Source: Sclerodactyla briareus (lineage: Eukaryota; Echinodermata; Holothuroidea; Dendrochirotida; Sclerodactylidae). Taken from it: a stretch of 64,000 nucleotides of DNA. The DNA lies in contig JAODTK010005689.1 in NCBI GenBank assembly GCA_026419785.1, positions 920,677 to 984,676 on the forward strand, written 5' to 3'. The notes below the pieces were generated by a model that was given only the letters and a program-made list of their open reading frames with translations, did not search any database and was not told where the DNA came from. The translations under genes were made by a program, and so were the position numbers. Of this stretch, positions 1 to 64,000 are shown in pieces; position 1 is the first letter of the stretch, and each line of letters begins with the position of its first letter.

Positions 1-1135
1 GGCGCTGATTGACCCAGTCCGTCTTGGACCGGACGATTAATAGGCCATAGTGCAAGGGTTCACGTACGGCAGGGGACGTACCTTCAGAAAGCCCGCGTGT
101 CTGGTATACCAATTGCCTGGCCGCCCGCAGCTGATATATGCAGGGATATTTATCAAATTCCTGGAACGCAGTATCTTCCTAGTTATCACACAAAATTATC
201 ATATGTCTACAAATCTCCGGTATTTTTAGACTAGATCCCATATCAACTGATCAATTACTGAAATGGCAATTTGAACACTCGGGACTGGAGACATTACTAA
301 TCTATATTCGGTCGCATCAAAGTAAATAGACCTATGAAAATTCCTTCCCGGCTGCTCAGCGTGGTGCATCTCGATGGGGACGTCGTCGTGACAATCACAA
401 CTCGTCGTTTACTAGCTTTAACTTGGGTGTATGTCCGCCACGCGGGAGTATGGACATTATGGACACGTGTGATAGCCAGGTAGTCTGTGATGTCGCCTAT
501 ACAGGGCATCACTGGGGTGCGGGGCAGGCTGCGAGATTTCTTCGACAAAAGAGGGAAATCGTGACGCATTCATAACTGCTGGCATAGCGGCTTTTACGAT
601 GCTGAAAGTGCAGTGGAAACATTAGCACTGGTACAAAAAGAAAGTTTTCAGAAGGCGTCTGAAAAGATCGATAGTGTCAAGAGACCTCAAATCAACAGGA
701 TGGGAGTTCCATAAGCGGGAACATAGTTCAATGAAGCTACGGTCCCATAATTTTTTGTTCGAGACCTGGGAACCTGAAGTTGATGTTGACAGATGGGAGC
801 GAACAGGTCTTTGAACAGGTCTCTAATGACCACTGGTGACAGTGGAAAGACCTTCGAAAATACTAGCTGACTATATAGGCTATATGTAGGCTTACCAACT
901 TCCATGTAAATCTATCAGTTTTCTTGGATCGTGCAAATTCTCCTTGTGATAACCTCAATGATGACCTCGTGTAGTCTCCAACGATTACTATAAGACCACC
1001 TTCCATGCAAATTAATCAATGTTGGAAATTTAGCGTAACTTTTGCGAACTAGCCTGACATTACCTCTGATGCACTTGAAACGATTGCAAATATTCCAATT
1101 AGCCATGTACTGCACGCAAAAAGGATTTCACCTAG
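1..1135 (-). mobile_element. 3' end of a degenerate CR1/L2-like LINE
   Basis: Read on the minus strand, positions 714 to 622 give LWNSHPVDLRSLDTIDLF and then RRLLKTFLF before a stop. This is the typical carboxy-terminal tail of CR1/L2/Jockey-type reverse-transcriptase ORFs. Sequence from 621 down to 1 would be 3' UTR. Frameshifts upstream (687-905) break the frame, so this is a dead copy. The same sequence recurs in inverse orientation at 16,050-16,960, which confirms it is dispersed. The window starts inside the repeat. The clade is inferred from one short motif. Confidence 0.65.
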
Positions 1136-1914
1136 GAATTTTGTCACCGTTACTACATTCTAACAAGTTTCAACCTAATCATATGTACGGTTAGGAAGTT
1201 AAGACAACGAACAAGGAGACGGAACGGACGAACTGATGATCGGGGAGGGTGGGGGGGGGGCACGATGACTGCTTGAATTGCCATCCCACTGTGACAAAAA
1301 TAACGCAAATGTTTCGAATGTTGAGATTCTTTGGCGGGTAACTGTAGATAAGCACCAAGACGCCAAAGTCGTCGAGATTCCTGCTGTACTGCTTAAACTG
1401 TCGAATCCTTGTGGCAGTAAATAGTAAACCAGGATGTTTTTGGTATGACACACCGCCACATAGTTACATACACATGGACACACATTTGTGATTATGATTG
1501 TGAAGTTTTTGTGAGGATTTCATTCACCAGAAACTACTCAGAAATGGAAAATAAGGCCACCCTGGTATGTTTTCATGACCAGGTCCATCGAATGAATTTA
1601 TCCAGATTCGTGTGTAACTACACAATTTTTTCACCCACCTGGGTAAACCTTTTACTTAAAATGGGTGCACTATTCCCAACTGGGTAAAACAAATTTGCCC
1701 AGGTGTATGTGTCCCCAACATTTTGGGTGTATGTGTATGTAAATGTCCATGTGGGTTTCACTTATGGTCAAACTTAGTCCACTCATATACAGTAACTTTT
1801 GCACGGATTGTATACTTCTTGACCCCCTCGACTCTCTGACAATGGTTGATTTAATTTTAGTTTCAACAAAACGGTTATATATTCCTACGTGTAGTTTTAG
1901 TTCCTCAAGTGCTT
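1136..1914. other. unassigned, no gene seen
   Basis: No coding homology is recognised. There is a G-run at about 1,248-1,260. There is also a short inverted repeat, CACCTGGGTAAA near 1,636 against TTTGCCCAGGTG near 1,693, followed by GT-rich sequence. Confidence 0.5.
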
Positions 1915-2060
1915 AACTTCGATCGGAGCTATTCGGAGTGACCTTTCGGAATAACGACCCGTCCTTATCCTCAATGTTGGCTTGGGCCCTCTTCAGAATA
2001 ATGACCATTCGGAACGCGACTCTCTTGTTCAATTCGGAGTAACAATTCTTTAGAACGAAG
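1915..2060. repeat. degenerate TTCGGA/AACGAC minisatellite
   Basis: The motif ATTCGGAGTGAC or TTCGGAATAACGAC recurs at about 1,930, 1,946, 1,995, 2,010 and 2,035 with imperfect spacing. The copies are too diverged for a firm period. Confidence 0.45.
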
Positions 2061-2379
2061 ACCCTTTGACATTCACGTCTTTCCAGTTAGTCCCATTGAG
2101 GTGAACACAGCCACACATACAAACAGATACATAGATTCTTCCTGCAGTCCTAGAGCTAACAGCACTTCGGCGAATCGGCGGTATCTTGAAAGTGAACTCG
2201 CCGTCTTGTAGGCCTTCGCCTCGAAGTCTGCCAATTGATGCCACCCACGTCAAAAGTCTCCCTTCTGTGAAAAAATCATCAATCAATGAAAAATGCCTCG
2301 ACATCACGCCCACCTTTCACCATGCTGAATCATAACGCCGGCCGGTGTCGTGGCGATTTCTACAGTAGGCTAGTCCTCA

Positions 2380-2830
2380 ATTTCTTGGCCTCATCCAAAG
2401 TGTATAAGGCTAGGCTAGGATTCCATATAGATGCGTAGGAGTATTGAAAAATCGCCAATTTACGTGAACCTAGCGGGGACCAGTGTTTGAATATGTTCTT
2501 TTAGTTTGCAGAAGATAGACTTGGTTCGACGAAGCCAAAAGTTTCATATGAAGGCCAACCACACGCGGAATAGGCGAAATAAAGCACCAATAATACCAAT
2601 GCGTATGCGGATCGTATCACCGCGAATAATTATATGGAATATCTAACCTCACGAGTCAAGCACCGACCGAATATGCAGGGGCCGGCTACCTATGGTCTTT
2701 TCGCATAGACTCACATGTGTTTTTCTCTTCTGAACAAGTTCGTTTCGTAAATTGTGATTCTCACATCCAGCCCGAACACGCATACTCATCTATTGAATCC
2801 CAGCCTTGGGCGGAGACCGCGTTTTTTGCG
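2380..2830 (+). repeat. dispersed repeat, partial copy of the 22.2-kb foldback family
   Basis: This stretch aligns by eye with 22,160-22,600 in the same orientation. Shared landmarks include TTTAGTTTGCAGAAGATAGAC against TTTAGTTCGCAAAGATAGAC, GAATAGGCGAAATAAAGCAC, and the CCAATGCG followed by GATCGTATCACCGCGAAT segment. The left arm is clear. The second arm, which makes 22.4 kb a foldback, is poorly preserved here. Confidence 0.55.
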
Positions 2831-4084
2831 CAGGGTTACTGCAATTGCGCATGGCGCACACCCCTCTGCTTTAAAGTATAGGCTTGCCTAGTTGTTGGAC
2901 AAGTATTTAGGAAACCACTGCAATCCGTGTTATCCACTGACCTGTAATTGTCAAAACATCGTTCGAACTCGAAGTGGCAGAAACAGTATATTGAGTGAAT
3001 AATACAACTTGAGATACAACTTTACGGAGTGAAGAAAAAGCTAGTTTAACATACCTTTCACTGGAGGGTGCCGTCGAGCTAAAACTCAAATGACATAAGA
3101 AGTTTATTGCACATTGCTTACACCTCTTTCCGTAGGTAAGTTAGAGGGCGTGGTCGGGTTCACAGCTGTAGTATCCAATTTGCAGCCAACTTGCGTAGGT
3201 GCTGTCGCTACCTCACCCCGTGGCTTGATCCACGATCTTGCGTATGCCTAAGTTATGACTCATCAAGATTCCCGAAAGGCCTGGTGTACACTGTCAAACA
3301 TGGTTGCCGCAACATTTTGCTGAACGCCCTTGGGACGCGAAAATTTTACAGTGTATACAACGGAAACGAGATGCAACCTGTTGCTATACTGTGGCGCAAC
3401 GTTTGCCATGATTTAAGACTCTACTTATTCGCACATGTGTCCGAGCGGTCAATTGTATTGGTGATACAAAAGGATCGTGTCCCAGGCATGTCCGGCAAGC
3501 ATGTGTCCCAGCAATGTGTTTTGGAAATTACACAGGTCCTAAGGAGGACATATGGCCAAGTTTGCTCTTTACACCAATGATGTTGAAAAAGCACAATCTC
3601 CAGGGCTTGCGGGCGCGGAGACGACGGACCAAACCCATAATATCCCCGAGGTGGGGAAATAATGAACACGGAACAAGGGGCAAGACGACCTTGCTGAGTG
3701 AAACCTATCGATACTACGCAGAGGAATTAAAGGGCCGCTGATAGGCTTTGTTTATGCCGCGTTAAAGACGAATAAGAACCTTCTAATGCCAAACGAATAC
3801 TAAACCTTTAAGTCTGGGACCTTCGCATAACGTATACAAATTGCGTGGGGCCTTCCATGTAACCCATTTCCTCCTACCCCTTTCTCCGAACTGATATTGG
3901 AAATTTGGCCTGCGACAAACGTGTGAATTCCCTCCCTATATATCCCGGGACACTGTGTTCCAGGGGGTATCATGGTTTGGCGCACCGTCTCTCCGTCTGT
4001 CGTCCTCCGCCGCGCGCGTTTCTTGTTAGCGCTCAGCTCTTCCAACGATTGTCCTATTACTCGAAACTTGGCACCCATGTTTGT
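2831..4084. other. unassigned, no gene supported
   Basis: Open frames of up to 129 codons occur at 3,191-3,580 on the plus strand, but they show no recognisable domain, overlap frames on both strands and lie in sequence of even base composition. I see no repeat or RNA gene here. Confidence 0.45.
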
Positions 4085-5155
4085 TATTAATAAGTCTTGG
4101 GAATCAAGTTCGAAAGTGGGCGTGCCACACCCCTTCAACGGCGGCTATCTTGGATTTTTCGACGAACTGACTTTCTTGCAGATATGCATGTTTTGAACAT
4201 GGTCGTCGTTTTGATGAAACCAACTTCAAGTTTCGTCCACCATTGGGACCCAAATGGGCGGCCATTTTGATTTTTTCGCAAAAATACGTTCTCCTATTGA
4301 CTTTTGAAATTTGGTGTACAGGTCCGCCATGAAGATTTATAAATTGCGGAAGTGGGCTTGGGCCACATCCCCCTCCATAGGCGGCCATCTGGATTTTTTG
4401 ACAAAGATTTTTTCGCAGATATGCACTTTTCGGAATATGGCGATCGTTTTGGGACCAACTTAAATTTTCGCCCATCCGACCCCACCGGGCGGCCATTTTG
4501 AATTTATTTTCGCAAAAATAACGCTTATGTGATTGATACTCGGTGGACAGTCCGCCATGAAGGACTCTCTGACGATTCCGAAAAGGGGGATGGCCACACC
4601 CTCCAAGGGCGGGCGGCCATCTTGGATTTTTCGACGAACTGACTTTTTTTGGCTCAGATACCTGCACGTTCCCGAACATAGCGATCGTTTTGGACTCCAA
4701 CTTTAAGTTTCGCCCCATTGGCCCCCACTTGGCGGCCATTTTGATTTTTTTCGAAAAATAAAACCTTGTATATCCGATTGACTTGAAATTTGGTGTGAAC
4801 AGGTCCCGTCAATGAAGCAATTTAGCCGATTGCGAAAGTTGCTGAGGCCACACCCCCAGCTCCCATGCGGCCATCTTGTATTTTTCGAAAACTTTTACTT
4901 TTTTGCAATATGGGCACTTTTCGGACAAGGCGATCATTTTGTGGGACCACTTTCCTTTTCGCCCCATGGACCTCACATGACAGCCTTTTGTTTTTTTTTC
5001 GCAAAAAAAAACAACGCGTTACATATCCGATCGCCCATTGAAAATCGGTGTACAGGTCCGCCATGAATAAATATTATAAGGTTGCCCGAAAGTAGCGTGG
5101 CCACACCCCTCCACCGGTGGCCATCTTGGATTTTTTTAATACCAACGCATTCCAA
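4085..5155 (+). repeat. ~240-bp satellite with GGCCATCTTGG/GGCCATTTTGA motifs
   Basis: About 4.5 tandem units are marked by GGCCATCTTGGATTTTT-like sequence at 4,139, 4,381, 4,613, 4,868 and 5,113 (spacing 232-255 bp). Each unit also carries GCGATCGTTTTGGGACC, GGCGGCCATTTTGATTTTT and GGTCCGCCATGAAG. Units differ mainly by small indels. The same satellite reads in the opposite orientation at 62,815-64,000. Long open frames across it are by-products of the repeat, not genes. Confidence 0.9.
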
Positions 5156-5202
5156 AGTCACCGAGGTCAAATAAATATAAAATTTAAATGTGCTTCTTGC
5201 AG

Positions 5203-5690
5203 AAAAGGTCCACGAAGGCCACAGTTGTGCGGGGATCTACCGTCGGCGGTTTGTTAGCCGCCTGCACAGTCTAGTTCCCGAAGACTTCGCCTTCTCGTCC
5301 CTTTCAAGAGAGTCTAATAAGGAGGCATGTTTTACATTTATGACTTGTCTGTTGCTATTAGTCAAGGTAATATAATGTACTATAATGCTTTTATGTTATT
5401 TTTCTCCTTGTTGCTTGTGGTACTGTAATCCTGTTGAAGCTTGACTTAATTTTTCAGTTTTTTTTTTTTACAACTTCTCAACAACGAAAGATTAGCCTGA
5501 AACGCCTATCTGCCTCTCGAGATCTAGTGTTTCTAATACCACAAAGAAGTTACAACCGGTCATTAACCCTCAAGAAGGCCACAGACATTTTTCTTGATTC
5601 CAGATTCAATTTCTCAAATGTTTAGTTTATTACCGAATGTACAATTGTTCCCATTTCAATCCTGGTCATTAAAGCTGAAATAAAATAATC
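5203..5690 (+). other. possible 3' end of an unidentified spliced gene
   Basis: A TTCTTGCAG acceptor-like site ends at 5,202. It is followed by 162 nt open in one frame, ending AAG before GTAATA (donor-like) at 5,366/5,367. A second open segment runs from about 5,491 to a stop at 5,625, after a T-rich tract. An AATAAA polyadenylation-type signal lies near 5,679. The predicted peptide is not recognised. Splice-like sites of this strength also arise by chance, and a transposon 3' end is an alternative. Confidence 0.2.
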
Positions 5691-5699
5691 CCAGGCTCC

Positions 5700-6429
5700 C
5701 AGCGTGTTTATGGAATACTCATCACTCATTGTCTCGACAATCACGTCCATGCCCTTTTATTCCTCAGCGGAATCGAGTTTTTCTGGGAAGTTTGTCTGGA
5801 TACTTATAGGTCTGCCTTCAAACGGGATCGACGGGCTGTACATAACCTCAAATTGGCACCATTTTTGCGGCGCATATACAGCATTAGCATAGTTCCAGCT
5901 AGCCACGAGGCGCTATATTTGCTCCTGGCTACTACGTGGCTTGGAGGGCGATTCTTTTCTTTGCCAAACTCGCCCGCTGAACACGTGCAGGGCTGGTTTC
6001 GTAGAAGCCATGGCGTTTGACTGTCCCACGGTACGGATGTTATAGGGCCTATCGAAACGAATTGTAACTGACTATCATTAAAACGAAAAACCCAATATTA
6101 GATGCAGCTGCATCATTACAGCAGTCGCGAGCAGACGTGTACATTTGTATAGGGAGTATTTTTGTATTAGTACGTTGTGCGTTGACTTGTCAGCGTACGC
6201 GTTGGTAGTTATACTTTCTATTGTCGATTCGTTCTACGCTACTTCAGTGGGAGGCGATATACGGCCAAGGAGCCCTGCCAACATAGCAGAAGGGGGTGAA
6301 CGCGGGATGAGTCAGAGAAAAAAGAGAGAAGAGAAAACCCTCCGTCAATCTTCTTCTCCGTGCTCTCCCCTCAGAGCACCTGAGACCCCAAACAAAACAA
6401 AGCAAAACAAACCATAGTAAACCAATCTT
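5700..6429. other. unassigned
   Basis: No gene or repeat is recognised. Short open frames (60-90 codons) occur without domain evidence. A purine-rich patch lies near 6,315-6,345. Confidence 0.4.
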
Positions 6430-7060
6430 TCCTGTAATGGTAAGGGGCAATTCGTCCCGAAATCCTCAAAAACGACTTGCCGCCCTCGCTGAGGAAAATC
6501 AGAAAGGAAAAAGCCAAATATCCAAATAAAAACCATTAAGCATTCTATTAACAACAGACTTATCTTCCCACAAAACGAACACAGCATAACTCCCTGCTGG
6601 CCCCATGGAGGACAGGGTACCCGTCTACGTAACCCCCAAGCCAAAATCTCTCAAAACCAACAACCCAGTCCACGTACAACATTGTTGTATGTGAAGTCAA
6701 TCCTGACATAACCGAGGGAACAAATCATGGATGAACTAAAAACGCATGGGTAAAACCCCAATCTTGCAAGCGGCTTATATCAAAGGTACAGGTAACCCAA
6801 CCTGGAAAATTAAGATAGGAATGAACACCCCTGAGGAGTGAAAAAGAACCTTAATCAAGAACGCGTTTAACAGTGGTTACACGCATCACGAGTATGACCT
6901 ATATTCACAGAGCTCCCCCAGAGTACCCTATGCTTAGGTGCAGCAATTCGGCCACACTATCAAAATATGCACTAACTGACTAACCTAAACAAATGCCTCA
7001 GGTGTGGCGAGGATCACATTCAAGTTTATTTTTCCTACTATTTCCTACATCCCCAGAACA
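6430..7060 (+). pseudogene. gag-like ORF1 of a non-LTR retrotransposon, zinc-knuckle end
   Basis: Around 6,925-7,020 the plus strand encodes, across two one-base frameshifts, two adjacent CCHC-type knuckles. The first is C-L-x-C-S-N-x-G-H-T-I-K-I-C. The second is KCLRCGEDHIQ, whose expected final Cys is not found. Tandem knuckles reading CxxCxxFGH...CxNxPKCLRCGEDH are typical of Jockey/I-group ORF1 proteins, which bind element RNA in the ribonucleoprotein. Upstream sequence (IKNAFNSGYTHHEYDLY, about 6,860-6,905) fits the stretch that precedes the knuckles in such proteins. Stops and frameshifts make it non-functional. No matching ORF2 follows. Confidence 0.6.
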
Positions 7061-8130
7061 ATTTTACAACAAAATACATGCTTAACAATATACAATATAA
7101 AAATCAGAAGTAGTACGGCAATAACGTACATTGAGGAAGTAGAGGAACCAGAAATAAGTGGAACTTTTCTAGTCTGGCACCTTCGTAATATATCATAATC
7201 ATACATTTTATGTAAACATACACACAAGCAACCAAAAATACATACGACCCATAACCTTACGAACACCTCACACTATATTCTTTCTTAAACTTACAGAAAC
7301 GTAAATGGTGTGATTTCTAAGGAGGGGGCGGGGGCAAGGAGTTAGTTATTACATTTAGCATGAGTTGCTTGGTTCACGTCGTGGTATTAGTGTATTGTTC
7401 CAGCAAGTGATTTTTAAGTTTTCTATTGAACATACTTAGATTTGGCGAATTTTTTTTAATGCAAGGGGCAGCGAATTCCAGAAATGAACCCCGATACTAC
7501 ATATTTGGGAATGTCCACGAACAGACCGGTAGTATGGTTGACGAAGCGATGTCGATTGCGAGTGTTATAATCATGTCGATATCTAGAATTTGTATCATAA
7601 AAACCACTAAATGATCAGGCAACATGTCGTGGTGAAATTTATATAGAACATTTCCAGTTGGTGATTGTATAATCGGAAATGGTCCAAATCTTCAAGTCCC
7701 TAAATAATGCCGGAGCACTTTGTCTTAAAAAAAATTGGACCGCATTCACTTAGATGCTCTAAGGTTAATTCTTAGGGTCCCTAAGTATACCCCTAAAGCT
7801 CAAGTTTTCCATCTCTCAACTGCATTAGCTATAGGCTTATAACACTAAACACAACATTTGTAATTGAAAACAAAGATTCCCATCCCATTATTCGCCGCTT
7901 AGTTATTCAAAACATCATGTAATAACCCTTCCAACAACATGTCCACTTCCTTGGGTTCCCTGTTCCTCCGGGGAGAACTAGGTTAGGGTTGGCGGATGGA
8001 CAAGCGGGAGGATGGTGAGCGAGTGTAAGCTGCCTGTATTCACTTCGAGTGTTCAGAACGCGGCAGCTCCGTGGCTCTGCACACTCCCTTTTCTCTCTTT
8101 CTCGAAAAAATAAATGAAAAATAATAAATA
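7061..8130. other. unassigned, possible repeat tail
   Basis: The phrase GGGGCAGCGAATTCCAGAAA near 7,467 resembles the GGGGCAGCTCATTCCA phrase common in animal interspersed-repeat 3' regions. I cannot delimit an element. The rest shows nothing recognisable. Confidence 0.35.
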
Positions 8131-8133
8131 AAG

Positions 8134-8256
8134 AATTCTATGGTGCAAGACACCATAAGCGGCGGTGCGACTAGAATCGCACCCCCCAAAAAAGCCAGAA
8201 AAAAAATCCTATTGTGCAAGACACCATATGCGGAGGTGCGACAAGATCGCACCCCA
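8134..8256. repeat. tandem pair of double-hairpin units (71-bp period)
   Basis: Two direct repeats each carry two adjacent hairpins. Unit 1 has ATGGTG-CAAGA-CACCAT (8,140-8,156) and GGTGCGA-CTAGAA-TCGCACC (8,164-8,183). Unit 2 has ATTGTG-CAAGA-CACCAT (8,211-8,227, one mismatch) and GGTGCGA-CAAGA-TCGCACC (8,235-8,253). The seven-base-pair stem is identical in both units while its loop differs. A further perfect hairpin, AGGGTGC-TGGC-GCACCCT, lies at 8,428-8,445. The role is unknown. Confidence 0.8.
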
Positions 8257-8445
8257 AATTAACCAGCGAAAAAAAACAAAAAACGTAATGATCCCCATTT
8301 TACTTCTCATTTGCCGACAATTCAGAGCCGTTCAAAATATTTTTCTACCAAGTGTGTACTTACCTATACGATTAGTCAAGAAGAATTTTAACAACTCATT
8401 TGTCAGATTGTCCGCTGTTAGGAGAAGAGGGTGCTGGCGCACCCT

Positions 8446-11169
8446 GAACTCCTCAACCTGTTCCTGTTCGTACAGACAGATTCTATTTTGTCCTCCAACA
8501 GAATCTTTGAGTGTCGAGCATGATCTTACTAGCACAGACCCTTTGGTATGCTAATATAGTCTGAGATGACTTACCTTAAGTTTGCTTCAACCTCAGAGAC
8601 TCCTTTCGATCTTGTGAAGTGGCGAGTGATGACTTCCGCTGAAGGCACAGAGATGGAAATAGCCGTTTCCGACGCTAGAGGCACCATATTTATAGCCTCT
8701 CTGGTCAACATCCACAACCGCTCACGAAATTGAAATCTTTGTAACACGTCTTTTTTTATCAGATTGCTAGAATACTAATAAACCATATGTATCAGTTTTG
8801 TTTTCCACTTCGAAGGTTGAAAATATATGAAGTCGGCATCTTCAATGAAAGGTATCGATATGACTTTTTATTTGAGACCAAAGAAATGTTTAATTCCCTT
8901 GTACATACAGTCCCCACAGGGCATTGCTCGCTACCGTCGGGATCAGGGTCATCAGAATGAAAATATAATAATGAAAAAAAAAAAACCGCTCATTACCCAT
9001 TCTGTGTCAATTAAAATGACATTTTGACATTTGAATGTATTCCAAGTACCAAACTTTCTTTTTTAAACCGTCATTGGAACTATTAAACTCGCTTTCCGGT
9101 TTTTAAAATATTTCCAAACAGCAAAATAACATGTTTCTCTCTTCTGTTGTCAAGTTTTGGAATTGTTAGGGGGTGTATACATGGCGTCCCCTGAGTAGGC
9201 TGAGAATTGTCCACATGTCTAAACCCGCGAAATATGAATTGAAAAGGAAAGTTTTTTTCCTATGTCACTCTCGTTGACACATTTTTCATTTTTCGTTAGA
9301 GGCAAAAAGGAACTGAAGTGTGAGTGTGTGTGCCGTTACCCCTTTCGGGAGACGCAACAACTGTTCAACGCAAATGTTTACCCGTGGATAGCTCCTTATT
9401 GGCACCGTAGACGATCCGTATTGATTTGGGGTGCACACAGCAATCTCCTATAGTGCCCTTGACCCTTTGTCATAGGAGCCTTCCACTCACACGTCCGCTA
9501 CATTTACCGCCGATCGAAGAGTACTCCCGCTACTCACGCTAATGCTGTTTTTCGTGTGATCCAGTTGGGATCCGGAGGATCATGACTGGGGTGACGCAAT
9601 GCCATCACGCCGAAGTCAGTTGCTGGGAGTGCCAGGTGGGCTTCCTGTCGTTGGCCAGCTCGGGCGTGGGAGGGGAAAGCTAATAATATTCACATCTGCC
9701 ATTACAAACACCACTTAACAGAGAAGAAAATATACAGAAACAAAAACCAAAAGATATATATTTCTGGAGCAGTGGGCGAATTTTGATACAAATATGTACA
9801 AAACATCTTATGCTTAGTGACAACTACTTAGGCAAGGAATCAATACGCAATGTGAGCTCCCGTTCTGGCTTGAGTCCAGATCAGTCTAATGCCTGCAGTG
9901 TCACGGGGTTCGAGAAGCATCGTTTTGCACTTACTCAGGCATACCTGACTCAGGCTAGAGACTACTTTTATTTCTAAGAATAATGTTCTAAGTTATAATA
10001 CCGTCGGAATTGCTCGTGGACCCACGAGGTTCTGTGATTAGTTTGTACATCTCAGTTTACCCACATGAGGAATTAAATCATAACGAATATTTCCAAATAT
10101 TTTTTTGTGGTAGTTCATATGGCGATATTGCATTGTCACCAGAAGTGGAGATGGAATGCGGAATAGTGAAAAACGCCTTCCCCGTAGAGCTGGACGACGA
10201 TCGGGAGAGTTCCTAGAAGTTGACCACGGCAGTCTCCTTTTTCTCATTCAAGCCTGAATATATGCCAGTATGTGTTAACATTGTCGTGTAATTTCGCGCA
10301 AGTGGTGATTCAACTGCACTGATTTTCTGACATTCCTGAGATTCAAGCAATTATCGTGTCTACCCCCATCTTAATTGCCCGATTTCCGAACTTTCGGTAT
10401 ATTGACACTTGTTTCATAGTATTTTTCAATTGAGGTCAGATAGTCGAGCACTCGAACGGTCTAGATTTTGTATCCATCAATCAGAGATCATATGAAGTGA
10501 GAAAAGGATAATCTAGTAAATCAATAATGTATCTAGGGTCATCAGTCGGGAGGGGAAGGGGAATAATTTTACTGGATAGGAAACAACATGTTCTGGTAAT
10601 GCACCAAAGCATGTTAAAAAACACGAAAACAGACAATTTTTCTTTTTCCCAAAACATTTTATCGGGAGAGAGTAGGGGGAGGCTGCCATACCATCCTCCA
10701 TTCCATACCACCCGTGAAATCTTGAATAGTTATTCGACTTCACGACACTTTTAAAAGGGACTTTCGGAGGAGGTTCATATCAGATAATGGCCACGAAGTT
10801 GGGTTGACAGCATGCTGAAAAAATTCTTGGAAACTGATTTAAATCCACCCCGATTCCGGAAATTACCCTCGAATCTATACTATGTTATGCAAAATCCAGG
10901 ACATTAGTGTTCCAGAGGACCGTAATGAGGGTAGGTAGCTCTCTCTGAGCCTTTCCGTGGTATTGCTTATCATTCGGAAAAGTAGAGGATTTATCACTCA
11001 AACCTGGGGGGAACACGGGCGGGAATGTCAAACAAAACGCGAGGGGGGAGGTTCGAACACGCTAAAGTCTAAACGATGACGACGACACATTCATGAGGTC
11101 GCAATATTAGTAATTTTCCACTACATTAGGTACGAGTGGTGGTACCACGGGTGGAGATACGGACTGAAA
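8446..11169. other. unassigned unique-looking sequence
   Basis: No open frame here has a recognisable domain. The region is moderately AT-rich and lacks clear tandem structure. I found no RNA gene or element boundary. Confidence 0.4.
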
Positions 11170-11178
11170 CTAGAAAAT

Positions 11179-11204
11179 GTCGGGGCGGGTACAAACCGCC
11201 CGAC
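11179..11204 (-). other. 3' subterminal hairpin of copy A
   Basis: On the minus strand, GTCGGGCGG and CCGCCCCGAC form a 9-bp stem (one bulged base) around TTTGTAC. It ends about six bases before CTAG, where Helitron-type transposons keep their terminator hairpin. Confidence 0.75.
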
Positions 11205-11399
11205 GTTATAATCCCCGCATCTCTTATTCCAGAAATTTGGGAAACATGAAACTGGACAATATTCGTGGTAAGAAGACATTGATGACTTGTGAAGCGAAAC
11301 CCCCCGTGTACATGGTAAATGGGGTCATTCCATAATGCACTTGTTAATTGTCTGAGGCACCCCTACAGCCCCCGGACAAGGTGCGTCCTAAATAAGCAC

Positions 11400-13925
11400 A
11401 TGTATTCAAGAATCGGACTGTAACCACATGCCACCCGGACAGAGGTCAAAATTCAGGTCAGAGGTCACACCACATCAGGTCAACAATTATATCACAATGG
11501 GAACCATCCAGCCTTCGCAGTAATTCAATTCTTCGATTCTAGCCAAAAAACAGTTTTTGACCCCTAAGTGACCTCGAATGACCTAATGATATGGCAAGTT
11601 TTTATGAAATGTTACTCTCATGTGATACATCTCACGCACTAGGAGCATGTTGCATTTCTGATGAACACACCCAGTGTAATTGCCGAACAAAAAGTATAAC
11701 AATCAGTTTTTGACCCTCACGTGACCTTGAATGACCTCCAATGGACAAGGGGTTGTTTATGAAAATTGTTACAACCATGTGATGCATCCATCCTAGAAGC
11801 ATATTGCATTCCAATGAACATGTCCAATGTATGCGAAAAAGGTAGAAAATTGAACTTTGACCCTGGAACTACCAAAGTAAGGGTCCGATCGAAGCGGGAG
11901 TTGTTCTCCCATAACGCACAACAAAGCTCAATCACATATCCAAATAAACCCAAGTTTCTCTTTTTTTTTTTGCCCGTAAACTCCTTAAATAAGCACATTA
12001 CAGATCGACCTTCCACCCACATGGACCACCCGACAGAGACAATTCAGGTCGAGGTCACACACCTGAGGTCAAACAATTATATCACAATGGTGAACCAATC
12101 AGCCTTCGCAGATATTCAATTCTCGATTATAGCCAAAAAACCGTGTTTGAACCCTGAGTGACCCCAACTGACCTTTCTGATATGACAGTTTTAATTGAGT
12201 TTTTCTCCATGTATTACATCCACTCCTAGGAGCATTTTTGCATTTTGAATGAACCACACCAGTGCTAATGCCGAAAAAGTACTAAAATCAGTTTTTACCC
12301 CTAAGTTAACTTTAATTACCTTCAAGGCAATGGCGGTTTTATGTAAAATGTTACACTCCATGTGATGAATCCACTTCCTGAAGCATATTGATTCCAATGA
12401 ACAAGTCCAATGTTATTGCTGACAAGGTATAAAACTGAAACTTTGACCCCTTGTAACTACCAAAGAAGGTCCGATCGAAGCGGGAGTTGTTTCTCTCCAT
12501 AAAGCACACAAAGCTCAATCCATACCAAAAATAATAGTTCATTTTTTGGCCATAACTCCTTAAATAAGGACAATTATTCAAGCCATTAGACCTGTCACCC
12601 ACTTGACAACCCGACAGAGGTAAATTCAGGTCAGAGATGGACACCAGGCAGGTCAACAATTATATCACAGGGGTGAACCATCCAGCCTCGCAGATATTCA
12701 ATTCTCCGATATAGCAAAAAAAAACAGTTTTTGACCCCTAAGTGACCCCAAATGACCCTTTCATGATTATGACAGTTTTGTATGAAAATTGTTACTCTCC
12801 ATGTATACATCCACTCCTAGGGCATTTTGAATTTATGAAAACACCCAGTGCTATTGCCGAAAAGTATTAAAATCTGTTTTGACCCTAGGACCTTTATGAC
12901 CTTAAATGACATGGCGTTTTCTATAAAAATTGTTACAATCATTTGATGCATCCAATCCAGAAGAATATTGAATTCCAATGACATGTACAATGTTATTGCG
13001 AACAAGTTATAAAATTGAACTTTGACACCTTTTAACTACCAAAGTAAGTGTACGATCGCAGCGGGGGAGTTGTGAGTTGTTCCTCCATAAACACACAAAG
13101 CATATCAATATCCAAAAAATACACGTGGTTCTATTTTTTTTTGCCCATAACTCCAAACTAGGCAATTTTATTCAAGATTCGACCTTCACCCACATGACCA
13201 CCCGACAGAGTCATACGTCAGGTCAGAGGGTCACCCAAATGCAGGTCAACAATTATATTCACAAAAAAACAAAATGGTGAACCATCCAGACTTCGCAGAT
13301 ATTCAATTATCCGATTATAGCCAAAAAAACAGGTTTTGACCCCTAAGTGACCCCAAATGACATTTCATGATATGACAGTTTTTAATGAAATTGTTTACTT
13401 CATGTGATAATCCACTCCAGGACATTTTGCATTCTGATGAACACACCCAGTGCTATGCCGAAAAGTACTAAAATCAGTTTTTGACCCCTAAGTTGACCTC
13501 TAATGACCTTCAATGGACATGGCGGCTTTTATGAAACTTGTGACACTCCATGTGATTGCATCCACTCCTAGAAGCATATTGCATTCCATGAACATGTCCA
13601 ATGTTATTGCGAAAAAGGTATAACATTGAACTTTGACCCCTTGTAACTACCAAAGTAGTGTCACGATCGAAGCGGGAGTTGTTTCCTCAGAAAGAACACA
13701 AAGCTCTAGCACATATCCCAAAAACAACCAGTTTCTACTTTTTTTTTGCCCGTAACTCCTCTAAATAAGCACATTAATTCAAGATGACCTTCAACACTGA
13801 CCACCCGACAGATTTTGGTGACATTCAGGTCAGATGTCACAAAATGGAGGTCACAACAATTATATCCACAATGGTGAACCATCCAGCCTTCCAGATATTC
13901 AATTCTAGATTATAAGCCAACTATT
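11400..13925 (-). repeat. ~590-bp tandem array within copy A
   Basis: The marker GAACCATCCAG recurs at about 11,501, 12,091, 12,675, 13,279 and 13,876 (spacing 584-604 bp). Each unit contains two related ~150-bp halves, each starting near TTTGACCCCTAAGTGACC and running through TTATGAAAATTGTTAC and CACTCCTAGGAGCAT. Each unit also has one block of AGGTCA repeats just before AACAATTATATCACAATGG. Units differ mostly by one-base indels. Confidence 0.9.
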
Positions 13926-14448
13926 ATGCAATTAGTCATGCAAGATGACCTTTCCAGTGACCTAGGCCCACATTAGAAATTCATCGGCCACTGATAGTGG
14001 CCCTAGTCACCACGTTTCTGAAAATCCAATGAAGAAGTTTGAAATATCACAACATTCTGCGATAATAGGCTAATGGCCCAAAAAAATGCAAATTGACCCG
14101 GAGGACCTTGAAATTGTGACCATGTTTTTCGGCTCCAACAACTACCCACAACACAACGTTTGTGTAAATCGCACAAAAAAAAACTTGACAATTTTGCGAA
14201 AAACCTGAAAATAGAGGGCAACAAATTCACGATATAGCCCATTTTCGAAATTATGTCGAGATTTTACTCTTACGGACATGTGTACCAAGTTTTGGGTCAA
14301 CGGATATAAAGTGTTAAAGAATGAGAGCGCTAACGCCCAAAGTTTCCGGCGCAGCGGCGCGGCGGAGCGGCGGGGCGGAGAGACAAGGGCGGGCACACGG
14401 CCAAACCATAATGCCCCGACACTTACAGTGTTGCGGGGATATTATAAT

Positions 14449-15877
14449 TCCACCAAGGATAGTGGAAATGAACCGAGTGAAGAACATCATCATACCGTCA
14501 GAGACGAGCGCGGGGACACTGGTTGTGTCAAGGGAGGGAGAGGCGAGAACTGTGAATGTCCGCTTCAGGTTCTAGTAGTAACTACATCTCACACTAGGGT
14601 CAGTAGCCTATGTCTCAAGCGAGGTTACGGATGTTGTGGCAACGGGACGACGTAGGGTCAGCTTTATGGGAAGAGAACGAGCCAATGGTCACGTGCCCTT
14701 TAGGATTTTCAATGTTAGTAGATGTAGGCGCCGCACCATTTAATTAGGCCCAATATTACTATTAGTGTCCCCTGCTATTTCCACGCTTGCCTATATATAA
14801 ACTATAAAACTTCAGCGAAGTTGAACAAACAACTATTAGATGGGATATCACTGATTCGTCGTCGAAGGTTACATGTAGCCCCAAATATTACGTCTGTTTT
14901 TCTCTCCAAACCTCCATGGTCCCCGTCGCACCCTGGAATTCCTTGTCCTCTGTCTTATTTTGTTTGGTACTCTACATGCACCAACCTCACCGAGTGGTTG
15001 TATATCAACTGACAGTCATTCATTCATGAATGCTTGACAACAATGCAGCTCCCATGCAAGGCTGATCAAATATCTGTGGATGGCTTGGGGCTGAGGTGGT
15101 TATTGGTATCGACTTGACCAAGCAAATGCCATGTGGTTTTCTGCTGCGGAGAGCCGCTTCTACAAGTCATCATGTCCTCTCCGTTCCGTTCGTTCGTTCG
15201 TTCGTGTCGTTCGTTCGTTCGTCTGTTCTGTTTTCACGTTCATTCATACTTCTAAACCGTACATGCGATCAGGTTGAAACTTGCTAGGTGGATGAAACTT
15301 GCTACTGGCAGGCTGAGTTACTTTATGTTTTGCATAGTGTGGATAATTACCCTAATTTCCAACTTCCATTGGGCTCTCAGCTTTGAACGTGTGAGAGCGG
15401 TTTGTTTACACAATTATCCATCCCTCTGCAGAGCAAGTGTTTATCTTATCTGTCAGAAGGTGAACCATCAGGTTCCCCATCACCAGGTTGTGCGGCCTAT
15501 TTACATACACCATTGTCCAGTGGGAACTGATTGTCCTATCACACTCACGCTCTCAATTGTTGGCTGGTGACCCAGAAAGCGAGTTGTTTTCACATGTTTA
15601 GTTCTGTTGTATATGTACTAATTACCGGCCTATGATGATTCAGTTGGGTTTTTGATGCTGGGCACTGATAGCATTATTAGGCCAATAGGTAGACATTTCC
15701 AAGCCTTCCAAGGTTATTACAGATACAGTAAGTCAACTACATGGAGCAAACAATAAATGTGACATTGGTACAGAACATGCGTGTATTCGCCACAGGAATT
15801 TTGCCGTCCGCAGCTATCAAGATGCGCTCGACTTGCGCTTGTTATAGTATAAGATCTCAGTCTATTCCAGCAGTTCT
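14449..15877. other. unassigned, with TTCG microsatellite
   Basis: A (TTCG)n-type tract lies at about 15,180-15,245. No gene domain is recognised. Some open frames exceed 90 codons (15,274-15,570) without supporting features. Confidence 0.45.
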
Positions 15878-15937
15878 ACTATATATATATAATATATATA
15901 TTATATATATATATAATATATCTATATATATAGATAT

Positions 15938-15974
<37 letters not shown>

Positions 15975-16025
15975 TATATATAGATTAAAATAATATATAA
16001 TAATTATATATATATATATAATACA
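15878..16025. repeat. (TA)n microsatellite
   Basis: About 150 bp of almost pure TA with occasional interruptions. It is likely to form cruciform or slipped structures and is prone to assembly error. Confidence 0.95.
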
Positions 16026-16049
16026 TAGTAGCCTGTATTAGAAGGTGCA

Positions 16050-16347
16050 AACCCGTTAGTGAAATCACTCGCGCCTTACATGTAACTTAGAATATTTTGC
16101 AACTATTATCAAGTACATCAGAGTGCTTAGCAGGTTATATCGCACGACTAATTCTCAAAATTTTGAAATTGCATGAAATGTGGTCCATATAGAATCGGTA
16201 TCGTGAGTTTGCTAATTTGGAGAGCATACAGCGGTCATCATGAGGATATTTTGCACAAGCCACGCGACATTTACAACATTAGTAGATTCACATGGAAGTT
16301 GGTAAGCCCACATATAGCCTATATATAGTCAGCTAGTAACATGGTGC

Positions 16348-16384
<37 letters not shown>

Positions 16385-16960
16385 TTGAAGGTCATTCCAG
16401 GAACACAAGAGGTAAACTTTCTACACATTCTTCAAAGTATTTGCCAGCAGCTATGAAGGCGTTTTGTCGAGGAAATATCGCAGTCTGCTCCAATGGTGCC
16501 TTGTATAGGAGACACCACACTACATATAGACGTATACCGGACACGTTGTGTTTTGTGAGTGTCATGGACGATGGCCTCATTGGAAGTTGGCCCCCAGCTG
16601 CCCAGCATGGAGCAGTAGGCTGATATTTCATAGGTCCATTCACTTTGATGCGACCGAATATAGATTAGTAATTTGCCTCCAGTCCCGAATGTTTTAAACT
16701 AGAATCAAAGCCACTTCAGTCATTGATCAGTTGATATGTGATCTAGTCCTAAAATATCTGATATTTGTAGAAGATGATAAATGTTGTGATAATTACAGAG
16801 ATATAGCGTTTCAAGAATTTTATAAATATCCCTGCGAATATTAGCTGCGGGGCAATGGGTGCTTACCGGCCACGCGGGCTTTCTGAAGGTACGGTTCAGG
16901 GGTATGTGAACTCTTGTACTCTTGTAATCGTCTGTTCATTGGCTTGTTCAAATCAGGGTC
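16050..16960 (+). mobile_element. second copy of the LINE 3' region at 1-1,135
   Basis: It aligns in inverse orientation with 1-1,135. Shared stretches include CATGGAAGTTGGTAAGCC, GCCTATATAGTCAGCTAGTA-like sequence, TTGCCAGCAGCTATGAA, GATCAGTTGATATG and ACGCGGGCTTTCTGAAGGTA. This copy has lost about 180 bp that hold the reverse-transcriptase tail in the first copy. It contains a run of 34 A at 16,349-16,382 at that point. Non-coding. Confidence 0.75.
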
Positions 16961-17284
16961 CGCCACCCGTAGGAGGCTCGACATTTGAGCATGAACGCCA
17001 CGACGAAAATCCGCCTCAGTGCAATTCGATAACGATTTGGTACGATACATCGTCACTATGATATTTCATACTAACGTTTCCGATGTGGCGGTATTGTTCG
17101 CTGTAATCTCATATGAACGCAACTGTCTTTTCGCCAGGTCGGTTGCGACACGATATGCTTGCTTAATGTATAAAAAAACAAAAACAAAAGCGAGATGAAT
17201 TAGGACTCTAATTTTGAGATTTAGGGTTATGAAATAGGCTCTTTTCGTCTTTGTTGGTTTCAAAGTAAATCTGATGTCATTCGG

Positions 17285-17460
17285 GCATGTATCTAACCAA
17301 GTGGTTGGCACAGTTGGTAGAGCGTCGGCCTTCCTCCCGGGAGACCGGGGGTCGATTCCCGGTCGGTCATACCAAAGAGGGAATTTTAATTTTAATTGTA
17401 CCCGTTGCCCTTAATCTCGCTGGACGCTCAGCACAAGGAGCCGGGACAAACTAGGGGTTT
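17285..17460 (+). mobile_element. tRNA-derived SINE head
   Basis: The segment GTTGGTAGAGCGTCGGCC (about 17,313-17,330) matches a pol III A box in tRNA context. GGGGGTCGATTCCCGG (about 17,347-17,362) matches a B box with T-arm pairing, followed by a CCA-like ACCA end at 17,370-17,373. The acceptor stem does not pair well, so this is a tRNA-derived SINE rather than a functional tRNA. An AT-rich stretch and a phrase CTCGCTGGACGCTCAGCA follow as probable SINE body. The 3' limit is uncertain. Confidence 0.6.
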
Positions 17461-17698
17461 GCAAGTTTTTGCCGTCTGCGTGTGATTACCCCCACATTAA
17501 GGTACCGCCAAAGAGGCATTCCCTTATTCCGTGTATCTGGTGAGTATTCGCAGCTGACAGTAGGTGCAGTAAACTGCATCCATTTCTGCATCCTTGCTGG
17601 GCCTTGAATAGGTTCGATTCTCTGCTCGGCACGTGTACCATGAAAATATCACCCCCCCCCCCCTTTTCACGGCTGTTGTGAGACGATAATGCCTCTTT
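17461..17698. other. possible continuation of SINE body
   Basis: Another B-box-like GGTTCGATTCTC sits near 17,611. A C-run lies at about 17,653-17,663. No gene is seen. Confidence 0.3.
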
Positions 17699-17700
17699 TA

Positions 17701-18127
17701 AGGGCCTGTCACACTATCACGATTTTCTATCGTTCTGCTACACGATCTTTTTAGATTTCAGCTGAACCACAAGGGAGATGGGTCGGTGGGTAACATTGTC
17801 ATGATACGAGTACATAATCACAATACCTTTTCAAGATCGAAAGTGTTTCGAAAAAAACCTCATCCTAAATGACGTCATACGAAAAATGGGTTTAAGCGTC
17901 CGTACGATAAAATCGTGGAGTCACGATAAAAAGAAAATATGGGATTATCAAAAAAGGACGGGAAGGGCTTTCCACATTGGGAATGTTTGGCAAATAGCGA
18001 AATAGTCCTCCTTCACTGTGGCGGTGTGTTCCAGCCGTCAGATTAACTTAGGCCCGGTATTAATCGGCATGAACCAATAATATCGGACGTTGCAGCGACA
18101 CGATTATCGTTATAGTGTGACCGGCCC
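17701..18127. mobile_element. 427-bp MITE with ~24-bp TIRs and TTA flanks
   Basis: The left end AGGGCCTGTCACACTATCAC and the inverse of the right end, AGGGCCGGTCACACTATAAC, match at 18 of 20 bases, and both continue GAT. TTA lies directly outside each end (17,698-17,700 and 18,128-18,130). A 3-bp TWA duplication and this size suggest a non-autonomous PIF/Harbinger-type element. A hAT origin (8-bp duplication) is less well supported because longer flanks do not match. No coding potential. One TGACGTCA site is internal, at about 17,868. Confidence 0.75.
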
Positions 18128-18130
18128 TTA

Positions 18131-19007
18131 CTACTTTAATTACAAATATATAGACAGAAGAGTAATAGGCAACCTTAATTTCTATGAATAAATATATACA
18201 CGGCATATTGAAAAAGACTACTCAAAGTCTAACATGGAACATGTAATATGTGCAATATTGAGTGGACCAGCGGGCCACTTTCATAAGAGAAAAAACAACA
18301 AGAAAAACTGATATTTCTATTGTAATTAAGATGGTTACGCTGCATCAAAACTTACCGTGTTTCATGGAGACAGCAATGCATAACAACATTAACTTTAGCT
18401 CATCTCCAGCTATTAAGCATGCAGTTACGTAAGCTACGCAAAATGACAAATATGTGCATGGTTATTTCGAAAACTGGCGTCAATAACCTGGTTCAATATG
18501 AATGTTGACAGGGTGTGTCGCAAAACAGTGTGTGTGTGTGTGGGGGGGGGGCGCTGTCCAAAACCTGTGTCAAACATTGACGATGATTACAAGGAAGCAT
18601 CTAAAAAAAAAGTCGGGAAGGCTTCAACCATAGCCACTTCAGACCCCACCGTACCAACCCGACTATTTTATGTTAAAGTTAGGGGAATATACTAGACTGT
18701 TCGATTCGAAATACCACACCTGGTTCCCTACTCCACTGATGCCACGGGATTCGATGATTCAAAAGCTATCCTATGACATATGTTGCATCATGGAGGGTCG
18801 GGGAGAGGAGGTATTTTTACTAACGGTTAGGTCAATGACATAAAAGTTATGAAAGCGTTCTGCAAATATCGAAGTAGGCCTATGTTCAGGTACGCGTGGC
18901 CCCCAAACTGCCTTTTGTGAGCTCCCCCCGCTCTCTCCCCTCTCTCTTCCCCACCAATCGCGTCGCAAAGTCAATAATAGTAAGGTTTACAGTAGGCTAC
19001 AGCCTTA
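18131..19007. other. unassigned
   Basis: A GT tract followed by a G-run lies at about 18,527-18,551. No recognisable coding region or element end was found. Confidence 0.4.
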
Positions 19008-19074
19008 ATTATATCCCCGCAACACTGTAAGTGTTCGGTGGATATTATGGTTTAGGCCGTGTGCCCGCTGTCTC

Positions 19075-19128
19075 CGCCGCCGCCGGCTCCGCCGCCGGGC
19101 CGGCTCCGCCGCCGCCGCCGCCGCCGCG
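19075..19128. repeat. CCG/CGG trinucleotide-rich tract
   Basis: About 50 bp of interrupted CCGCCG lies near the 5' end of copy B. The matching place in copy A (14,350-14,385, reverse strand) is also GCGGCGG-rich but shorter. The alanine/arginine-rich open frame it creates is not a gene. Confidence 0.85.
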
Positions 19129-19389
19129 GAAACTTTAGGCTGTTTAGCGCTCTCATTCTTTAACACTTTATCCGATTTTGAACCAAAACTTGGGTGACAC
19201 ATGTATGTATGGTAAAATCTCGGATAAGTTCGAAAATGGGCTATATCGTGAATTTGTTGCCCTCTATTTGCCGGGTTTTTCGCCAAATTTTCAAGTTTGG
19301 CGCGATTTACACGAAAAGTGGTGTTGTGAGAAGTTGTTGGAGCCGAAAAATCATGGCGACAATTCAAGGTCATCTGTGGGTCAAGTGTG

Positions 19390-19860
19390 CATTTCTTTGG
19401 CCAGTAGACTAATTATGCATAATGTATGTGATATTTTAAAACTTCATGTTTCTGAAACTTGGTGGATCGGGCCACTATCAGTGCGTGTATTTTCCTAATG
19501 TGGTCCGGGTCACTGGAGGTCTCTTGCATGACTAATTTGCATAATAGTTGGCCCATTAGCCTTAGGCAATTTATAACTTTGTTGGATTCTCAAACACGAA
19601 ACTTGGTGAGTGGGACTTCTAACAGTCCGCGATAAATTTATTCAAATGCTCGAAATAACTGAAGGTCATTATGTGGTGTTTAATTTACATATTCGTTAGC
19701 ATAATTAGAATAATTAATGCAATGAGTTTCTCAACTCTTAGGGATTTTGACGAAACCTTGTGATCAGAAACTACTACCAGTCCTGATAATTTAGTCAATA
19801 GCACTCAAAGATCACTGAGGGTAAATTTGGTGGGCTAATTGCATAGTATTGTCCTGATCA
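19390..19860 (+). repeat. ~147-bp repeats in the 5' module of copy B
   Basis: Phrases of the type GAAACTTGGTGGATCGGG recur at about 19,455, 19,599 and 19,752. AATTTGCATAATAGTTGG-like phrases appear in between. Three diverged units of about 147 bp are implied. Copy A keeps roughly one. Confidence 0.55.
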
Positions 19861-20935
19861 GTCAAAATGATGAGTTGCATACTTTTTTCGCAATAACATT
19901 GGACATTTTCATTGGAACTGCAATATGCTTCTAGGAGTGGATGCATCCCTGGAGTGTAACAATTTTCATAAAACTCGCCATGTCATTGAGGTCTTAAAGG
20001 TCACTTCGGGGTCAAAAACGGATTTACGTACTTTTTCGGCAATAGCACTGGGTGTGTTCATCAGATGCAAACTGCTCCTAGGATGGATTTCTCCCATAGA
20101 GAGTCACAATTCTCATAAAATCTGTCCTATCATTAAAGGTCATTCAGGTAACTTAGGGGTCAAAACCTGTTTTTTTTTTGCTATAATCGGAAATTTGAAT
20201 ATCTGCGAAGGCTGGATGGTTCACCATTGTGATTACTTGTTGACCTGCATGTGTGTGACCTCTGACCTGAATTGAACCTCTGTCGGGTGTGCATGTGGTT
20301 AAAGGTCGAATCTTGAATAAAGGTGCTATTCAGGAGTTACGGGCAAAAAACATAGAACCTGGTTATTTTTGGATATGTGATAGAGAGCTTTGTGTGCTTG
20401 CTGGAGGGACACAACTCCCGCTTCGATGCGACCCTACTTTTGGTAGTTACAGGGTCAAAGTTCAATTTTATACCTTTTCCGCATAACATTGGACGTGTTC
20501 ATTGGAATGCAATATGCTTCTAGAGTGGATGCATCACATGGGGTAACAATTTTCATAAACCCCGCCATGTCATTGAAGGTCATTAACAGGTCACTTAGGG
20601 TCCAAAACCTGATTTTAGTACTTTTTCGGCAATAGCACTGGGTGTGTTCATCAGAATGCAAAATGCTCCTGGGAGTGAATGTACCCATGGATAGTAACAA
20701 TTCTCATAAAAACTGTCATCTCATTAAGGTCATTCGAGGTTCACACTTCGGGGTCAAAAACTGTTTTTTGGCTATAATCTGCAAATTGAATATCTCGAAG
20801 CTGGATGTTCACCCTTGTGCTATAATTGTTTGACCTGCATGTGTGTGACCTCTGACCTGATTTGATCTCTGTCGGGTGGCCTGTGGTTAAAGGACGAATC
20901 TTGATAAATGTGCTTATTAGACTCACCTTGTCCGT
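19860..20935 (+). repeat. ~590-bp tandem array within copy B
   Basis: About 1.8 units are marked by CTGGATGGTTCACC near 20,212 and 20,800, and by the TGACCTGCATGTGTGTGACC block at 20,241 and about 20,831. It is the reverse complement of the array in copy A. Confidence 0.85.
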
Positions 20936-21093
20936 GCTGAGGGGTGCCCATACAATTAACAAGTGGCATTATGGAAGACCCTTTACTGTAACACGTTGTC
21001 GCTTCACATCTATAAATGTTTTCTTTCCACGAATATATGGTCCGGTTTCATGTTCACCAAATTCTTTGAATAATAATATGCGGGATATATACG

Positions 21094-21116
21094 GTCTGGT
21101 GGTTTCTACCCGCCGA
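21094..21116 (+). other. 3' subterminal hairpin of copy B
   Basis: GTCTGGTGG and CCCGCCGAC pair imperfectly around TTTCTA. It matches the copy A hairpin in place and in most stem bases, with substitutions on one side of the stem. Confidence 0.6.
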
Positions 21117-21126
21117 CATTTCTTAG

Positions 21127-21737
21127 TTGTGTAACATTTACAGCACCGGCTGCCAACTCCAAATTTGGCATGGAAGCACGTGCCAGCTCCTACAAACTCG
21201 ACCGGTCCTTGTGGTACTACTCCAAGAAATGCTAGTCGGTCAATGGCCAATTGTAGACCGAATCCCGGTGATGGACACATAAACTCTATGAAATTTGATT
21301 CCGTCGCGCCAGAATTCCTTGTTGATGTGAGGTTGGCGGCCGAGTTTTTATTGGCTCACCGTGGGGTGCTACAAGTCACTAAATGGCTTCCAAATCACAA
21401 CTGTGCTTTTCTCTCGGTACCTGTATATTCGGTCAGTCGTATGAATTTCTCTTGTCTGAGTCTGATGGTGTGGTAATGGGTGTCTGTTTGTCATTTGCAT
21501 TCAGCTGTGGCAATTCAGACATTCTGATGTTGGAGTGTAGCCACGAGAAGGGGTAACCCCTTGTTAGAACCCCCACCGCCTGCTTCAGTGCAAAACGCAG
21601 TTACTTTTATTCCCCCATGTTCCCTTACAGATGGAGAGAGATTGTCCTTAACATATAACGAATAAATATTGACCTTTCCTACCTCGTAGCGTAGATACAG
21701 TACGGTTCCTATGACTCGAACATGATGCGCATTGAAC
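21127..21737. other. unassigned
   Basis: A 103-codon frame (21,165-21,476 plus) has no recognised domain. No repeat is identified. Confidence 0.35.
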
Positions 21738-21944
21738 CAGTTGGCGTCAATCCTGGGGGGGGGGGGGGCGGGGGACTGTCCCCCCCATATTTCAGAGGAT
21801 GCTCCCATTGACTTTCATTTTTCATACAGTAAAAAACCACAAAAAAAACAAAAAAAAAAATTTTTTGGGGGGCGCGGTCATTCCCCCCCCCCAACTTTGG
21901 TCCATGCCCCCCCCCACCTTCTGAAGATGTGATTGGCGCCTATG
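21738..21944. mobile_element. ~200-bp G/C-tract MITE with GGCGTCAAT ends
   Basis: The left end TTGGCGTCAATCCTGGGGGG and the right end ATTGGCGCCTA are inverted (GGCGTCAAT against GGCGCCAAT). The body carries long G- and C-runs that can pair. The left end matches the element end at 59,399 (GGCGTCGATCCCGGGGGG). Confidence 0.55.
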
Positions 21945-22224
21945 GCGTGAACGAAACGTTTTCAACGTTTTGTATTCCCCGCATATTATTACTTATGATG
22001 TATAACTAAGTTGTTATGCTCCTAGTATACCTGACTCAGACATTGGCTACCCTCCGTCCCGCGGGCCATATCCGGCCTGCGATGTCGATTTTCCTCCTTA
22101 AAGCATCAGTTTTCCCGGCCCGTGGGCAGCTATCTACTGGAACCCTGACCCGCCTACCCATGAAAAGACGATAGGCTAGATTCTAGATGCGTATGCGTAT
22201 GTAAAGTAAAAGTCCTAATTTTAC

Positions 22225-22580
22225 GTGACTGAAGGGGCCGGGGGCTGTTGATTTGACTATGTTTCTATTTAGTTCGCAAAGATAGACATTGGTTCCACAA
22301 GAAGCCCAAATTCATAAATGAAAGCAAACCGACGCTGAATAGACGAAATAAGCACAATGTACCAATGCGGTCTGCGATGCGTATCAGCGCGAATGATTCT
22401 ATGGAATAGAAGTCATTCTCGGTGATACGCATCCGTATTGGTAGCATGTGCCATATTTTTGCCTATTCGGTGTTGGTTTGCTCTCCATTTGGAATTGTTC
22501 TGCCTCTGTGGACCAATTTTCCTCTTTTCAAACAAATAGGACATTCAGACCCATCCCCATCTCCGCTCAATGAATTCGCG
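22225..22580. repeat. ~355-bp foldback repeat (long inverted arms)
   Basis: The arms are centred near 22,405. ACCAATGCGG...GATGCGTATCAGCGCGAATGAT (22,356-22,398) opposes ATCATTCT-like...GGTGATACGCATCCGTATTGGT (22,410-22,443). Pairing continues outward: AAAGCAAACCGACGCTGAAT with ATTCGGTGTTGGTTTGCTCT, and ATTGGTTCCACAAGA with TCTGTGGACCAATTTT. Single mismatches and indels are common. A MITE or foldback element is the likely source. Confidence 0.8.
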
Positions 22581-23910
22581 ATTTTATCCCAGCGTTAACC
22601 GGACCCCCTAGCAACATGGAATCCGATAGCCTGCACACTGGCTAGTTTAGGAACTATCCTCCCCGCCGCAACAGCACATTGATGATTGAACTTACGTATA
22701 GTTTTCAAAGGACTACGAGCTTCTGAGACCTATTTCACCTATATAAACATTGGCCCACCAAAATTTTCAATCAGGTCATGAGTATAAATCTGACCTCTTG
22801 GCCGAAAAGAAGTTACCTGTGCCTACACCGAAGCGTCCTACCGCGTGTTTTATTTTGCAAGTCATTTTGGCCCCCAAAATCGTCATGCGTTTTGGCGAGC
22901 CCTACGTTTGACATCACCTTGTTGGACCCATGGTAGGATATATCTTCAGTAGTTTAATCACGCCTGTGCCTGGACTTCCACTCGACCCCCTACCTCCTCC
23001 AGGGTAATCGAATAAATAATCTAACCAGGGACTGTCCTAGATGCGATAGACACTGTATTGGAAGTAATACGGTAAATCATAGTCTGAGCGATGGCCAAAA
23101 CGGGACAGTAACAGGTGCGGGGTAAAATTCCACAGTAATTGTAACGTAAGCTTTTCGTCTTTCCAGTGCTCTCGAAGTTATATTGTTGCTTAATATGTCT
23201 GTCTTCGCTCGTTCGGGCTTCCCGAAAAGGTCAAATGCTGGTAGGAATTCATTCATGCCAAATAATTGGCGCGATCGGTGTGACGCTATCGGGGGGGGGG
23301 GGGGGGGGGGGGGGGGCTGGTTTGGCTTGGTTGTGTAGTCTTTGACCCATGGGGCCCACTAACGAGGGGACTGTCTAGTTGGCTTGTAGAGAGCATGCCG
23401 CACATTGGCCAACTTTGCATGAAAAAAAAAAGGTTCAATAGACTAGGTTAACAGTGTGTGTATATCGTCAATGATGGTAATTCTCGTCGGATTCTATGAC
23501 GACCAGGCCTACGGCCGCCAAAGAGTATGAAGAAAAACAGCCTAACAAAGGAGAGAAACGCGAAAAAGGAAAACAAAAAGATAGAATGAGAAACAAGCCA
23601 GTCAAATGGCAATTTATTCCTTGGTACGCTCTAGGGGCTACCATGATCGTGGGGCCCATCGAAACCAACGTTGGCTACAGAAAAAAAAAAAAAAAAAAAA
23701 AAAAACAGTAGTGGGAATATTATACCTCAGCAATGGTGGACAGAGAAAGAAACTTGGGCATGTTATAGTCTAGTCTTGCGTTAAGACTATTCCCGATAAC
23801 CTGTTGCTCCATATCCCACACTCACGAGATGCTGCAGTGCCCCACCATTGACAGACAGTGTTATTCCAGACAGTCGGGTGCATTTTTTGGACAGACAGGA
23901 CGGCAGGACA
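22581..23910. other. unassigned, with long homopolymers
   Basis: There is a run of 26 G at 23,291-23,316 and of 25 A at 23,681-23,705. No coding region is recognised. Confidence 0.5.
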
Positions 23911-24000
23911 GAAGACAGACTTACAGATAGATAGATAACTTTATTTGATCCCTGGCAAGAGAACATGTTGCAGGAAAAGGTCATATAACCAGAACATTAA
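23911..24000 (-). mobile_element. possible LINE 3' terminus with (TATC)n tail
   Basis: Minus-strand sequence reads GGGATCAAATAAAGTTATC followed by TATCTATC. It looks like a retrotransposon 3' end with an AATAAA signal and a short tetranucleotide tail. The body upstream (24,000-24,400 minus) has an open frame of 135 codons without a recognised domain. Confidence 0.4.
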
Positions 24001-24597
24001 ACGTACATTGACATTTATAGATAAGACAGTTGAGACGGCAAAAATTTAAAAACGCACATAAAACATTGAAAATCAAAAAACCTGGGTAAGACGATAAATG
24101 ATTTTTGTTTGCACAAAAGAAAAGTACCTGGGGAAATTGATTGTGCAAGGTACTGAAGCAATGGCGGTGAGTATGGGAAGAGAACCGGTCAAGCCGCCGT
24201 GCGTTGGATCGGATTACCCTGTCACTTGGCTGGTAATTGAACGCGTGATCCTCGTCCTTCCCCAGAGACATCATTGGTTTCCGGACTCGAGACTGATAGA
24301 CGGTGGCACTGTGGGCAAACGCGGAGACCACCGGGTGATAACGCCGTTTAGGGTTCAGGAAGGGCTTTCTAAAAGGAATCGTCTTCACACAAGACTATTG
24401 TTTCCAGGATCGTGTCCCGAGAAAGCAGGTAACGATATTTAAATAGGGATGGAAAGAGAGGGGTTGATACCAGTGATCATCGAGGCCTGATGATTGTGAC
24501 AAGTAATGACGGCAAGGCGCCGCACATGGTGCCTGATATGTGTCCAAAGGGGGGCACAGAAATTTGATTGGGGGGGTACTATCTAATACTATCTAAG

Positions 24598-24715
24598 CGG
24601 GGCGCCAACATAGGTTGGCGCGGAGCGCAAAGAAAACATTTGGTTGCGCAAGCCCCCCCAGATGGCCGGAAATGACATCTCCCGAGCGTTTGGCTGCATG
24701 TAACAAGCCCCTGAA
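24598..24715 (-). repeat. GGCGC-palindrome dispersed repeat, copy 1
   Basis: GGCGCCAACATAGGTTGGCG, then GGAGCGCAAAG...CAGATGGCCGGAAATGACAT. It aligns with 48,000-48,110 in the same orientation and, inverted, with 29,720-29,850, 42,160-42,290 and 61,770-61,830. Confidence 0.6.
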
Positions 24716-27265
24716 TCTGAACATTTGTGATCACAAATTCTGTAATCAATTGAAAATTTTAACATTTAGTCAGACCTCGGTCTATTTATGCCCGCCTTTT
24801 TGGCCAGAATGTTCAATGATTTGTGTTCCACACTACTGTTCACCAGTGTGCGCGAAGGCGCCCATTCTGTCTGGGCTTTCCCTGGCACATCTGAAAAAAA
24901 CAAAACAGGAATCTCACCAGAAAATTTGGGACTTTCGCATCTTAGCTCTACTGGTCCAACCATGATATGACGTCAGAGAAGTTAACTGGAGAAAACATGC
25001 GATTAAAATTGAAGCAGTCATGGTAGCTTAGCTACGCAGTTCCGAATCGCGCGTGTCGCGGGAGGAGGGGAAGGGAAAGGACGGAGGCTAACGGGTTTAG
25101 TATCGAAGAAGAGGTTGACTGTAGTGTTCAAGGTCACTGAGAATGTTGTTGTATAATTTCAGTATTTCACCTCACAGATATGTAAGAGTTAGGGGGATTG
25201 AGAGGGTAGCATGCTTAAATAGAGCTTGCGCGGAGATGACGGGAAAGTGACGGGACAAACACTCACACTAGTACACGGCGCGAAGCGCGAAAATTTTCAC
25301 TTTTTATCGCACTCGAGGCGAATTTGGCACAAGTACGGCCTTCTTTGATATTTTTTGTGAATACTTTTTTCCGAAAATCACAAATCTAATGGGAGGGGGG
25401 GGGGGCTACAAGGGGGCACAAGGTTCTCGAGGGGGCGCACGTTCCCCCTGCCCCCCCTTTGACGACGCCACTGATATGATGATGTCAGAGTGTGTGGTCC
25501 AAACCATCTAGACCTAAGCCTATTGTAATTTTCCCCGCCGAAACGAATCACTAGAATCGCTTTTCCAGTTGCCTATCCGATCATACAGTTCTTGATCGAA
25601 ATCATTTTTAAATTTTTCATGCGTTGATGTTTGGAGATTGGTAGACTGAAATTTGTTCAGGATGCCGCATGAACTCAAGGGAAGGTGGGACTATTGAGTA
25701 GCCAGTGATGTTGCACTCCATAAGGAAAAATGACGTTCTAGTACACACCTGGCGCGAATAATAGGGACGAGGACACGCTCACGTAATGGTCACAACGCAA
25801 AAACAACCTTCACGTACATCCGGACTTATTTTTCGCATGGAAGTACTTGTTACGATGATATCGTGCCGATTGTCTAACCTCGAATGGAAACCGATATTCC
25901 ATAGGAAAGTCCGCCTGGAACGTCATGCCCCTTTGAAATTGTGTAGGTCGTAAATTGTAACTTCAGAAAGGTCTACGACAAGCTAACGGGGGGGTCAAGT
26001 ACTTTCGGTACCTCGCGTCTAAAGTCAAATCGAGGCGCTCTATAAGAACACTAATTCTAGGCAATAGAATACTGTCGCTCGAACGATAGGGAGTAAAATG
26101 GGCCGAACTAATGATAACGTCAAAATTCTATGACAGCGCATTACCAACGGGTGCTCGAAGCGCTTTATGATATCGATCATAGAAACGAGTCAGGCACAAT
26201 CCGGAGGTATATCGCGGCGCTATATCCGCGCCAGTGGTGTTCGATACCTACGGTAGCCATTTTCCACCTGGGTGGAGAGAAGCAAGCGGGATTAAGTAAC
26301 TTGGGTTACAAGCTCGATGCCGGGACCAATTGGGCCACATGCTCCCACTGAGAAAGAATGAGCAATCGAGTTACGTTACACGCTGAGTTCTGATAGTCCA
26401 AACTGTGCAGCGATTGACACAACGCCCGGCACCCCACCTCTGCCCGTGAACCAGGAATCGCAGTTACCGAAATAATAAACGATCCTGTATGTAGCTCCTA
26501 GAACACGCAACTTCTGTGATGAGCTATGGCCAAACTCATAATAACAACGAAATATCAGAGGATTAGTATCCCCAGTTTAGTTTCGATTTCAACATTATGG
26601 ATTGTACAGAGATTGGAAAATGGGCAGCAATATTAGTGGGCAGTCATTTGACAATACGAGCTAGGTTTCTATCCTAAAATGTAAAATAACAGTGGTTCGA
26701 GCAAATAAATTGCAGCAAGATGTAGATGGCATTACGGAGACCGGTCTGGTCGAGTAATGAAACTTATTTTACGACCAGTTCGGTAGTTCGCTTAAACTCC
26801 CGCCATCGCCTGTCATCGCGGAGGCGGGGAAGGACATCCTCAAACCCCGAATTCCTAATTCCGAAAGGCTATATAGTGGTATTTTCCCAACGGACACTTA
26901 AATGGCGGGTGTAATACGCGCAAGCCCAACAGAGAGCCAGCGGTCATCTGCAATTTAGCGAAATATAGAACAGTTCTAATAGGCAACTCCATATCAGATC
27001 ATGTTACATCTGTCCTATTTTGTAAACATTACGGCAAAAACCTTGAACAATGTCCCACGATGTATAAGTCTATGTCTGAGTAATTATCATTCTCAGTTCG
27101 AGGATCCACCGAGTAGGTCTAGTACCGGCATAATGCATAGACCGCAGATTGGCTCATATCAGACTGATCTAAAGAAAATCGAAACGTAATATAAATATGT
27201 GGGGGAATGTAGACAAAGAGGCAGGCAGTCGGAAATCTGGAAGTATGTGAAAAGATCATTGGGCG
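24716..27265. other. unassigned; one G/C-tract element end
   Basis: At 25,385-25,473 a G-rich then C-rich stretch ends GACGACGCCACTG, resembling the CAGTGGCGTA termini seen elsewhere in the window. From about 25,700 to 27,190 the sequence has even base composition, abundant CpG and no repeat or domain that I can see. Confidence 0.45.
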
Positions 27266-27269
27266 GTAT

Positions 27270-27660
27270 GATGCGGGCGATTCAAAGGATGGCGGTTGGT
27301 ATGTGCATGACAAGTTGCAAGTTGTTCTGGTTACAGTTACTTCCCGTAGGCGCCCTTCTGGGTTGGTCCAATAGCCCCCAGCGTCCTAAGTCACCATTTG
27401 TGGATGGACTTCGGCTCGGACATATACAAGAGTCTCTGTATCTCCAGCCCTCAGGTCCTGGTATTTGCCGTCTTGGCTTTCTCTCTGCTTCTGGGGTGTG
27501 ATTCGTCGGTTATATTGGAATTATGTGATATTGGCCTGTCTTCTTCCGTATTTCAAGAACCACGAGATCTGGATCCTCGCCTTGTTTGTCTGTCCGTCGC
27601 AGCTCAACGTCGTACAGGATCTTGGACTGAATGCTCTCTGAGGTCATGTCTCGGGTGATG
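27270..27660 (-). pseudogene. LINE reverse-transcriptase ORF, C-terminal end, frameshifted
   Basis: Minus-strand fragments in shifting frames read KILYDVELRRTDKQ, DPDLVVLEIRKK, KYQDLRAGDTETLVYVRAEV and, at 27,365-27,301, LREVTVTRTTCNL. This order (WDxxxxTD, RPDxVxxxK, KYQDLxxE, xxAEVxPVVVGALG) is characteristic of the distal region of one class of animal non-LTR RT ORFs, downstream of the polymerase core. At least three frameshifts and a stop are present. It is a different lineage from the CR1-type copies at 35 kb and 57 kb. Confidence 0.65.
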
Positions 27661-28335
27661 CATGGCAGGGCCGCTGCTGGTCTTCTATCGTCGTTTGTTG
27701 CCAGTTGTGGCGATGTGATTGTGTCGGGGCTATGTATTCCAGTGCCGACTTCTTGGATCCAGCACGACGGTTCCAAGTTTCGTCCCGGATGTTATCAATT
27801 TCGACTTCAGTTAGAATCCCAGCCCTTGCATCCTGTGATTTGCAGTCGGATGATCGGTTTTTATTGGCGCGCATTTGGTTTGCGTTGTTCAGGTTGTTGC
27901 CAGTGATGGCAGATACGCTTTCGTACCCGCGTTTTTTTGTATCACTCAGGAAAGTAAGTAGCACTGGATCACCTCGCCATTATCTTGGTTAGTCCCATTT
28001 TTCTCCTGATGTTTATTACAACTCCTTGTTTGTTGTTATTTATGGTTACTCCCAAGTAGCCCACTTTTTCGTCAGGACTCCTGAGAGGACGACGAATGGC
28101 GATACATGGTTATCCCGGGCGCGGGACCGGAGTTAGTCTGAGCCGGTATTCTGCTCGTTGAATACTCCATAGTCTAATGGTCGGAGGGGCGTAATTAACG
28201 AGAGACCTCACTTCGTCTTCCCTATGTCAGGCAAGTTGTCCTCTCTTAGTCCAAGAGCTGTATAGAGAACTTGAATTCTGGTTGGAGAGATGAACATGGT
28301 CTGGATGCTTCCCTTCAGCCCTTGATTTGAATACA
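27661..28335. other. unassigned; possibly more of the 27.3-kb LINE
   Basis: A 106-codon minus-strand frame (27,644-27,964) lies directly upstream of the RT remnant and may belong to it, but I cannot match it to a domain. Confidence 0.3.
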
Positions 28336-28377
28336 TACTCATGTACTATACTACTACTACTACTACTACTACTACAA
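28336..28377. repeat. (CTA)n microsatellite
   Basis: About nine CTA/ACT units. A related ACT tract lies at 29,101-29,160. Confidence 0.9.
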
Positions 28378-28954
28378 AAGTGGTCTCGAGGTAACTTTAA
28401 CATAATAACTTCTACGATAGATGGTGGTGGAGAGGAGGGAAAGTTGCTTGGAACAGCAGCATTATAATTGGATGCCATTGCGCAGTAGCAAGGAAGAGAG
28501 CATTCGACGCTTGTATTTCCTTAGGAATTTAAAAATGAATGTATGAATGTAAGTAGACAGGAACTATCGATGCCGCATTTCCGAACCAGTAATTCAGAGC
28601 GGTGTCCACCTTAAGTTTATTTGCTTTTTGGCAGCATATGTCCAAGAAACAGTTCCGTAAGTCAGAGAACGTGGTGTTGGCCTGTTCTCCTGCCCCACTC
28701 GAAACTTCTGTCCCGTATGAGCAAAATCTCAAAAGATGCCTCGACACGTTTGTTAAAGCACATTGCTATATCCTCTGTAGGCGTGTTCTAAATCTACTGC
28801 CGCACGCTAGCCACATTCTTTTATCATTTCATCCGCCTAATTGTAAATTCATGTTATTTCTAAATTCTTTTACTCATTTTAGTTTCTATATCGTTTGATA
28901 TTAAGTTCATATGTACTGTCGTGACTATTGTTTTCATTTTCGTTCCAGGTCTGT

Positions 28955-29035
28955 TCCGCACCATCCATCATGCGTCCATCCCTCCATCCGTCCATCCATC
29001 ATCCATCCTACATCATCCATCCAAACATCCATCAA
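28955..29035. repeat. (CATC)n-like microsatellite
   Basis: CCATCCATC units with imperfections over about 80 bp. Confidence 0.85.
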
Positions 29036-29100
29036 CACCGGTATGTAGGGCCATGCAATAAGCAGTTCAAAGTTAAGAGTATTGGTACTACATATATCTA

Positions 29101-29160
29101 TACTACTACTACTACTACTACTAATACCAATACTACTACTACTACACTACTACTAATAGT
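29101..29160. repeat. (ACT)n microsatellite
   Basis: Two ACT blocks separated by AATACCAAT. Confidence 0.9.
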
Positions 29161-29359
29161 CGACTACCAGTTTGATTGTTAGGATCTGGCAAAAAAATCA
29201 AAAAAGGCAGTTAACTGCGCAAATTCGCTCGAATGCACTGAAATGAAAAGTGAACAAATTTCGGGCTTCGAGGTATACTCGTGTGGATTCGTTCAGTTAC
29301 TCTACATCATCTCGCAAAACTCTACGGAAATTTCTGCCTCTGCCCCTCCCCCCGCTCAT

Positions 29360-29900
29360 ACAATATATCTGCGAGTGGGTGAACTTAGTACAACATTCTC
29401 ATTGACCTTGAAAAACTACAATCAACCTCATTTGAGTACTAAACCCTTTAGCCTCAGACTGCTTGGGATTTTAACGTAGGTTTCCTCCACGTAACTGCTA
29501 CTCGGAAGTTCCTGTTTTTTGGGGTGAGATCCTGTTTCCCAGATGTGGGCCAGGAAAAGCACGCGCCCTGATGAACAGTAGTATGGAGCGCCAATTGTTG
29601 AACATTTTGGCTTGAAAAAGTTAAAGTCTAGGCAGCGAAAAGACCGAAGTCTGACAAAATTTTCAAATTTTCTACGGAATTAACCCAAATTGTGATTTCA
29701 CAAAATGCCCAGGTTGAAAGCTGGTACAGCAGCCCTAAAGCCGGGAAGGTCAGTTCGCCCTATGGAAAGGCATGCGCAACCAAAATTTCGTGTACGATCG
29801 GCGCCAACCTGTGATGGCGCCTCCGCTAGATCAGTAGTCTGGTGCCCCCACGAGCCGGACGAATGTCTGTTGCCCCTCTTGGTGCACCCGTATGGAAAAG
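29360..29900 (+). repeat. dispersed repeat, shared with 41,640-42,340
   Basis: Shared stretches in order: ATCTGCGAGTGGGTGAA/ATCTGCGAGGTGGAAAT, CATTCTNATTGACCTTGAAAA with CTACAATC, TACTAAACCCTTTA, GACTGCTTGGG, and a 3' part containing GCGCAACCAAAATTTCGTGT and CGGCGCCAACCTGTGATGG. The 3' part is the GGCGC-palindrome module found alone at other sites. Probably one composite non-coding element. Confidence 0.65.
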
Positions 29901-30900
29901 TATGGCGGACGCAACGGTAGTAAGAAAAATAATCTCTTTTATTAAGCCAATCCAATAAATAGGCCTATTATGTACGTGGTCGTCAACCAAAAAAAATGTA
30001 CGAATAGAATGATTGGGGGGAACAACTAGTGCGCGAGCTGAGAATGTATAACACGCTTCAATCTCAACAAGGCAAACGACCTGGACGGAGTGCGATCACT
30101 AGACTTGGTGAACGTTCGTAACGGCTCACAAACCTTTACTGAAGGAATCAGTTATGTGCCCAGTTCAGTTTAATGTATTTGTTACGAGAGGACGCGGATT
30201 TCAACTTCCGTGCTGGAAATGGAGCAGGGGAGATACATGCGAAGAGCATGTAGCGGTGGCGCTATAACAGTGGAAATTGTCCAGGTGTCCGGGATAGGTA
30301 AATCAGAACGATTGAATGTGGTGCGCCCTGCAGAAACGGCGGTTGGGGGTTCCTGTTGCGATAATGAAGCAGCAGGGGGTAATCGGTGAATAATCAACGT
30401 CTTAACACAGTGACATTTCTTTTCGTCTTCAGTATCAACACGTTTTATCACCAGAGCCTATTACGTAACCCGACCGTCGTTACGTTCTTCCTATAAGAGT
30501 ACTGCCATGCAACGGACGCCTCTTCCGAGCCAGTCCGAAGACCAATACCCTGTGTTAGGACCACTCGCCATGCGAGCTCCTATCGCTCTTCATTCTCAAT
30601 TGAGAATGAGCATTATCACACCACCTTGGCGTGCGACGTACCTGCCGGAAGACGTACATATTATAAGGGAAACCGCATGGTGATTCCATCTGATCTGGCC
30701 TTCCCAAGACCGACCCTTGCAGATCTGCTCCGACGTCACCATCGCTAGAGCTCTACCCATTGAGGCTTGTTCCCGGTACCGCATTGCGGCATTCGTATTC
30801 CCGCCGCAATGCGCTTTTGGGGGGACCTCACCACGTTATTGCTGTCCTGTGTTCTTCGTAAATCACCGAGGTCCAAGAAGGGCACGCCCCACCACTTAGC
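29901..30900. other. unassigned, even-composition sequence
   Basis: No repeat or domain is seen. One 20-bp perfect palindrome, TCATTCTCAATTGAGAATGA, lies at 30,590-30,609. Confidence 0.4.
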
Positions 30901-30901
30901 T

Positions 30902-31000
30902 ACACCAGAATAATACTAATAATAATTATAATAATACTCATAAATAATTTAATAATAATAATAATGATGAAATGATAATGATAATAATAATACGATACAT
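30902..31000. repeat. (AAT)n microsatellite
   Basis: Interrupted AATAAT/ATG units over about 100 bp. Confidence 0.9.
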
Positions 31001-31019
31001 ACCATTTTGATTCCGGGAT

Positions 31020-31450
31020 CATTGTCAGAGGTCATCTGAGGTCCAACCGAGGTCAAAGCAAAATATGAACATCTTTGTGAATACGATGACTCCCGAATGT
31101 TCGTTCGGCAGGATCACGCTGAAATTTAGTATCAACCCCTCCTTCCATGGTTGTTCCCGGTTCTGAATTGGGGGTCATGTTTGAGTGGGGGACTGAGGAA
31201 TTGACAAATTGATTTATGGCCAAATTTTGGCTTGGAACCGACAACGGTCACCCACCGAGCTGGATCAAATTCGAAATTTGGTCTATGCCCCCACCATAAC
31301 TGAAGTGCATAAACCCCGATCGCTCCCTGGGGTCAGGTCAATGTCTATGTTGAGGTGAACTTTAATTCATGTCTGAAGAGCCTTGTGACGCAGATAAGTA
31401 TAAAACGCTTTGTCCGATCACACTGAAATTCCGCGCGAGGCCTCGGGAGG
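31020..31450. repeat. diverged ~305-bp tandem repeat, about 1.4 units
   Basis: GGATCACGCTGAAATTTAG (near 31,112) and CCGATCACACTGAAATTCCG (near 31,414) lie about 303 bp apart with similar upstream phrases (CTTGTGA...CGATGAC / CTTGTGACGCAGAT). AGGTCA-type half-sites occur near 31,028 and 31,048. Confidence 0.4.
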
Positions 31451-34400
31451 ATTTATTTTCCCTCTGACGGGTGGGCGATCCGTCTACCCTAGTCGGCCTC
31501 TCCTCTTCTGTTGATTCGCGTCCACGCCTGGCTCGTTGGGTTTGTTACAAGCCCGTGCTAATTTTTTTTTTTATCTCCGGTCGTACTACGTGTGAATTTT
31601 GAAACGTTTACCGGTCCCCGGGTGACAGCTACAGTCCGCGTATTGAGTAAAACTGTAGAGGGGCGTGGGCCCCCGGCGTTCCACGGATTGAATCTAAAGG
31701 GAGCAAGGCTAAGCACTCGGTTAGTCCTGGGTAGACGAGCTGGCACTCTTTAACGTCGTGGCAACGAAATAACAGTTGGGCAGTCCAGCTATCGTATATA
31801 TCAGTGGTGAAACGGCAATAGCTTCGTATTGGGGAACTGTTCAATTGACGTAATTATCTTTACAATTTAACGAAGTTCCATCCACACCACGGTTTCAAGT
31901 AGTTGTTCACGTACCGGGGTTGCTATTCAGCTTCTACGAGGAGGCACCTATTAAACTAACATACTCAAGTTTATATATCCCTCAAATATGTGTGTAAATC
32001 TGGAAATGAAAAGTAATAATCTTGACAGAGGGAACGAAAAACCTTCATTTCTCGGAGAAGTCTGCAATTTAACATTGCTATTTTGAATATAATATCGACA
32101 AGAATAGCAACCTGACAGTACGATATAGGAAATAGAACATAGGGGAGTTGTGAGAGCATCGAGACGGTGAAGTTTACAAGCTGTTTAATGCTGTGCAGCG
32201 AAAGTTCTCAGACGAGTGGGAACGGTAAGAAAATTCATTTTCGCCGTAATTACTGATGAACACGTTTCTCGTTGTTGATTAAGTTTAGGAGCAAGTAGGC
32301 CTAAAAAGATTGATTATTTTTCGACTAACTTACTTAGCCTTTTCTAACGTTAGGCGGTACTTGATGCATGATTGATTGTTCGTTCATACAGCTAATGCAT
32401 ATGCATTAGACGCCTTCACGAACAGTCCTACAAGACGTCCGTGGCGAAACATATCTAAGACCGTACCGTTCAAGGGCTGTTTAGGCAGATACGTGACCTA
32501 GATTATGTGAGAAGCGCAAAAATTGAGTCACAGTCACGGCGTCCTGAACAAGACTAAGCACTCGGTGACAACTTAACTCTGGGATTTGATATATCGTATA
32601 TCGGTAACCAGATTTCACCAAGATGGGGGACGTTATATTCTTCCTCGTGCACTCGACTCAACAGGGGGCCTAGCCCCAAGCGCGGCGTATTCGAGTCAAT
32701 CGATTGCCTGAGCTGAATTGTATCACACCGGTTAGGACCCTAACTGGTGATGTTTCATCAATGATACTATTGTGCACGAAAAATCGCGTGTTGTAAGATT
32801 ATCCACATTTCTTGTTACCCACACCTTTGCCATACCCATACGTAGCAGTGTCCACAGTGATATCACCATTGAAGTGCAGGAATGGCAGGCGTTTGGGATA
32901 TAACGTTGATGGTTATTATAGGTAGGCCACTGTACGGTGAGTCAGATTAATTATTATTGGCCACTATATGACTTCCGTACACAATTCTGTTCGTGGTTCG
33001 CTGCTAGTCGCTAGCTTTGTTCACAAATTTCGTCCGCCATTGACTTCCACCTAGGTATGTGGTTAATTTTTCCCAGTACGCTAGCCCTGACTTATTTTTT
33101 CCTAAGAATCTGCCCCTAATTGAATTCGATTCAAATCCTGGTTACTTAGGGTTCAGAGAGGAAGGTAGGTAAGACGTCCTGGAATGATTAATATTTCTTT
33201 CAAACTATTCAGTCAAAATAGGTTTAAATATTCCGTCTGATTATGAATGGATAATGCCACGATTTATTGGCGGACACGTCCCTACGGGCGAGCGTACTGT
33301 GAACATATGGTTATTCCAGTCTGTCTGGCTGCATTTTTTTCTATAGACAGAATAAGGACACTCTTGGTTCAGGAAGGTCTAAAACAATAATCGTCTTAAC
33401 GCAGGACTAAGTAAGAGGTTACCAGAGGGAGCAGCGGCAAAGACGAGGGGGGGGGGGTTCACATTCAAATGGAGAGGTGCTAGTATCCCCGTCACCTCCT
33501 TGCAGAAACGACTGTTTCAAGTTTAACATTCGTTTTGAATGGTTGGATTGTCTTCGTTTATTATTATGCTAATTGATTTGTTTGATATGTTATTATTTAC
33601 GTAGTTTGTTCCAATGGATGATATTTCGACAGCCTGGTTTGGCCGTCGGCCGTCTGTGTTTAATAAGAAGTATATCGAACCATACATCAGCGTTTCCTGT
33701 TCGATTTCTATCCTGCTGCCACTTCGTTCGTCCTGACAAGCGTATAGCGTCTACACTACGGTCTGTGGTACTCTTTCGGGACATTTTCAGGTAGCGCGTC
33801 TGAAGACCGCAAAACCGCGCGTACTGCCATTTTACAGGAAACACAACCAACTCGCTCAGCATAGGGCCTTGCGTTGGATTGCCGGGCCTAGGTACGAAGG
33901 TACTGGTGTATCGAAGGCTCTTGGCCCGTGGCTGTGTGCAGGGGGACGCGGTGGGAAAAACAAAGTGGCCCTTTTCTCCTCAGCACAGTGTATCAGCGCA
34001 TTGCCCCCTGATTATAGGAAGCGGTATCGCACTCCGACGTTCCCTCTAGCTAGCCATATCGAGGAAGGGAGAGCCGTATGGAGAAGCAGGCTACGTGCTC
34101 AAGAGCGAATCGGAAAAGCTGATCTCCGGTGGGCTTCGAACCAAGCCCCTAATGCTGTACTGGAGCTCCTATTCAGAGCAGAAACTCGTATGGGCCTTGT
34201 TGGCTATGTCCGCTACAGCGCCCTCACTGACAGTAGTGTTATAGTGACATGTGATTTGGGCGACATTCTTCGCATTTGGTTAAACTATTAAAGATTCGCT
34301 CCATTTGACAGCCTCCTCTGATTCGAGCTTAACATTGATTAGCGCTAGTTTGCTGCTCCTTGATGTTCTACTTCACGCCTAGATGGTGTTTTCTTCTTCT

Positions 34401-34865
34401 GCCAGACGCAATCGATTGTATTTTTGAAAATATTTATGCTGTATCTGTGCCTGCGTAATTATCGTCCTGCAGGGTAACACGCACTGAAGATATTCCAGAA
34501 TCTTGCACAATGGCATATTATCATTACGATGAAACAACAAAGGTACGCGTCGGTGCATATGGTGGAAGAAAATCACGGATAGAGAGTAAACAAACTCAAT
34601 GTGCTTAACGAGGTTAGGGCGCAGCCCCTCCTTACTTTGAGGATTTTTTTTTGTGAAATCGTGAGATTTTTTTTTAAATTCTGAAATCGTGGGAAGGAAA
34701 CTCGACCCACCTGGATGGACCCGAGTGAGTTACTAGAATTAGTACACGGACCCTATTTTTTTTTTTTTTGGGGGGGGGTAGTCCTGAGGTTCGATAGGTT
34801 TTTTAAGTCCGAAAAACTTGTTAGTATGGTAAGTCCGGAATGCTTGGTCCAACAAAGGCTGTGAA
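31451..34865. other. unassigned; includes ATGCATATGCAT palindrome
   Basis: No domain or repeat is recognised over 3.4 kb. A 140-codon frame at 33,869-34,291 (plus) has no motif I can name. CTAATGCATATGCATTAG at 32,392-32,409 is a perfect palindrome containing the POU-dimer MORE consensus. Confidence 0.4.
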
Positions 34866-34869
34866 ACTT

Positions 34870-35800
34870 TAATATATAGCTTTTAAGGCGGCGTCCGTAG
34901 CCTGGTTAAAAGGTAACTGTGGTGTTCCCCAAGGATCGGTTCTTGGGCCTTCACTTTTGGGCGGTTTATTACGATCTCGAAGATTCGGTGATTCCAGAGT
35001 TGAAAAGGTTGCGGCGATACCAAGTTGTATCGGGAGGTTGCTTGGACGAAGATGTTGCAATTTTGTTGGCTAGGATTTGGGAAGGGATCTTGATATAATC
35101 TCCAATGGTCGTTCGTGGGCAACTGTTTTTCAATACCGATGAGTGCAGCGTGATGCAATGTTGGTTTCAACAATCGCAAACGTTCTTTCGAATTGATGAG
35201 CAAAATATTCATAGGTGAATCAGAAAAGGATCTCGGTGGTGCATTTTGATCTTTTTGAAACCTCATTAACATTGTGCTGAAGCTGCGAGGAAAGGTTATT
35301 GGGTTACGGCTGATTAGACGTCACTCAGTTCCCTTGAGAAAGAATATTGTTGCAGGCGTTTATTGCATCTAGGAAACCGTCACCTGGAGTACTATAGCCA
35401 AGTATGGAATCCATATTTTGCGAAGACAAGCAGGTTAATTAAAAAACGCTCAGGCCACCTAGATTAATTAATCTGTCTTAGAGATTACGAGGAAAAAGAA
35501 TCAAGGCGTCTCGGTTAATTCGATGAGCTGAGACGAATCGAGGTGATTTGATCCAGGTTTTTAACATTGTTCATGGATTCGAGGGCCATTTCCTTCCAGG
35601 CTTCCACCATTTCTTCACCAACAATAGTGGTCATTGCCTCAAGATTCGTGGTAAACGCTGTAGATTGCACATTCGGAAATATTTCTTCTCGCAGAGAGTA
35701 TTTATCAGGGAAATAGCTCACTGAATAAGTTGTTCCGTCTAAGAGTGTGAATGCGTTGAAGAAAAGAATTGCTGGCGAATTTTTCAGGCATCTGGTTTTT
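34870..35800 (+). pseudogene. CR1/L2-like LINE reverse transcriptase, 3' half, inactivated
   Basis: The plus strand encodes NCGVPQGSVLGPSLL at about 34,915-34,960 (RT fingers/palm motif), then DTKLYRE (about 35,017) where the catalytic box should read F-A-D-D but reads C-G-D. FNTDECSVM (about 35,130), EKDLGV (about 35,226), and RGDLIQVFNIVHGF then RCRLHIRKYFFS (about 35,540-35,690) follow, as in CR1/L2 thumb and tail regions. At least six stops or frameshifts are present. The 5' part is missing upstream of 34,870. The element would have encoded an endonuclease/RT that copies its own RNA. This copy cannot. Confidence 0.8.
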
Positions 35801-36285
35801 CTTCTCTTCTTGGATGTTGTGGCTTCAGATCTCTCTTGAGGATTTGTCTCTCCTGACTCATTTTCACGAAAGAGGTAAACTAATAATCCTAATTTTTTTG
35901 GTGTAGACTGGGGAGGGAGGGGGGTCTAGAAAATTATCCAAATGTGAAAAATTGATAATTGGTCAATAACTATAGACCATACACGGGATGGATCAAGCTC
36001 CATCATGAGTACGTCGAACCTTAAAAGTCTGAAAACCGTGTGAATACGACAAGCCAGGATCAGTCAAGAAATCACTAGGCCGTTTGGCAGTTTGGCTTTC
36101 AGGCTAATATAGATAAGTCTCTATCATGTCAACGGTGAATTTGGCGATCAGGCGGTGCCAATGACTCTTGGTGTTAGTCGGCAGGTAAAGTAGATTGTTT
36201 GGATCAACCTGGAAATTTTGAGTATAGTTTTTTTTTTGGACGATCATAAGTTTAAAGGGTGCTCTTTCAGATCAGGGGTGGACCT
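35801..36285. other. LINE 3' flank, otherwise unassigned
   Basis: It follows the RT remnant and may hold its 3' UTR. A G-rich run lies near 35,910-35,925. Confidence 0.35.
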
Positions 36286-36289
36286 GTGT

Positions 36290-36660
36290 AACCCTTTGCG
36301 TTTTGATAATTCAGGATGGCGTACAAAATGACGCCCTAACGCAGGTTATCCATAACAAAGCTCCCATTCATCCATGAATGATACTTGTGGTGTATATTGT
36401 ATGTTTTGGAGGCCAAAACAATACTCTCAAGTTACTGTGTAGCGGGGTACAGTGAATCACGTGACAATAAATTTGAGATGGCGTCCAAAATGGCCGCCAT
36501 AACATGTTTCTTCGGCTCAACAAACTTTAATTGCACCATAGGACCCATATGATAAAATTTATTCTATATTCATGTTTGCGTGGATCACAAATTTATTAAC
36601 TCCCTCAAGTCCTGAATTATTATGGAATCACGTGACAATATTTTCAAATAATTTTTTTAA
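36290..36660. repeat. ~165-bp minisatellite, about 2.2 units
   Basis: ATCACGTGACAAT recurs at about 36,457 and 36,628. GATGGCGTACAAAATGACG (about 36,314) pairs with GATGGCGTCCAAAATGGCC (about 36,478). CACGTG is an E-box, but no function is implied. Confidence 0.6.
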
Positions 36661-39600
36661 GTTTTTTGGTTTTTAAAAGTTTTTAAAAATTCTTTATATT
36701 TATTGTACTTAAGAGAGTGCTTCAAACAGATTTCCTTGTGGCGCCATGTACACATCAATTTTCTATTATTGCCGAGAGCATTGGGACACATAAATACTTA
36801 CTAGGGATGGTCTCCAAAATACTTTTCAGCTGTACCATGTTATGTTATCAAGAAGCAAGGAATGGGGTTACATAGGTAAAATAATCATCTTGGTAAACAC
36901 ACGTACCACACAATGTTTCCACATCCTACACACTTGCATCATTCTCCCCCCCCCCCAACGTGAAGACTCTCCCAAAAACTACAGAAATGTACTATGCAAA
37001 CGACCTGCTCTTCCAGCTTTTGGGCCATAATCTCCCAGTGATTTAGACGAGATTGCCAGTGCCCCCATTTGATACCAGCCCGAGTAGCAGTATCAGAGAC
37101 GAATCGTCATACTCGGGGAAAAGTTTCTCCTTCAGTCAGAAGTACAGGAAGTGAGTATGCACACGACCGGAATCGGAATCCAGGATAGGAAGTACTGATG
37201 TATGTAGGCCTACGCACATCTGGGGACCAGGTATCGACTGATTTCCCAGGGATTTTTCCCCCCTGGGCTTGCATGTTGAAACAGGCGTTTGACTTGTTAC
37301 CTCGTATCAAGCCTACATTCCCTCATATGTGAAGGATGCCGCTTTAACCAATTGGTAATTTGCCTAAACAAACGCCTGTGCGACTCCGTTCTGCTCGCTG
37401 TCGAGCCTGAAGCATGGGCGGTATTGGCTAGTGGGGCGGTCTACTAGTGGGTCGGTGTGCTACGTCAATCGTGGATTGCGCCCTCGGACAGATCTTCTTT
37501 CACTAAATTACGGGAAAAGGCCAGGCCTGCTGAAAATTCCTCTATTGCGTAGATTTGGAATTGTTTAGACAACCTCCACACCAAGTTTGTGCATACGTTA
37601 GATGGATATTCTGTTTTGTATTCGCCATTGAAGGTTCATATTTTTCTGAACGTTGCGGCGATACCAAACAAGCCGAATAAGACTGCTGCATAGCCGAAAC
37701 GGTGTTGTGAAAGGTTACTGAAAGTCTTCTGTAAATATTCAGGACCTGAATTATTGAGCGATTTTCCGCGGAATCTATCAGGGTTGCTCCCATACATTTC
37801 AACGCCCTTGTGCTACGGAGGACTGGACCATCGACGTCACCTGAATCGTAATGAGCAGAATCCCATTTTTTGGGATTTGTCAAACGAGTCCTGCAGATGA
37901 TATGTTGTGTATTCGACCCTGGTAGATATATAAAGAGACGATAGCCCCTTATTTTAGGAACGGCTCCTCCACCGACATGGCGTAGACAGGAATTTTGATT
38001 GGGGGTGGCAATGGGGAGGGGTCTAAGGGGAGGGGGTGTCCCCTCACCTTTGGAAATTTTTAGCATTTTTAGGAACCCTAAGAGAATTCTGGTTCAACAT
38101 TTGCCATCATTTGACGTCATTTTGCCTATACAAAAAAAACTCTGTTCTGGAGAAGTGGTCACATTTTCTATTTCCACGTGGATCAAGATCTCGTGCGTAT
38201 CAGGATCTTCCAGTTTTTTGGTGGGGGGGGGGCCAGAACAGAAAAACTTTGAAAGCCCCAAATCCTGAAAGCCGCATGATGGGATAAGTACTACCGCGCG
38301 CGAAAACGCGCTGAAAGAAGTGCTTGTTTTGATTGAAATTCCGCCTGAATTTCGACGAATTAATTTCGCCTTTTTCTGAATTTCGATCATTTTCTGCCTG
38401 TTATATTCGGTCTCAATTTTTTTATCCTTTTCGGATCCCTCATTTTGGACGAATGTATCAAACGGTCGGGTTGAATCTTGAGGGGGTGTCTACGTTCCCT
38501 CCTCTCATGGCCATGGCCTTCAGCTGGCCAGGGATGTACCCAGGCTGCTAATAGGCACAGGTCAACATTGCAATAATCTAAAAAACCTACTAATTTGCCC
38601 TAATCCAAATAGTGTCGCGGTTTGTATTAAAAGCAGACAACAAACCACGGCTACTACTGGGCAGGAAGTCACGCATTTTTTGCGCATTGCTTGGATATCA
38701 TCATCTGATATCCCCCTATAGGCGTACGGGGTCAATATTTCTGGGAGGGTTTTTCCACATTTTGCCACTGTTTTTGCCCGAACTGGGAGGGCTAGGCTAG
38801 TGCCCTCCCCCTTGCCACACCGCCTATGTTGGTGGATGATGACCAAAGCAATGAACATTCAAAGCAATTGACTGGGAATGAGGAGAGCGGGAACAACATA
38901 AGTGACAAATGCTGTTGGAAGGGGTATCTACGCAACCCCCTCGTATGCCAATTGTCTTCTAGATTAAGAAACTTGCCGCAACTCAAAATGGGAAAAAAAA
39001 ATCGTGTATGTTTAAGGCAAAATAAAACTAATTCATGTTATCTCCCCCCGCTCCTTTTATGGAGGATTCTAAAATTTCTTTTTTTTCTTCATTCAGGCCA
39101 TCATTTTTTTTTGAAAGAATATTTTTGAAAGTCTAACTCCAGGGATTAGTTTGCTCTCGACAAATGGAACAATTTGAACAGTTTTAGGTGGTGAACCCTG
39201 TAAAACCATAAAATAAAAAGGTATAAAAAAGGCTCCTCCTCTGCGAAAGTCAAGTGACAAAACCTGCTTCGACCCACTTCTTTTTTCCTCTTTTCAAACC
39301 TGTGTTATTTCCTCCATGTTGCATTTTACTCTAGAATGTTCTCAATGCAATTTCTGGTTCGAATGGCATTAGTTAGAGCACCCTGGGACACCCTCTGGTA
39401 TAATAACATCTTGAAGGAACATGAAAAAAAAAAAAAATGCCGCCCCCTCCTCATTTTCGCAAAAGCCGGAAAAACTCTACACATGTTTTTATTCTTACTT
39501 GGCCTGACGGGTACTACTACTACGCGCGCGGAAGCGCGAATTTTGCACACTGTTTGGGGTATTGACCAAAAAATTGGGCTTTCAGAGGAGAATTCGAGCA

Positions 39601-40220
39601 ATCTAACTAGCAAATGGAGGAAAGAGAGAGCCGTATAAGTGTCCAAATTTGTTTCCATAAAGTGAAAATTGGAAATAAATAAATATGGGGGAATTTCGAT
39701 TGGGGGGGGGGCATAGCCCCATCGTTCCCTCCCCCCCCCTCCCCCCCTCTGGCTACGCCACTGTCTCATATCGTCTGTTTAGCAGGCTACCCTGGGCTCT
39801 GCAGTGACATATTGTAATAGGGTCACGTGCTGCAGCTCCACTTTATATGTGGGAGAATTCTGGATGCGCTTCTGTGTACACACGTAATACCACACCGTTC
39901 CAGTCGCTTAATAGTAGGTCCCTGTTATTCGTACCTTAGCCGTAGTCCAGGGTTGCCAGTTTGGCGTTCAACCGCCAAACGAGAGGAAATTTTGGCGGCT
40001 TCCGAGAAAATTTGGCGGGACAAAAATTTGAATTTTGGCGGTATGGGTCAATAATGCATTAGCTACTACATTTCCCTGTCATATAATCTCAAAATCCGCA
40101 TTTTTTCAACACGTACAAAAATGCACATGCATTCACATGGCACCTGCCGACCGGCGTGACAGAGACCGACGTACGTGTTCGTCGTATCCGATCGCCCTTT
40201 TGAGTTTTTATTTATTTGAA
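36661..40220. other. unassigned; several G/C-tract element ends
   Basis: G-rich/C-rich repeat pieces lie at 37,995-38,045, 38,220-38,232 and 39,700-39,763, the last ending GGCTACGCCACTG. GCGCGAAGCGC-like palindromes occur at 38,294-38,312 and 39,522-39,540. No gene domain is recognised. Confidence 0.45.
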
Positions 40221-40228
40221 TGAATTTC

Positions 40229-40260
40229 ACCGTAACTGATGACGTCATCAGAGTAACGGT
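40229..40260. promoter_or_regulatory. perfect CRE-centred palindrome
   Basis: CTGATGACGTCATCAG (40,236-40,251) is a 16-bp perfect palindrome around TGACGTCA, the CREB/ATF site. ACCGT and ACGGT extend it at 40,229 and 40,256. There is no nearby gene to regulate, so function is speculative. Confidence 0.4.
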
Positions 40261-40309
40261 CTATCGCCAATATACTTTCACAGTAAATGCAGTGGTGTCT
40301 CCCAAGGAT

Positions 40310-40356
40310 TCCCCGACGGGGGGTCCGAGTTCCCGACGGGGGTCCAAGTTCCCGCG
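40310..40356. repeat. ~21-bp minisatellite, about 2.2 units
   Basis: CCGACGGGGGGTCCGAGTTC and CCGACGGGGGTCCAAGTTC lie in tandem. Confidence 0.75.
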
Positions 40357-41639
40357 AGCCTCACCTACCCACGCCAAAAACCTGCATTTGAGGCATGTTT
40401 ACTCTCAGTAGCAGCCCCTCAATCGTGCCTCTTCGTAGAATATGGTCGGGTACTCCCGATAACCTGCATAGCGGAACTGCTGGGCACTGGGAGTATTTGC
40501 GTCAGTGAGAGCACACCACTTACCACAAATGCAAACAGTGGTAGACGGCAAAACGATCAATATCCCCCGACAGAATTGTAAGATTAATCTCTTTGCAAGG
40601 ACATTTCGAAGATTCATAAGGATGTGTATCCTATCTATCTCCCTGCCACTATCGTATATCTGTAGGAAGATAGAAATACTACGCTGACTTAAACCTGAGC
40701 GAGGAACTCGGCAATATCATGGAAGATATGAGCGATCGCGAAGCGCTCCGAAAATGTAGGCTTTAATATAGGAACTTTCGCTATAAAATAAGGTTTGGAA
40801 TACTGTCGGGTCAATAGGCCCTCATCGGGGCGAGTCAAATTTAGCGTACCCACTCGGGCTCCCCGACGAGAGGGAAAACTTCCCCAGCCAGGGTGGGGGG
40901 GGCTTTCTGCCGACGGAGGGTGGCATGCCCCCCCGCTGGCGCCACCCGTTGCAGTAAATTGTTGAGATTTCGCACCATTATAGCAGAAATATTAGGAATA
41001 TTCTATTTGGAATAATGAATTTCATATCTTGTGCAAACAAATGTGTTGGTTTTTCAATCTTATCCCGTTGGTTTAGCTCTTTTTGGTCACTAGGTTGGTA
41101 AAATTACATGTTTTGCATTGACTTTGTATTAGTTTACCAGAGTCCTCGGTTACTCCGATGATGTCACGGGGCACATCGCACAATAACCGAATTGTCTCCT
41201 TTTCACACTCGAATCGATCGCCCGAAATTCTCCCTGAGGTTTGCGTTTCCTAATATACTAGATGTAAGACCCAAAATAGCAGAATTATGTTTACCTGGCC
41301 ATTAGTACTTGTGGCGTCGCCACGGGGGGAGGGGAGGGGGACGGCACGTTCCCACCTAGAAAACCATAGTGCCCCCCGTGTGCCTCCCAAATGAGATTTT
41401 GATTTTCGAAGAATTATTCTGTAGGCCTAGTCAGTATTTGTGATTCACATTGATATAAACCAAACCTTGCTAATCTGTTGTTTTCTCATGAATGAAAGAC
41501 AGTACTGGCCAAATTTACCATCATTCCTAAAGAGGTGTACGAAGTTCGCGCTTGCGTGTAGTACTATCTGTAGTGGTGGACTCTTCCCGTTTTGCTCTCC
41601 CCTCCCGCCTCCCGACATCTCCGCAAGCGCTACGAAATT
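40357..41639. other. unassigned; G-rich patches
   Basis: G-rich tracts lie at 40,890-40,900 and 41,324-41,342, the latter next to GTGGCGTCGCCAC (41,311-41,323). No coding region is recognised. Confidence 0.4.
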
Positions 41640-42340
41640 TCCTGTCCTCATTGGCTCCCTATGAGCTTCTACATATCTGCGAGGTGGAAATATACAACAT
41701 TCTAATCGACCTTGAAAACTACAATCCAAAACCTCTTCGGATTACTAAACTCTTTACCCTCTTGTCCGTTTCTTCCTGTCTCGAACCCCGCGCAATTTTG
41801 AACTGCAATAGCATGCTTCGACTGCTTGGGTTTTTCATCGCCGTGGTTTTTCTCTCAGGGAACCTATTCGGAAGTTCCCTGCTGTTTACGGCATGACGTT
41901 TTATTATTCACTGGTGGAAACAGTAGAGCTAAATCCTGGCTGAATGTCCTAAATTTTTTGCTGGTATACTGATTTTTGCAGATTTGCGTTCGAAATCTGG
42001 AAAAATTGCGCGCTCCGCGCGCACGGTGGATGTAGGATGGCGCACAATGTCGAACATTCTGGCCAAAAGTTCAAGTCGGGCGCAAAGTATGGACGAGGTC
42101 CGACAAATGTCCAATTTTTCACCGTTTCCAATTGTGATCATGAAATGTCCATGTTTGAAGCTTGGTATGCGCTAAAACGCCCGGGAAAGGCCATTTCCGG
42201 GCATCCCCAGATGGCTTGCACAACCCAAAAGTTTCATGTACGCTCCGCGCCAACTGAGGTGGCGCTCTGCTTTAGGTTTATGGTTGCCGACCGCACAAAA
42301 GGTCTGTGCCCCCCCCCCCCACGACGAAAATTCTGGTGAC
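41640..42340 (+). repeat. dispersed repeat, second copy of 29,360-29,900
   Basis: It carries the same modules in the same order as 29,360-29,900 plus about 150 extra bp in the middle (GCGCGCTCCGCGCGC palindrome near 42,007). The 3' module TACGCTCCGCGCCAACTGAG with GGTGGCGCTCTGC is the GGCGC family. It ends near a C-run at 42,309. Confidence 0.65.
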
Positions 42341-42834
42341 CCCACGTGAGTAGGCAGAAGAGTTCCTGGTATTTTATAATCAGCATTTAATATCAAAGCA
42401 TGGGGGGGGGGGAGCTGAAGAAAATGCGTTACGTGGACTCACGTGATATATGTGCCGCGCCGCCACCAGCGCTCTTAAAAAATACGTGTTCAGTCCATGA
42501 TCCGGTTTTGTTAAAGAGATTTTTGGGGGGGTCTATTTGCGGTGGGTGACCACGGAAAACCTGGCAGCCTGGCCAGTTGGTATGTGTCCAATTAGAAAAA
42601 ACTACAAAAATCCACCAGCGCTCGAACGAAGTTGAAACGAGGCTCTTTCTAGGCTTTGTGTACTCCCACAAGAGGAAGCATGATTGCCTCTAGGTTTCGA
42701 GATGTGACAGCCGCAGGCAGGGCACGTCGTGGCAGAGTGACACCGACCGAAAATAAGGCTCTCGTTCGTATTGTCTGCTGTCCCACAACCGCAAAATAAT
42801 CCAGAAATTGAGTGAACCAGATTCGTGAAACGTC

Positions 42835-43802
42835 CCACTAGTCAAAAGCGCAGGGCGCAGCACAGGCGCAGCGCACGCGCAGCGCCACGCGCAGCGAAGG
42901 ACCGTCCGCAGGATGTCGCCATCCACTCATCCGCAGCACCCTGCGCACGCAGCCAATCCGCAGCGAGCCATTAAATGTGGCGTTACTGGCTGGGCTTGAA
43001 CCGCGGTCTCCCGGGCGGGGCCGACGCTCCATACCAATTAGCCAACACTCAGATATAGGTATAGTTATAGTATGTACGATATGTTCCCATATAATGCAGC
43101 TCAATTCGCGCCGGATATTCTGCCAACCTTAGTAACCAAGGGACGGTGCAACCAGGGGTCCAATTGAACAGCCCTCCCTCCTTCTCCCTCTCCATGACTC
43201 CCCTGATTAGGAAACAGCATTCTCTGTCGGGGAGCCAAATTGAAGGATGTCGGGGGAGAAAAGCGCAAGAAAGAAAGAAAGGAGGAAACGAAGGAACAAT
43301 TGAAAAGAGACCAAACATGCAAAATGTCGAAATGTAGATTGTGATGTAGAAAATGGGGCGAGGCAGGCTCGTAGCCAGCTTTTCCAGTCAATTACCCGGG
43401 AAAGTGTTAACCCACTGCTACGCCAATGGGACGAGGTGCACTGCGTGTAACCGTCCGGAACTCGTCCCTTCCTCCCTCCCCCCCCCCCCTGCCCCGGGGG
43501 GAGAATGATTGGCGGGCCCCTGGCCAGCCAAAGTTACATTGCCCATTCGGCGCTCCATGTCTTGTCTTGTCTTCTTGGTACTATGCAAAACACAGCTAGT
43601 GGTGTTATCACTGCATCACTGCATCCATGGGCCATCCGCAGGGCTGGCGCAGTCCGCAGAACTCGCTCACTGATCAATTCCCTGCCCAGCAAATATGCGG
43701 ATGCGCCTGCGGACCCGTGGATGGCACCTTTTGGTATTCTACGTTCTCGTTTTCTGCGGATTCTGGCAGTGCCTGCGCTGCGCCTGTGCCGTGGACTAGT
43801 GG
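42835..43802. mobile_element. ~970-bp foldback element with GCGCAG-rich arms
   Basis: The left end is CCACTAGTC (42,835-42,843) and the right end its exact inverse, GACTAGTGG (43,794-43,802). The arms of about 110-120 bp share, in inverse order, GCACAGGCGCAGCGCA, TCCGCAG and CCATCCAC. No clear target duplication is visible. The interior holds a minus-strand tRNA-like segment and G/C-rich DNA. Likely a foldback/MITE. Coincidence of GC-rich repeats is possible but the matching tips argue against it. Confidence 0.55.
42980..43052 (-). mobile_element. tRNA-derived SINE-like segment
   Basis: The minus strand reads GTTGGCTAATTGGTATGGAG then CGTCGGCC (A-box region) and GCGGTTCAAGCCC (B box), with GCCCGGGAGACC between them. 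It resembles the SINE head at 17,313. The arms do not fold into a clean tRNA, so it is not a functional tRNA gene. Confidence 0.55.
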
Positions 43803-46384
43803 TTGGCTAGGCTACAATAATATATTCATCCCCCAGAATAAACATGCCTTTACAGCCGCCCTCAGCTCAGTCCGTTGCGCGTCTACCAACGCTTCCACTC
43901 GTTGTCTCGTATCTTGTCGGTGGGTCCTCGAATGTTTTGCTACGGAAGCGGGTGCTTTCGGCCTCCGTGGTAAAAATAATTTAAGATTGGATTATTTATC
44001 CAGAAAGTGGTTGTCCCAAAAATGTTACATGATCACATAAAAAACAAACATTGATATCACTTGTCCTTACGGCCTAGATGATACAGATCCGGGAGGGGAT
44101 CACTCATGGACAGCCGAGCCATTGACTACTAAATGAAGGATGCGCAGCCTCCCCAGAGAAAACATCAATAAAAGCGCAAAGCAACCCTAACCTGAAAAAA
44201 TGAGATAAGAACGAAATTGTTTTTAGTTTGCTATTTTAAGTGGAAACAGGTCTCTGTCTGGTTGCAACTGGGGAAAAACGACGGGACGCCGTTATACGAC
44301 GTCATGACGAAAATGGTTTCATTGCATTTCGATTCGTATGGTATATCGTCACAATGAGCTATCAAAGGTAAAATTAGACTCATATTCGCGGAATGATTTT
44401 CACAGACTCCATGCGAACACCTCGTGCATTCATCAGCGGCAGGCGGCGTACAGAGAGATTGTCTTGGGGGATTGGGGGGGGGGGTGAGTAGGATCCAAGG
44501 GAAGTGCGCCTATGAATGGCCTCACCCTCTCCATTGGCAAATAGACACATGCTGCTGCAATTCTTGCTAAATAACAACAGCAAATCTCTACTGAACTGCA
44601 CAAAAAGTGTTAAAAATTTATTGATCACTTGGGTCACTGGGGGATCTCACCCACCCCCCCCACCCCGTGGGTACGCCACTGCAGCGGGGGTAGTGAGAGA
44701 CGACATGCCTCTTCAGTAAACCCCAAATCCCGTACGTAGGGTGCAACGCGGACAACGAAGCGTACTGCTTTAATACGCTATCCCGTATTGCACATTGCCT
44801 GGTGACTGTAGATCCCAGAATTAGGTGTGAATCTAGGTTGACTTGAACCGCCCAGTGCTCTGGATCAATGCGAAGAGTTCATGGCGCATAGTTCAAACGG
44901 CAGCCACGGGTGAACTCGTGAACTCTTTTTTCCAGGGAAGACCCCCCGCCCGGAGCCTTATCAACACCGCGAAGTGGAGCAGGCTGCCATGTGGGGACGT
45001 ACTTCCCCAATGCGAAATGAATTAGTTATAGGTCGTCCCTCCAAAATATCTGTTACTAGGGTTCGTGGTTTCTCAGACGCAAAGCCTTCTAGTGAGCCTC
45101 TTCGACTTAAACACAATGCTTCCCCCCTGTATAGTGTTATTTTTGTCAGGCATCCGATATGAACCGAGCAGCAGTTGAATGAAATAAAGGTCGCGCCGAC
45201 TGAATCACAGGGAAAGAGGCGCCCCAGGGGCATGTGCAGTGTTATTTCACAAGTGCAGGTATGGAAGTCATTCACACCCGCCCGCGTACTACCACAACTG
45301 GGACTTCAGGGAATCGCTATGAAAGGCTCGGAAACCTGGAACTTGTGATATAGGCCTGGGGCGTTCGAGGATTTGACTGAGTTCCAACCACCCTGTGAGG
45401 AATGGTGGGAATCTAGACAGGTTGACCTATATAACTTCACATGCCGCGAGAAAGAAAAGAAAAAAATGTTTACCGACCTAATTCCTAGCGAGAGGTAAGT
45501 GAAAAAACAGTGGTAGGGGGAACGCTCCGTCATGATGGATGGAAAATATGAAGGACATGCCACGATGGTCAATTAATGCCTCGAGTGTGTTTATTTTTTT
45601 AATTTATTGACAAAAAAAGGCAATTCGTTCTTGAAAACCTTGAGAAAAAAAAAACTTTCGAAAGTGTGGTAATGAAAATTCATTGTTTTATACGAAGATC
45701 TAGTAGCAGAAGGATTCGACGAAAACAATTAGGAAATGTGTAATTATCTTTTCAGAGGAACATGGCTACTGGTTTAGCACAGTCGCTAGAGGTATGTGAC
45801 AGGTACGGTGGGGGGGTGGGGCCAGGATCTCTGGTTATGTAAGCCAGATGTCAGCCATATAGAGAATGAGATTGTGTAACTTGCCGGCCACCTCTCCGAT
45901 ATGATGAATATGGTCGGGGCTTCAGTCCTAAGAGAAGTTTGGGTCTGTGATGCGAACGTCTTATTGCCTTCACGGAGATGCCCGTTTCTCTACTATCATG
46001 TCACAAGCACTTGGAGGGGACTTCCTCCGGCACGGGGACGGGTGTCGGAGAGGTTAAGAGGGCGGCAAACAACCATATGCTTGTACACAACCTCGTTCCC
46101 CTATTTGGCTATCACGAGTAACGCGGACCGTCCACCTTTTTGGGTGTATCGCAGTGCACACGTTGATCAGAATTACGATCGGAGAGAACAATGAACTTAA
46201 TAGGAGGATGCGGACAGAGATCTGGTCTAACTGACTAAGTGGTGAATAGGGTGATTTATCTTAACGACATATAGCACGCCCTCTTTCCACCACGTGTGTT
46301 ACTAAGACAAATGAAATGGCTGTTCGAATATACACGATTGGTATAAATTAAATGATTTCAATTTTAATACTATTGAGCAGTTTC
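43803..46384. other. unassigned; one element terminus at 44.67 kb
   Basis: G-rich sequence at 44,466-44,483 and a C-rich stretch ending GGGTACGCCACTG (44,669-44,681) suggest another G/C-tract element. From about 44,700 to 46,300 I see no repeat and no domain. Confidence 0.4.
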
Positions 46385-46612
46385 GAGGACGTCATCGGCC
46401 ACCCCTCCCCAACTCACAGACACGATATATGAGTATAGATCGATACTAGAATGCGATTTCTAATGACGTCATTGACCACACTCCTGTATGTCACACGATC
46501 ACTACAGAAAAAACCCCAATGAATATCTACGGGCATACCTTCGTATTAATATTCAGCTGACACTGTTCACAAAGAGGGGCATTGGTAAACATTCTCGTGA
46601 CGTCATTGGAGG
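46385..46612. promoter_or_regulatory. cluster of GACGTCA sites
   Basis: GACGTCA occurs near 46,389 and full TGACGTCA near 46,464 and 46,599, three sites in about 210 bp. This is more than random expectation, but repeat ancestry is equally likely. Confidence 0.25.
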
Positions 46613-47989
46613 ACGCTAATTTTTCACCATGATTACTGCGGACAACGGGTTTGGATGTACAAAACATAACGGTTTGGTGGGAATTATTTAAAGGTTGTCT
46701 GAATACTAATACCAATTTCGAGGAAAACGCCTTGAAACTCTTAAGAGTTATATTGTCAACAAGTCATGTGGGATCTGTATTGGGGTACGTGAAAATGATG
46801 TACAAGTCGCATGTACCGCATCGTTACAAAGGTTGTTGTAAAAAAATTGCAAGAATACAAATACAAATATGATTGTGTTTGTAGAATAGAAACTCAACTC
46901 GATAGTCTCTGGCATGGGCGCAGGGGTTGGGGAGGGATGTTATACCCCCACTTTTTGGCCGATTGCGCTATTGGACGCAATAATTTATGTTTCAAAGGCC
47001 CATTATCCCCCACCCCGTGTTCACATGGATGTGCTCCACTGGTTTCTGCATTTCTAGTTGGGGAATTGGTGCAGTGCATTCAGGTCGCTCTTCCTCCTCT
47101 CCCGCGTGGACGTGATTGACCACTCCGTCCTTAGAGACACGAGGCTTCTACTGCATGCAGATTATACGGAGGTTTCCGCGCTTTCTGGATGGAACCTCAT
47201 CCCGAGCAAGGGGGGGGGGGGGATCGCTAAGTTTTCCCACAAGTCCTGTACATGTGATTAGAACTATGCTGAATTCGACGGCTACGGATGTCTCAACAGC
47301 ATCCTCCTCTGCACTCCAACCAGCACAGCGGTCATTCTGCGCTGCAACCCATTCAAATTATCAACGAATTGGGTATGTAATGTGGGATAATTGAATTGAG
47401 TAATGTGTGAACTGCGGGACTCATTTGGTGGAGCTCGGGTCTCCCAGTCGATTTTTTTTTTTTTGTACATCTCTACCCCCACCCCCCCAACCCATTATTT
47501 TTTACCAGTGAAATATTATTTCACGCAATTTACAATCTAAAGGCACGGGTTAATTCGACGCAATTGATATGTAAGGGCTACATTGAACCGAATTAGTTTA
47601 TTGGTACTTTTGGTTCCGACCTGGGTCAAAATTTACCTCATTTGATGTAAGTGCCTTTCGACTGAGGTGTTTCGTGTTTTATGTTTTTTTTTTTTTAAAG
47701 AGATACTCTTTTGAATCTTTTATGCAGTTCTTGTCAAATGCAGGCATTACAATGATTCCCTGACCGGGCCTAGGGTGTGTCGGTCGTTAATGTTGGCCAT
47801 TGTCAAAACCGGAGTGACTCATGCACAGTCCGTAACGTTTCATATTTGCGTCAGTCAAGTGACTGCATCTGGGGAAGTGAAAGGTATTTGGATTATGTCT
47901 ATCGAATAGTTGAGGCTCGACCTACAAACAGTAGCGGCGGAAGCTACAACTTTAGGGGGGGGGGACGCAGACCAAACATTCGATGAATT
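46613..47989. other. unassigned
   Basis: ATGGGCGCAGGGG near 46,915 and C-rich sequence near 47,009 may be a G/C-tract element. A G-run lies at 47,211-47,222. No gene is recognised. Confidence 0.35.
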
Positions 47990-48110
47990 GAGTGTGTTAT
48001 TATCTACGCGGAGCGCCACCATTGGTTGGCGCGGATAGTACGACGAAATTCGGGTTTTACAACCTCCAGATGGCGGAAACGACACTTCCGGAGCGTTGTG
48101 AGCTATATGT
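47990..48110 (-). repeat. GGCGC-palindrome dispersed repeat, copy 4
   Basis: GGAGCGCCACCATTGGTTGG then CGCGGATAG...CAGATGGCGGAAACGACACT. It matches 24,598-24,715 in orientation and order. Confidence 0.65.
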
Positions 48111-48377
48111 ACCAGTCATAAAACTGGGGTCATGTCTGCAAATCGTAGATAATTTATAAAATGTATGTATGTGAGAAGAAATAGCAATCAGATGGGTTTG
48201 GAGACAGCAAATTCCGCTGGGGGAGAGCCAGGGGAAGGGATGGCACACCTTCGCCCCCGCCCCCCCCCCTCTAAGAAAATCGACGTTTTCTCTCTCATTA
48301 CGGTGAATTTCCAGTGCCATGTCAAGACTGATAATTCGATGCTCCACCCAGGTAGCCACTTCACGCCCAGTTGGCAT

Positions 48378-48450
48378 CACACTGTTGTCACGTGGTTAAC
48401 GTATCGGACTTGCATCTGTTAGGAGTTTTAGGTCGACTCCCGTAGGTGGT
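48378..48450 (+). mobile_element. tRNA-like pol III promoter remnant
   Basis: GTGGTTAACGTATCGGACTT (A-box region) is followed by TTTAGGTCGACTCCCG (B-box-like). The spacing is right for a tRNA-derived SINE. The stems are imperfect. Confidence 0.45.
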
Positions 48451-48540
48451 GGGACGAACCAAACACTGGACAGATTAACATGTTTTAACAACTTTGGGTC
48501 CTCGAATTTCCACAATAGTGGACCACACTAAGTGACAATA

Positions 48541-48752
48541 TTACGTACGTTTAGAAGACACCAAACGTGGTGTCCTGAAACGTACGTAACACCCTTGTCC
48601 ACTTGGTGATTGAGAATGTTGTAACAAACAAGGGAACAAGGTTTAAAAATAGAAGACCACCAAACTGTGGTTCCCTGAAACGTAGGTAACACCCTTTTCC
48701 ACTTGGTGAATGAAGTGTTGTAACAACAATGAATCAAGGTTTCAAAATATGT
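48541..48752. repeat. 98-bp tandem duplication with ACGTACGT
   Basis: AGAAGACACCAAACGTGGTG (48,553) and AGAAGACCACCAAACTGTGG (48,651) begin two units that share CTGAAACGTACGTAACACCC-like and CCACTTGGTGA phrases. CACCAAACGTGGTG is itself an inverted repeat. Another AAACGTACGTAACAC occurs near 48,851. Confidence 0.75.
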
Positions 48753-50424
48753 TCTTGTTTATCGCACCTATCTGTAAGCAAATTAAGAGCAATTTTACAG
48801 TATAACGTGTTGATACATAAATCAGCTGTTTTGGGTGTCTTTTTTATTTGAAACGTACGTAACACTAAACCTTACTGCGCTAGTAAGTGATAAGTATTCT
48901 TCCAGACATGTCATCTTGGGGTAATTTTTCATGTTCATCATAAAGCAACAAAATGCAAGCATCATTCTATTTTTTACTCTAAGGACTTTTTTTTCCCAAT
49001 GTCCCCTTTGTTGCGAGTATTGGTACCTTGTCACATACAGCGTGCTTATTGTCAATCTGAAAACTCTATAAGGGCCTAAGTCAGAGACTAGCTTACAGTC
49101 AGTCGTCATCACTTGTGTTTGCCAAAATGGCGGACTCGTGTTTTTTCCTCCTTCTTGTCTAGTTTTTCTCACATTTCTGTCTCTAACGAGGAGGTAATAG
49201 TTCCCAGTCGATTAACAGATTTCGCTACCCAAGCTGCGAATATCGCAGACCAGCGGCAACGGGGTTCGGTCTTAAATGGCAAACATTTGTTGAACTTAAA
49301 GGATACTATTTCACATTTATATCCGCCTGTATAATCTATTGTCTATATATATTCCATCATGTTCCGCAGATCGATATGGGAAGAGTTTTTAATTGTCCGA
49401 TGTGTGGTGTTATTTCAAGTTTCAATTTGTTTCAAAATTAGGGGGGACGGACCCCCACTCTAATTTTTTTTTCTGGGGGGTGGGGAACGCAAATCCCTCC
49501 CCCCCCCCCCCGCTTGCCGCCGCCTATCCACAAAGAGCAATTTTCAAGGAATCGCAAAGGTCATTGCGTTACTGAGGGTTGCATCAATGTGCACGAATTG
49601 TACGACCACCCTCTGGCGTCAGGACACAGTTGGTTGTTATACCCAATTAAAATTGAGGCCGATGAGTGACCTTTTCAAATTTGTGAGGGCGTCAAAAAAA
49701 GGCCTCTCCGTATCTCACTACCCCAAACTCCACACTGTCATTTTGGGGCCCACTTTGTTTCGCGTTATTCAATTCATTCCCCACATTAATATCATTGATT
49801 ATTCAGTTATCTCCACTACTTCTCGTTTTCCCCTTCCTCCTCCTTCATTTCCTGTTCGAGCCTCCGATTTCGCATTGGCCTTCTCAACCAGTTGTCGGGG
49901 GGGTGTGGGGGTAATGTGTTCATGTACGCTACAATCATTTATGTTTTCTCCGGCAGACGTAGACATAAACATAGCTTCTCGACCAGCGGTCCTCAGAACC
50001 GTTTTGAATCTCTAGGATCCCCAAGTTTTGGCCTAGATCGACTCTGCCCTGAAATCCCGCAGCATTCAATCGGCACGTCGCATTGACAGGGATGTGTTTT
50101 CTTTCCGTTGTGATACCCATCGAAAACCTAGCCCTGCGAGAGGCGAATGGTGAGTTGTAAGCATTCCATTAATAGCACGTGGGTTTTATTATTGTAACAT
50201 TTGGTAGTAGTCCCCGCAGCCGTGAGGTATTTAGTGTACCGCAGAACATAACATCTGAGTCAGCTGCAGTAATGCGTGGGTATGTTGTTCTGCTAAGCTG
50301 ATTCAAAACAGTGACGAATTGCACAGGCCTGATGATTTAGGGCCTACATATAAGACAATAGCTGTTACTCTTCTGTGGGTATTTTATAACACCCACGCGC
50401 CTGCAATTGAATTGGTTAGCAGGT
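48753..50424. other. unassigned; one G/C-tract element
   Basis: A possible G/C-tract element spans 49,440-49,530 (GGGGGGACGGACCCCC... to CCCCCGCTTGCCGCC). A 142-codon frame at 49,587-50,015 has no recognised domain. Confidence 0.35.
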
Positions 50425-50605
50425 TACAATGTTTGTATGTGTGTATGTACGTTCTGTGTGGTGTGTGTTGTGTGGTTTGTGTGGTTTGTGTTTGTGTATG
50501 TTGTGTGTATGTATGTCTGTAGTTGTATTGTATGTATGTATGTATGTAATGTAATGTATGTAATGTATGTATGTATGTGTAAGTATTTATGTATGTCGTA
50601 TGTAT
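50425..50605. repeat. (TG)n/(TATG)n microsatellite
   Basis: A GTGTGT block followed by ATGTATGTATG units over about 180 bp. Confidence 0.9.
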
Positions 50606-50704
50606 GCGAGAACTCCAGTATTTCTCACCCTGTATATGTTTTGCCACATACACTCTCCGATGTTGACGAGGTGCGTAGCAGATCTAATGCCCGAGTACCT
50701 ATGC

Positions 50705-50762
50705 TTTGAAGCGCCTCAGAGTGCAGTTCACTGGTTGAATAGGCGCTATATAAATGTGATAG
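50705..50762 (+). mobile_element. interspersed-repeat 3' tail (GCGCTATATAAAT)
   Basis: GAAGCGCCTCAGAG...AATAGGCGCTATATAAATG has the two-part stem found at the 3' end of many animal SINE/LINE families. A related copy lies at 55,629-55,675. Confidence 0.45.
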
Positions 50763-53700
50763 ACCTGTATCTTTTATATTTGTCTGGCCATTGTGTGTTG
50801 GTCATATACGCTTTTCTCTGCTAACAAATTTGCGATCGAGCACGATACTGTCGCCAATTGCCTAATCTTCAGTCAAAACAACTCAAGTTCTGGATGAGAA
50901 TCCCGCAATAATGATCATTGCCATTCTACTGTTTTTTGATTTTTTTTACCTCTTGTCGGGCGAACAATGGCGTACTCCCCGGTGATGAATATTCAGCGTA
51001 TATAACTGTAAGTGTTTGGCGCTACTCCCTATATTTTTCCCCGATACACGGAGACCACTCCATCCCCGCCTCTCCCGTCAAGGGAGAGAACAGTAAAGCC
51101 AATTCAGACTGGTGGAACTCAGTCCCCGACCCTGGTAAATGTACCCGCCGTCCGCCGAAGAATGCACCAGGAAGAGTGACTTATTGAAGGAGATCACCGA
51201 TACAGTTATATCTACTGCGGTGAGTATCAACCAGGCCTACTCGAGGGGGGGGGGGGGGGGGGGAGGGGGGAGGAGGTGGGAGTTCTATTGAGGGGAATGT
51301 GTGTTTGTTGTTTGATATAGGGTGCGCTAATTCGAGAACACAATATAACCCGTTGATGGTAGGTGCTCTTTCAGTAAGATACGCTCGATGAATATTTATA
51401 CATTATAATCAAATGGTGTATACCTTATATTCCCCTCTTCTGAAATTCTATAGCAGACGTGATTCTTCGCTAATTCAGTCGTTATTCTTCATTACCGTAG
51501 TTTTCTTATATCAGAAATGGGGGGGGGTATTCGTTAATACTACTCTTATTGAGTCATTCGATTTTCATACGAGCAAAAATGTGTTTTTGACTTGCTTTAA
51601 AATTTGGTACTGTACGTTACCAAGAGGTACAATACCTGAAGTTGTTGGATCTGATGCAAATCCATGTACAATTTGAATCGTGTACAACAATCTCCAATAT
51701 CTTTAGTTTGGTTTACCCAAGTTTTCCACAAAGTATTTGGTGATTTTACCTACAGCAGGAAGCGGGCCGATTTCCAACTGAAAGTATAATTACATCTCCT
51801 TCGACTTCAAAATTTGAAAAACTATATGTCTTATCAGCAACGTCCTAATATTCGAATATGGTCTGAATTTCCGGTAAGAATCCCAGCACACTCATACACT
51901 ACACGCACATACACAAAACATTCCAATAATGCAGGAGCTACTGACTTTACTCGATCGAACAGTCATTTCCTTCGGGGGGCATGTTTGAAAAGAATTACCT
52001 CTTTCATCCAAATGTGTTTTTTTCCTTCCCCCTCCAAATCCTCTTTTTTTATTGATTTCTGCCAATTCACACTACAACATGATCGATGCGCACTGCTTTA
52101 TTGTGGTTGCTACACTAACCCTAATCCCTATCTAATCCCCCCCCCCCCTCCGATTTTTTTTTTTTAACTATCAATACAGTTGCAAAAGGTGCTCATTATT
52201 CCAATATTGTTTTCATCGCTCTGCTAAAGGAAAATGTGTTTGTTTACCCGTCTGTTATCTTGCGACCCTCTGGCCTTTTCTAATCTCTAAAACTTAGTCA
52301 TAGATAAATTCATCCTCATGTCCTTTTTTTCGTCTCAATTTAGAGGAAATCTATGTTCTTCCTTCGGGCCAATTTTCGAACGTGTAGTTCTAGACGTTAT
52401 TTCAATTTCAAGATTTCTTTCAGCGGCCCCCTCCCGAGTGACCAAGTTATGTTTTTTCTTTCTTCTTTTTTCTTTTACAACGTAACTGGGTCCACATCGG
52501 TCTGGATTTCCTCCAAGTACTCGCCCTGACTATGAAATGTTATTATGATACCAGAATAACCTTCCCTGACCTTTAAGTTTGAATTGACAAGATTTCATGC
52601 AACAAATTCAGGAAAATGGTCTTGGTGTTGTTTTCGGATTCTAACATCGTAACTTAGTCCTGGGTCTCGTATTCCTGCGGAAGCTTCTGTGGAGAGGAAT
52701 TAATTCTCGGCTTGTCACGTAATTTCAGTTTTCCTGGCATACTTGGTAAAGATATGTTTTCAGGCTGTCGAACATTTGGTGAGACAATCTCTATATAGTA
52801 GATTATCCCGTGTGGGTTTTCTTCTTCTTTGAGATATTGCTAATTGCAGAATTGCGACCATTCAAATGAGGGCTGCCGGATTAATAATTGTCCGCGGGAT
52901 TCTGGATCTGCCATGTGAGGTAAAATCAAAGCTTCTTGTGTTCTGAACTCGATGGAGCTAAGCGAATTAAAATGTGATTTCGGTTCGACTCAGGTTCTAA
53001 AAGCGTCATGACTTCGATGGCCTTGTCCTTTGATTTCTCTTCTTTTGAATTTTCATTGTTACTACTAACGGGATCATCTTCTCAAAGCTCGGTGGCAAAC
53101 GATTCTGACCTTCGAAGAACTGGGAGTGTCCAACCATGGATCTTATTATATAACCGGAGAGCAAATGCAGCCTAATGCTTGTACCTATTTTGAATAGAAA
53201 TTGCCCCCTTGCGAGCTATAGCTGAAGACATAGCAATTTCATTCGTATGTTTAGCATATATCATCAGCATACAGTTGGTGTTCCGCCAACGTTAGATTGA
53301 TTGTAGCGGCAGAGACAAATCCTAGGTAGAGCTACGTGGATGTGAAAAGTGTCAAGAAAGTGGGCATCCCAGTATCATCACGTAAGGAGTGCCATCGTTT
53401 TCTAGCAACGGGTACGGGGACAATTTGGCTCTAGGCTTATCGGGAGGATATCGGTAGGGCGCTGATGCGAAAGTCGTTTATATGCGTCGCACGTAGATAA
53501 AAAAACCATGACGTTTTTGTTGCATAGCATCGTTCGTCTCCACGTATCCAGTATAGGCGTCGCTAATCGTTGGATGCCGGTTTTAGTGTTCACAGGTATC
53601 ATGCCGAAAAGCTTGACTTGTTTTGCGAGTTATTCCATACTTCCGTCCACAAAAATTTATTTTTTGTGGTAGCTGGGTCAGGGGTGTTCATGGAGTGTCC

Positions 53701-54276
53701 ACCTTCTCTAACCCTAATCTGGGATACAACCCGCAGACTAAGTCTATCTTTTCAACAAATGACAAACGAATGAACGAACGAACGACAAATTTCAAGTCCG
53801 TTTAACGGCTCAATATCAATCATCTAGCTGATGTCTATTAAAAGGATTGATAACTGGCAATGACATTGAACGAGAGAATTGAACCATGAGTTATCTCTGC
53901 TTTACTGGTGAACAAAATAATCACGAGAGTTTCAGTAAAACGATATTATTGTTGTATCGGCTGATGGAACTCTCCCGAATCCCTGGCTAGCCTTGTACCG
54001 AAGCGCCCATTCATATACCTGTCTACAGTGCCTTCTGGCCTACGAAGAACTGTACGATGTAGTATGATCTCTTTATTTTCATTTCAAAATATCAATTCAT
54101 TTTTTGTTACCAGTTCCCAAAGAAACTTGTGATTGTCACACCACAGCATCTACTCAATTTTTCTCGTGAAATGGCAGCCCCCTTTATTCGAGGCTTTCTA
54201 CGTCAATTAAAACTCTTTCTCGCTCTATAAATAGCTTTCAGTCTCGACGGATGTTCATGTCGACGCAATCGAGATT
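50763..54276. other. unassigned, T-rich
   Basis: A run of 19 G lies at 51,245-51,263 and a C-run at 52,138-52,149. 52.0-53.1 kb is T/TC-rich. No domain, RNA gene or repeat boundary is recognised. Confidence 0.45.
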
Positions 54277-55110
54277 TGTATGTTGATGCAGTGTATACTA
54301 GTTTGGCACTATACGGATATGCGTCGTTACTGATTCACTGGTTTGTTTTCGAATTATGGACAACACAAAGGTACCACAATTTGCAGTTTTTTTCTAACTG
54401 TCGGCCAGCCTATATACAAAGCAATGTGGGTGTGCGCCGCGTAAAATCGTGTTCACTATGGCGCGAAACTCTTCCATACAATATTCGTTTCTATGGATCC
54501 CTACCCCTGTTGATCATGCATTCGCATGTAATATGCTATTAGCACGACCAGCTTCACTCCCGTTTTGCGTCACCACAATCTCCAAACCAAATTGCAGCAT
54601 GAATACGGCTAAAGACCTCTCCGGTTAATATAATAGCTCCATGATCACTATTCTTATACAAGATAACTTCTTTTTACACAAACTTCCCTTTAAAAAGGCA
54701 TGCCTGTCGGTACTGATTCATTCAGCTTGTTTGTTTTCAAATTACTGGACAGGTACCAAGATTTGCAGTTATTTGCTAACGGACCGCCATCCTATACTAG
54801 ACTACAAGCAATGTGGTGTGCGCCACGTAAAAAATCGTGTTACTAATGGCGCGAAACTCTTCCTACAATATTCGTTCTAATGGGGACCTGACACATGGTT
54901 GACCATGCATTCGGTATGGTTAACAGGATATAATAGTGCACCCACAACACTCACTTCTTCTCCTTTTTTTTTTTTTCACTGATTCTCCGTTTTTCGTTCA
55001 CTAACAATCTCTAAATTGCAGCATGACATACTGCCTAAGAACCTCTCAGTTACTAAATATAGCTCAATTATCACGATTCATGAATACAAGATGGAACTTT
55101 TCTTTAGAAG
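54277..55110. repeat. ~390-425-bp tandem duplication
   Basis: Paired landmarks: TACTGATTCACTGGTTTGTT / TACTGATTCATTCAGCTTGT, TGTGCGCCGCGTAAAATCGT (54,431) / GTGCGCCACGTAAAAAATCG (54,817), TGGCGCGAAACTCTTCC twice, TTGCAGCATGA twice (54,592; 55,016). Two units, the second with an extra T-rich insertion. Confidence 0.8.
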
Positions 55111-56335
55111 GCAAAAATACATCGTCCTTTAACTTTTAACGTTAGGATGTAACAAATAGTGGTAGCCAGCAGTGCCGTGAACCAATGTGTATTTCATCGA
55201 CCACTTAGTTAGCTACGTACAAAATTCAGTGCGTGCCGGAACAATGTTCTTCCAGACAGTATCTGGTTTATAATCAGAATAAAAAATCCTGTCTTATAAA
55301 TCATCACTCATCAAAGTAATGATGTTAGGCAGTAAACTCAACTTCGAGCAGGAGGACACGAAGAATACGGTAGGGCTCCAGGGGCAGAACCGAGAATTGC
55401 GCGTTCGGAGCTTATTAGAAGCCCGAGGACTTTCCGCGTGCGGTTGAGCAAGAAGTCTACGAACAGTCCCACGTGACAGAGTGGAGAGTAGCCAACGCCG
55501 TATGCAGATATGCGAACAGCGGCCTATTGATTGAGAAGTCCTGTGGACACGATGATGTGAAGGACTGGTGCGTCGGGGAGGAATGATCAGGAATAAGTGT
55601 ATAAGGGTGCGATGAGTCACTAATATCAAGGGCAATATTGTAAAGCGCTTGAGAATGTCTCAAAGTGGGAAAGCGTTATAAGACACGAGATATTAATATA
55701 GTATATCGGGTCGTAACTGCATATAGGGAGTACGCCAACGCAGCTGGGCGAAGCAACGCTGCTTTCGGCTTTATGACAAAATGACGAGGTATGTTAATCC
55801 GAATATAAGCTTTTCCGATCAAACTGTAGGTGAAAGAAACGATTGCTATTGGTGCCAAATGACCACATACACTTTGAGATCTTATCCTGGTCCATCCCAA
55901 TTTGACTCATTGGCTATTAGTATAACAAATTAAGGTTCATTCGATTCAATTCGTAGCACAATTATAATTTCTCGATTACCGGGCCAAAGGTGTAAAAAAC
56001 TTCCCCCCATGTCAACTCCAAACCAATGTAGGCCCCATGTATACCATATCAAACTACCATCGTGATTTATTCAATTGTGGCGGGCAAATGCACAAGGTCA
56101 TTTGAATCTTTCAATGGCCTGGACTGAAAAACAATGGTAGATGTTGTCCAGACTTGAAACCGAAACACACCATATGCATTGTTCACTGATAATCCAGTCC
56201 AACTTTCATGATCACCCGATTTGAACTATACCTGTCTATAGACTATAGGTGATAGTTTTAGTTTGGTGAGTGAAAGAAGGTCAGTGAAGCGACAAAACCG
56301 ACTCATGAGAGACCATGGAGATGCAGCCCACAAAA
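55111..56335. other. unassigned; repeat tail at 55.63 kb
   Basis: TGTAAAGCGCTTGAGAATGT then GGGAAAGCGTTATAAG at 55,629-55,675 is the second GCGC-stem tail. Nothing else is recognised. Confidence 0.4.
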
Positions 56336-56339
56336 AAAA

Positions 56340-57780
56340 AAAGAAGAACAACCAGATGCTTAAAGCCTTCGCCCACAATTCCTGAAAAATAAATCAGATG
56401 TTCTTGCACAGGCATTCACAACTCTTAACAGAACAACTCTTCAGGAAGGCTATTCATTAATGACTCATCAATGACTATCTGGGGAGAAGAAATATTCCGA
56501 ATGTCCAATCTAAAACGTTTACCACGAAGCTGAGGCACTGACCCCTATGGTGGTAACTTTGGAAAAACTCAAAGAAAATTAGTGAAGGAACGGCCCTCAA
56601 TCCTGCACATTTAACACACTGAATCAAATCCACTCAGAATTTGTCCCGCTCCCGAAGTTAGAACGAGGGGAACGCCTTCAATCTCTCTCGTAAGGTAAAT
56701 ATCTAAGACCAGTGAATAATTCAGTGGCCCTCAGCGGAAACGTTTTTAAATATACCGCTTGTCTTCGAGAAATGAGGATTCCTTACTTGGGCAGAATACT
56801 CCTGGTGAGATCACCAGCTGCTCAACAACTGACAACAAAAGCTTTATCAAGGAAACTGAAGTGACGTCTAATCAAGCCAAGAACCAGTTTTACTTTCAAG
56901 CAGCGCAGCACACTGCCTAAAGGTTTCAAAGAAGAATAAAAAAAAAACACCGAGATCCTGTTCGAATTCACGCTGATGATATTTTGCCCATTTAATTGAA
57001 TGAAGACGTTGCTGATGGTGGAAAGCCACATGCATAACTTGCAATTCCAGAAAAGTAAAGGCCCAAGAACGATCCTTGGGGGGAACACCACTAGTGACCA
57101 TTTGCCAAGGAGACGAAAGCCCATAGATGACAACTAGTTGTTCCCAGTGAGAAGCCACGGACGAATCAACTAAGAACCATTCCACGTAATACAAAACTTT
57201 TCAATTTAAGCAAGCGGAAGCTCATGAGGAACTTGTCAAAAGCTTTTTGGAAGTATAGGGAAAATTATCACCAGCACTGCCGTTGTCAAACGCACTAAGT
57301 AACATCTTCCATAAATTTTAAGAATAGTCAAACAAGAACGATTTCTGATGTAAACCCATGAATGGAACCCCGAATTGGACAACTCATTGACACCTTGCAG
57401 ACAAACACTAGTAAGACTCAATGCCTGTAATTACAAGAAGAGCAGGTTGTCTGTCTTGAAAATTGGAGAAACATTGCTCGCATCAAATCATCCGGACAAA
57501 ACCTGTTGAAAATTAAATTGCTAAGGACAGCAAACTGGTTCGGCATAAAGATTTCAACAAGAGGGGGTAAAACTCCGTCCGGGACAAGCTTTACCACTTT
57601 GAGCTTCTGCCGTTTCTCCTTTATCACATTAAGCGAACAATATATATACCAATAGTATGTGAGGAACACCAACACAAAGTCGTTGAAATTGGCCAAGTTT
57701 TCCTGAGTGAATTCTGACGAAACATAGTTATTAAGAACGCTTAGCATCTTCTGGAATTGCTGGTTGAATTACCTGAATCG
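56340..57780 (-). pseudogene. CR1/L2-like LINE reverse transcriptase, internally deleted
   Basis: Reading the minus strand from 57,780: KLVPDGVLPPLVEIF, NYRH directly followed (after a frameshift at ~57,421) by SLTSVCLQGVNELSNSGFH, NRSCLTILKI, KVPHELPLA, VTSGVPP and the GPLLF box (57,096-57,060), then at once LQVMHVAFHHQQRLHSI, KVKLVLGLIRRHFSFLDK and RATELFTGL (56,660-56,630). The order is that of CR1/L2 RTs. Between GPLLF and the VMHV segment about 80 residues are missing, including the catalytic F-A-D-D box, so the enzyme is dead whatever the sequencing errors. It lies downstream of an endonuclease remnant on the same strand. Confidence 0.85.
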
Positions 57781-58329
57781 GACACTAACAGTGGACCACT
57801 GCTGTCTTCAACTTTCTGCGTCCCCCTAACATAAGAGAGAACGCACGAGGAGGATCCTTATATTAGAGGCAATTTGCCTATCGAAAATCGATGTTAGCAC
57901 CTGAAACTAAATGTTTGAATAGCCTCTGCTGAACTTTGAAACGATCGAATCAAAAAGAACCAGTAGAACGTTAAAGGCGCCAAAAGATGTCTCTTACGTT
58001 TACAGGCCAGAAACACATTCCCTCCACGTTCATCAGGAAGGCCTTTGTTTAAGTGCGGACGCTTTTTCCAAGGAACGTAACTTTCATTAACTCGTTTTTA
58101 AACTTACAATAAAACCCGTCCAGGAGTCAACAGCATTCAATTTCCGAAGAAATTAGAACAATCTACATTACTCAGAAACCAAGAAATGCCATCTAGATCG
58201 GCCCTCGAAGAAAACAGGGAACGAGCCAACGGCTCTGTGGAATATTAACAGAAACAAGACACATCGAAAGCTATAATATATCGTGATCACTTGCCACCAA
58301 GCCTCCGAAAACTCTCTACATTATCCAGG

Positions 58330-59395
58330 AACCTGGATCACTCTCAGAAATTAAATCTAATATTATGTTTTCTGGTAGGAAATGGACATGTGCGAAAGGA
58401 AACATTCTTGGGTGACATTAAAAAAGGCAGATCCTTGCCTACTAGTACTACCATCCTCGACCAAGAAATACGGATAATGAAATCACCCATAATAATAGTA
58501 CACTCACCGAGAAAATTGAAAAGCATGTCGAAAAGAAGCGGTGTGCGTTCGGAGATATTGGGAGAAGGTTACAAACACCGAATGAAACGGATCTGGGAAT
58601 ACCGGAAGCGTTGGACTGAATTTCACACAAAAACAGGAATGACGTAAACTATATAACACCAATATCTGATCTCTCAATGCGATTCAAGTCAGACCTCACT
58701 ACAAAAAAAACTCCCCCCGATGCCACGGAGAGTATCGGTACTATCTTGCCTATAAGACAAACATTACGTGGAACGTGTATCTTTGGCTGAGGAGGAAAGT
58801 TCACTATTTAGCCCGACAGACTCTGTTAATTCCACTACCCGGTACGTCAGGCTTCCAGTTCTGGATCAAAAATTCGGAAACTCCATCAAAATTTGATTCC
58901 TGATCCTTTGAACATTAGCGCAGATAAAAACAGCTTGATAAGATGAACTATCGATAATAATACTAGGGGCCCGACCTAGTACCACAGCGTGGACTACTAT
59001 TCACAATCCTGTCAGTAGTGGAACCTGATACCCTCACCCACGGATCTAGTTTAACAACCCTTCCACACAGAATCAACCAACTTCCCATAACACTGAGGCA
59101 CAGTCCAATTGAGGTGCAGGGGACATCCTTTGCGAAAAGTTCCCTTCTTCCCCAGAAAACACGACACGTCACCAATACTGCTACCTGTCCATGCCCAGCC
59201 GCACCCAACTCCAAACCACCTGTTGAGGCCCGTATCTTTTATCAAGCAATATCGACCGTCAAACCTTGGGAGAATACCACCAAATCGCGACAGTTAGCCT
59301 TGGAGACTTTAGGGGGGCTTACACAACAACTCTTTAAATGGGATCTGAGGACATCCTGGCAGTCCCCCCTGAGGTTATTAGTCCCTATTTCAACC
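58330..59395 (-). pseudogene. same LINE: ORF1 esterase end and ORF2 endonuclease
   Basis: The minus strand from 59,392 reads EIGTNNLRGD (GTND-type block of SGNH/GDSL esterases), then NRWFGVGCGWAWTG, FLGKKGTFRKG, LHLNWT and GKLVDSVWKGC with a stop near 59,051. This is the C-terminal part of a CR1-type ORF1, an RNA-binding protein with an esterase domain. ORF2 follows: CANVQRIRN (about 58,923), LTESVGLNSELSS, and CTIIMGDF (about 58,505), the metal-binding GDF motif of the apurinic-type endonuclease that nicks target DNA. Frames shift repeatedly. Confidence 0.75.
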
Positions 59396-60057
59396 ATGGG
59401 CGTCGATCCCGGGGGGAATGGGGGGAGGTATCCCCCCCCCCATTATTTGGTCAGGGGGGGATGCCCTATGGAATTCATCCCCCCCAAATATTTGAGCCAA
59501 AACAGTCACTAAAAGTTTGAATGAGTTTTGACAAATGTATGTCTTTGAAGGGGAGGGGGGGGAAATAATTGGGTTTTTTTTTTTTTTTTTTTGTGGGGGG
59601 GGGGTTGGGGAAGTACGTAGTCCATCTACGAGTGGAGTCGAAGAATATCCAACCTTTGCCTGTGACAACCTCATCTCTATTCATGGACTTCCGCCACGCA
59701 GTTATATTACTTTTCTATTTACTATTATTTGTTTGATGTACCGCGCTCGCACGTCAGTCGTAGTTCGTACAATGAACAAACGCTGAAAATAGCGGGCAGG
59801 TGGTCGAGTAGGTATTAACCCAAAGCTCACTCGCGTAGGGGCTAACTTCTCTCGCAAAGATGAGATCAGTAGATAGGCAGATTCAATAGATAGTGTGTCG
59901 CGGACGGTTGACCGTACAGAGAAAGTGGAGATTCCGACCTGAAGACTCAACAGTGTCTCTGATTCCAGCCTCGCCGTAGCGAGCGGAGGGGTGTGAGGGG
60001 GTCTACACCCCCCCCCCCCCAATAATTCGGGCCGTCGGCAAAATTTCGGTCGTCGGA

Positions 60058-60212
60058 AAAAAGAGGAAGAGGAAGAGGAAAGAGAAGAAGAGGACAGAGG
60101 ATAGGAAGGAAAAAAAGAGAAAAAGAGGGGAAGGGACAAAGAACAAGGGAAGTAAGGAAGTGACAGGGAAGACAGGGAATGAAAGAGGAAATAGAAAGAA
60201 AAAGAAAAACGG
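60058..60212. repeat. ~155-bp polypurine (GA-rich) tract
   Basis: Nearly all A/G on the plus strand, with only a few interruptions. It is capable of triplex (H-DNA) structure. The serine/leucine-rich minus-strand open frame here is a compositional artefact. Confidence 0.9.
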
Positions 60213-61714
60213 GAGCCAGACTTATTATAGGCTATTTCGACTTGTGGTTCTTCATCTAATTGGCCCATGCAGCGTCGGCAAGGAGAAATGACACGCCAGC
60301 AAACATACATCGTGAGGACCGTCGCCGTCGGTTGGTAATTGAACGAGGGACCGAGTCTGTCGGCATCTCGGCAAAAGGAGGAATAAAGCGTTAGCGTTTG
60401 ACATTTTATTTTCCATGAGACTGGACATTGCTTTGAAATTTTTGTTTCTGGTTCCTAATTCCAGAGATACAGAAAAAAAAACAAGCATTTTGATTGAACA
60501 ATTAAGAAAGAATTCTCAGATGAAACAATGAACACAGTCGTTTTAGGCGGGGAATTCATGCGGCGGCAGAGCAGCAGAGCTAGAGTGGCAAGGCGAGAGA
60601 TTAGAGGCAGGAACACGTACCCAAATTTGGGCACAGAATAAGTTAAAATCTGGTTAGGATACCTGATTCATATGCGGAAAGAGGACAGTACTAATGGTCG
60701 AAACTTGCCGATCATTGCACCCTGAAGTTCAAATTTTTGGCGCGCTTTGCGCGCAAAGTGTATCGGATTGTTCTGCCTTCAATACTCACAGCTGCAGTAA
60801 ATCGGGCATTGTTGAGGAATCGGGCCAAAAAATTTTGGCGTTCCAATTGAAATGGTTCCGCGTACGTCGTGAAGTCGGGTCGGTAATTCCTGACGGCCCA
60901 ATTTACCTGAAAATATGCCACCATGATTGCAATCTGAGGACGTTCAATATTCAAATTTTCCAAAGGGGAGGGGGACACCCCGCCCCCATTCAGTCCACCA
61001 TTGCATTGCCAATCCGTCGGCAAAACATAATCTCTAAACACCCCCCCCCCCAATCATTACCCCTTCGCTAACTCCCTGTCTGCTTCAATGAGACTCTATT
61101 TCAGGGCAATCATGATAGTTTTTATTATGTTTAATCCATCCTCTCCAAATTATCAGATGTGTATTTTCACTCAGGTTTACAGGCTGAATATATTTCAAAG
61201 ATCACTCGTTTCTATTCACTGCTTCTTGTCTATTCTTTCATGTGAAAATAATTTCTAATATCAACCAGTGTGTTATTGGGACGAGGCGACATTTCCCCAG
61301 ATAGGAGAGGTAAACACTGGTGACAATTGCTGGTACTATTGAACGGCTGCTGTGTTGAACTCCACAACGACAGTGCCCAGCGATGGGGGGGGTCTAAGGG
61401 CAGGTTGATACTGCCCCGCCAGCCTTTCGTTCATTAATTATCTGCTCACCGTGGCTGTCACTCATAAGTTTTGTTCCCGTCCATAGTTGTAGCACCATAG
61501 CAACGGTTGTCGGACTTACATGTCGCGTCATCGGTTTAGACCTTTGCGACGAGACGGCTGTTTTTCACTACATATTTCAACGACGGCTCAGCAGAAGTGT
61601 CAACACGTCCCTATAGGAGGCTACACGACCCCGATATGGAATGTCACCATTTTGAGATTTCGGTCTAATTTTTGTAAGCCATGGTTGGAGTACACAACAC
61701 CTTCCTCCACGCAC

Positions 61715-61840
61715 AGTCCGTTGTAGCACAAGCTAGTGCTCTATCCTGCCAGCTGAGGGGTCTCATGTTCCAAAAATGTTCTTGTTCGCTCCGCCCATCC
61801 AATGGTGGCGCTCCGCTTAGATATTCTATCAAGTCCTCAT
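61715..61840 (+). repeat. GGCGC-palindrome dispersed repeat, copy 5
   Basis: AAATGTTCTTGTTCGCTCCG then CCCATCCAATGGTGGCGCTC matches the 3' module of the 42.2-kb copy. Confidence 0.55.
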
Positions 61841-61929
61841 CCCCCCAATCTTTCAACGGAAATCGACGCCTATGTATTAACCACCAATTTCTTCGTCCAC
61901 CCACAATCCTGTTCACCCCTCAGCACGTA

Positions 61930-62340
61930 GGTCCTCTAAGAACCCTTGCAACCCGAAGGCGACACGCAGTACCTTCGGCTTATCTACGCGACTGAACTAC
62001 CGATCAACTTACCGGACAATCGAGTCCCCAACCAGCAACCTTCTCTTTTTACCTTACCTTCCCCCACCGTCCACCGTTACTCTGCCACCCACCTCTGCTT
62101 GAACCTCCGGATCTAGCTGCTCTTATCCCTGCACTCTCACCGCCGGCACACCTCAAACAAAACCGGCTGACCCCTCTGCACGGCCCTCCTCAGCCGCCAG
62201 CACACTAAAACTATTCTTCAGTATAGCAAGACCGGACAACAGCCCTTCCGTCGCCTTCCTACCCCGACTCTTCTTAGTAGATGGTTCATACTACAAGAAC
62301 CGTGAACTCGGTGGAACGGGAAGGAGGCACATAGAAGGCT
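61930..62340 (-). pseudogene. CR1-type LINE ORF1, N-terminal part with esterase block I
   Basis: Minus strand: LKNSFSVLAAEEGRAEG (about 62,225-62,175, resembling the NRFSVL region of CR1 ORF1 proteins), then RLLVGDSIVR at about 62,045-62,016, the catalytic-serine GDS block of SGNH esterases, followed by VDR and FSRVDKPKVLRVAFG. In-frame stops are present. Strand and order fit the ORF1 C-terminal half at 59.0-59.4 kb, so both may derive from one insertion. Confidence 0.6.
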
Positions 62341-62814
62341 CAAACCCATACTAATTCCTAGTAGCTATTATTTCCCCGTTAACACTGACTCAACTTACCA
62401 TGATTATCCATTTGAAGAAGACACGATATGTGATTGTTTGCAAAATAGCCGGAACTAGCCACCCGAATGGCTTTTGAAATAAATTAAAGCTCCATTCAGT
62501 CTTTGAAATAATCGAGAAATGAGGGCATCAATTATATTGAAAATGAATGCTATTGTTCTAACCCTCCTCGACAAGAGTACTTCTTTCGAACTAGACATGT
62601 TTAGGCTGGTAAAACCGCCCCACGTGTAGATCCCTGCTTTTAGCAATCTTGGGAAGAAGTATCTAACACCCCCATGAAAGAACCCCCATTTTTTGTCGAA
62701 ACCAAGATAAACTTCTCCACCAAGTTTGTTTGTAATCCATGAAGTTAATAGGCCAAGAATTCTGCAAATTTGCACGATGATGTGAAATGACTTCTAACCT
62801 TGTGAGGAACAAAT
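62341..62814. other. unassigned
   Basis: No domain or repeat is clear. It may hold the 5' region of the LINE. Confidence 0.35.
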
Positions 62815-64000
62815 GTACCCCCCATCCACCAAGTTTCGTTCAATCGACAAAGTTCGAAAATCGCATAAGTTTCAAGTCCATCGGATAAAGCGCTAGTTTT
62901 GGTCGAGAGAAAAAAATCAAAATGTGCCGCCGTGTGTGGTTTCAAGGGGCGAAAACTAAAGGTTTCCCAAACGATCGCCATGTTCCGAACGCGCAAATCT
63001 GCAACAGTCAGTTCGTAAAAAAAAAAATCCCCAGATGCCGCCGTTGGGGGGTGTGGCCACGCCACTTTCGAAATCGGTCAAAGATTTCTTCACTGCGGAC
63101 CTGTACACCAATTTCAAGTCCATCGAATAGAGCTTATTTTTTTCGAGAAAATCCGCAATGGCCGCCATGTTGGGTCAAATGGGGCGAAAACTAAAGTGTG
63201 TCCCAAAACGATCGCCATGTTCCGAAACCACAAATCTATCTGCGAAAAAGTCTTTCGGTCGAAAAATCCAAGATGGCCCCGCCGTTTGGGGATTGGCCAC
63301 GCCCACTTTCGAAATCGCAGAGGATTTCTTCCTGTTCCGAAACGGCACATCGGCGAAAACGTCAGTTCGTCGAAAAATCCAAGATGGCCGCCCGTTTGGA
63401 CTGGATTGCCACGACCCCACTTTTCGCAAATCGTCAGAGATTCTTCATGTTCCGAAACGCGCAATCGCGAAAGATCATTTCGTCGAAAAATCCAAATGGC
63501 CGCCGTTGGAGGATTGGCCCCGCCCCTTGTACTCGAAATCGTCGAGAGTTCTTCATGGCGGCCTGTCCACCAAGTTTCAAGATTCAATCGATAAAGCGTT
63601 ATATTTGCGAAAAAAATCAAATGGCCGCCATGTGGGTCCAATGGTGCGGAAATTAAGTGGGGTCCCGCAAAAACGATCGCCATGTTTCGAAACGTGCATC
63701 TGCAAAAAAGAAGTTCGTCGAAAAATCCAGATGGCCGCCGTTGGACGGGTGTGGCCATTCCCAAACTTTCGAAAATCGTCCAAGATTTCTCATGGCGGAC
63801 CTGTCTTCCACCAGTTTTCAAGTCCAATCGGAGAAAGCGTTATTTTTGCGAAGAATTCAAAATGACCGCAGTGGGTTGGTCCAATTGGGTGAAAATAAAG
63901 TTGGGGTCCCGAAATTATCGCCATGTTCAGAAACGCGCAACACCGCGAAAAAGTCAGTTCGTCGAAAAATCCAAGATGGCCGCCGTTGGAGGGTATGGCC
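62815..64000 (-). repeat. ~240-bp GGCCAT satellite, inverted copy
   Basis: AAAATCCAAGATGGCCGCC-type markers occur at about 63,265, 63,376, 63,489, 63,725 and 63,970. Spacing alternates between about 112 bp (two shortened units) and about 240 bp. Other shared phrases: AACGATCGCCATGTTCCGAA, GGCGGACCTGTCCACCAAG-like, and GCGTTATTTTTGCGAA. It is the reverse complement of 4,085-5,155 and runs off the window end. Overlapping 235- and 237-codon frames on both strands are repeat by-products. Confidence 0.9.

Follow-up and report, generated by a model that had tools for sequence, protein, structure and literature searches.

A 64,000-nucleotide stretch of the holothuroid Sclerodactyla briareus (the window) holds two sequences, A and B, that face in opposite directions and each surround a tandem repeat of about 590 bp. 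Are these copies of one mobile element, of what class would that element be, and where could its repeats have come from? The coordinates of the features discussed below are collected in Table 1.

Two inverted copies with common termini

When A with its flanks was searched against the window by blastn, A and B proved to be homologous from end to end in inverted orientation. The head aligned at 79.6% (A query 76-605 with B 19,008-19,552, E value 3.5e-118), and the core and tail at 80.0% (A query 2085-3353 with B 19,873-21,128, E value 0). The points where these matches end are the proposed termini, with the 5′ start base uncertain by 1-2 positions in both copies (A, GGAA-T-TATAAT; B, TTAA-T-TATAT). 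Seven 300-bp flanks (both sides of A, B and a further copy, D, and the 3′ side of another, E), compared on the same strand, had no common match longer than 11 bp at E values up to 1. Two places in the window carry the 23-nt 5′ motif TATCCCCGCAACACTGTAAGTGT, both with 0 mismatches (14,441-14,419 minus and 19,012-19,034 plus); the scan tolerated up to 3 mismatches and found no other, and it gave 0 in 100 shuffles. The original prediction of two inverted copies with a common 5′ end, core, 3′ hairpin and CTAG/CTTAG terminus is thus borne out, since homology reaches the proposed termini and the flanks are unrelated.

The order of parts is common to both copies: first a 5′ hairpin lying in a putative asymmetric inverted repeat of the terminus, next a GC-rich microsatellite, then the ~590-bp tandem core, and last a 3′ hairpin, CTAG or CTTAG, and TT. 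The indel rate is near the substitution rate, which suggests that the sequence is poorly polished, and the ages of the copies therefore cannot be read from it.

Table 1. Positions of the elements and their parts in the window.
Feature	Position	Strand	Evidence or remark
Element A, whole copy	11,170-14,447	-	5′ end at 14,447; termini from limits of homology to B and terminal motifs
A 5′ inverted repeat TTATAATATCCCCGCA	14,447-14,432	-	overlapped by A 5′ hairpin
A 5′ hairpin	14,408-14,445	-	fold -9.5; 1/500 shuffles as stable
A left-flank GC-rich microsatellite	14,347-14,380	-	TRF
A central array	11,388-13,920	-	four ~590-bp units and part
A 3′ inverted repeat TGCGGGGATTATAA	11,206-11,219	-	sequence; exact ATAATCCCCGCA at 11,208-11,219
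A 3′ hairpin	11,179-11,204	-	6/500 shuffles as stable; then ATTTTCTAG and TT (regex scan)
Element B, whole copy	19,008-21,126	+	blastn homology to A
B 5′ hairpin	19,011-19,045	+	fold -10.3; 0/500 shuffles as stable
B left-flank GC-rich microsatellite	19,072-19,127	+	TRF
B spacer	19,552-19,872	+	absent from A
B central array	19,873-20,918	+	
B 3′ inverted repeat TGCGGGATATATA	21,079-21,091	+	sequence
B 3′ hairpin	21,094-21,117	+	75/500 shuffles as stable; then ATTTCTTAG and TT (regex scan)
Element D, ends and left flank related to A/B, core different	3,937-5,274	+	A/B-only profiles
D central array, ~235-bp units	4,104-5,139	+	five profile hits
Element E, 3′ part, continues past window	62,591-64,000	-	A/B 3′-end profile, E value 0.064; core common with D
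E central array, ~235-bp repeat as in D	62,867-64,000	-	six profile hits, two half-length
F, lone 5′ end of related element	3,590-3,663	-	A/B 5′ profile, E value 0.099

The tandem core of A and B

The core of A consists of units of 595, 606, 582 and 590 bp and a part of about 155 bp. That of B amounts to about 1.8 units, with a single complete unit of 591 bp between pieces of about 300 and about 150 bp. A predicted count of about four and two units therefore holds for A, with a part in addition, and is slightly too high for B. Array orientation relative to the flanks is identical in the two copies. The spacer, an extra ~320 bp between head and core in B, lies within a region of decayed ~125-155-bp periodicity (z at least 4.5 in 7 of the 11 windows starting at 19,208-19,708).

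Within the consensus 590-bp unit, the third and fourth quarters are alike at zero offset (score 204, z 24.8, against a maximum of 62 in 100 shuffles); the unit is made up of two ~147-bp repeats and ~297 bp without detectable repetition. A four-part higher-order repeat (590 ~ 4 x 147.5) was rejected, as the other five quarter pairs reached only z -0.7 to 1.1. The head of B was also rejected as ancestor of the unit (no significant match in 9 windows, z -1.7 to 1.7), and so was an array register inherited from one ancestral array: no pair of A and B units was prominent, and tree supports were 31-49% of 200 bootstraps.

A further pair, D and E, with another core

The pair D/E and the lone end F had been overlooked in the original prediction. 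Profiles built from A and B only detected the 5′ end (E value 0.0015), left flank (4.7e-6) and 3′ end (0.31) of D, in order and on one strand; the single-end hits, to the 3′ end of D and to F, are weak. Profiles trained on all four ends are circular and were excluded from the evidence. The arrays of D and E have the same orientation relative to their flanks. Over the last 60 bp, ungapped identity within pairs is 48/57 (A-B) and 45/54 (D-E), and that of the four cross pairs is 42/56, 43/57, 42/54 and 43/56. Judged by sequence, D and E form another sub-family, whose ends are related to those of A and B and whose core is not.

Terminal structures and insertion sites

The 5′ hairpins of A and B involve the 5′ inverted repeat and are rarely or never equalled by shuffles (Table 1); those of D and F are not significant (126/500 and 121/500 as stable). 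At the other end, the hairpin of B is not significant alone, since 75 of 500 shuffles equal its stability, and those of D and E (69 and 42 of 500) are not clearly above shuffles either. The match between inverted repeats was equalled by 30 of 1000 shuffled pairs in A, which is marginal, and by 223 of 1000 in B, which is not significant.

Nine bases separate the 3′ hairpin from the element end in both A and B, and 12 in D, distances inside the 8-35 bp given for the HINE palindrome. The 3′ inverted repeat begins 47-50 bases from the end in 4/4 cases (A, B, D and E), the HINE range being 38-60. The terminus is CTAG in A, D and E and CTTAG in B, and TT follows directly in all four. A 3′-end pattern defined post hoc found these 4 places, whereas 60 shuffles yielded 0.47 on average and never more than 2. 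A and B have no target duplication beyond TT, and their junctions are also readable as an A|T rather than a T|T target. Around D, TTCCC occurs at 3,928-3,932 and 5,275-5,279, which would amount to a 5-bp target duplication if the 5′ end of D were placed 4 bases farther outward.

Coding capacity and relatives

No Pfam family was found in 10 ORFs, 150 ORFs of at least 82 aa and 144 ORFs of 66-81 aa of the window, sets confined to ORFs of at least 66 aa and not of low complexity. No autonomous Rep/helicase partner was detected among the window ORFs searched, and Rfam and ARAGORN gave no matches. Exact-pattern scans of viral contigs and genome contigs returned 0 matches, and blastn of 19,128-20,900 against phages returned none; this absence of relatives says little, since the collections searched are viral and prokaryotic.

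Class of the elements

A and B are very probably two copies of a non-autonomous Helitron2/Helentron-type rolling-circle DNA transposon (HINE). For this assignment, already made in the original prediction, the structural features examined agree, although the inverted repeats and several hairpins are weak singly. A non-autonomous family of canonical Helitrons (Helitron1) would also account for CTAG, which fits CTRR, at the 3′ end of A, D and E (CTTAG in B), for a 3′ hairpin 9-12 bases inside the end (9 in A, against a criterion of about 11 bp) and for A|T insertion, as which the junctions of A and B can be read. Yet the 5′ TC is missing, the 5′ ends starting TTATA or TATAT, and A and B combine a 5′ hairpin with a putative asymmetric inverted repeat, both foreign to Helitron1 as described in PMC3627910, which makes such a family unlikely.

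Somewhat less probable still is a family of cut-and-paste MITEs, with short inverted repeats at the termini and satellite repeats inside. Short inverted repeats do lie close to both ends, Pearl-type bivalve elements were originally classed as MITEs (PMC5139131), and TTCCC is a possible 5-bp duplication at D; but the repeats lack symmetry, since 47-50 bases, with the hairpin among them, separate the start of the 3′ repeat from the end, and A and B are without a duplication longer than TT. That A and B are no transposons, but two pieces of a single satellite or segmental duplication lying in inverted orientation, is hardly credible. The tandem repeat is most of each copy and the two are indeed inverted, but a non-repetitive head and tail are common to both, homology ends at the same motifs between unrelated flanks, and D, E and F repeat the end motifs, with another core or no core at all.

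As HINEs, A and B are ordinary non-coding rolling-circle transposons carrying a tandem-repeat block, a kind already known. An autonomous element elsewhere would supply a RepHel protein to nick the 5′ end and displace one strand, and displacement would end at the 3′ hairpin and CTAG terminus. Pairing of the 3′ and 5′ inverted repeats may compete with the 5′ hairpin and help to fix the end point, a role already suggested for Helitron2 (PMC3627910). Insertion would take place beside T residues without clear target duplication, and slippage, recombination or aberrant rolling-circle replication may alter the number of array units.

Comparison with known elements

In the order of its described parts, Cg_HINE of the Pacific oyster resembles A and B. 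It has a left flank that combines a subTIR, a complementary inverted repeat and a microsatellite, then a spacer of variable length, an array in the centre and a right flank that holds a subTIR and a palindrome; its subTIRs and T-rich insertion have putative counterparts here (PMC7492417). Its group 2 resembles A/B versus D/E in combining related flanks with unrelated repeats. Sizes differ: Cg_HINE monomers, in a survey limited to 100-500 bp, centre on 140-180 bp, against 590 and ~235 bp here, and its spacer is 10-500 bp, against ~745 bp from microsatellite to array in B (PMC7492417). DINE-1/HINE elements of Drosophila, mite and mosquito have, as here, a 3′ stem-loop and, in some, central tandem repeats; their subTIRs, with an inverted repeat nested in the 5′ one, and their TT-rich insertion have putative counterparts in A and B. 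They have known autonomous Helentron partners, whereas the element here is known from non-autonomous copies (PMC4067079). In the parts of that account drawn on here, CTAG is given for proto-Helentron and CTRR for canonical Helitrons, neither as a HINE feature. Helitron2 likewise has hairpins at both ends. Its terminal inverted repeats are asymmetric, as the putative repeats here also are: the 5′ repeat contributes to the 5′ hairpin, while the 3′ repeat sits just upstream of the 3′ hairpin; the latter repeat is placed about 20-30 bp from the end, whereas here its inner edge is at about 35 and its outer at 47-50 (PMC3627910, PMC5148889).

The core unit had been called unusually long, a description that finds no support beside oyster satellite monomers marked DNA/Helitron, among which are lengths of 433-2,091 bp (433, 437, 437, 622, 811, 1144, 2077 and 2091 bp; PMC8268682, its Table 1). 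Helitron-linked oyster satellites, e.g. CgiSat06 (622 bp), have long monomers as here, and are documented genome-wide and in standalone arrays, whereas the present case is seen in a 64-kb window (PMC8268682, PMC11136912). The original prediction had also raised the possibility that the family seeds satellite arrays in its genome.

Possible origin of the D/E core

Some 75 bp of the ~235-bp D/E monomer shows homology to the A/B left flank, and the D/E core may therefore derive partly from element sequence. A and B are without a ~235-bp array. There was no support for the left flank of D just before the array (4,024-4,103) as a decayed first monomer (219/1000 shuffles score as high), and the head of B gave no significant match as ancestor of the monomer (10 windows beginning at 19,230 or beyond, z -1.6 to 2.1). 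Nor did the 590-bp unit match the D/E monomer significantly (8 windows, z -1.8 to 1.0).

The result is a family with related ends but unrelated satellite-like cores, in agreement with published oyster and fly cases. We tentatively suggest that central repeats can arise from the element itself, with one end module and two independently made satellite cores. If so, the D/E core would be direct evidence on whether such repeats are captured or intrinsic, a point left undecided in the Cg_HINE study (PMC7492417). With its partial likeness to the left flank, the D/E monomer offers a concrete case in which to examine how transposon-borne tandem repeats arise.

Elements A and B

The original prediction treated A and B, inverted HINE-like elements (non-autonomous Helitron2/Helentron) with a tandem core of about 590 bp, as two copies with common ends. 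This was borne out by blastn within the window: the heads (5′ ends) align at 79.6% (E=3.5e-118) and core plus tail (3′ end) at 80.0% (E=0); both alignments end at the proposed termini. Between seven flanking stretches of 300 bp, taken from A, B and the second pair (D and E) and compared on a single strand, no match was longer than 11 bases. A 23-nt 5′ motif is found at two places in the window; 100 shuffles contain none. With n=2 copies, the opposite orientation of A and B is not informative.

The 5′ end of A holds the inverted repeat TTATAATATCCCCGCA. This repeat also pairs with downstream bases in a 5′ hairpin, whose stability was reached by 1/500 (A) and 0/500 (B) dinucleotide shuffles. At the 3′ end the partner repeat, TGCGGGGATTATAA in A, comes first, followed by a hairpin, CTAG (or CTTAG, in B) and TT. 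The predicted common 3′ hairpin and CTAG/CTTAG terminus are present in both elements, with the hairpin exceeding shuffles clearly only in A (as stable in 6/500 shuffles for A, 75/500 for B, 69/500 for D and 42/500 for E). The match between the 5′ and 3′ inverted repeats is weak alone, being equalled by 30/1000 (A) and 223/1000 (B) shuffled pairs. What carries the case is the repeated finding of one layout at homologous, unlinked places.

In A and B, trimming 0-6 bases at the left boundary and 0-3 at the right revealed no target duplication beyond TT. The position of the 5′ end is certain only to within 1-2 bases, and sites can be read as lying between T and T, or between A and T in A and B. 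In D, TTCCC at 3,928-3,932 and again at 5,275-5,279 would amount to a target duplication of 5 bp were the 5′ end 4 bases further out.

Helitron2 elements are described as carrying a hairpin at each end, together with terminal inverted repeats that are asymmetric: the 5′ repeat forms part of the 5′ hairpin, and the 3′ repeat sits directly upstream of the 3′ hairpin (PMC3627910; PMC5148889). HINE/DINE-1 elements also show T-rich insertion, and some of them have central repeats; the CTAG seen here is common to canonical Helitrons (CTRR) and a proto-Helentron, as described in the same source (PMC4067079). Cg_HINE elements also have a left-flank microsatellite and a variable spacer, given as 10-500 bp (PMC7492417), compared with about 430 bp in A and about 745 bp in B.

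The array of A comprises four units, 595, 606, 582 and 590 bp long, together with a partial one of about 155 bp. The predicted copy number of about four stood for A, whereas the roughly two units ascribed to B are one full unit of 591 bp flanked by parts of about 300 and 150 bp. Both arrays terminate at the identical point of the unit. Nor is the unit unusually long, as had been proposed, for 590 bp falls inside the range of Helitron-linked monomers reported in PMC8268682. The consensus unit contains two adjoining repeats of about 147 bp (score 204 vs a shuffle maximum of 62, n=100); no repetition was detected in its other ~297 bp. Across the head and spacer of B, 7 of 11 test windows (starts 19,208-19,708) match sequence 125-155 bp downstream (z 4.5-8.2) and 4 do not; six windows in the head of A give only z 0.6-3.4. 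A is without about 320 bp of the B spacer; its junction is at TTGGC, a sequence common to spacer and unit, and resembles the product of a microhomology deletion.

Elements D, E and F

D and E, which have a common core of ~235-bp units, were first reached via repeats elsewhere in the window; profiles were built from A and B only. On D these gave E=0.0015 (5′ end), 4.7e-6 (left flank) and 0.31 (3′ end), and the 3′ profile gave E=0.064 on the 3′ end of E. The next unrelated matches in the window had E=0.34 (5′) and 1.3 (3′). Single-end matches are thus weak, and it is their order and strand that carry the case. F, the lone 5′ end of a related element, lies about 270 bp upstream of D in opposite orientation, and no 3′ end matching it was found within the window.

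Features of the window
Feature	Position	Strand	Basis
Element A	14,447 to 11,170	minus	
Element B	19,008 to 21,126	plus	
Element D	3,937-5,274	plus	A/B profiles: 5′ end, left flank and 3′ end in order, one strand
Element E	62,591 to beyond 64,000	minus	A/B 3′ profile; core common with D
F, lone 5′ end	3,663-3,590	minus	A/B 5′ profile, E=0.099
Flank-like stretch	15,182-15,300	plus	by eye
tRNA-like stretch	about 17,301-17,370	plus	
Self-inverted repeat	22,265-22,539		
Dispersed repeat copies	24,587-24,962; 29,562-29,836; 41,912-42,272; 47,998-48,114		
Dispersed repeat copies	35,150-35,811 with 56,336-57,038		

In the last 60 bp, ungapped identity exceeds 80%, the level at which Helentron subfamilies are defined in PMC4067079, for A-B (48/57) and D-E (45/54) and is below it for all four cross pairs (42/56, 43/57, 42/54, 43/56), although no 3′-end pair gets to 80% when gap columns are counted.

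Other features of the window

No Pfam family was found in 10 ORFs, 150 ORFs of at least 82 aa or 144 ORFs of 66-81 aa in the window (low-complexity ORFs excluded), nor was any Rfam family or, with ARAGORN, any tRNA. The tRNA-like stretch, with what we take to be A-box and B-box promoter motifs and no ARAGORN call, is perhaps the head of a SINE. The flank-like stretch, a CGTT microsatellite followed by GTTGAAACTTGCTAGGTGG, looks by eye like the left flank in A, B and D and is possibly a remnant of another HINE-like element. The self-inverted repeat (~275 bp, 70.6%) is possibly a foldback or MITE element. Two further families of dispersed repeats are ~69-74% identical within the window.

Divergence and sequence quality

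Scored by a single scheme, substitutions per 100 number 6.8-10.9 between full units within A, 7.8-11.1 between A units and the full unit of B, and 8.4-13.5 between A units and the half unit at the start of the B array. The A-B heads differ by 7.6 (9.0 with the microsatellite excluded) and the tails by 10.3. Supports in a tree of the 590-bp units were 31-49% of 200 bootstraps. Such similar divergence within and between copies, with low tree support, means either that the arrays were homogeneous at copying or that the differences are largely sequencing error. Error is favoured by indel events at 7.0-10.2 per 100 among ten full-unit pairs, near the substitution rate, by the predominance of single-base indels in A units, and by transitions making up only 20-31% of substitutions in the 590-bp units. 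However, transitions reach 33-43% in the A/B head and tail and 34-46% in D/E monomers, the full unit of B has 19 indel events against 31-34 in A units, and homopolymers show no concentration of deletions (39/70, with runs forming 52% of bases), all of which argues against error as the sole cause. The indel rate, single-base indels and few transitions suggest poorly polished long-read sequence in the A/B and D/E repeats measured, and element ages cannot be read from the present sequence.

Origin of the D/E core

The D/E core and the 590-bp unit are unrelated at the sensitivity used. Over about 75 bp, pieces of the A and B left flanks match the D/E monomer, both at identical positions within it, with scores (61 and 58) reached by 0/1000 shuffles (maxima 47 and 54). 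These pieces had been trimmed after an earlier comparison, in which longer pieces gave the same scores against a closer null (A, z 4.6, maximum 59; B, z 3.5, maximum 65; 300 shuffles each). An A+B+D left-flank profile has five further matches in the window at E<=1 (0.0021, 0.011, 0.13, 0.17 and 0.51), each of which lies within a D/E array and has the correct strand. On the other side, the flank of D directly before its array did not match the monomer significantly (219/1000 shuffles as high).

Routes from transposon array to satellite, as originally suggested for this family, have already been reviewed, aberrant rolling-circle replication among them (PMC12628747). Related flanks with unrelated repeats, as in A/B and D/E, correspond to group 2 of the Pacific oyster as described in PMC7492417. 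A relationship between part of the D/E monomer and the element flank is probable; the repeat may have been made by the element or captured by it.
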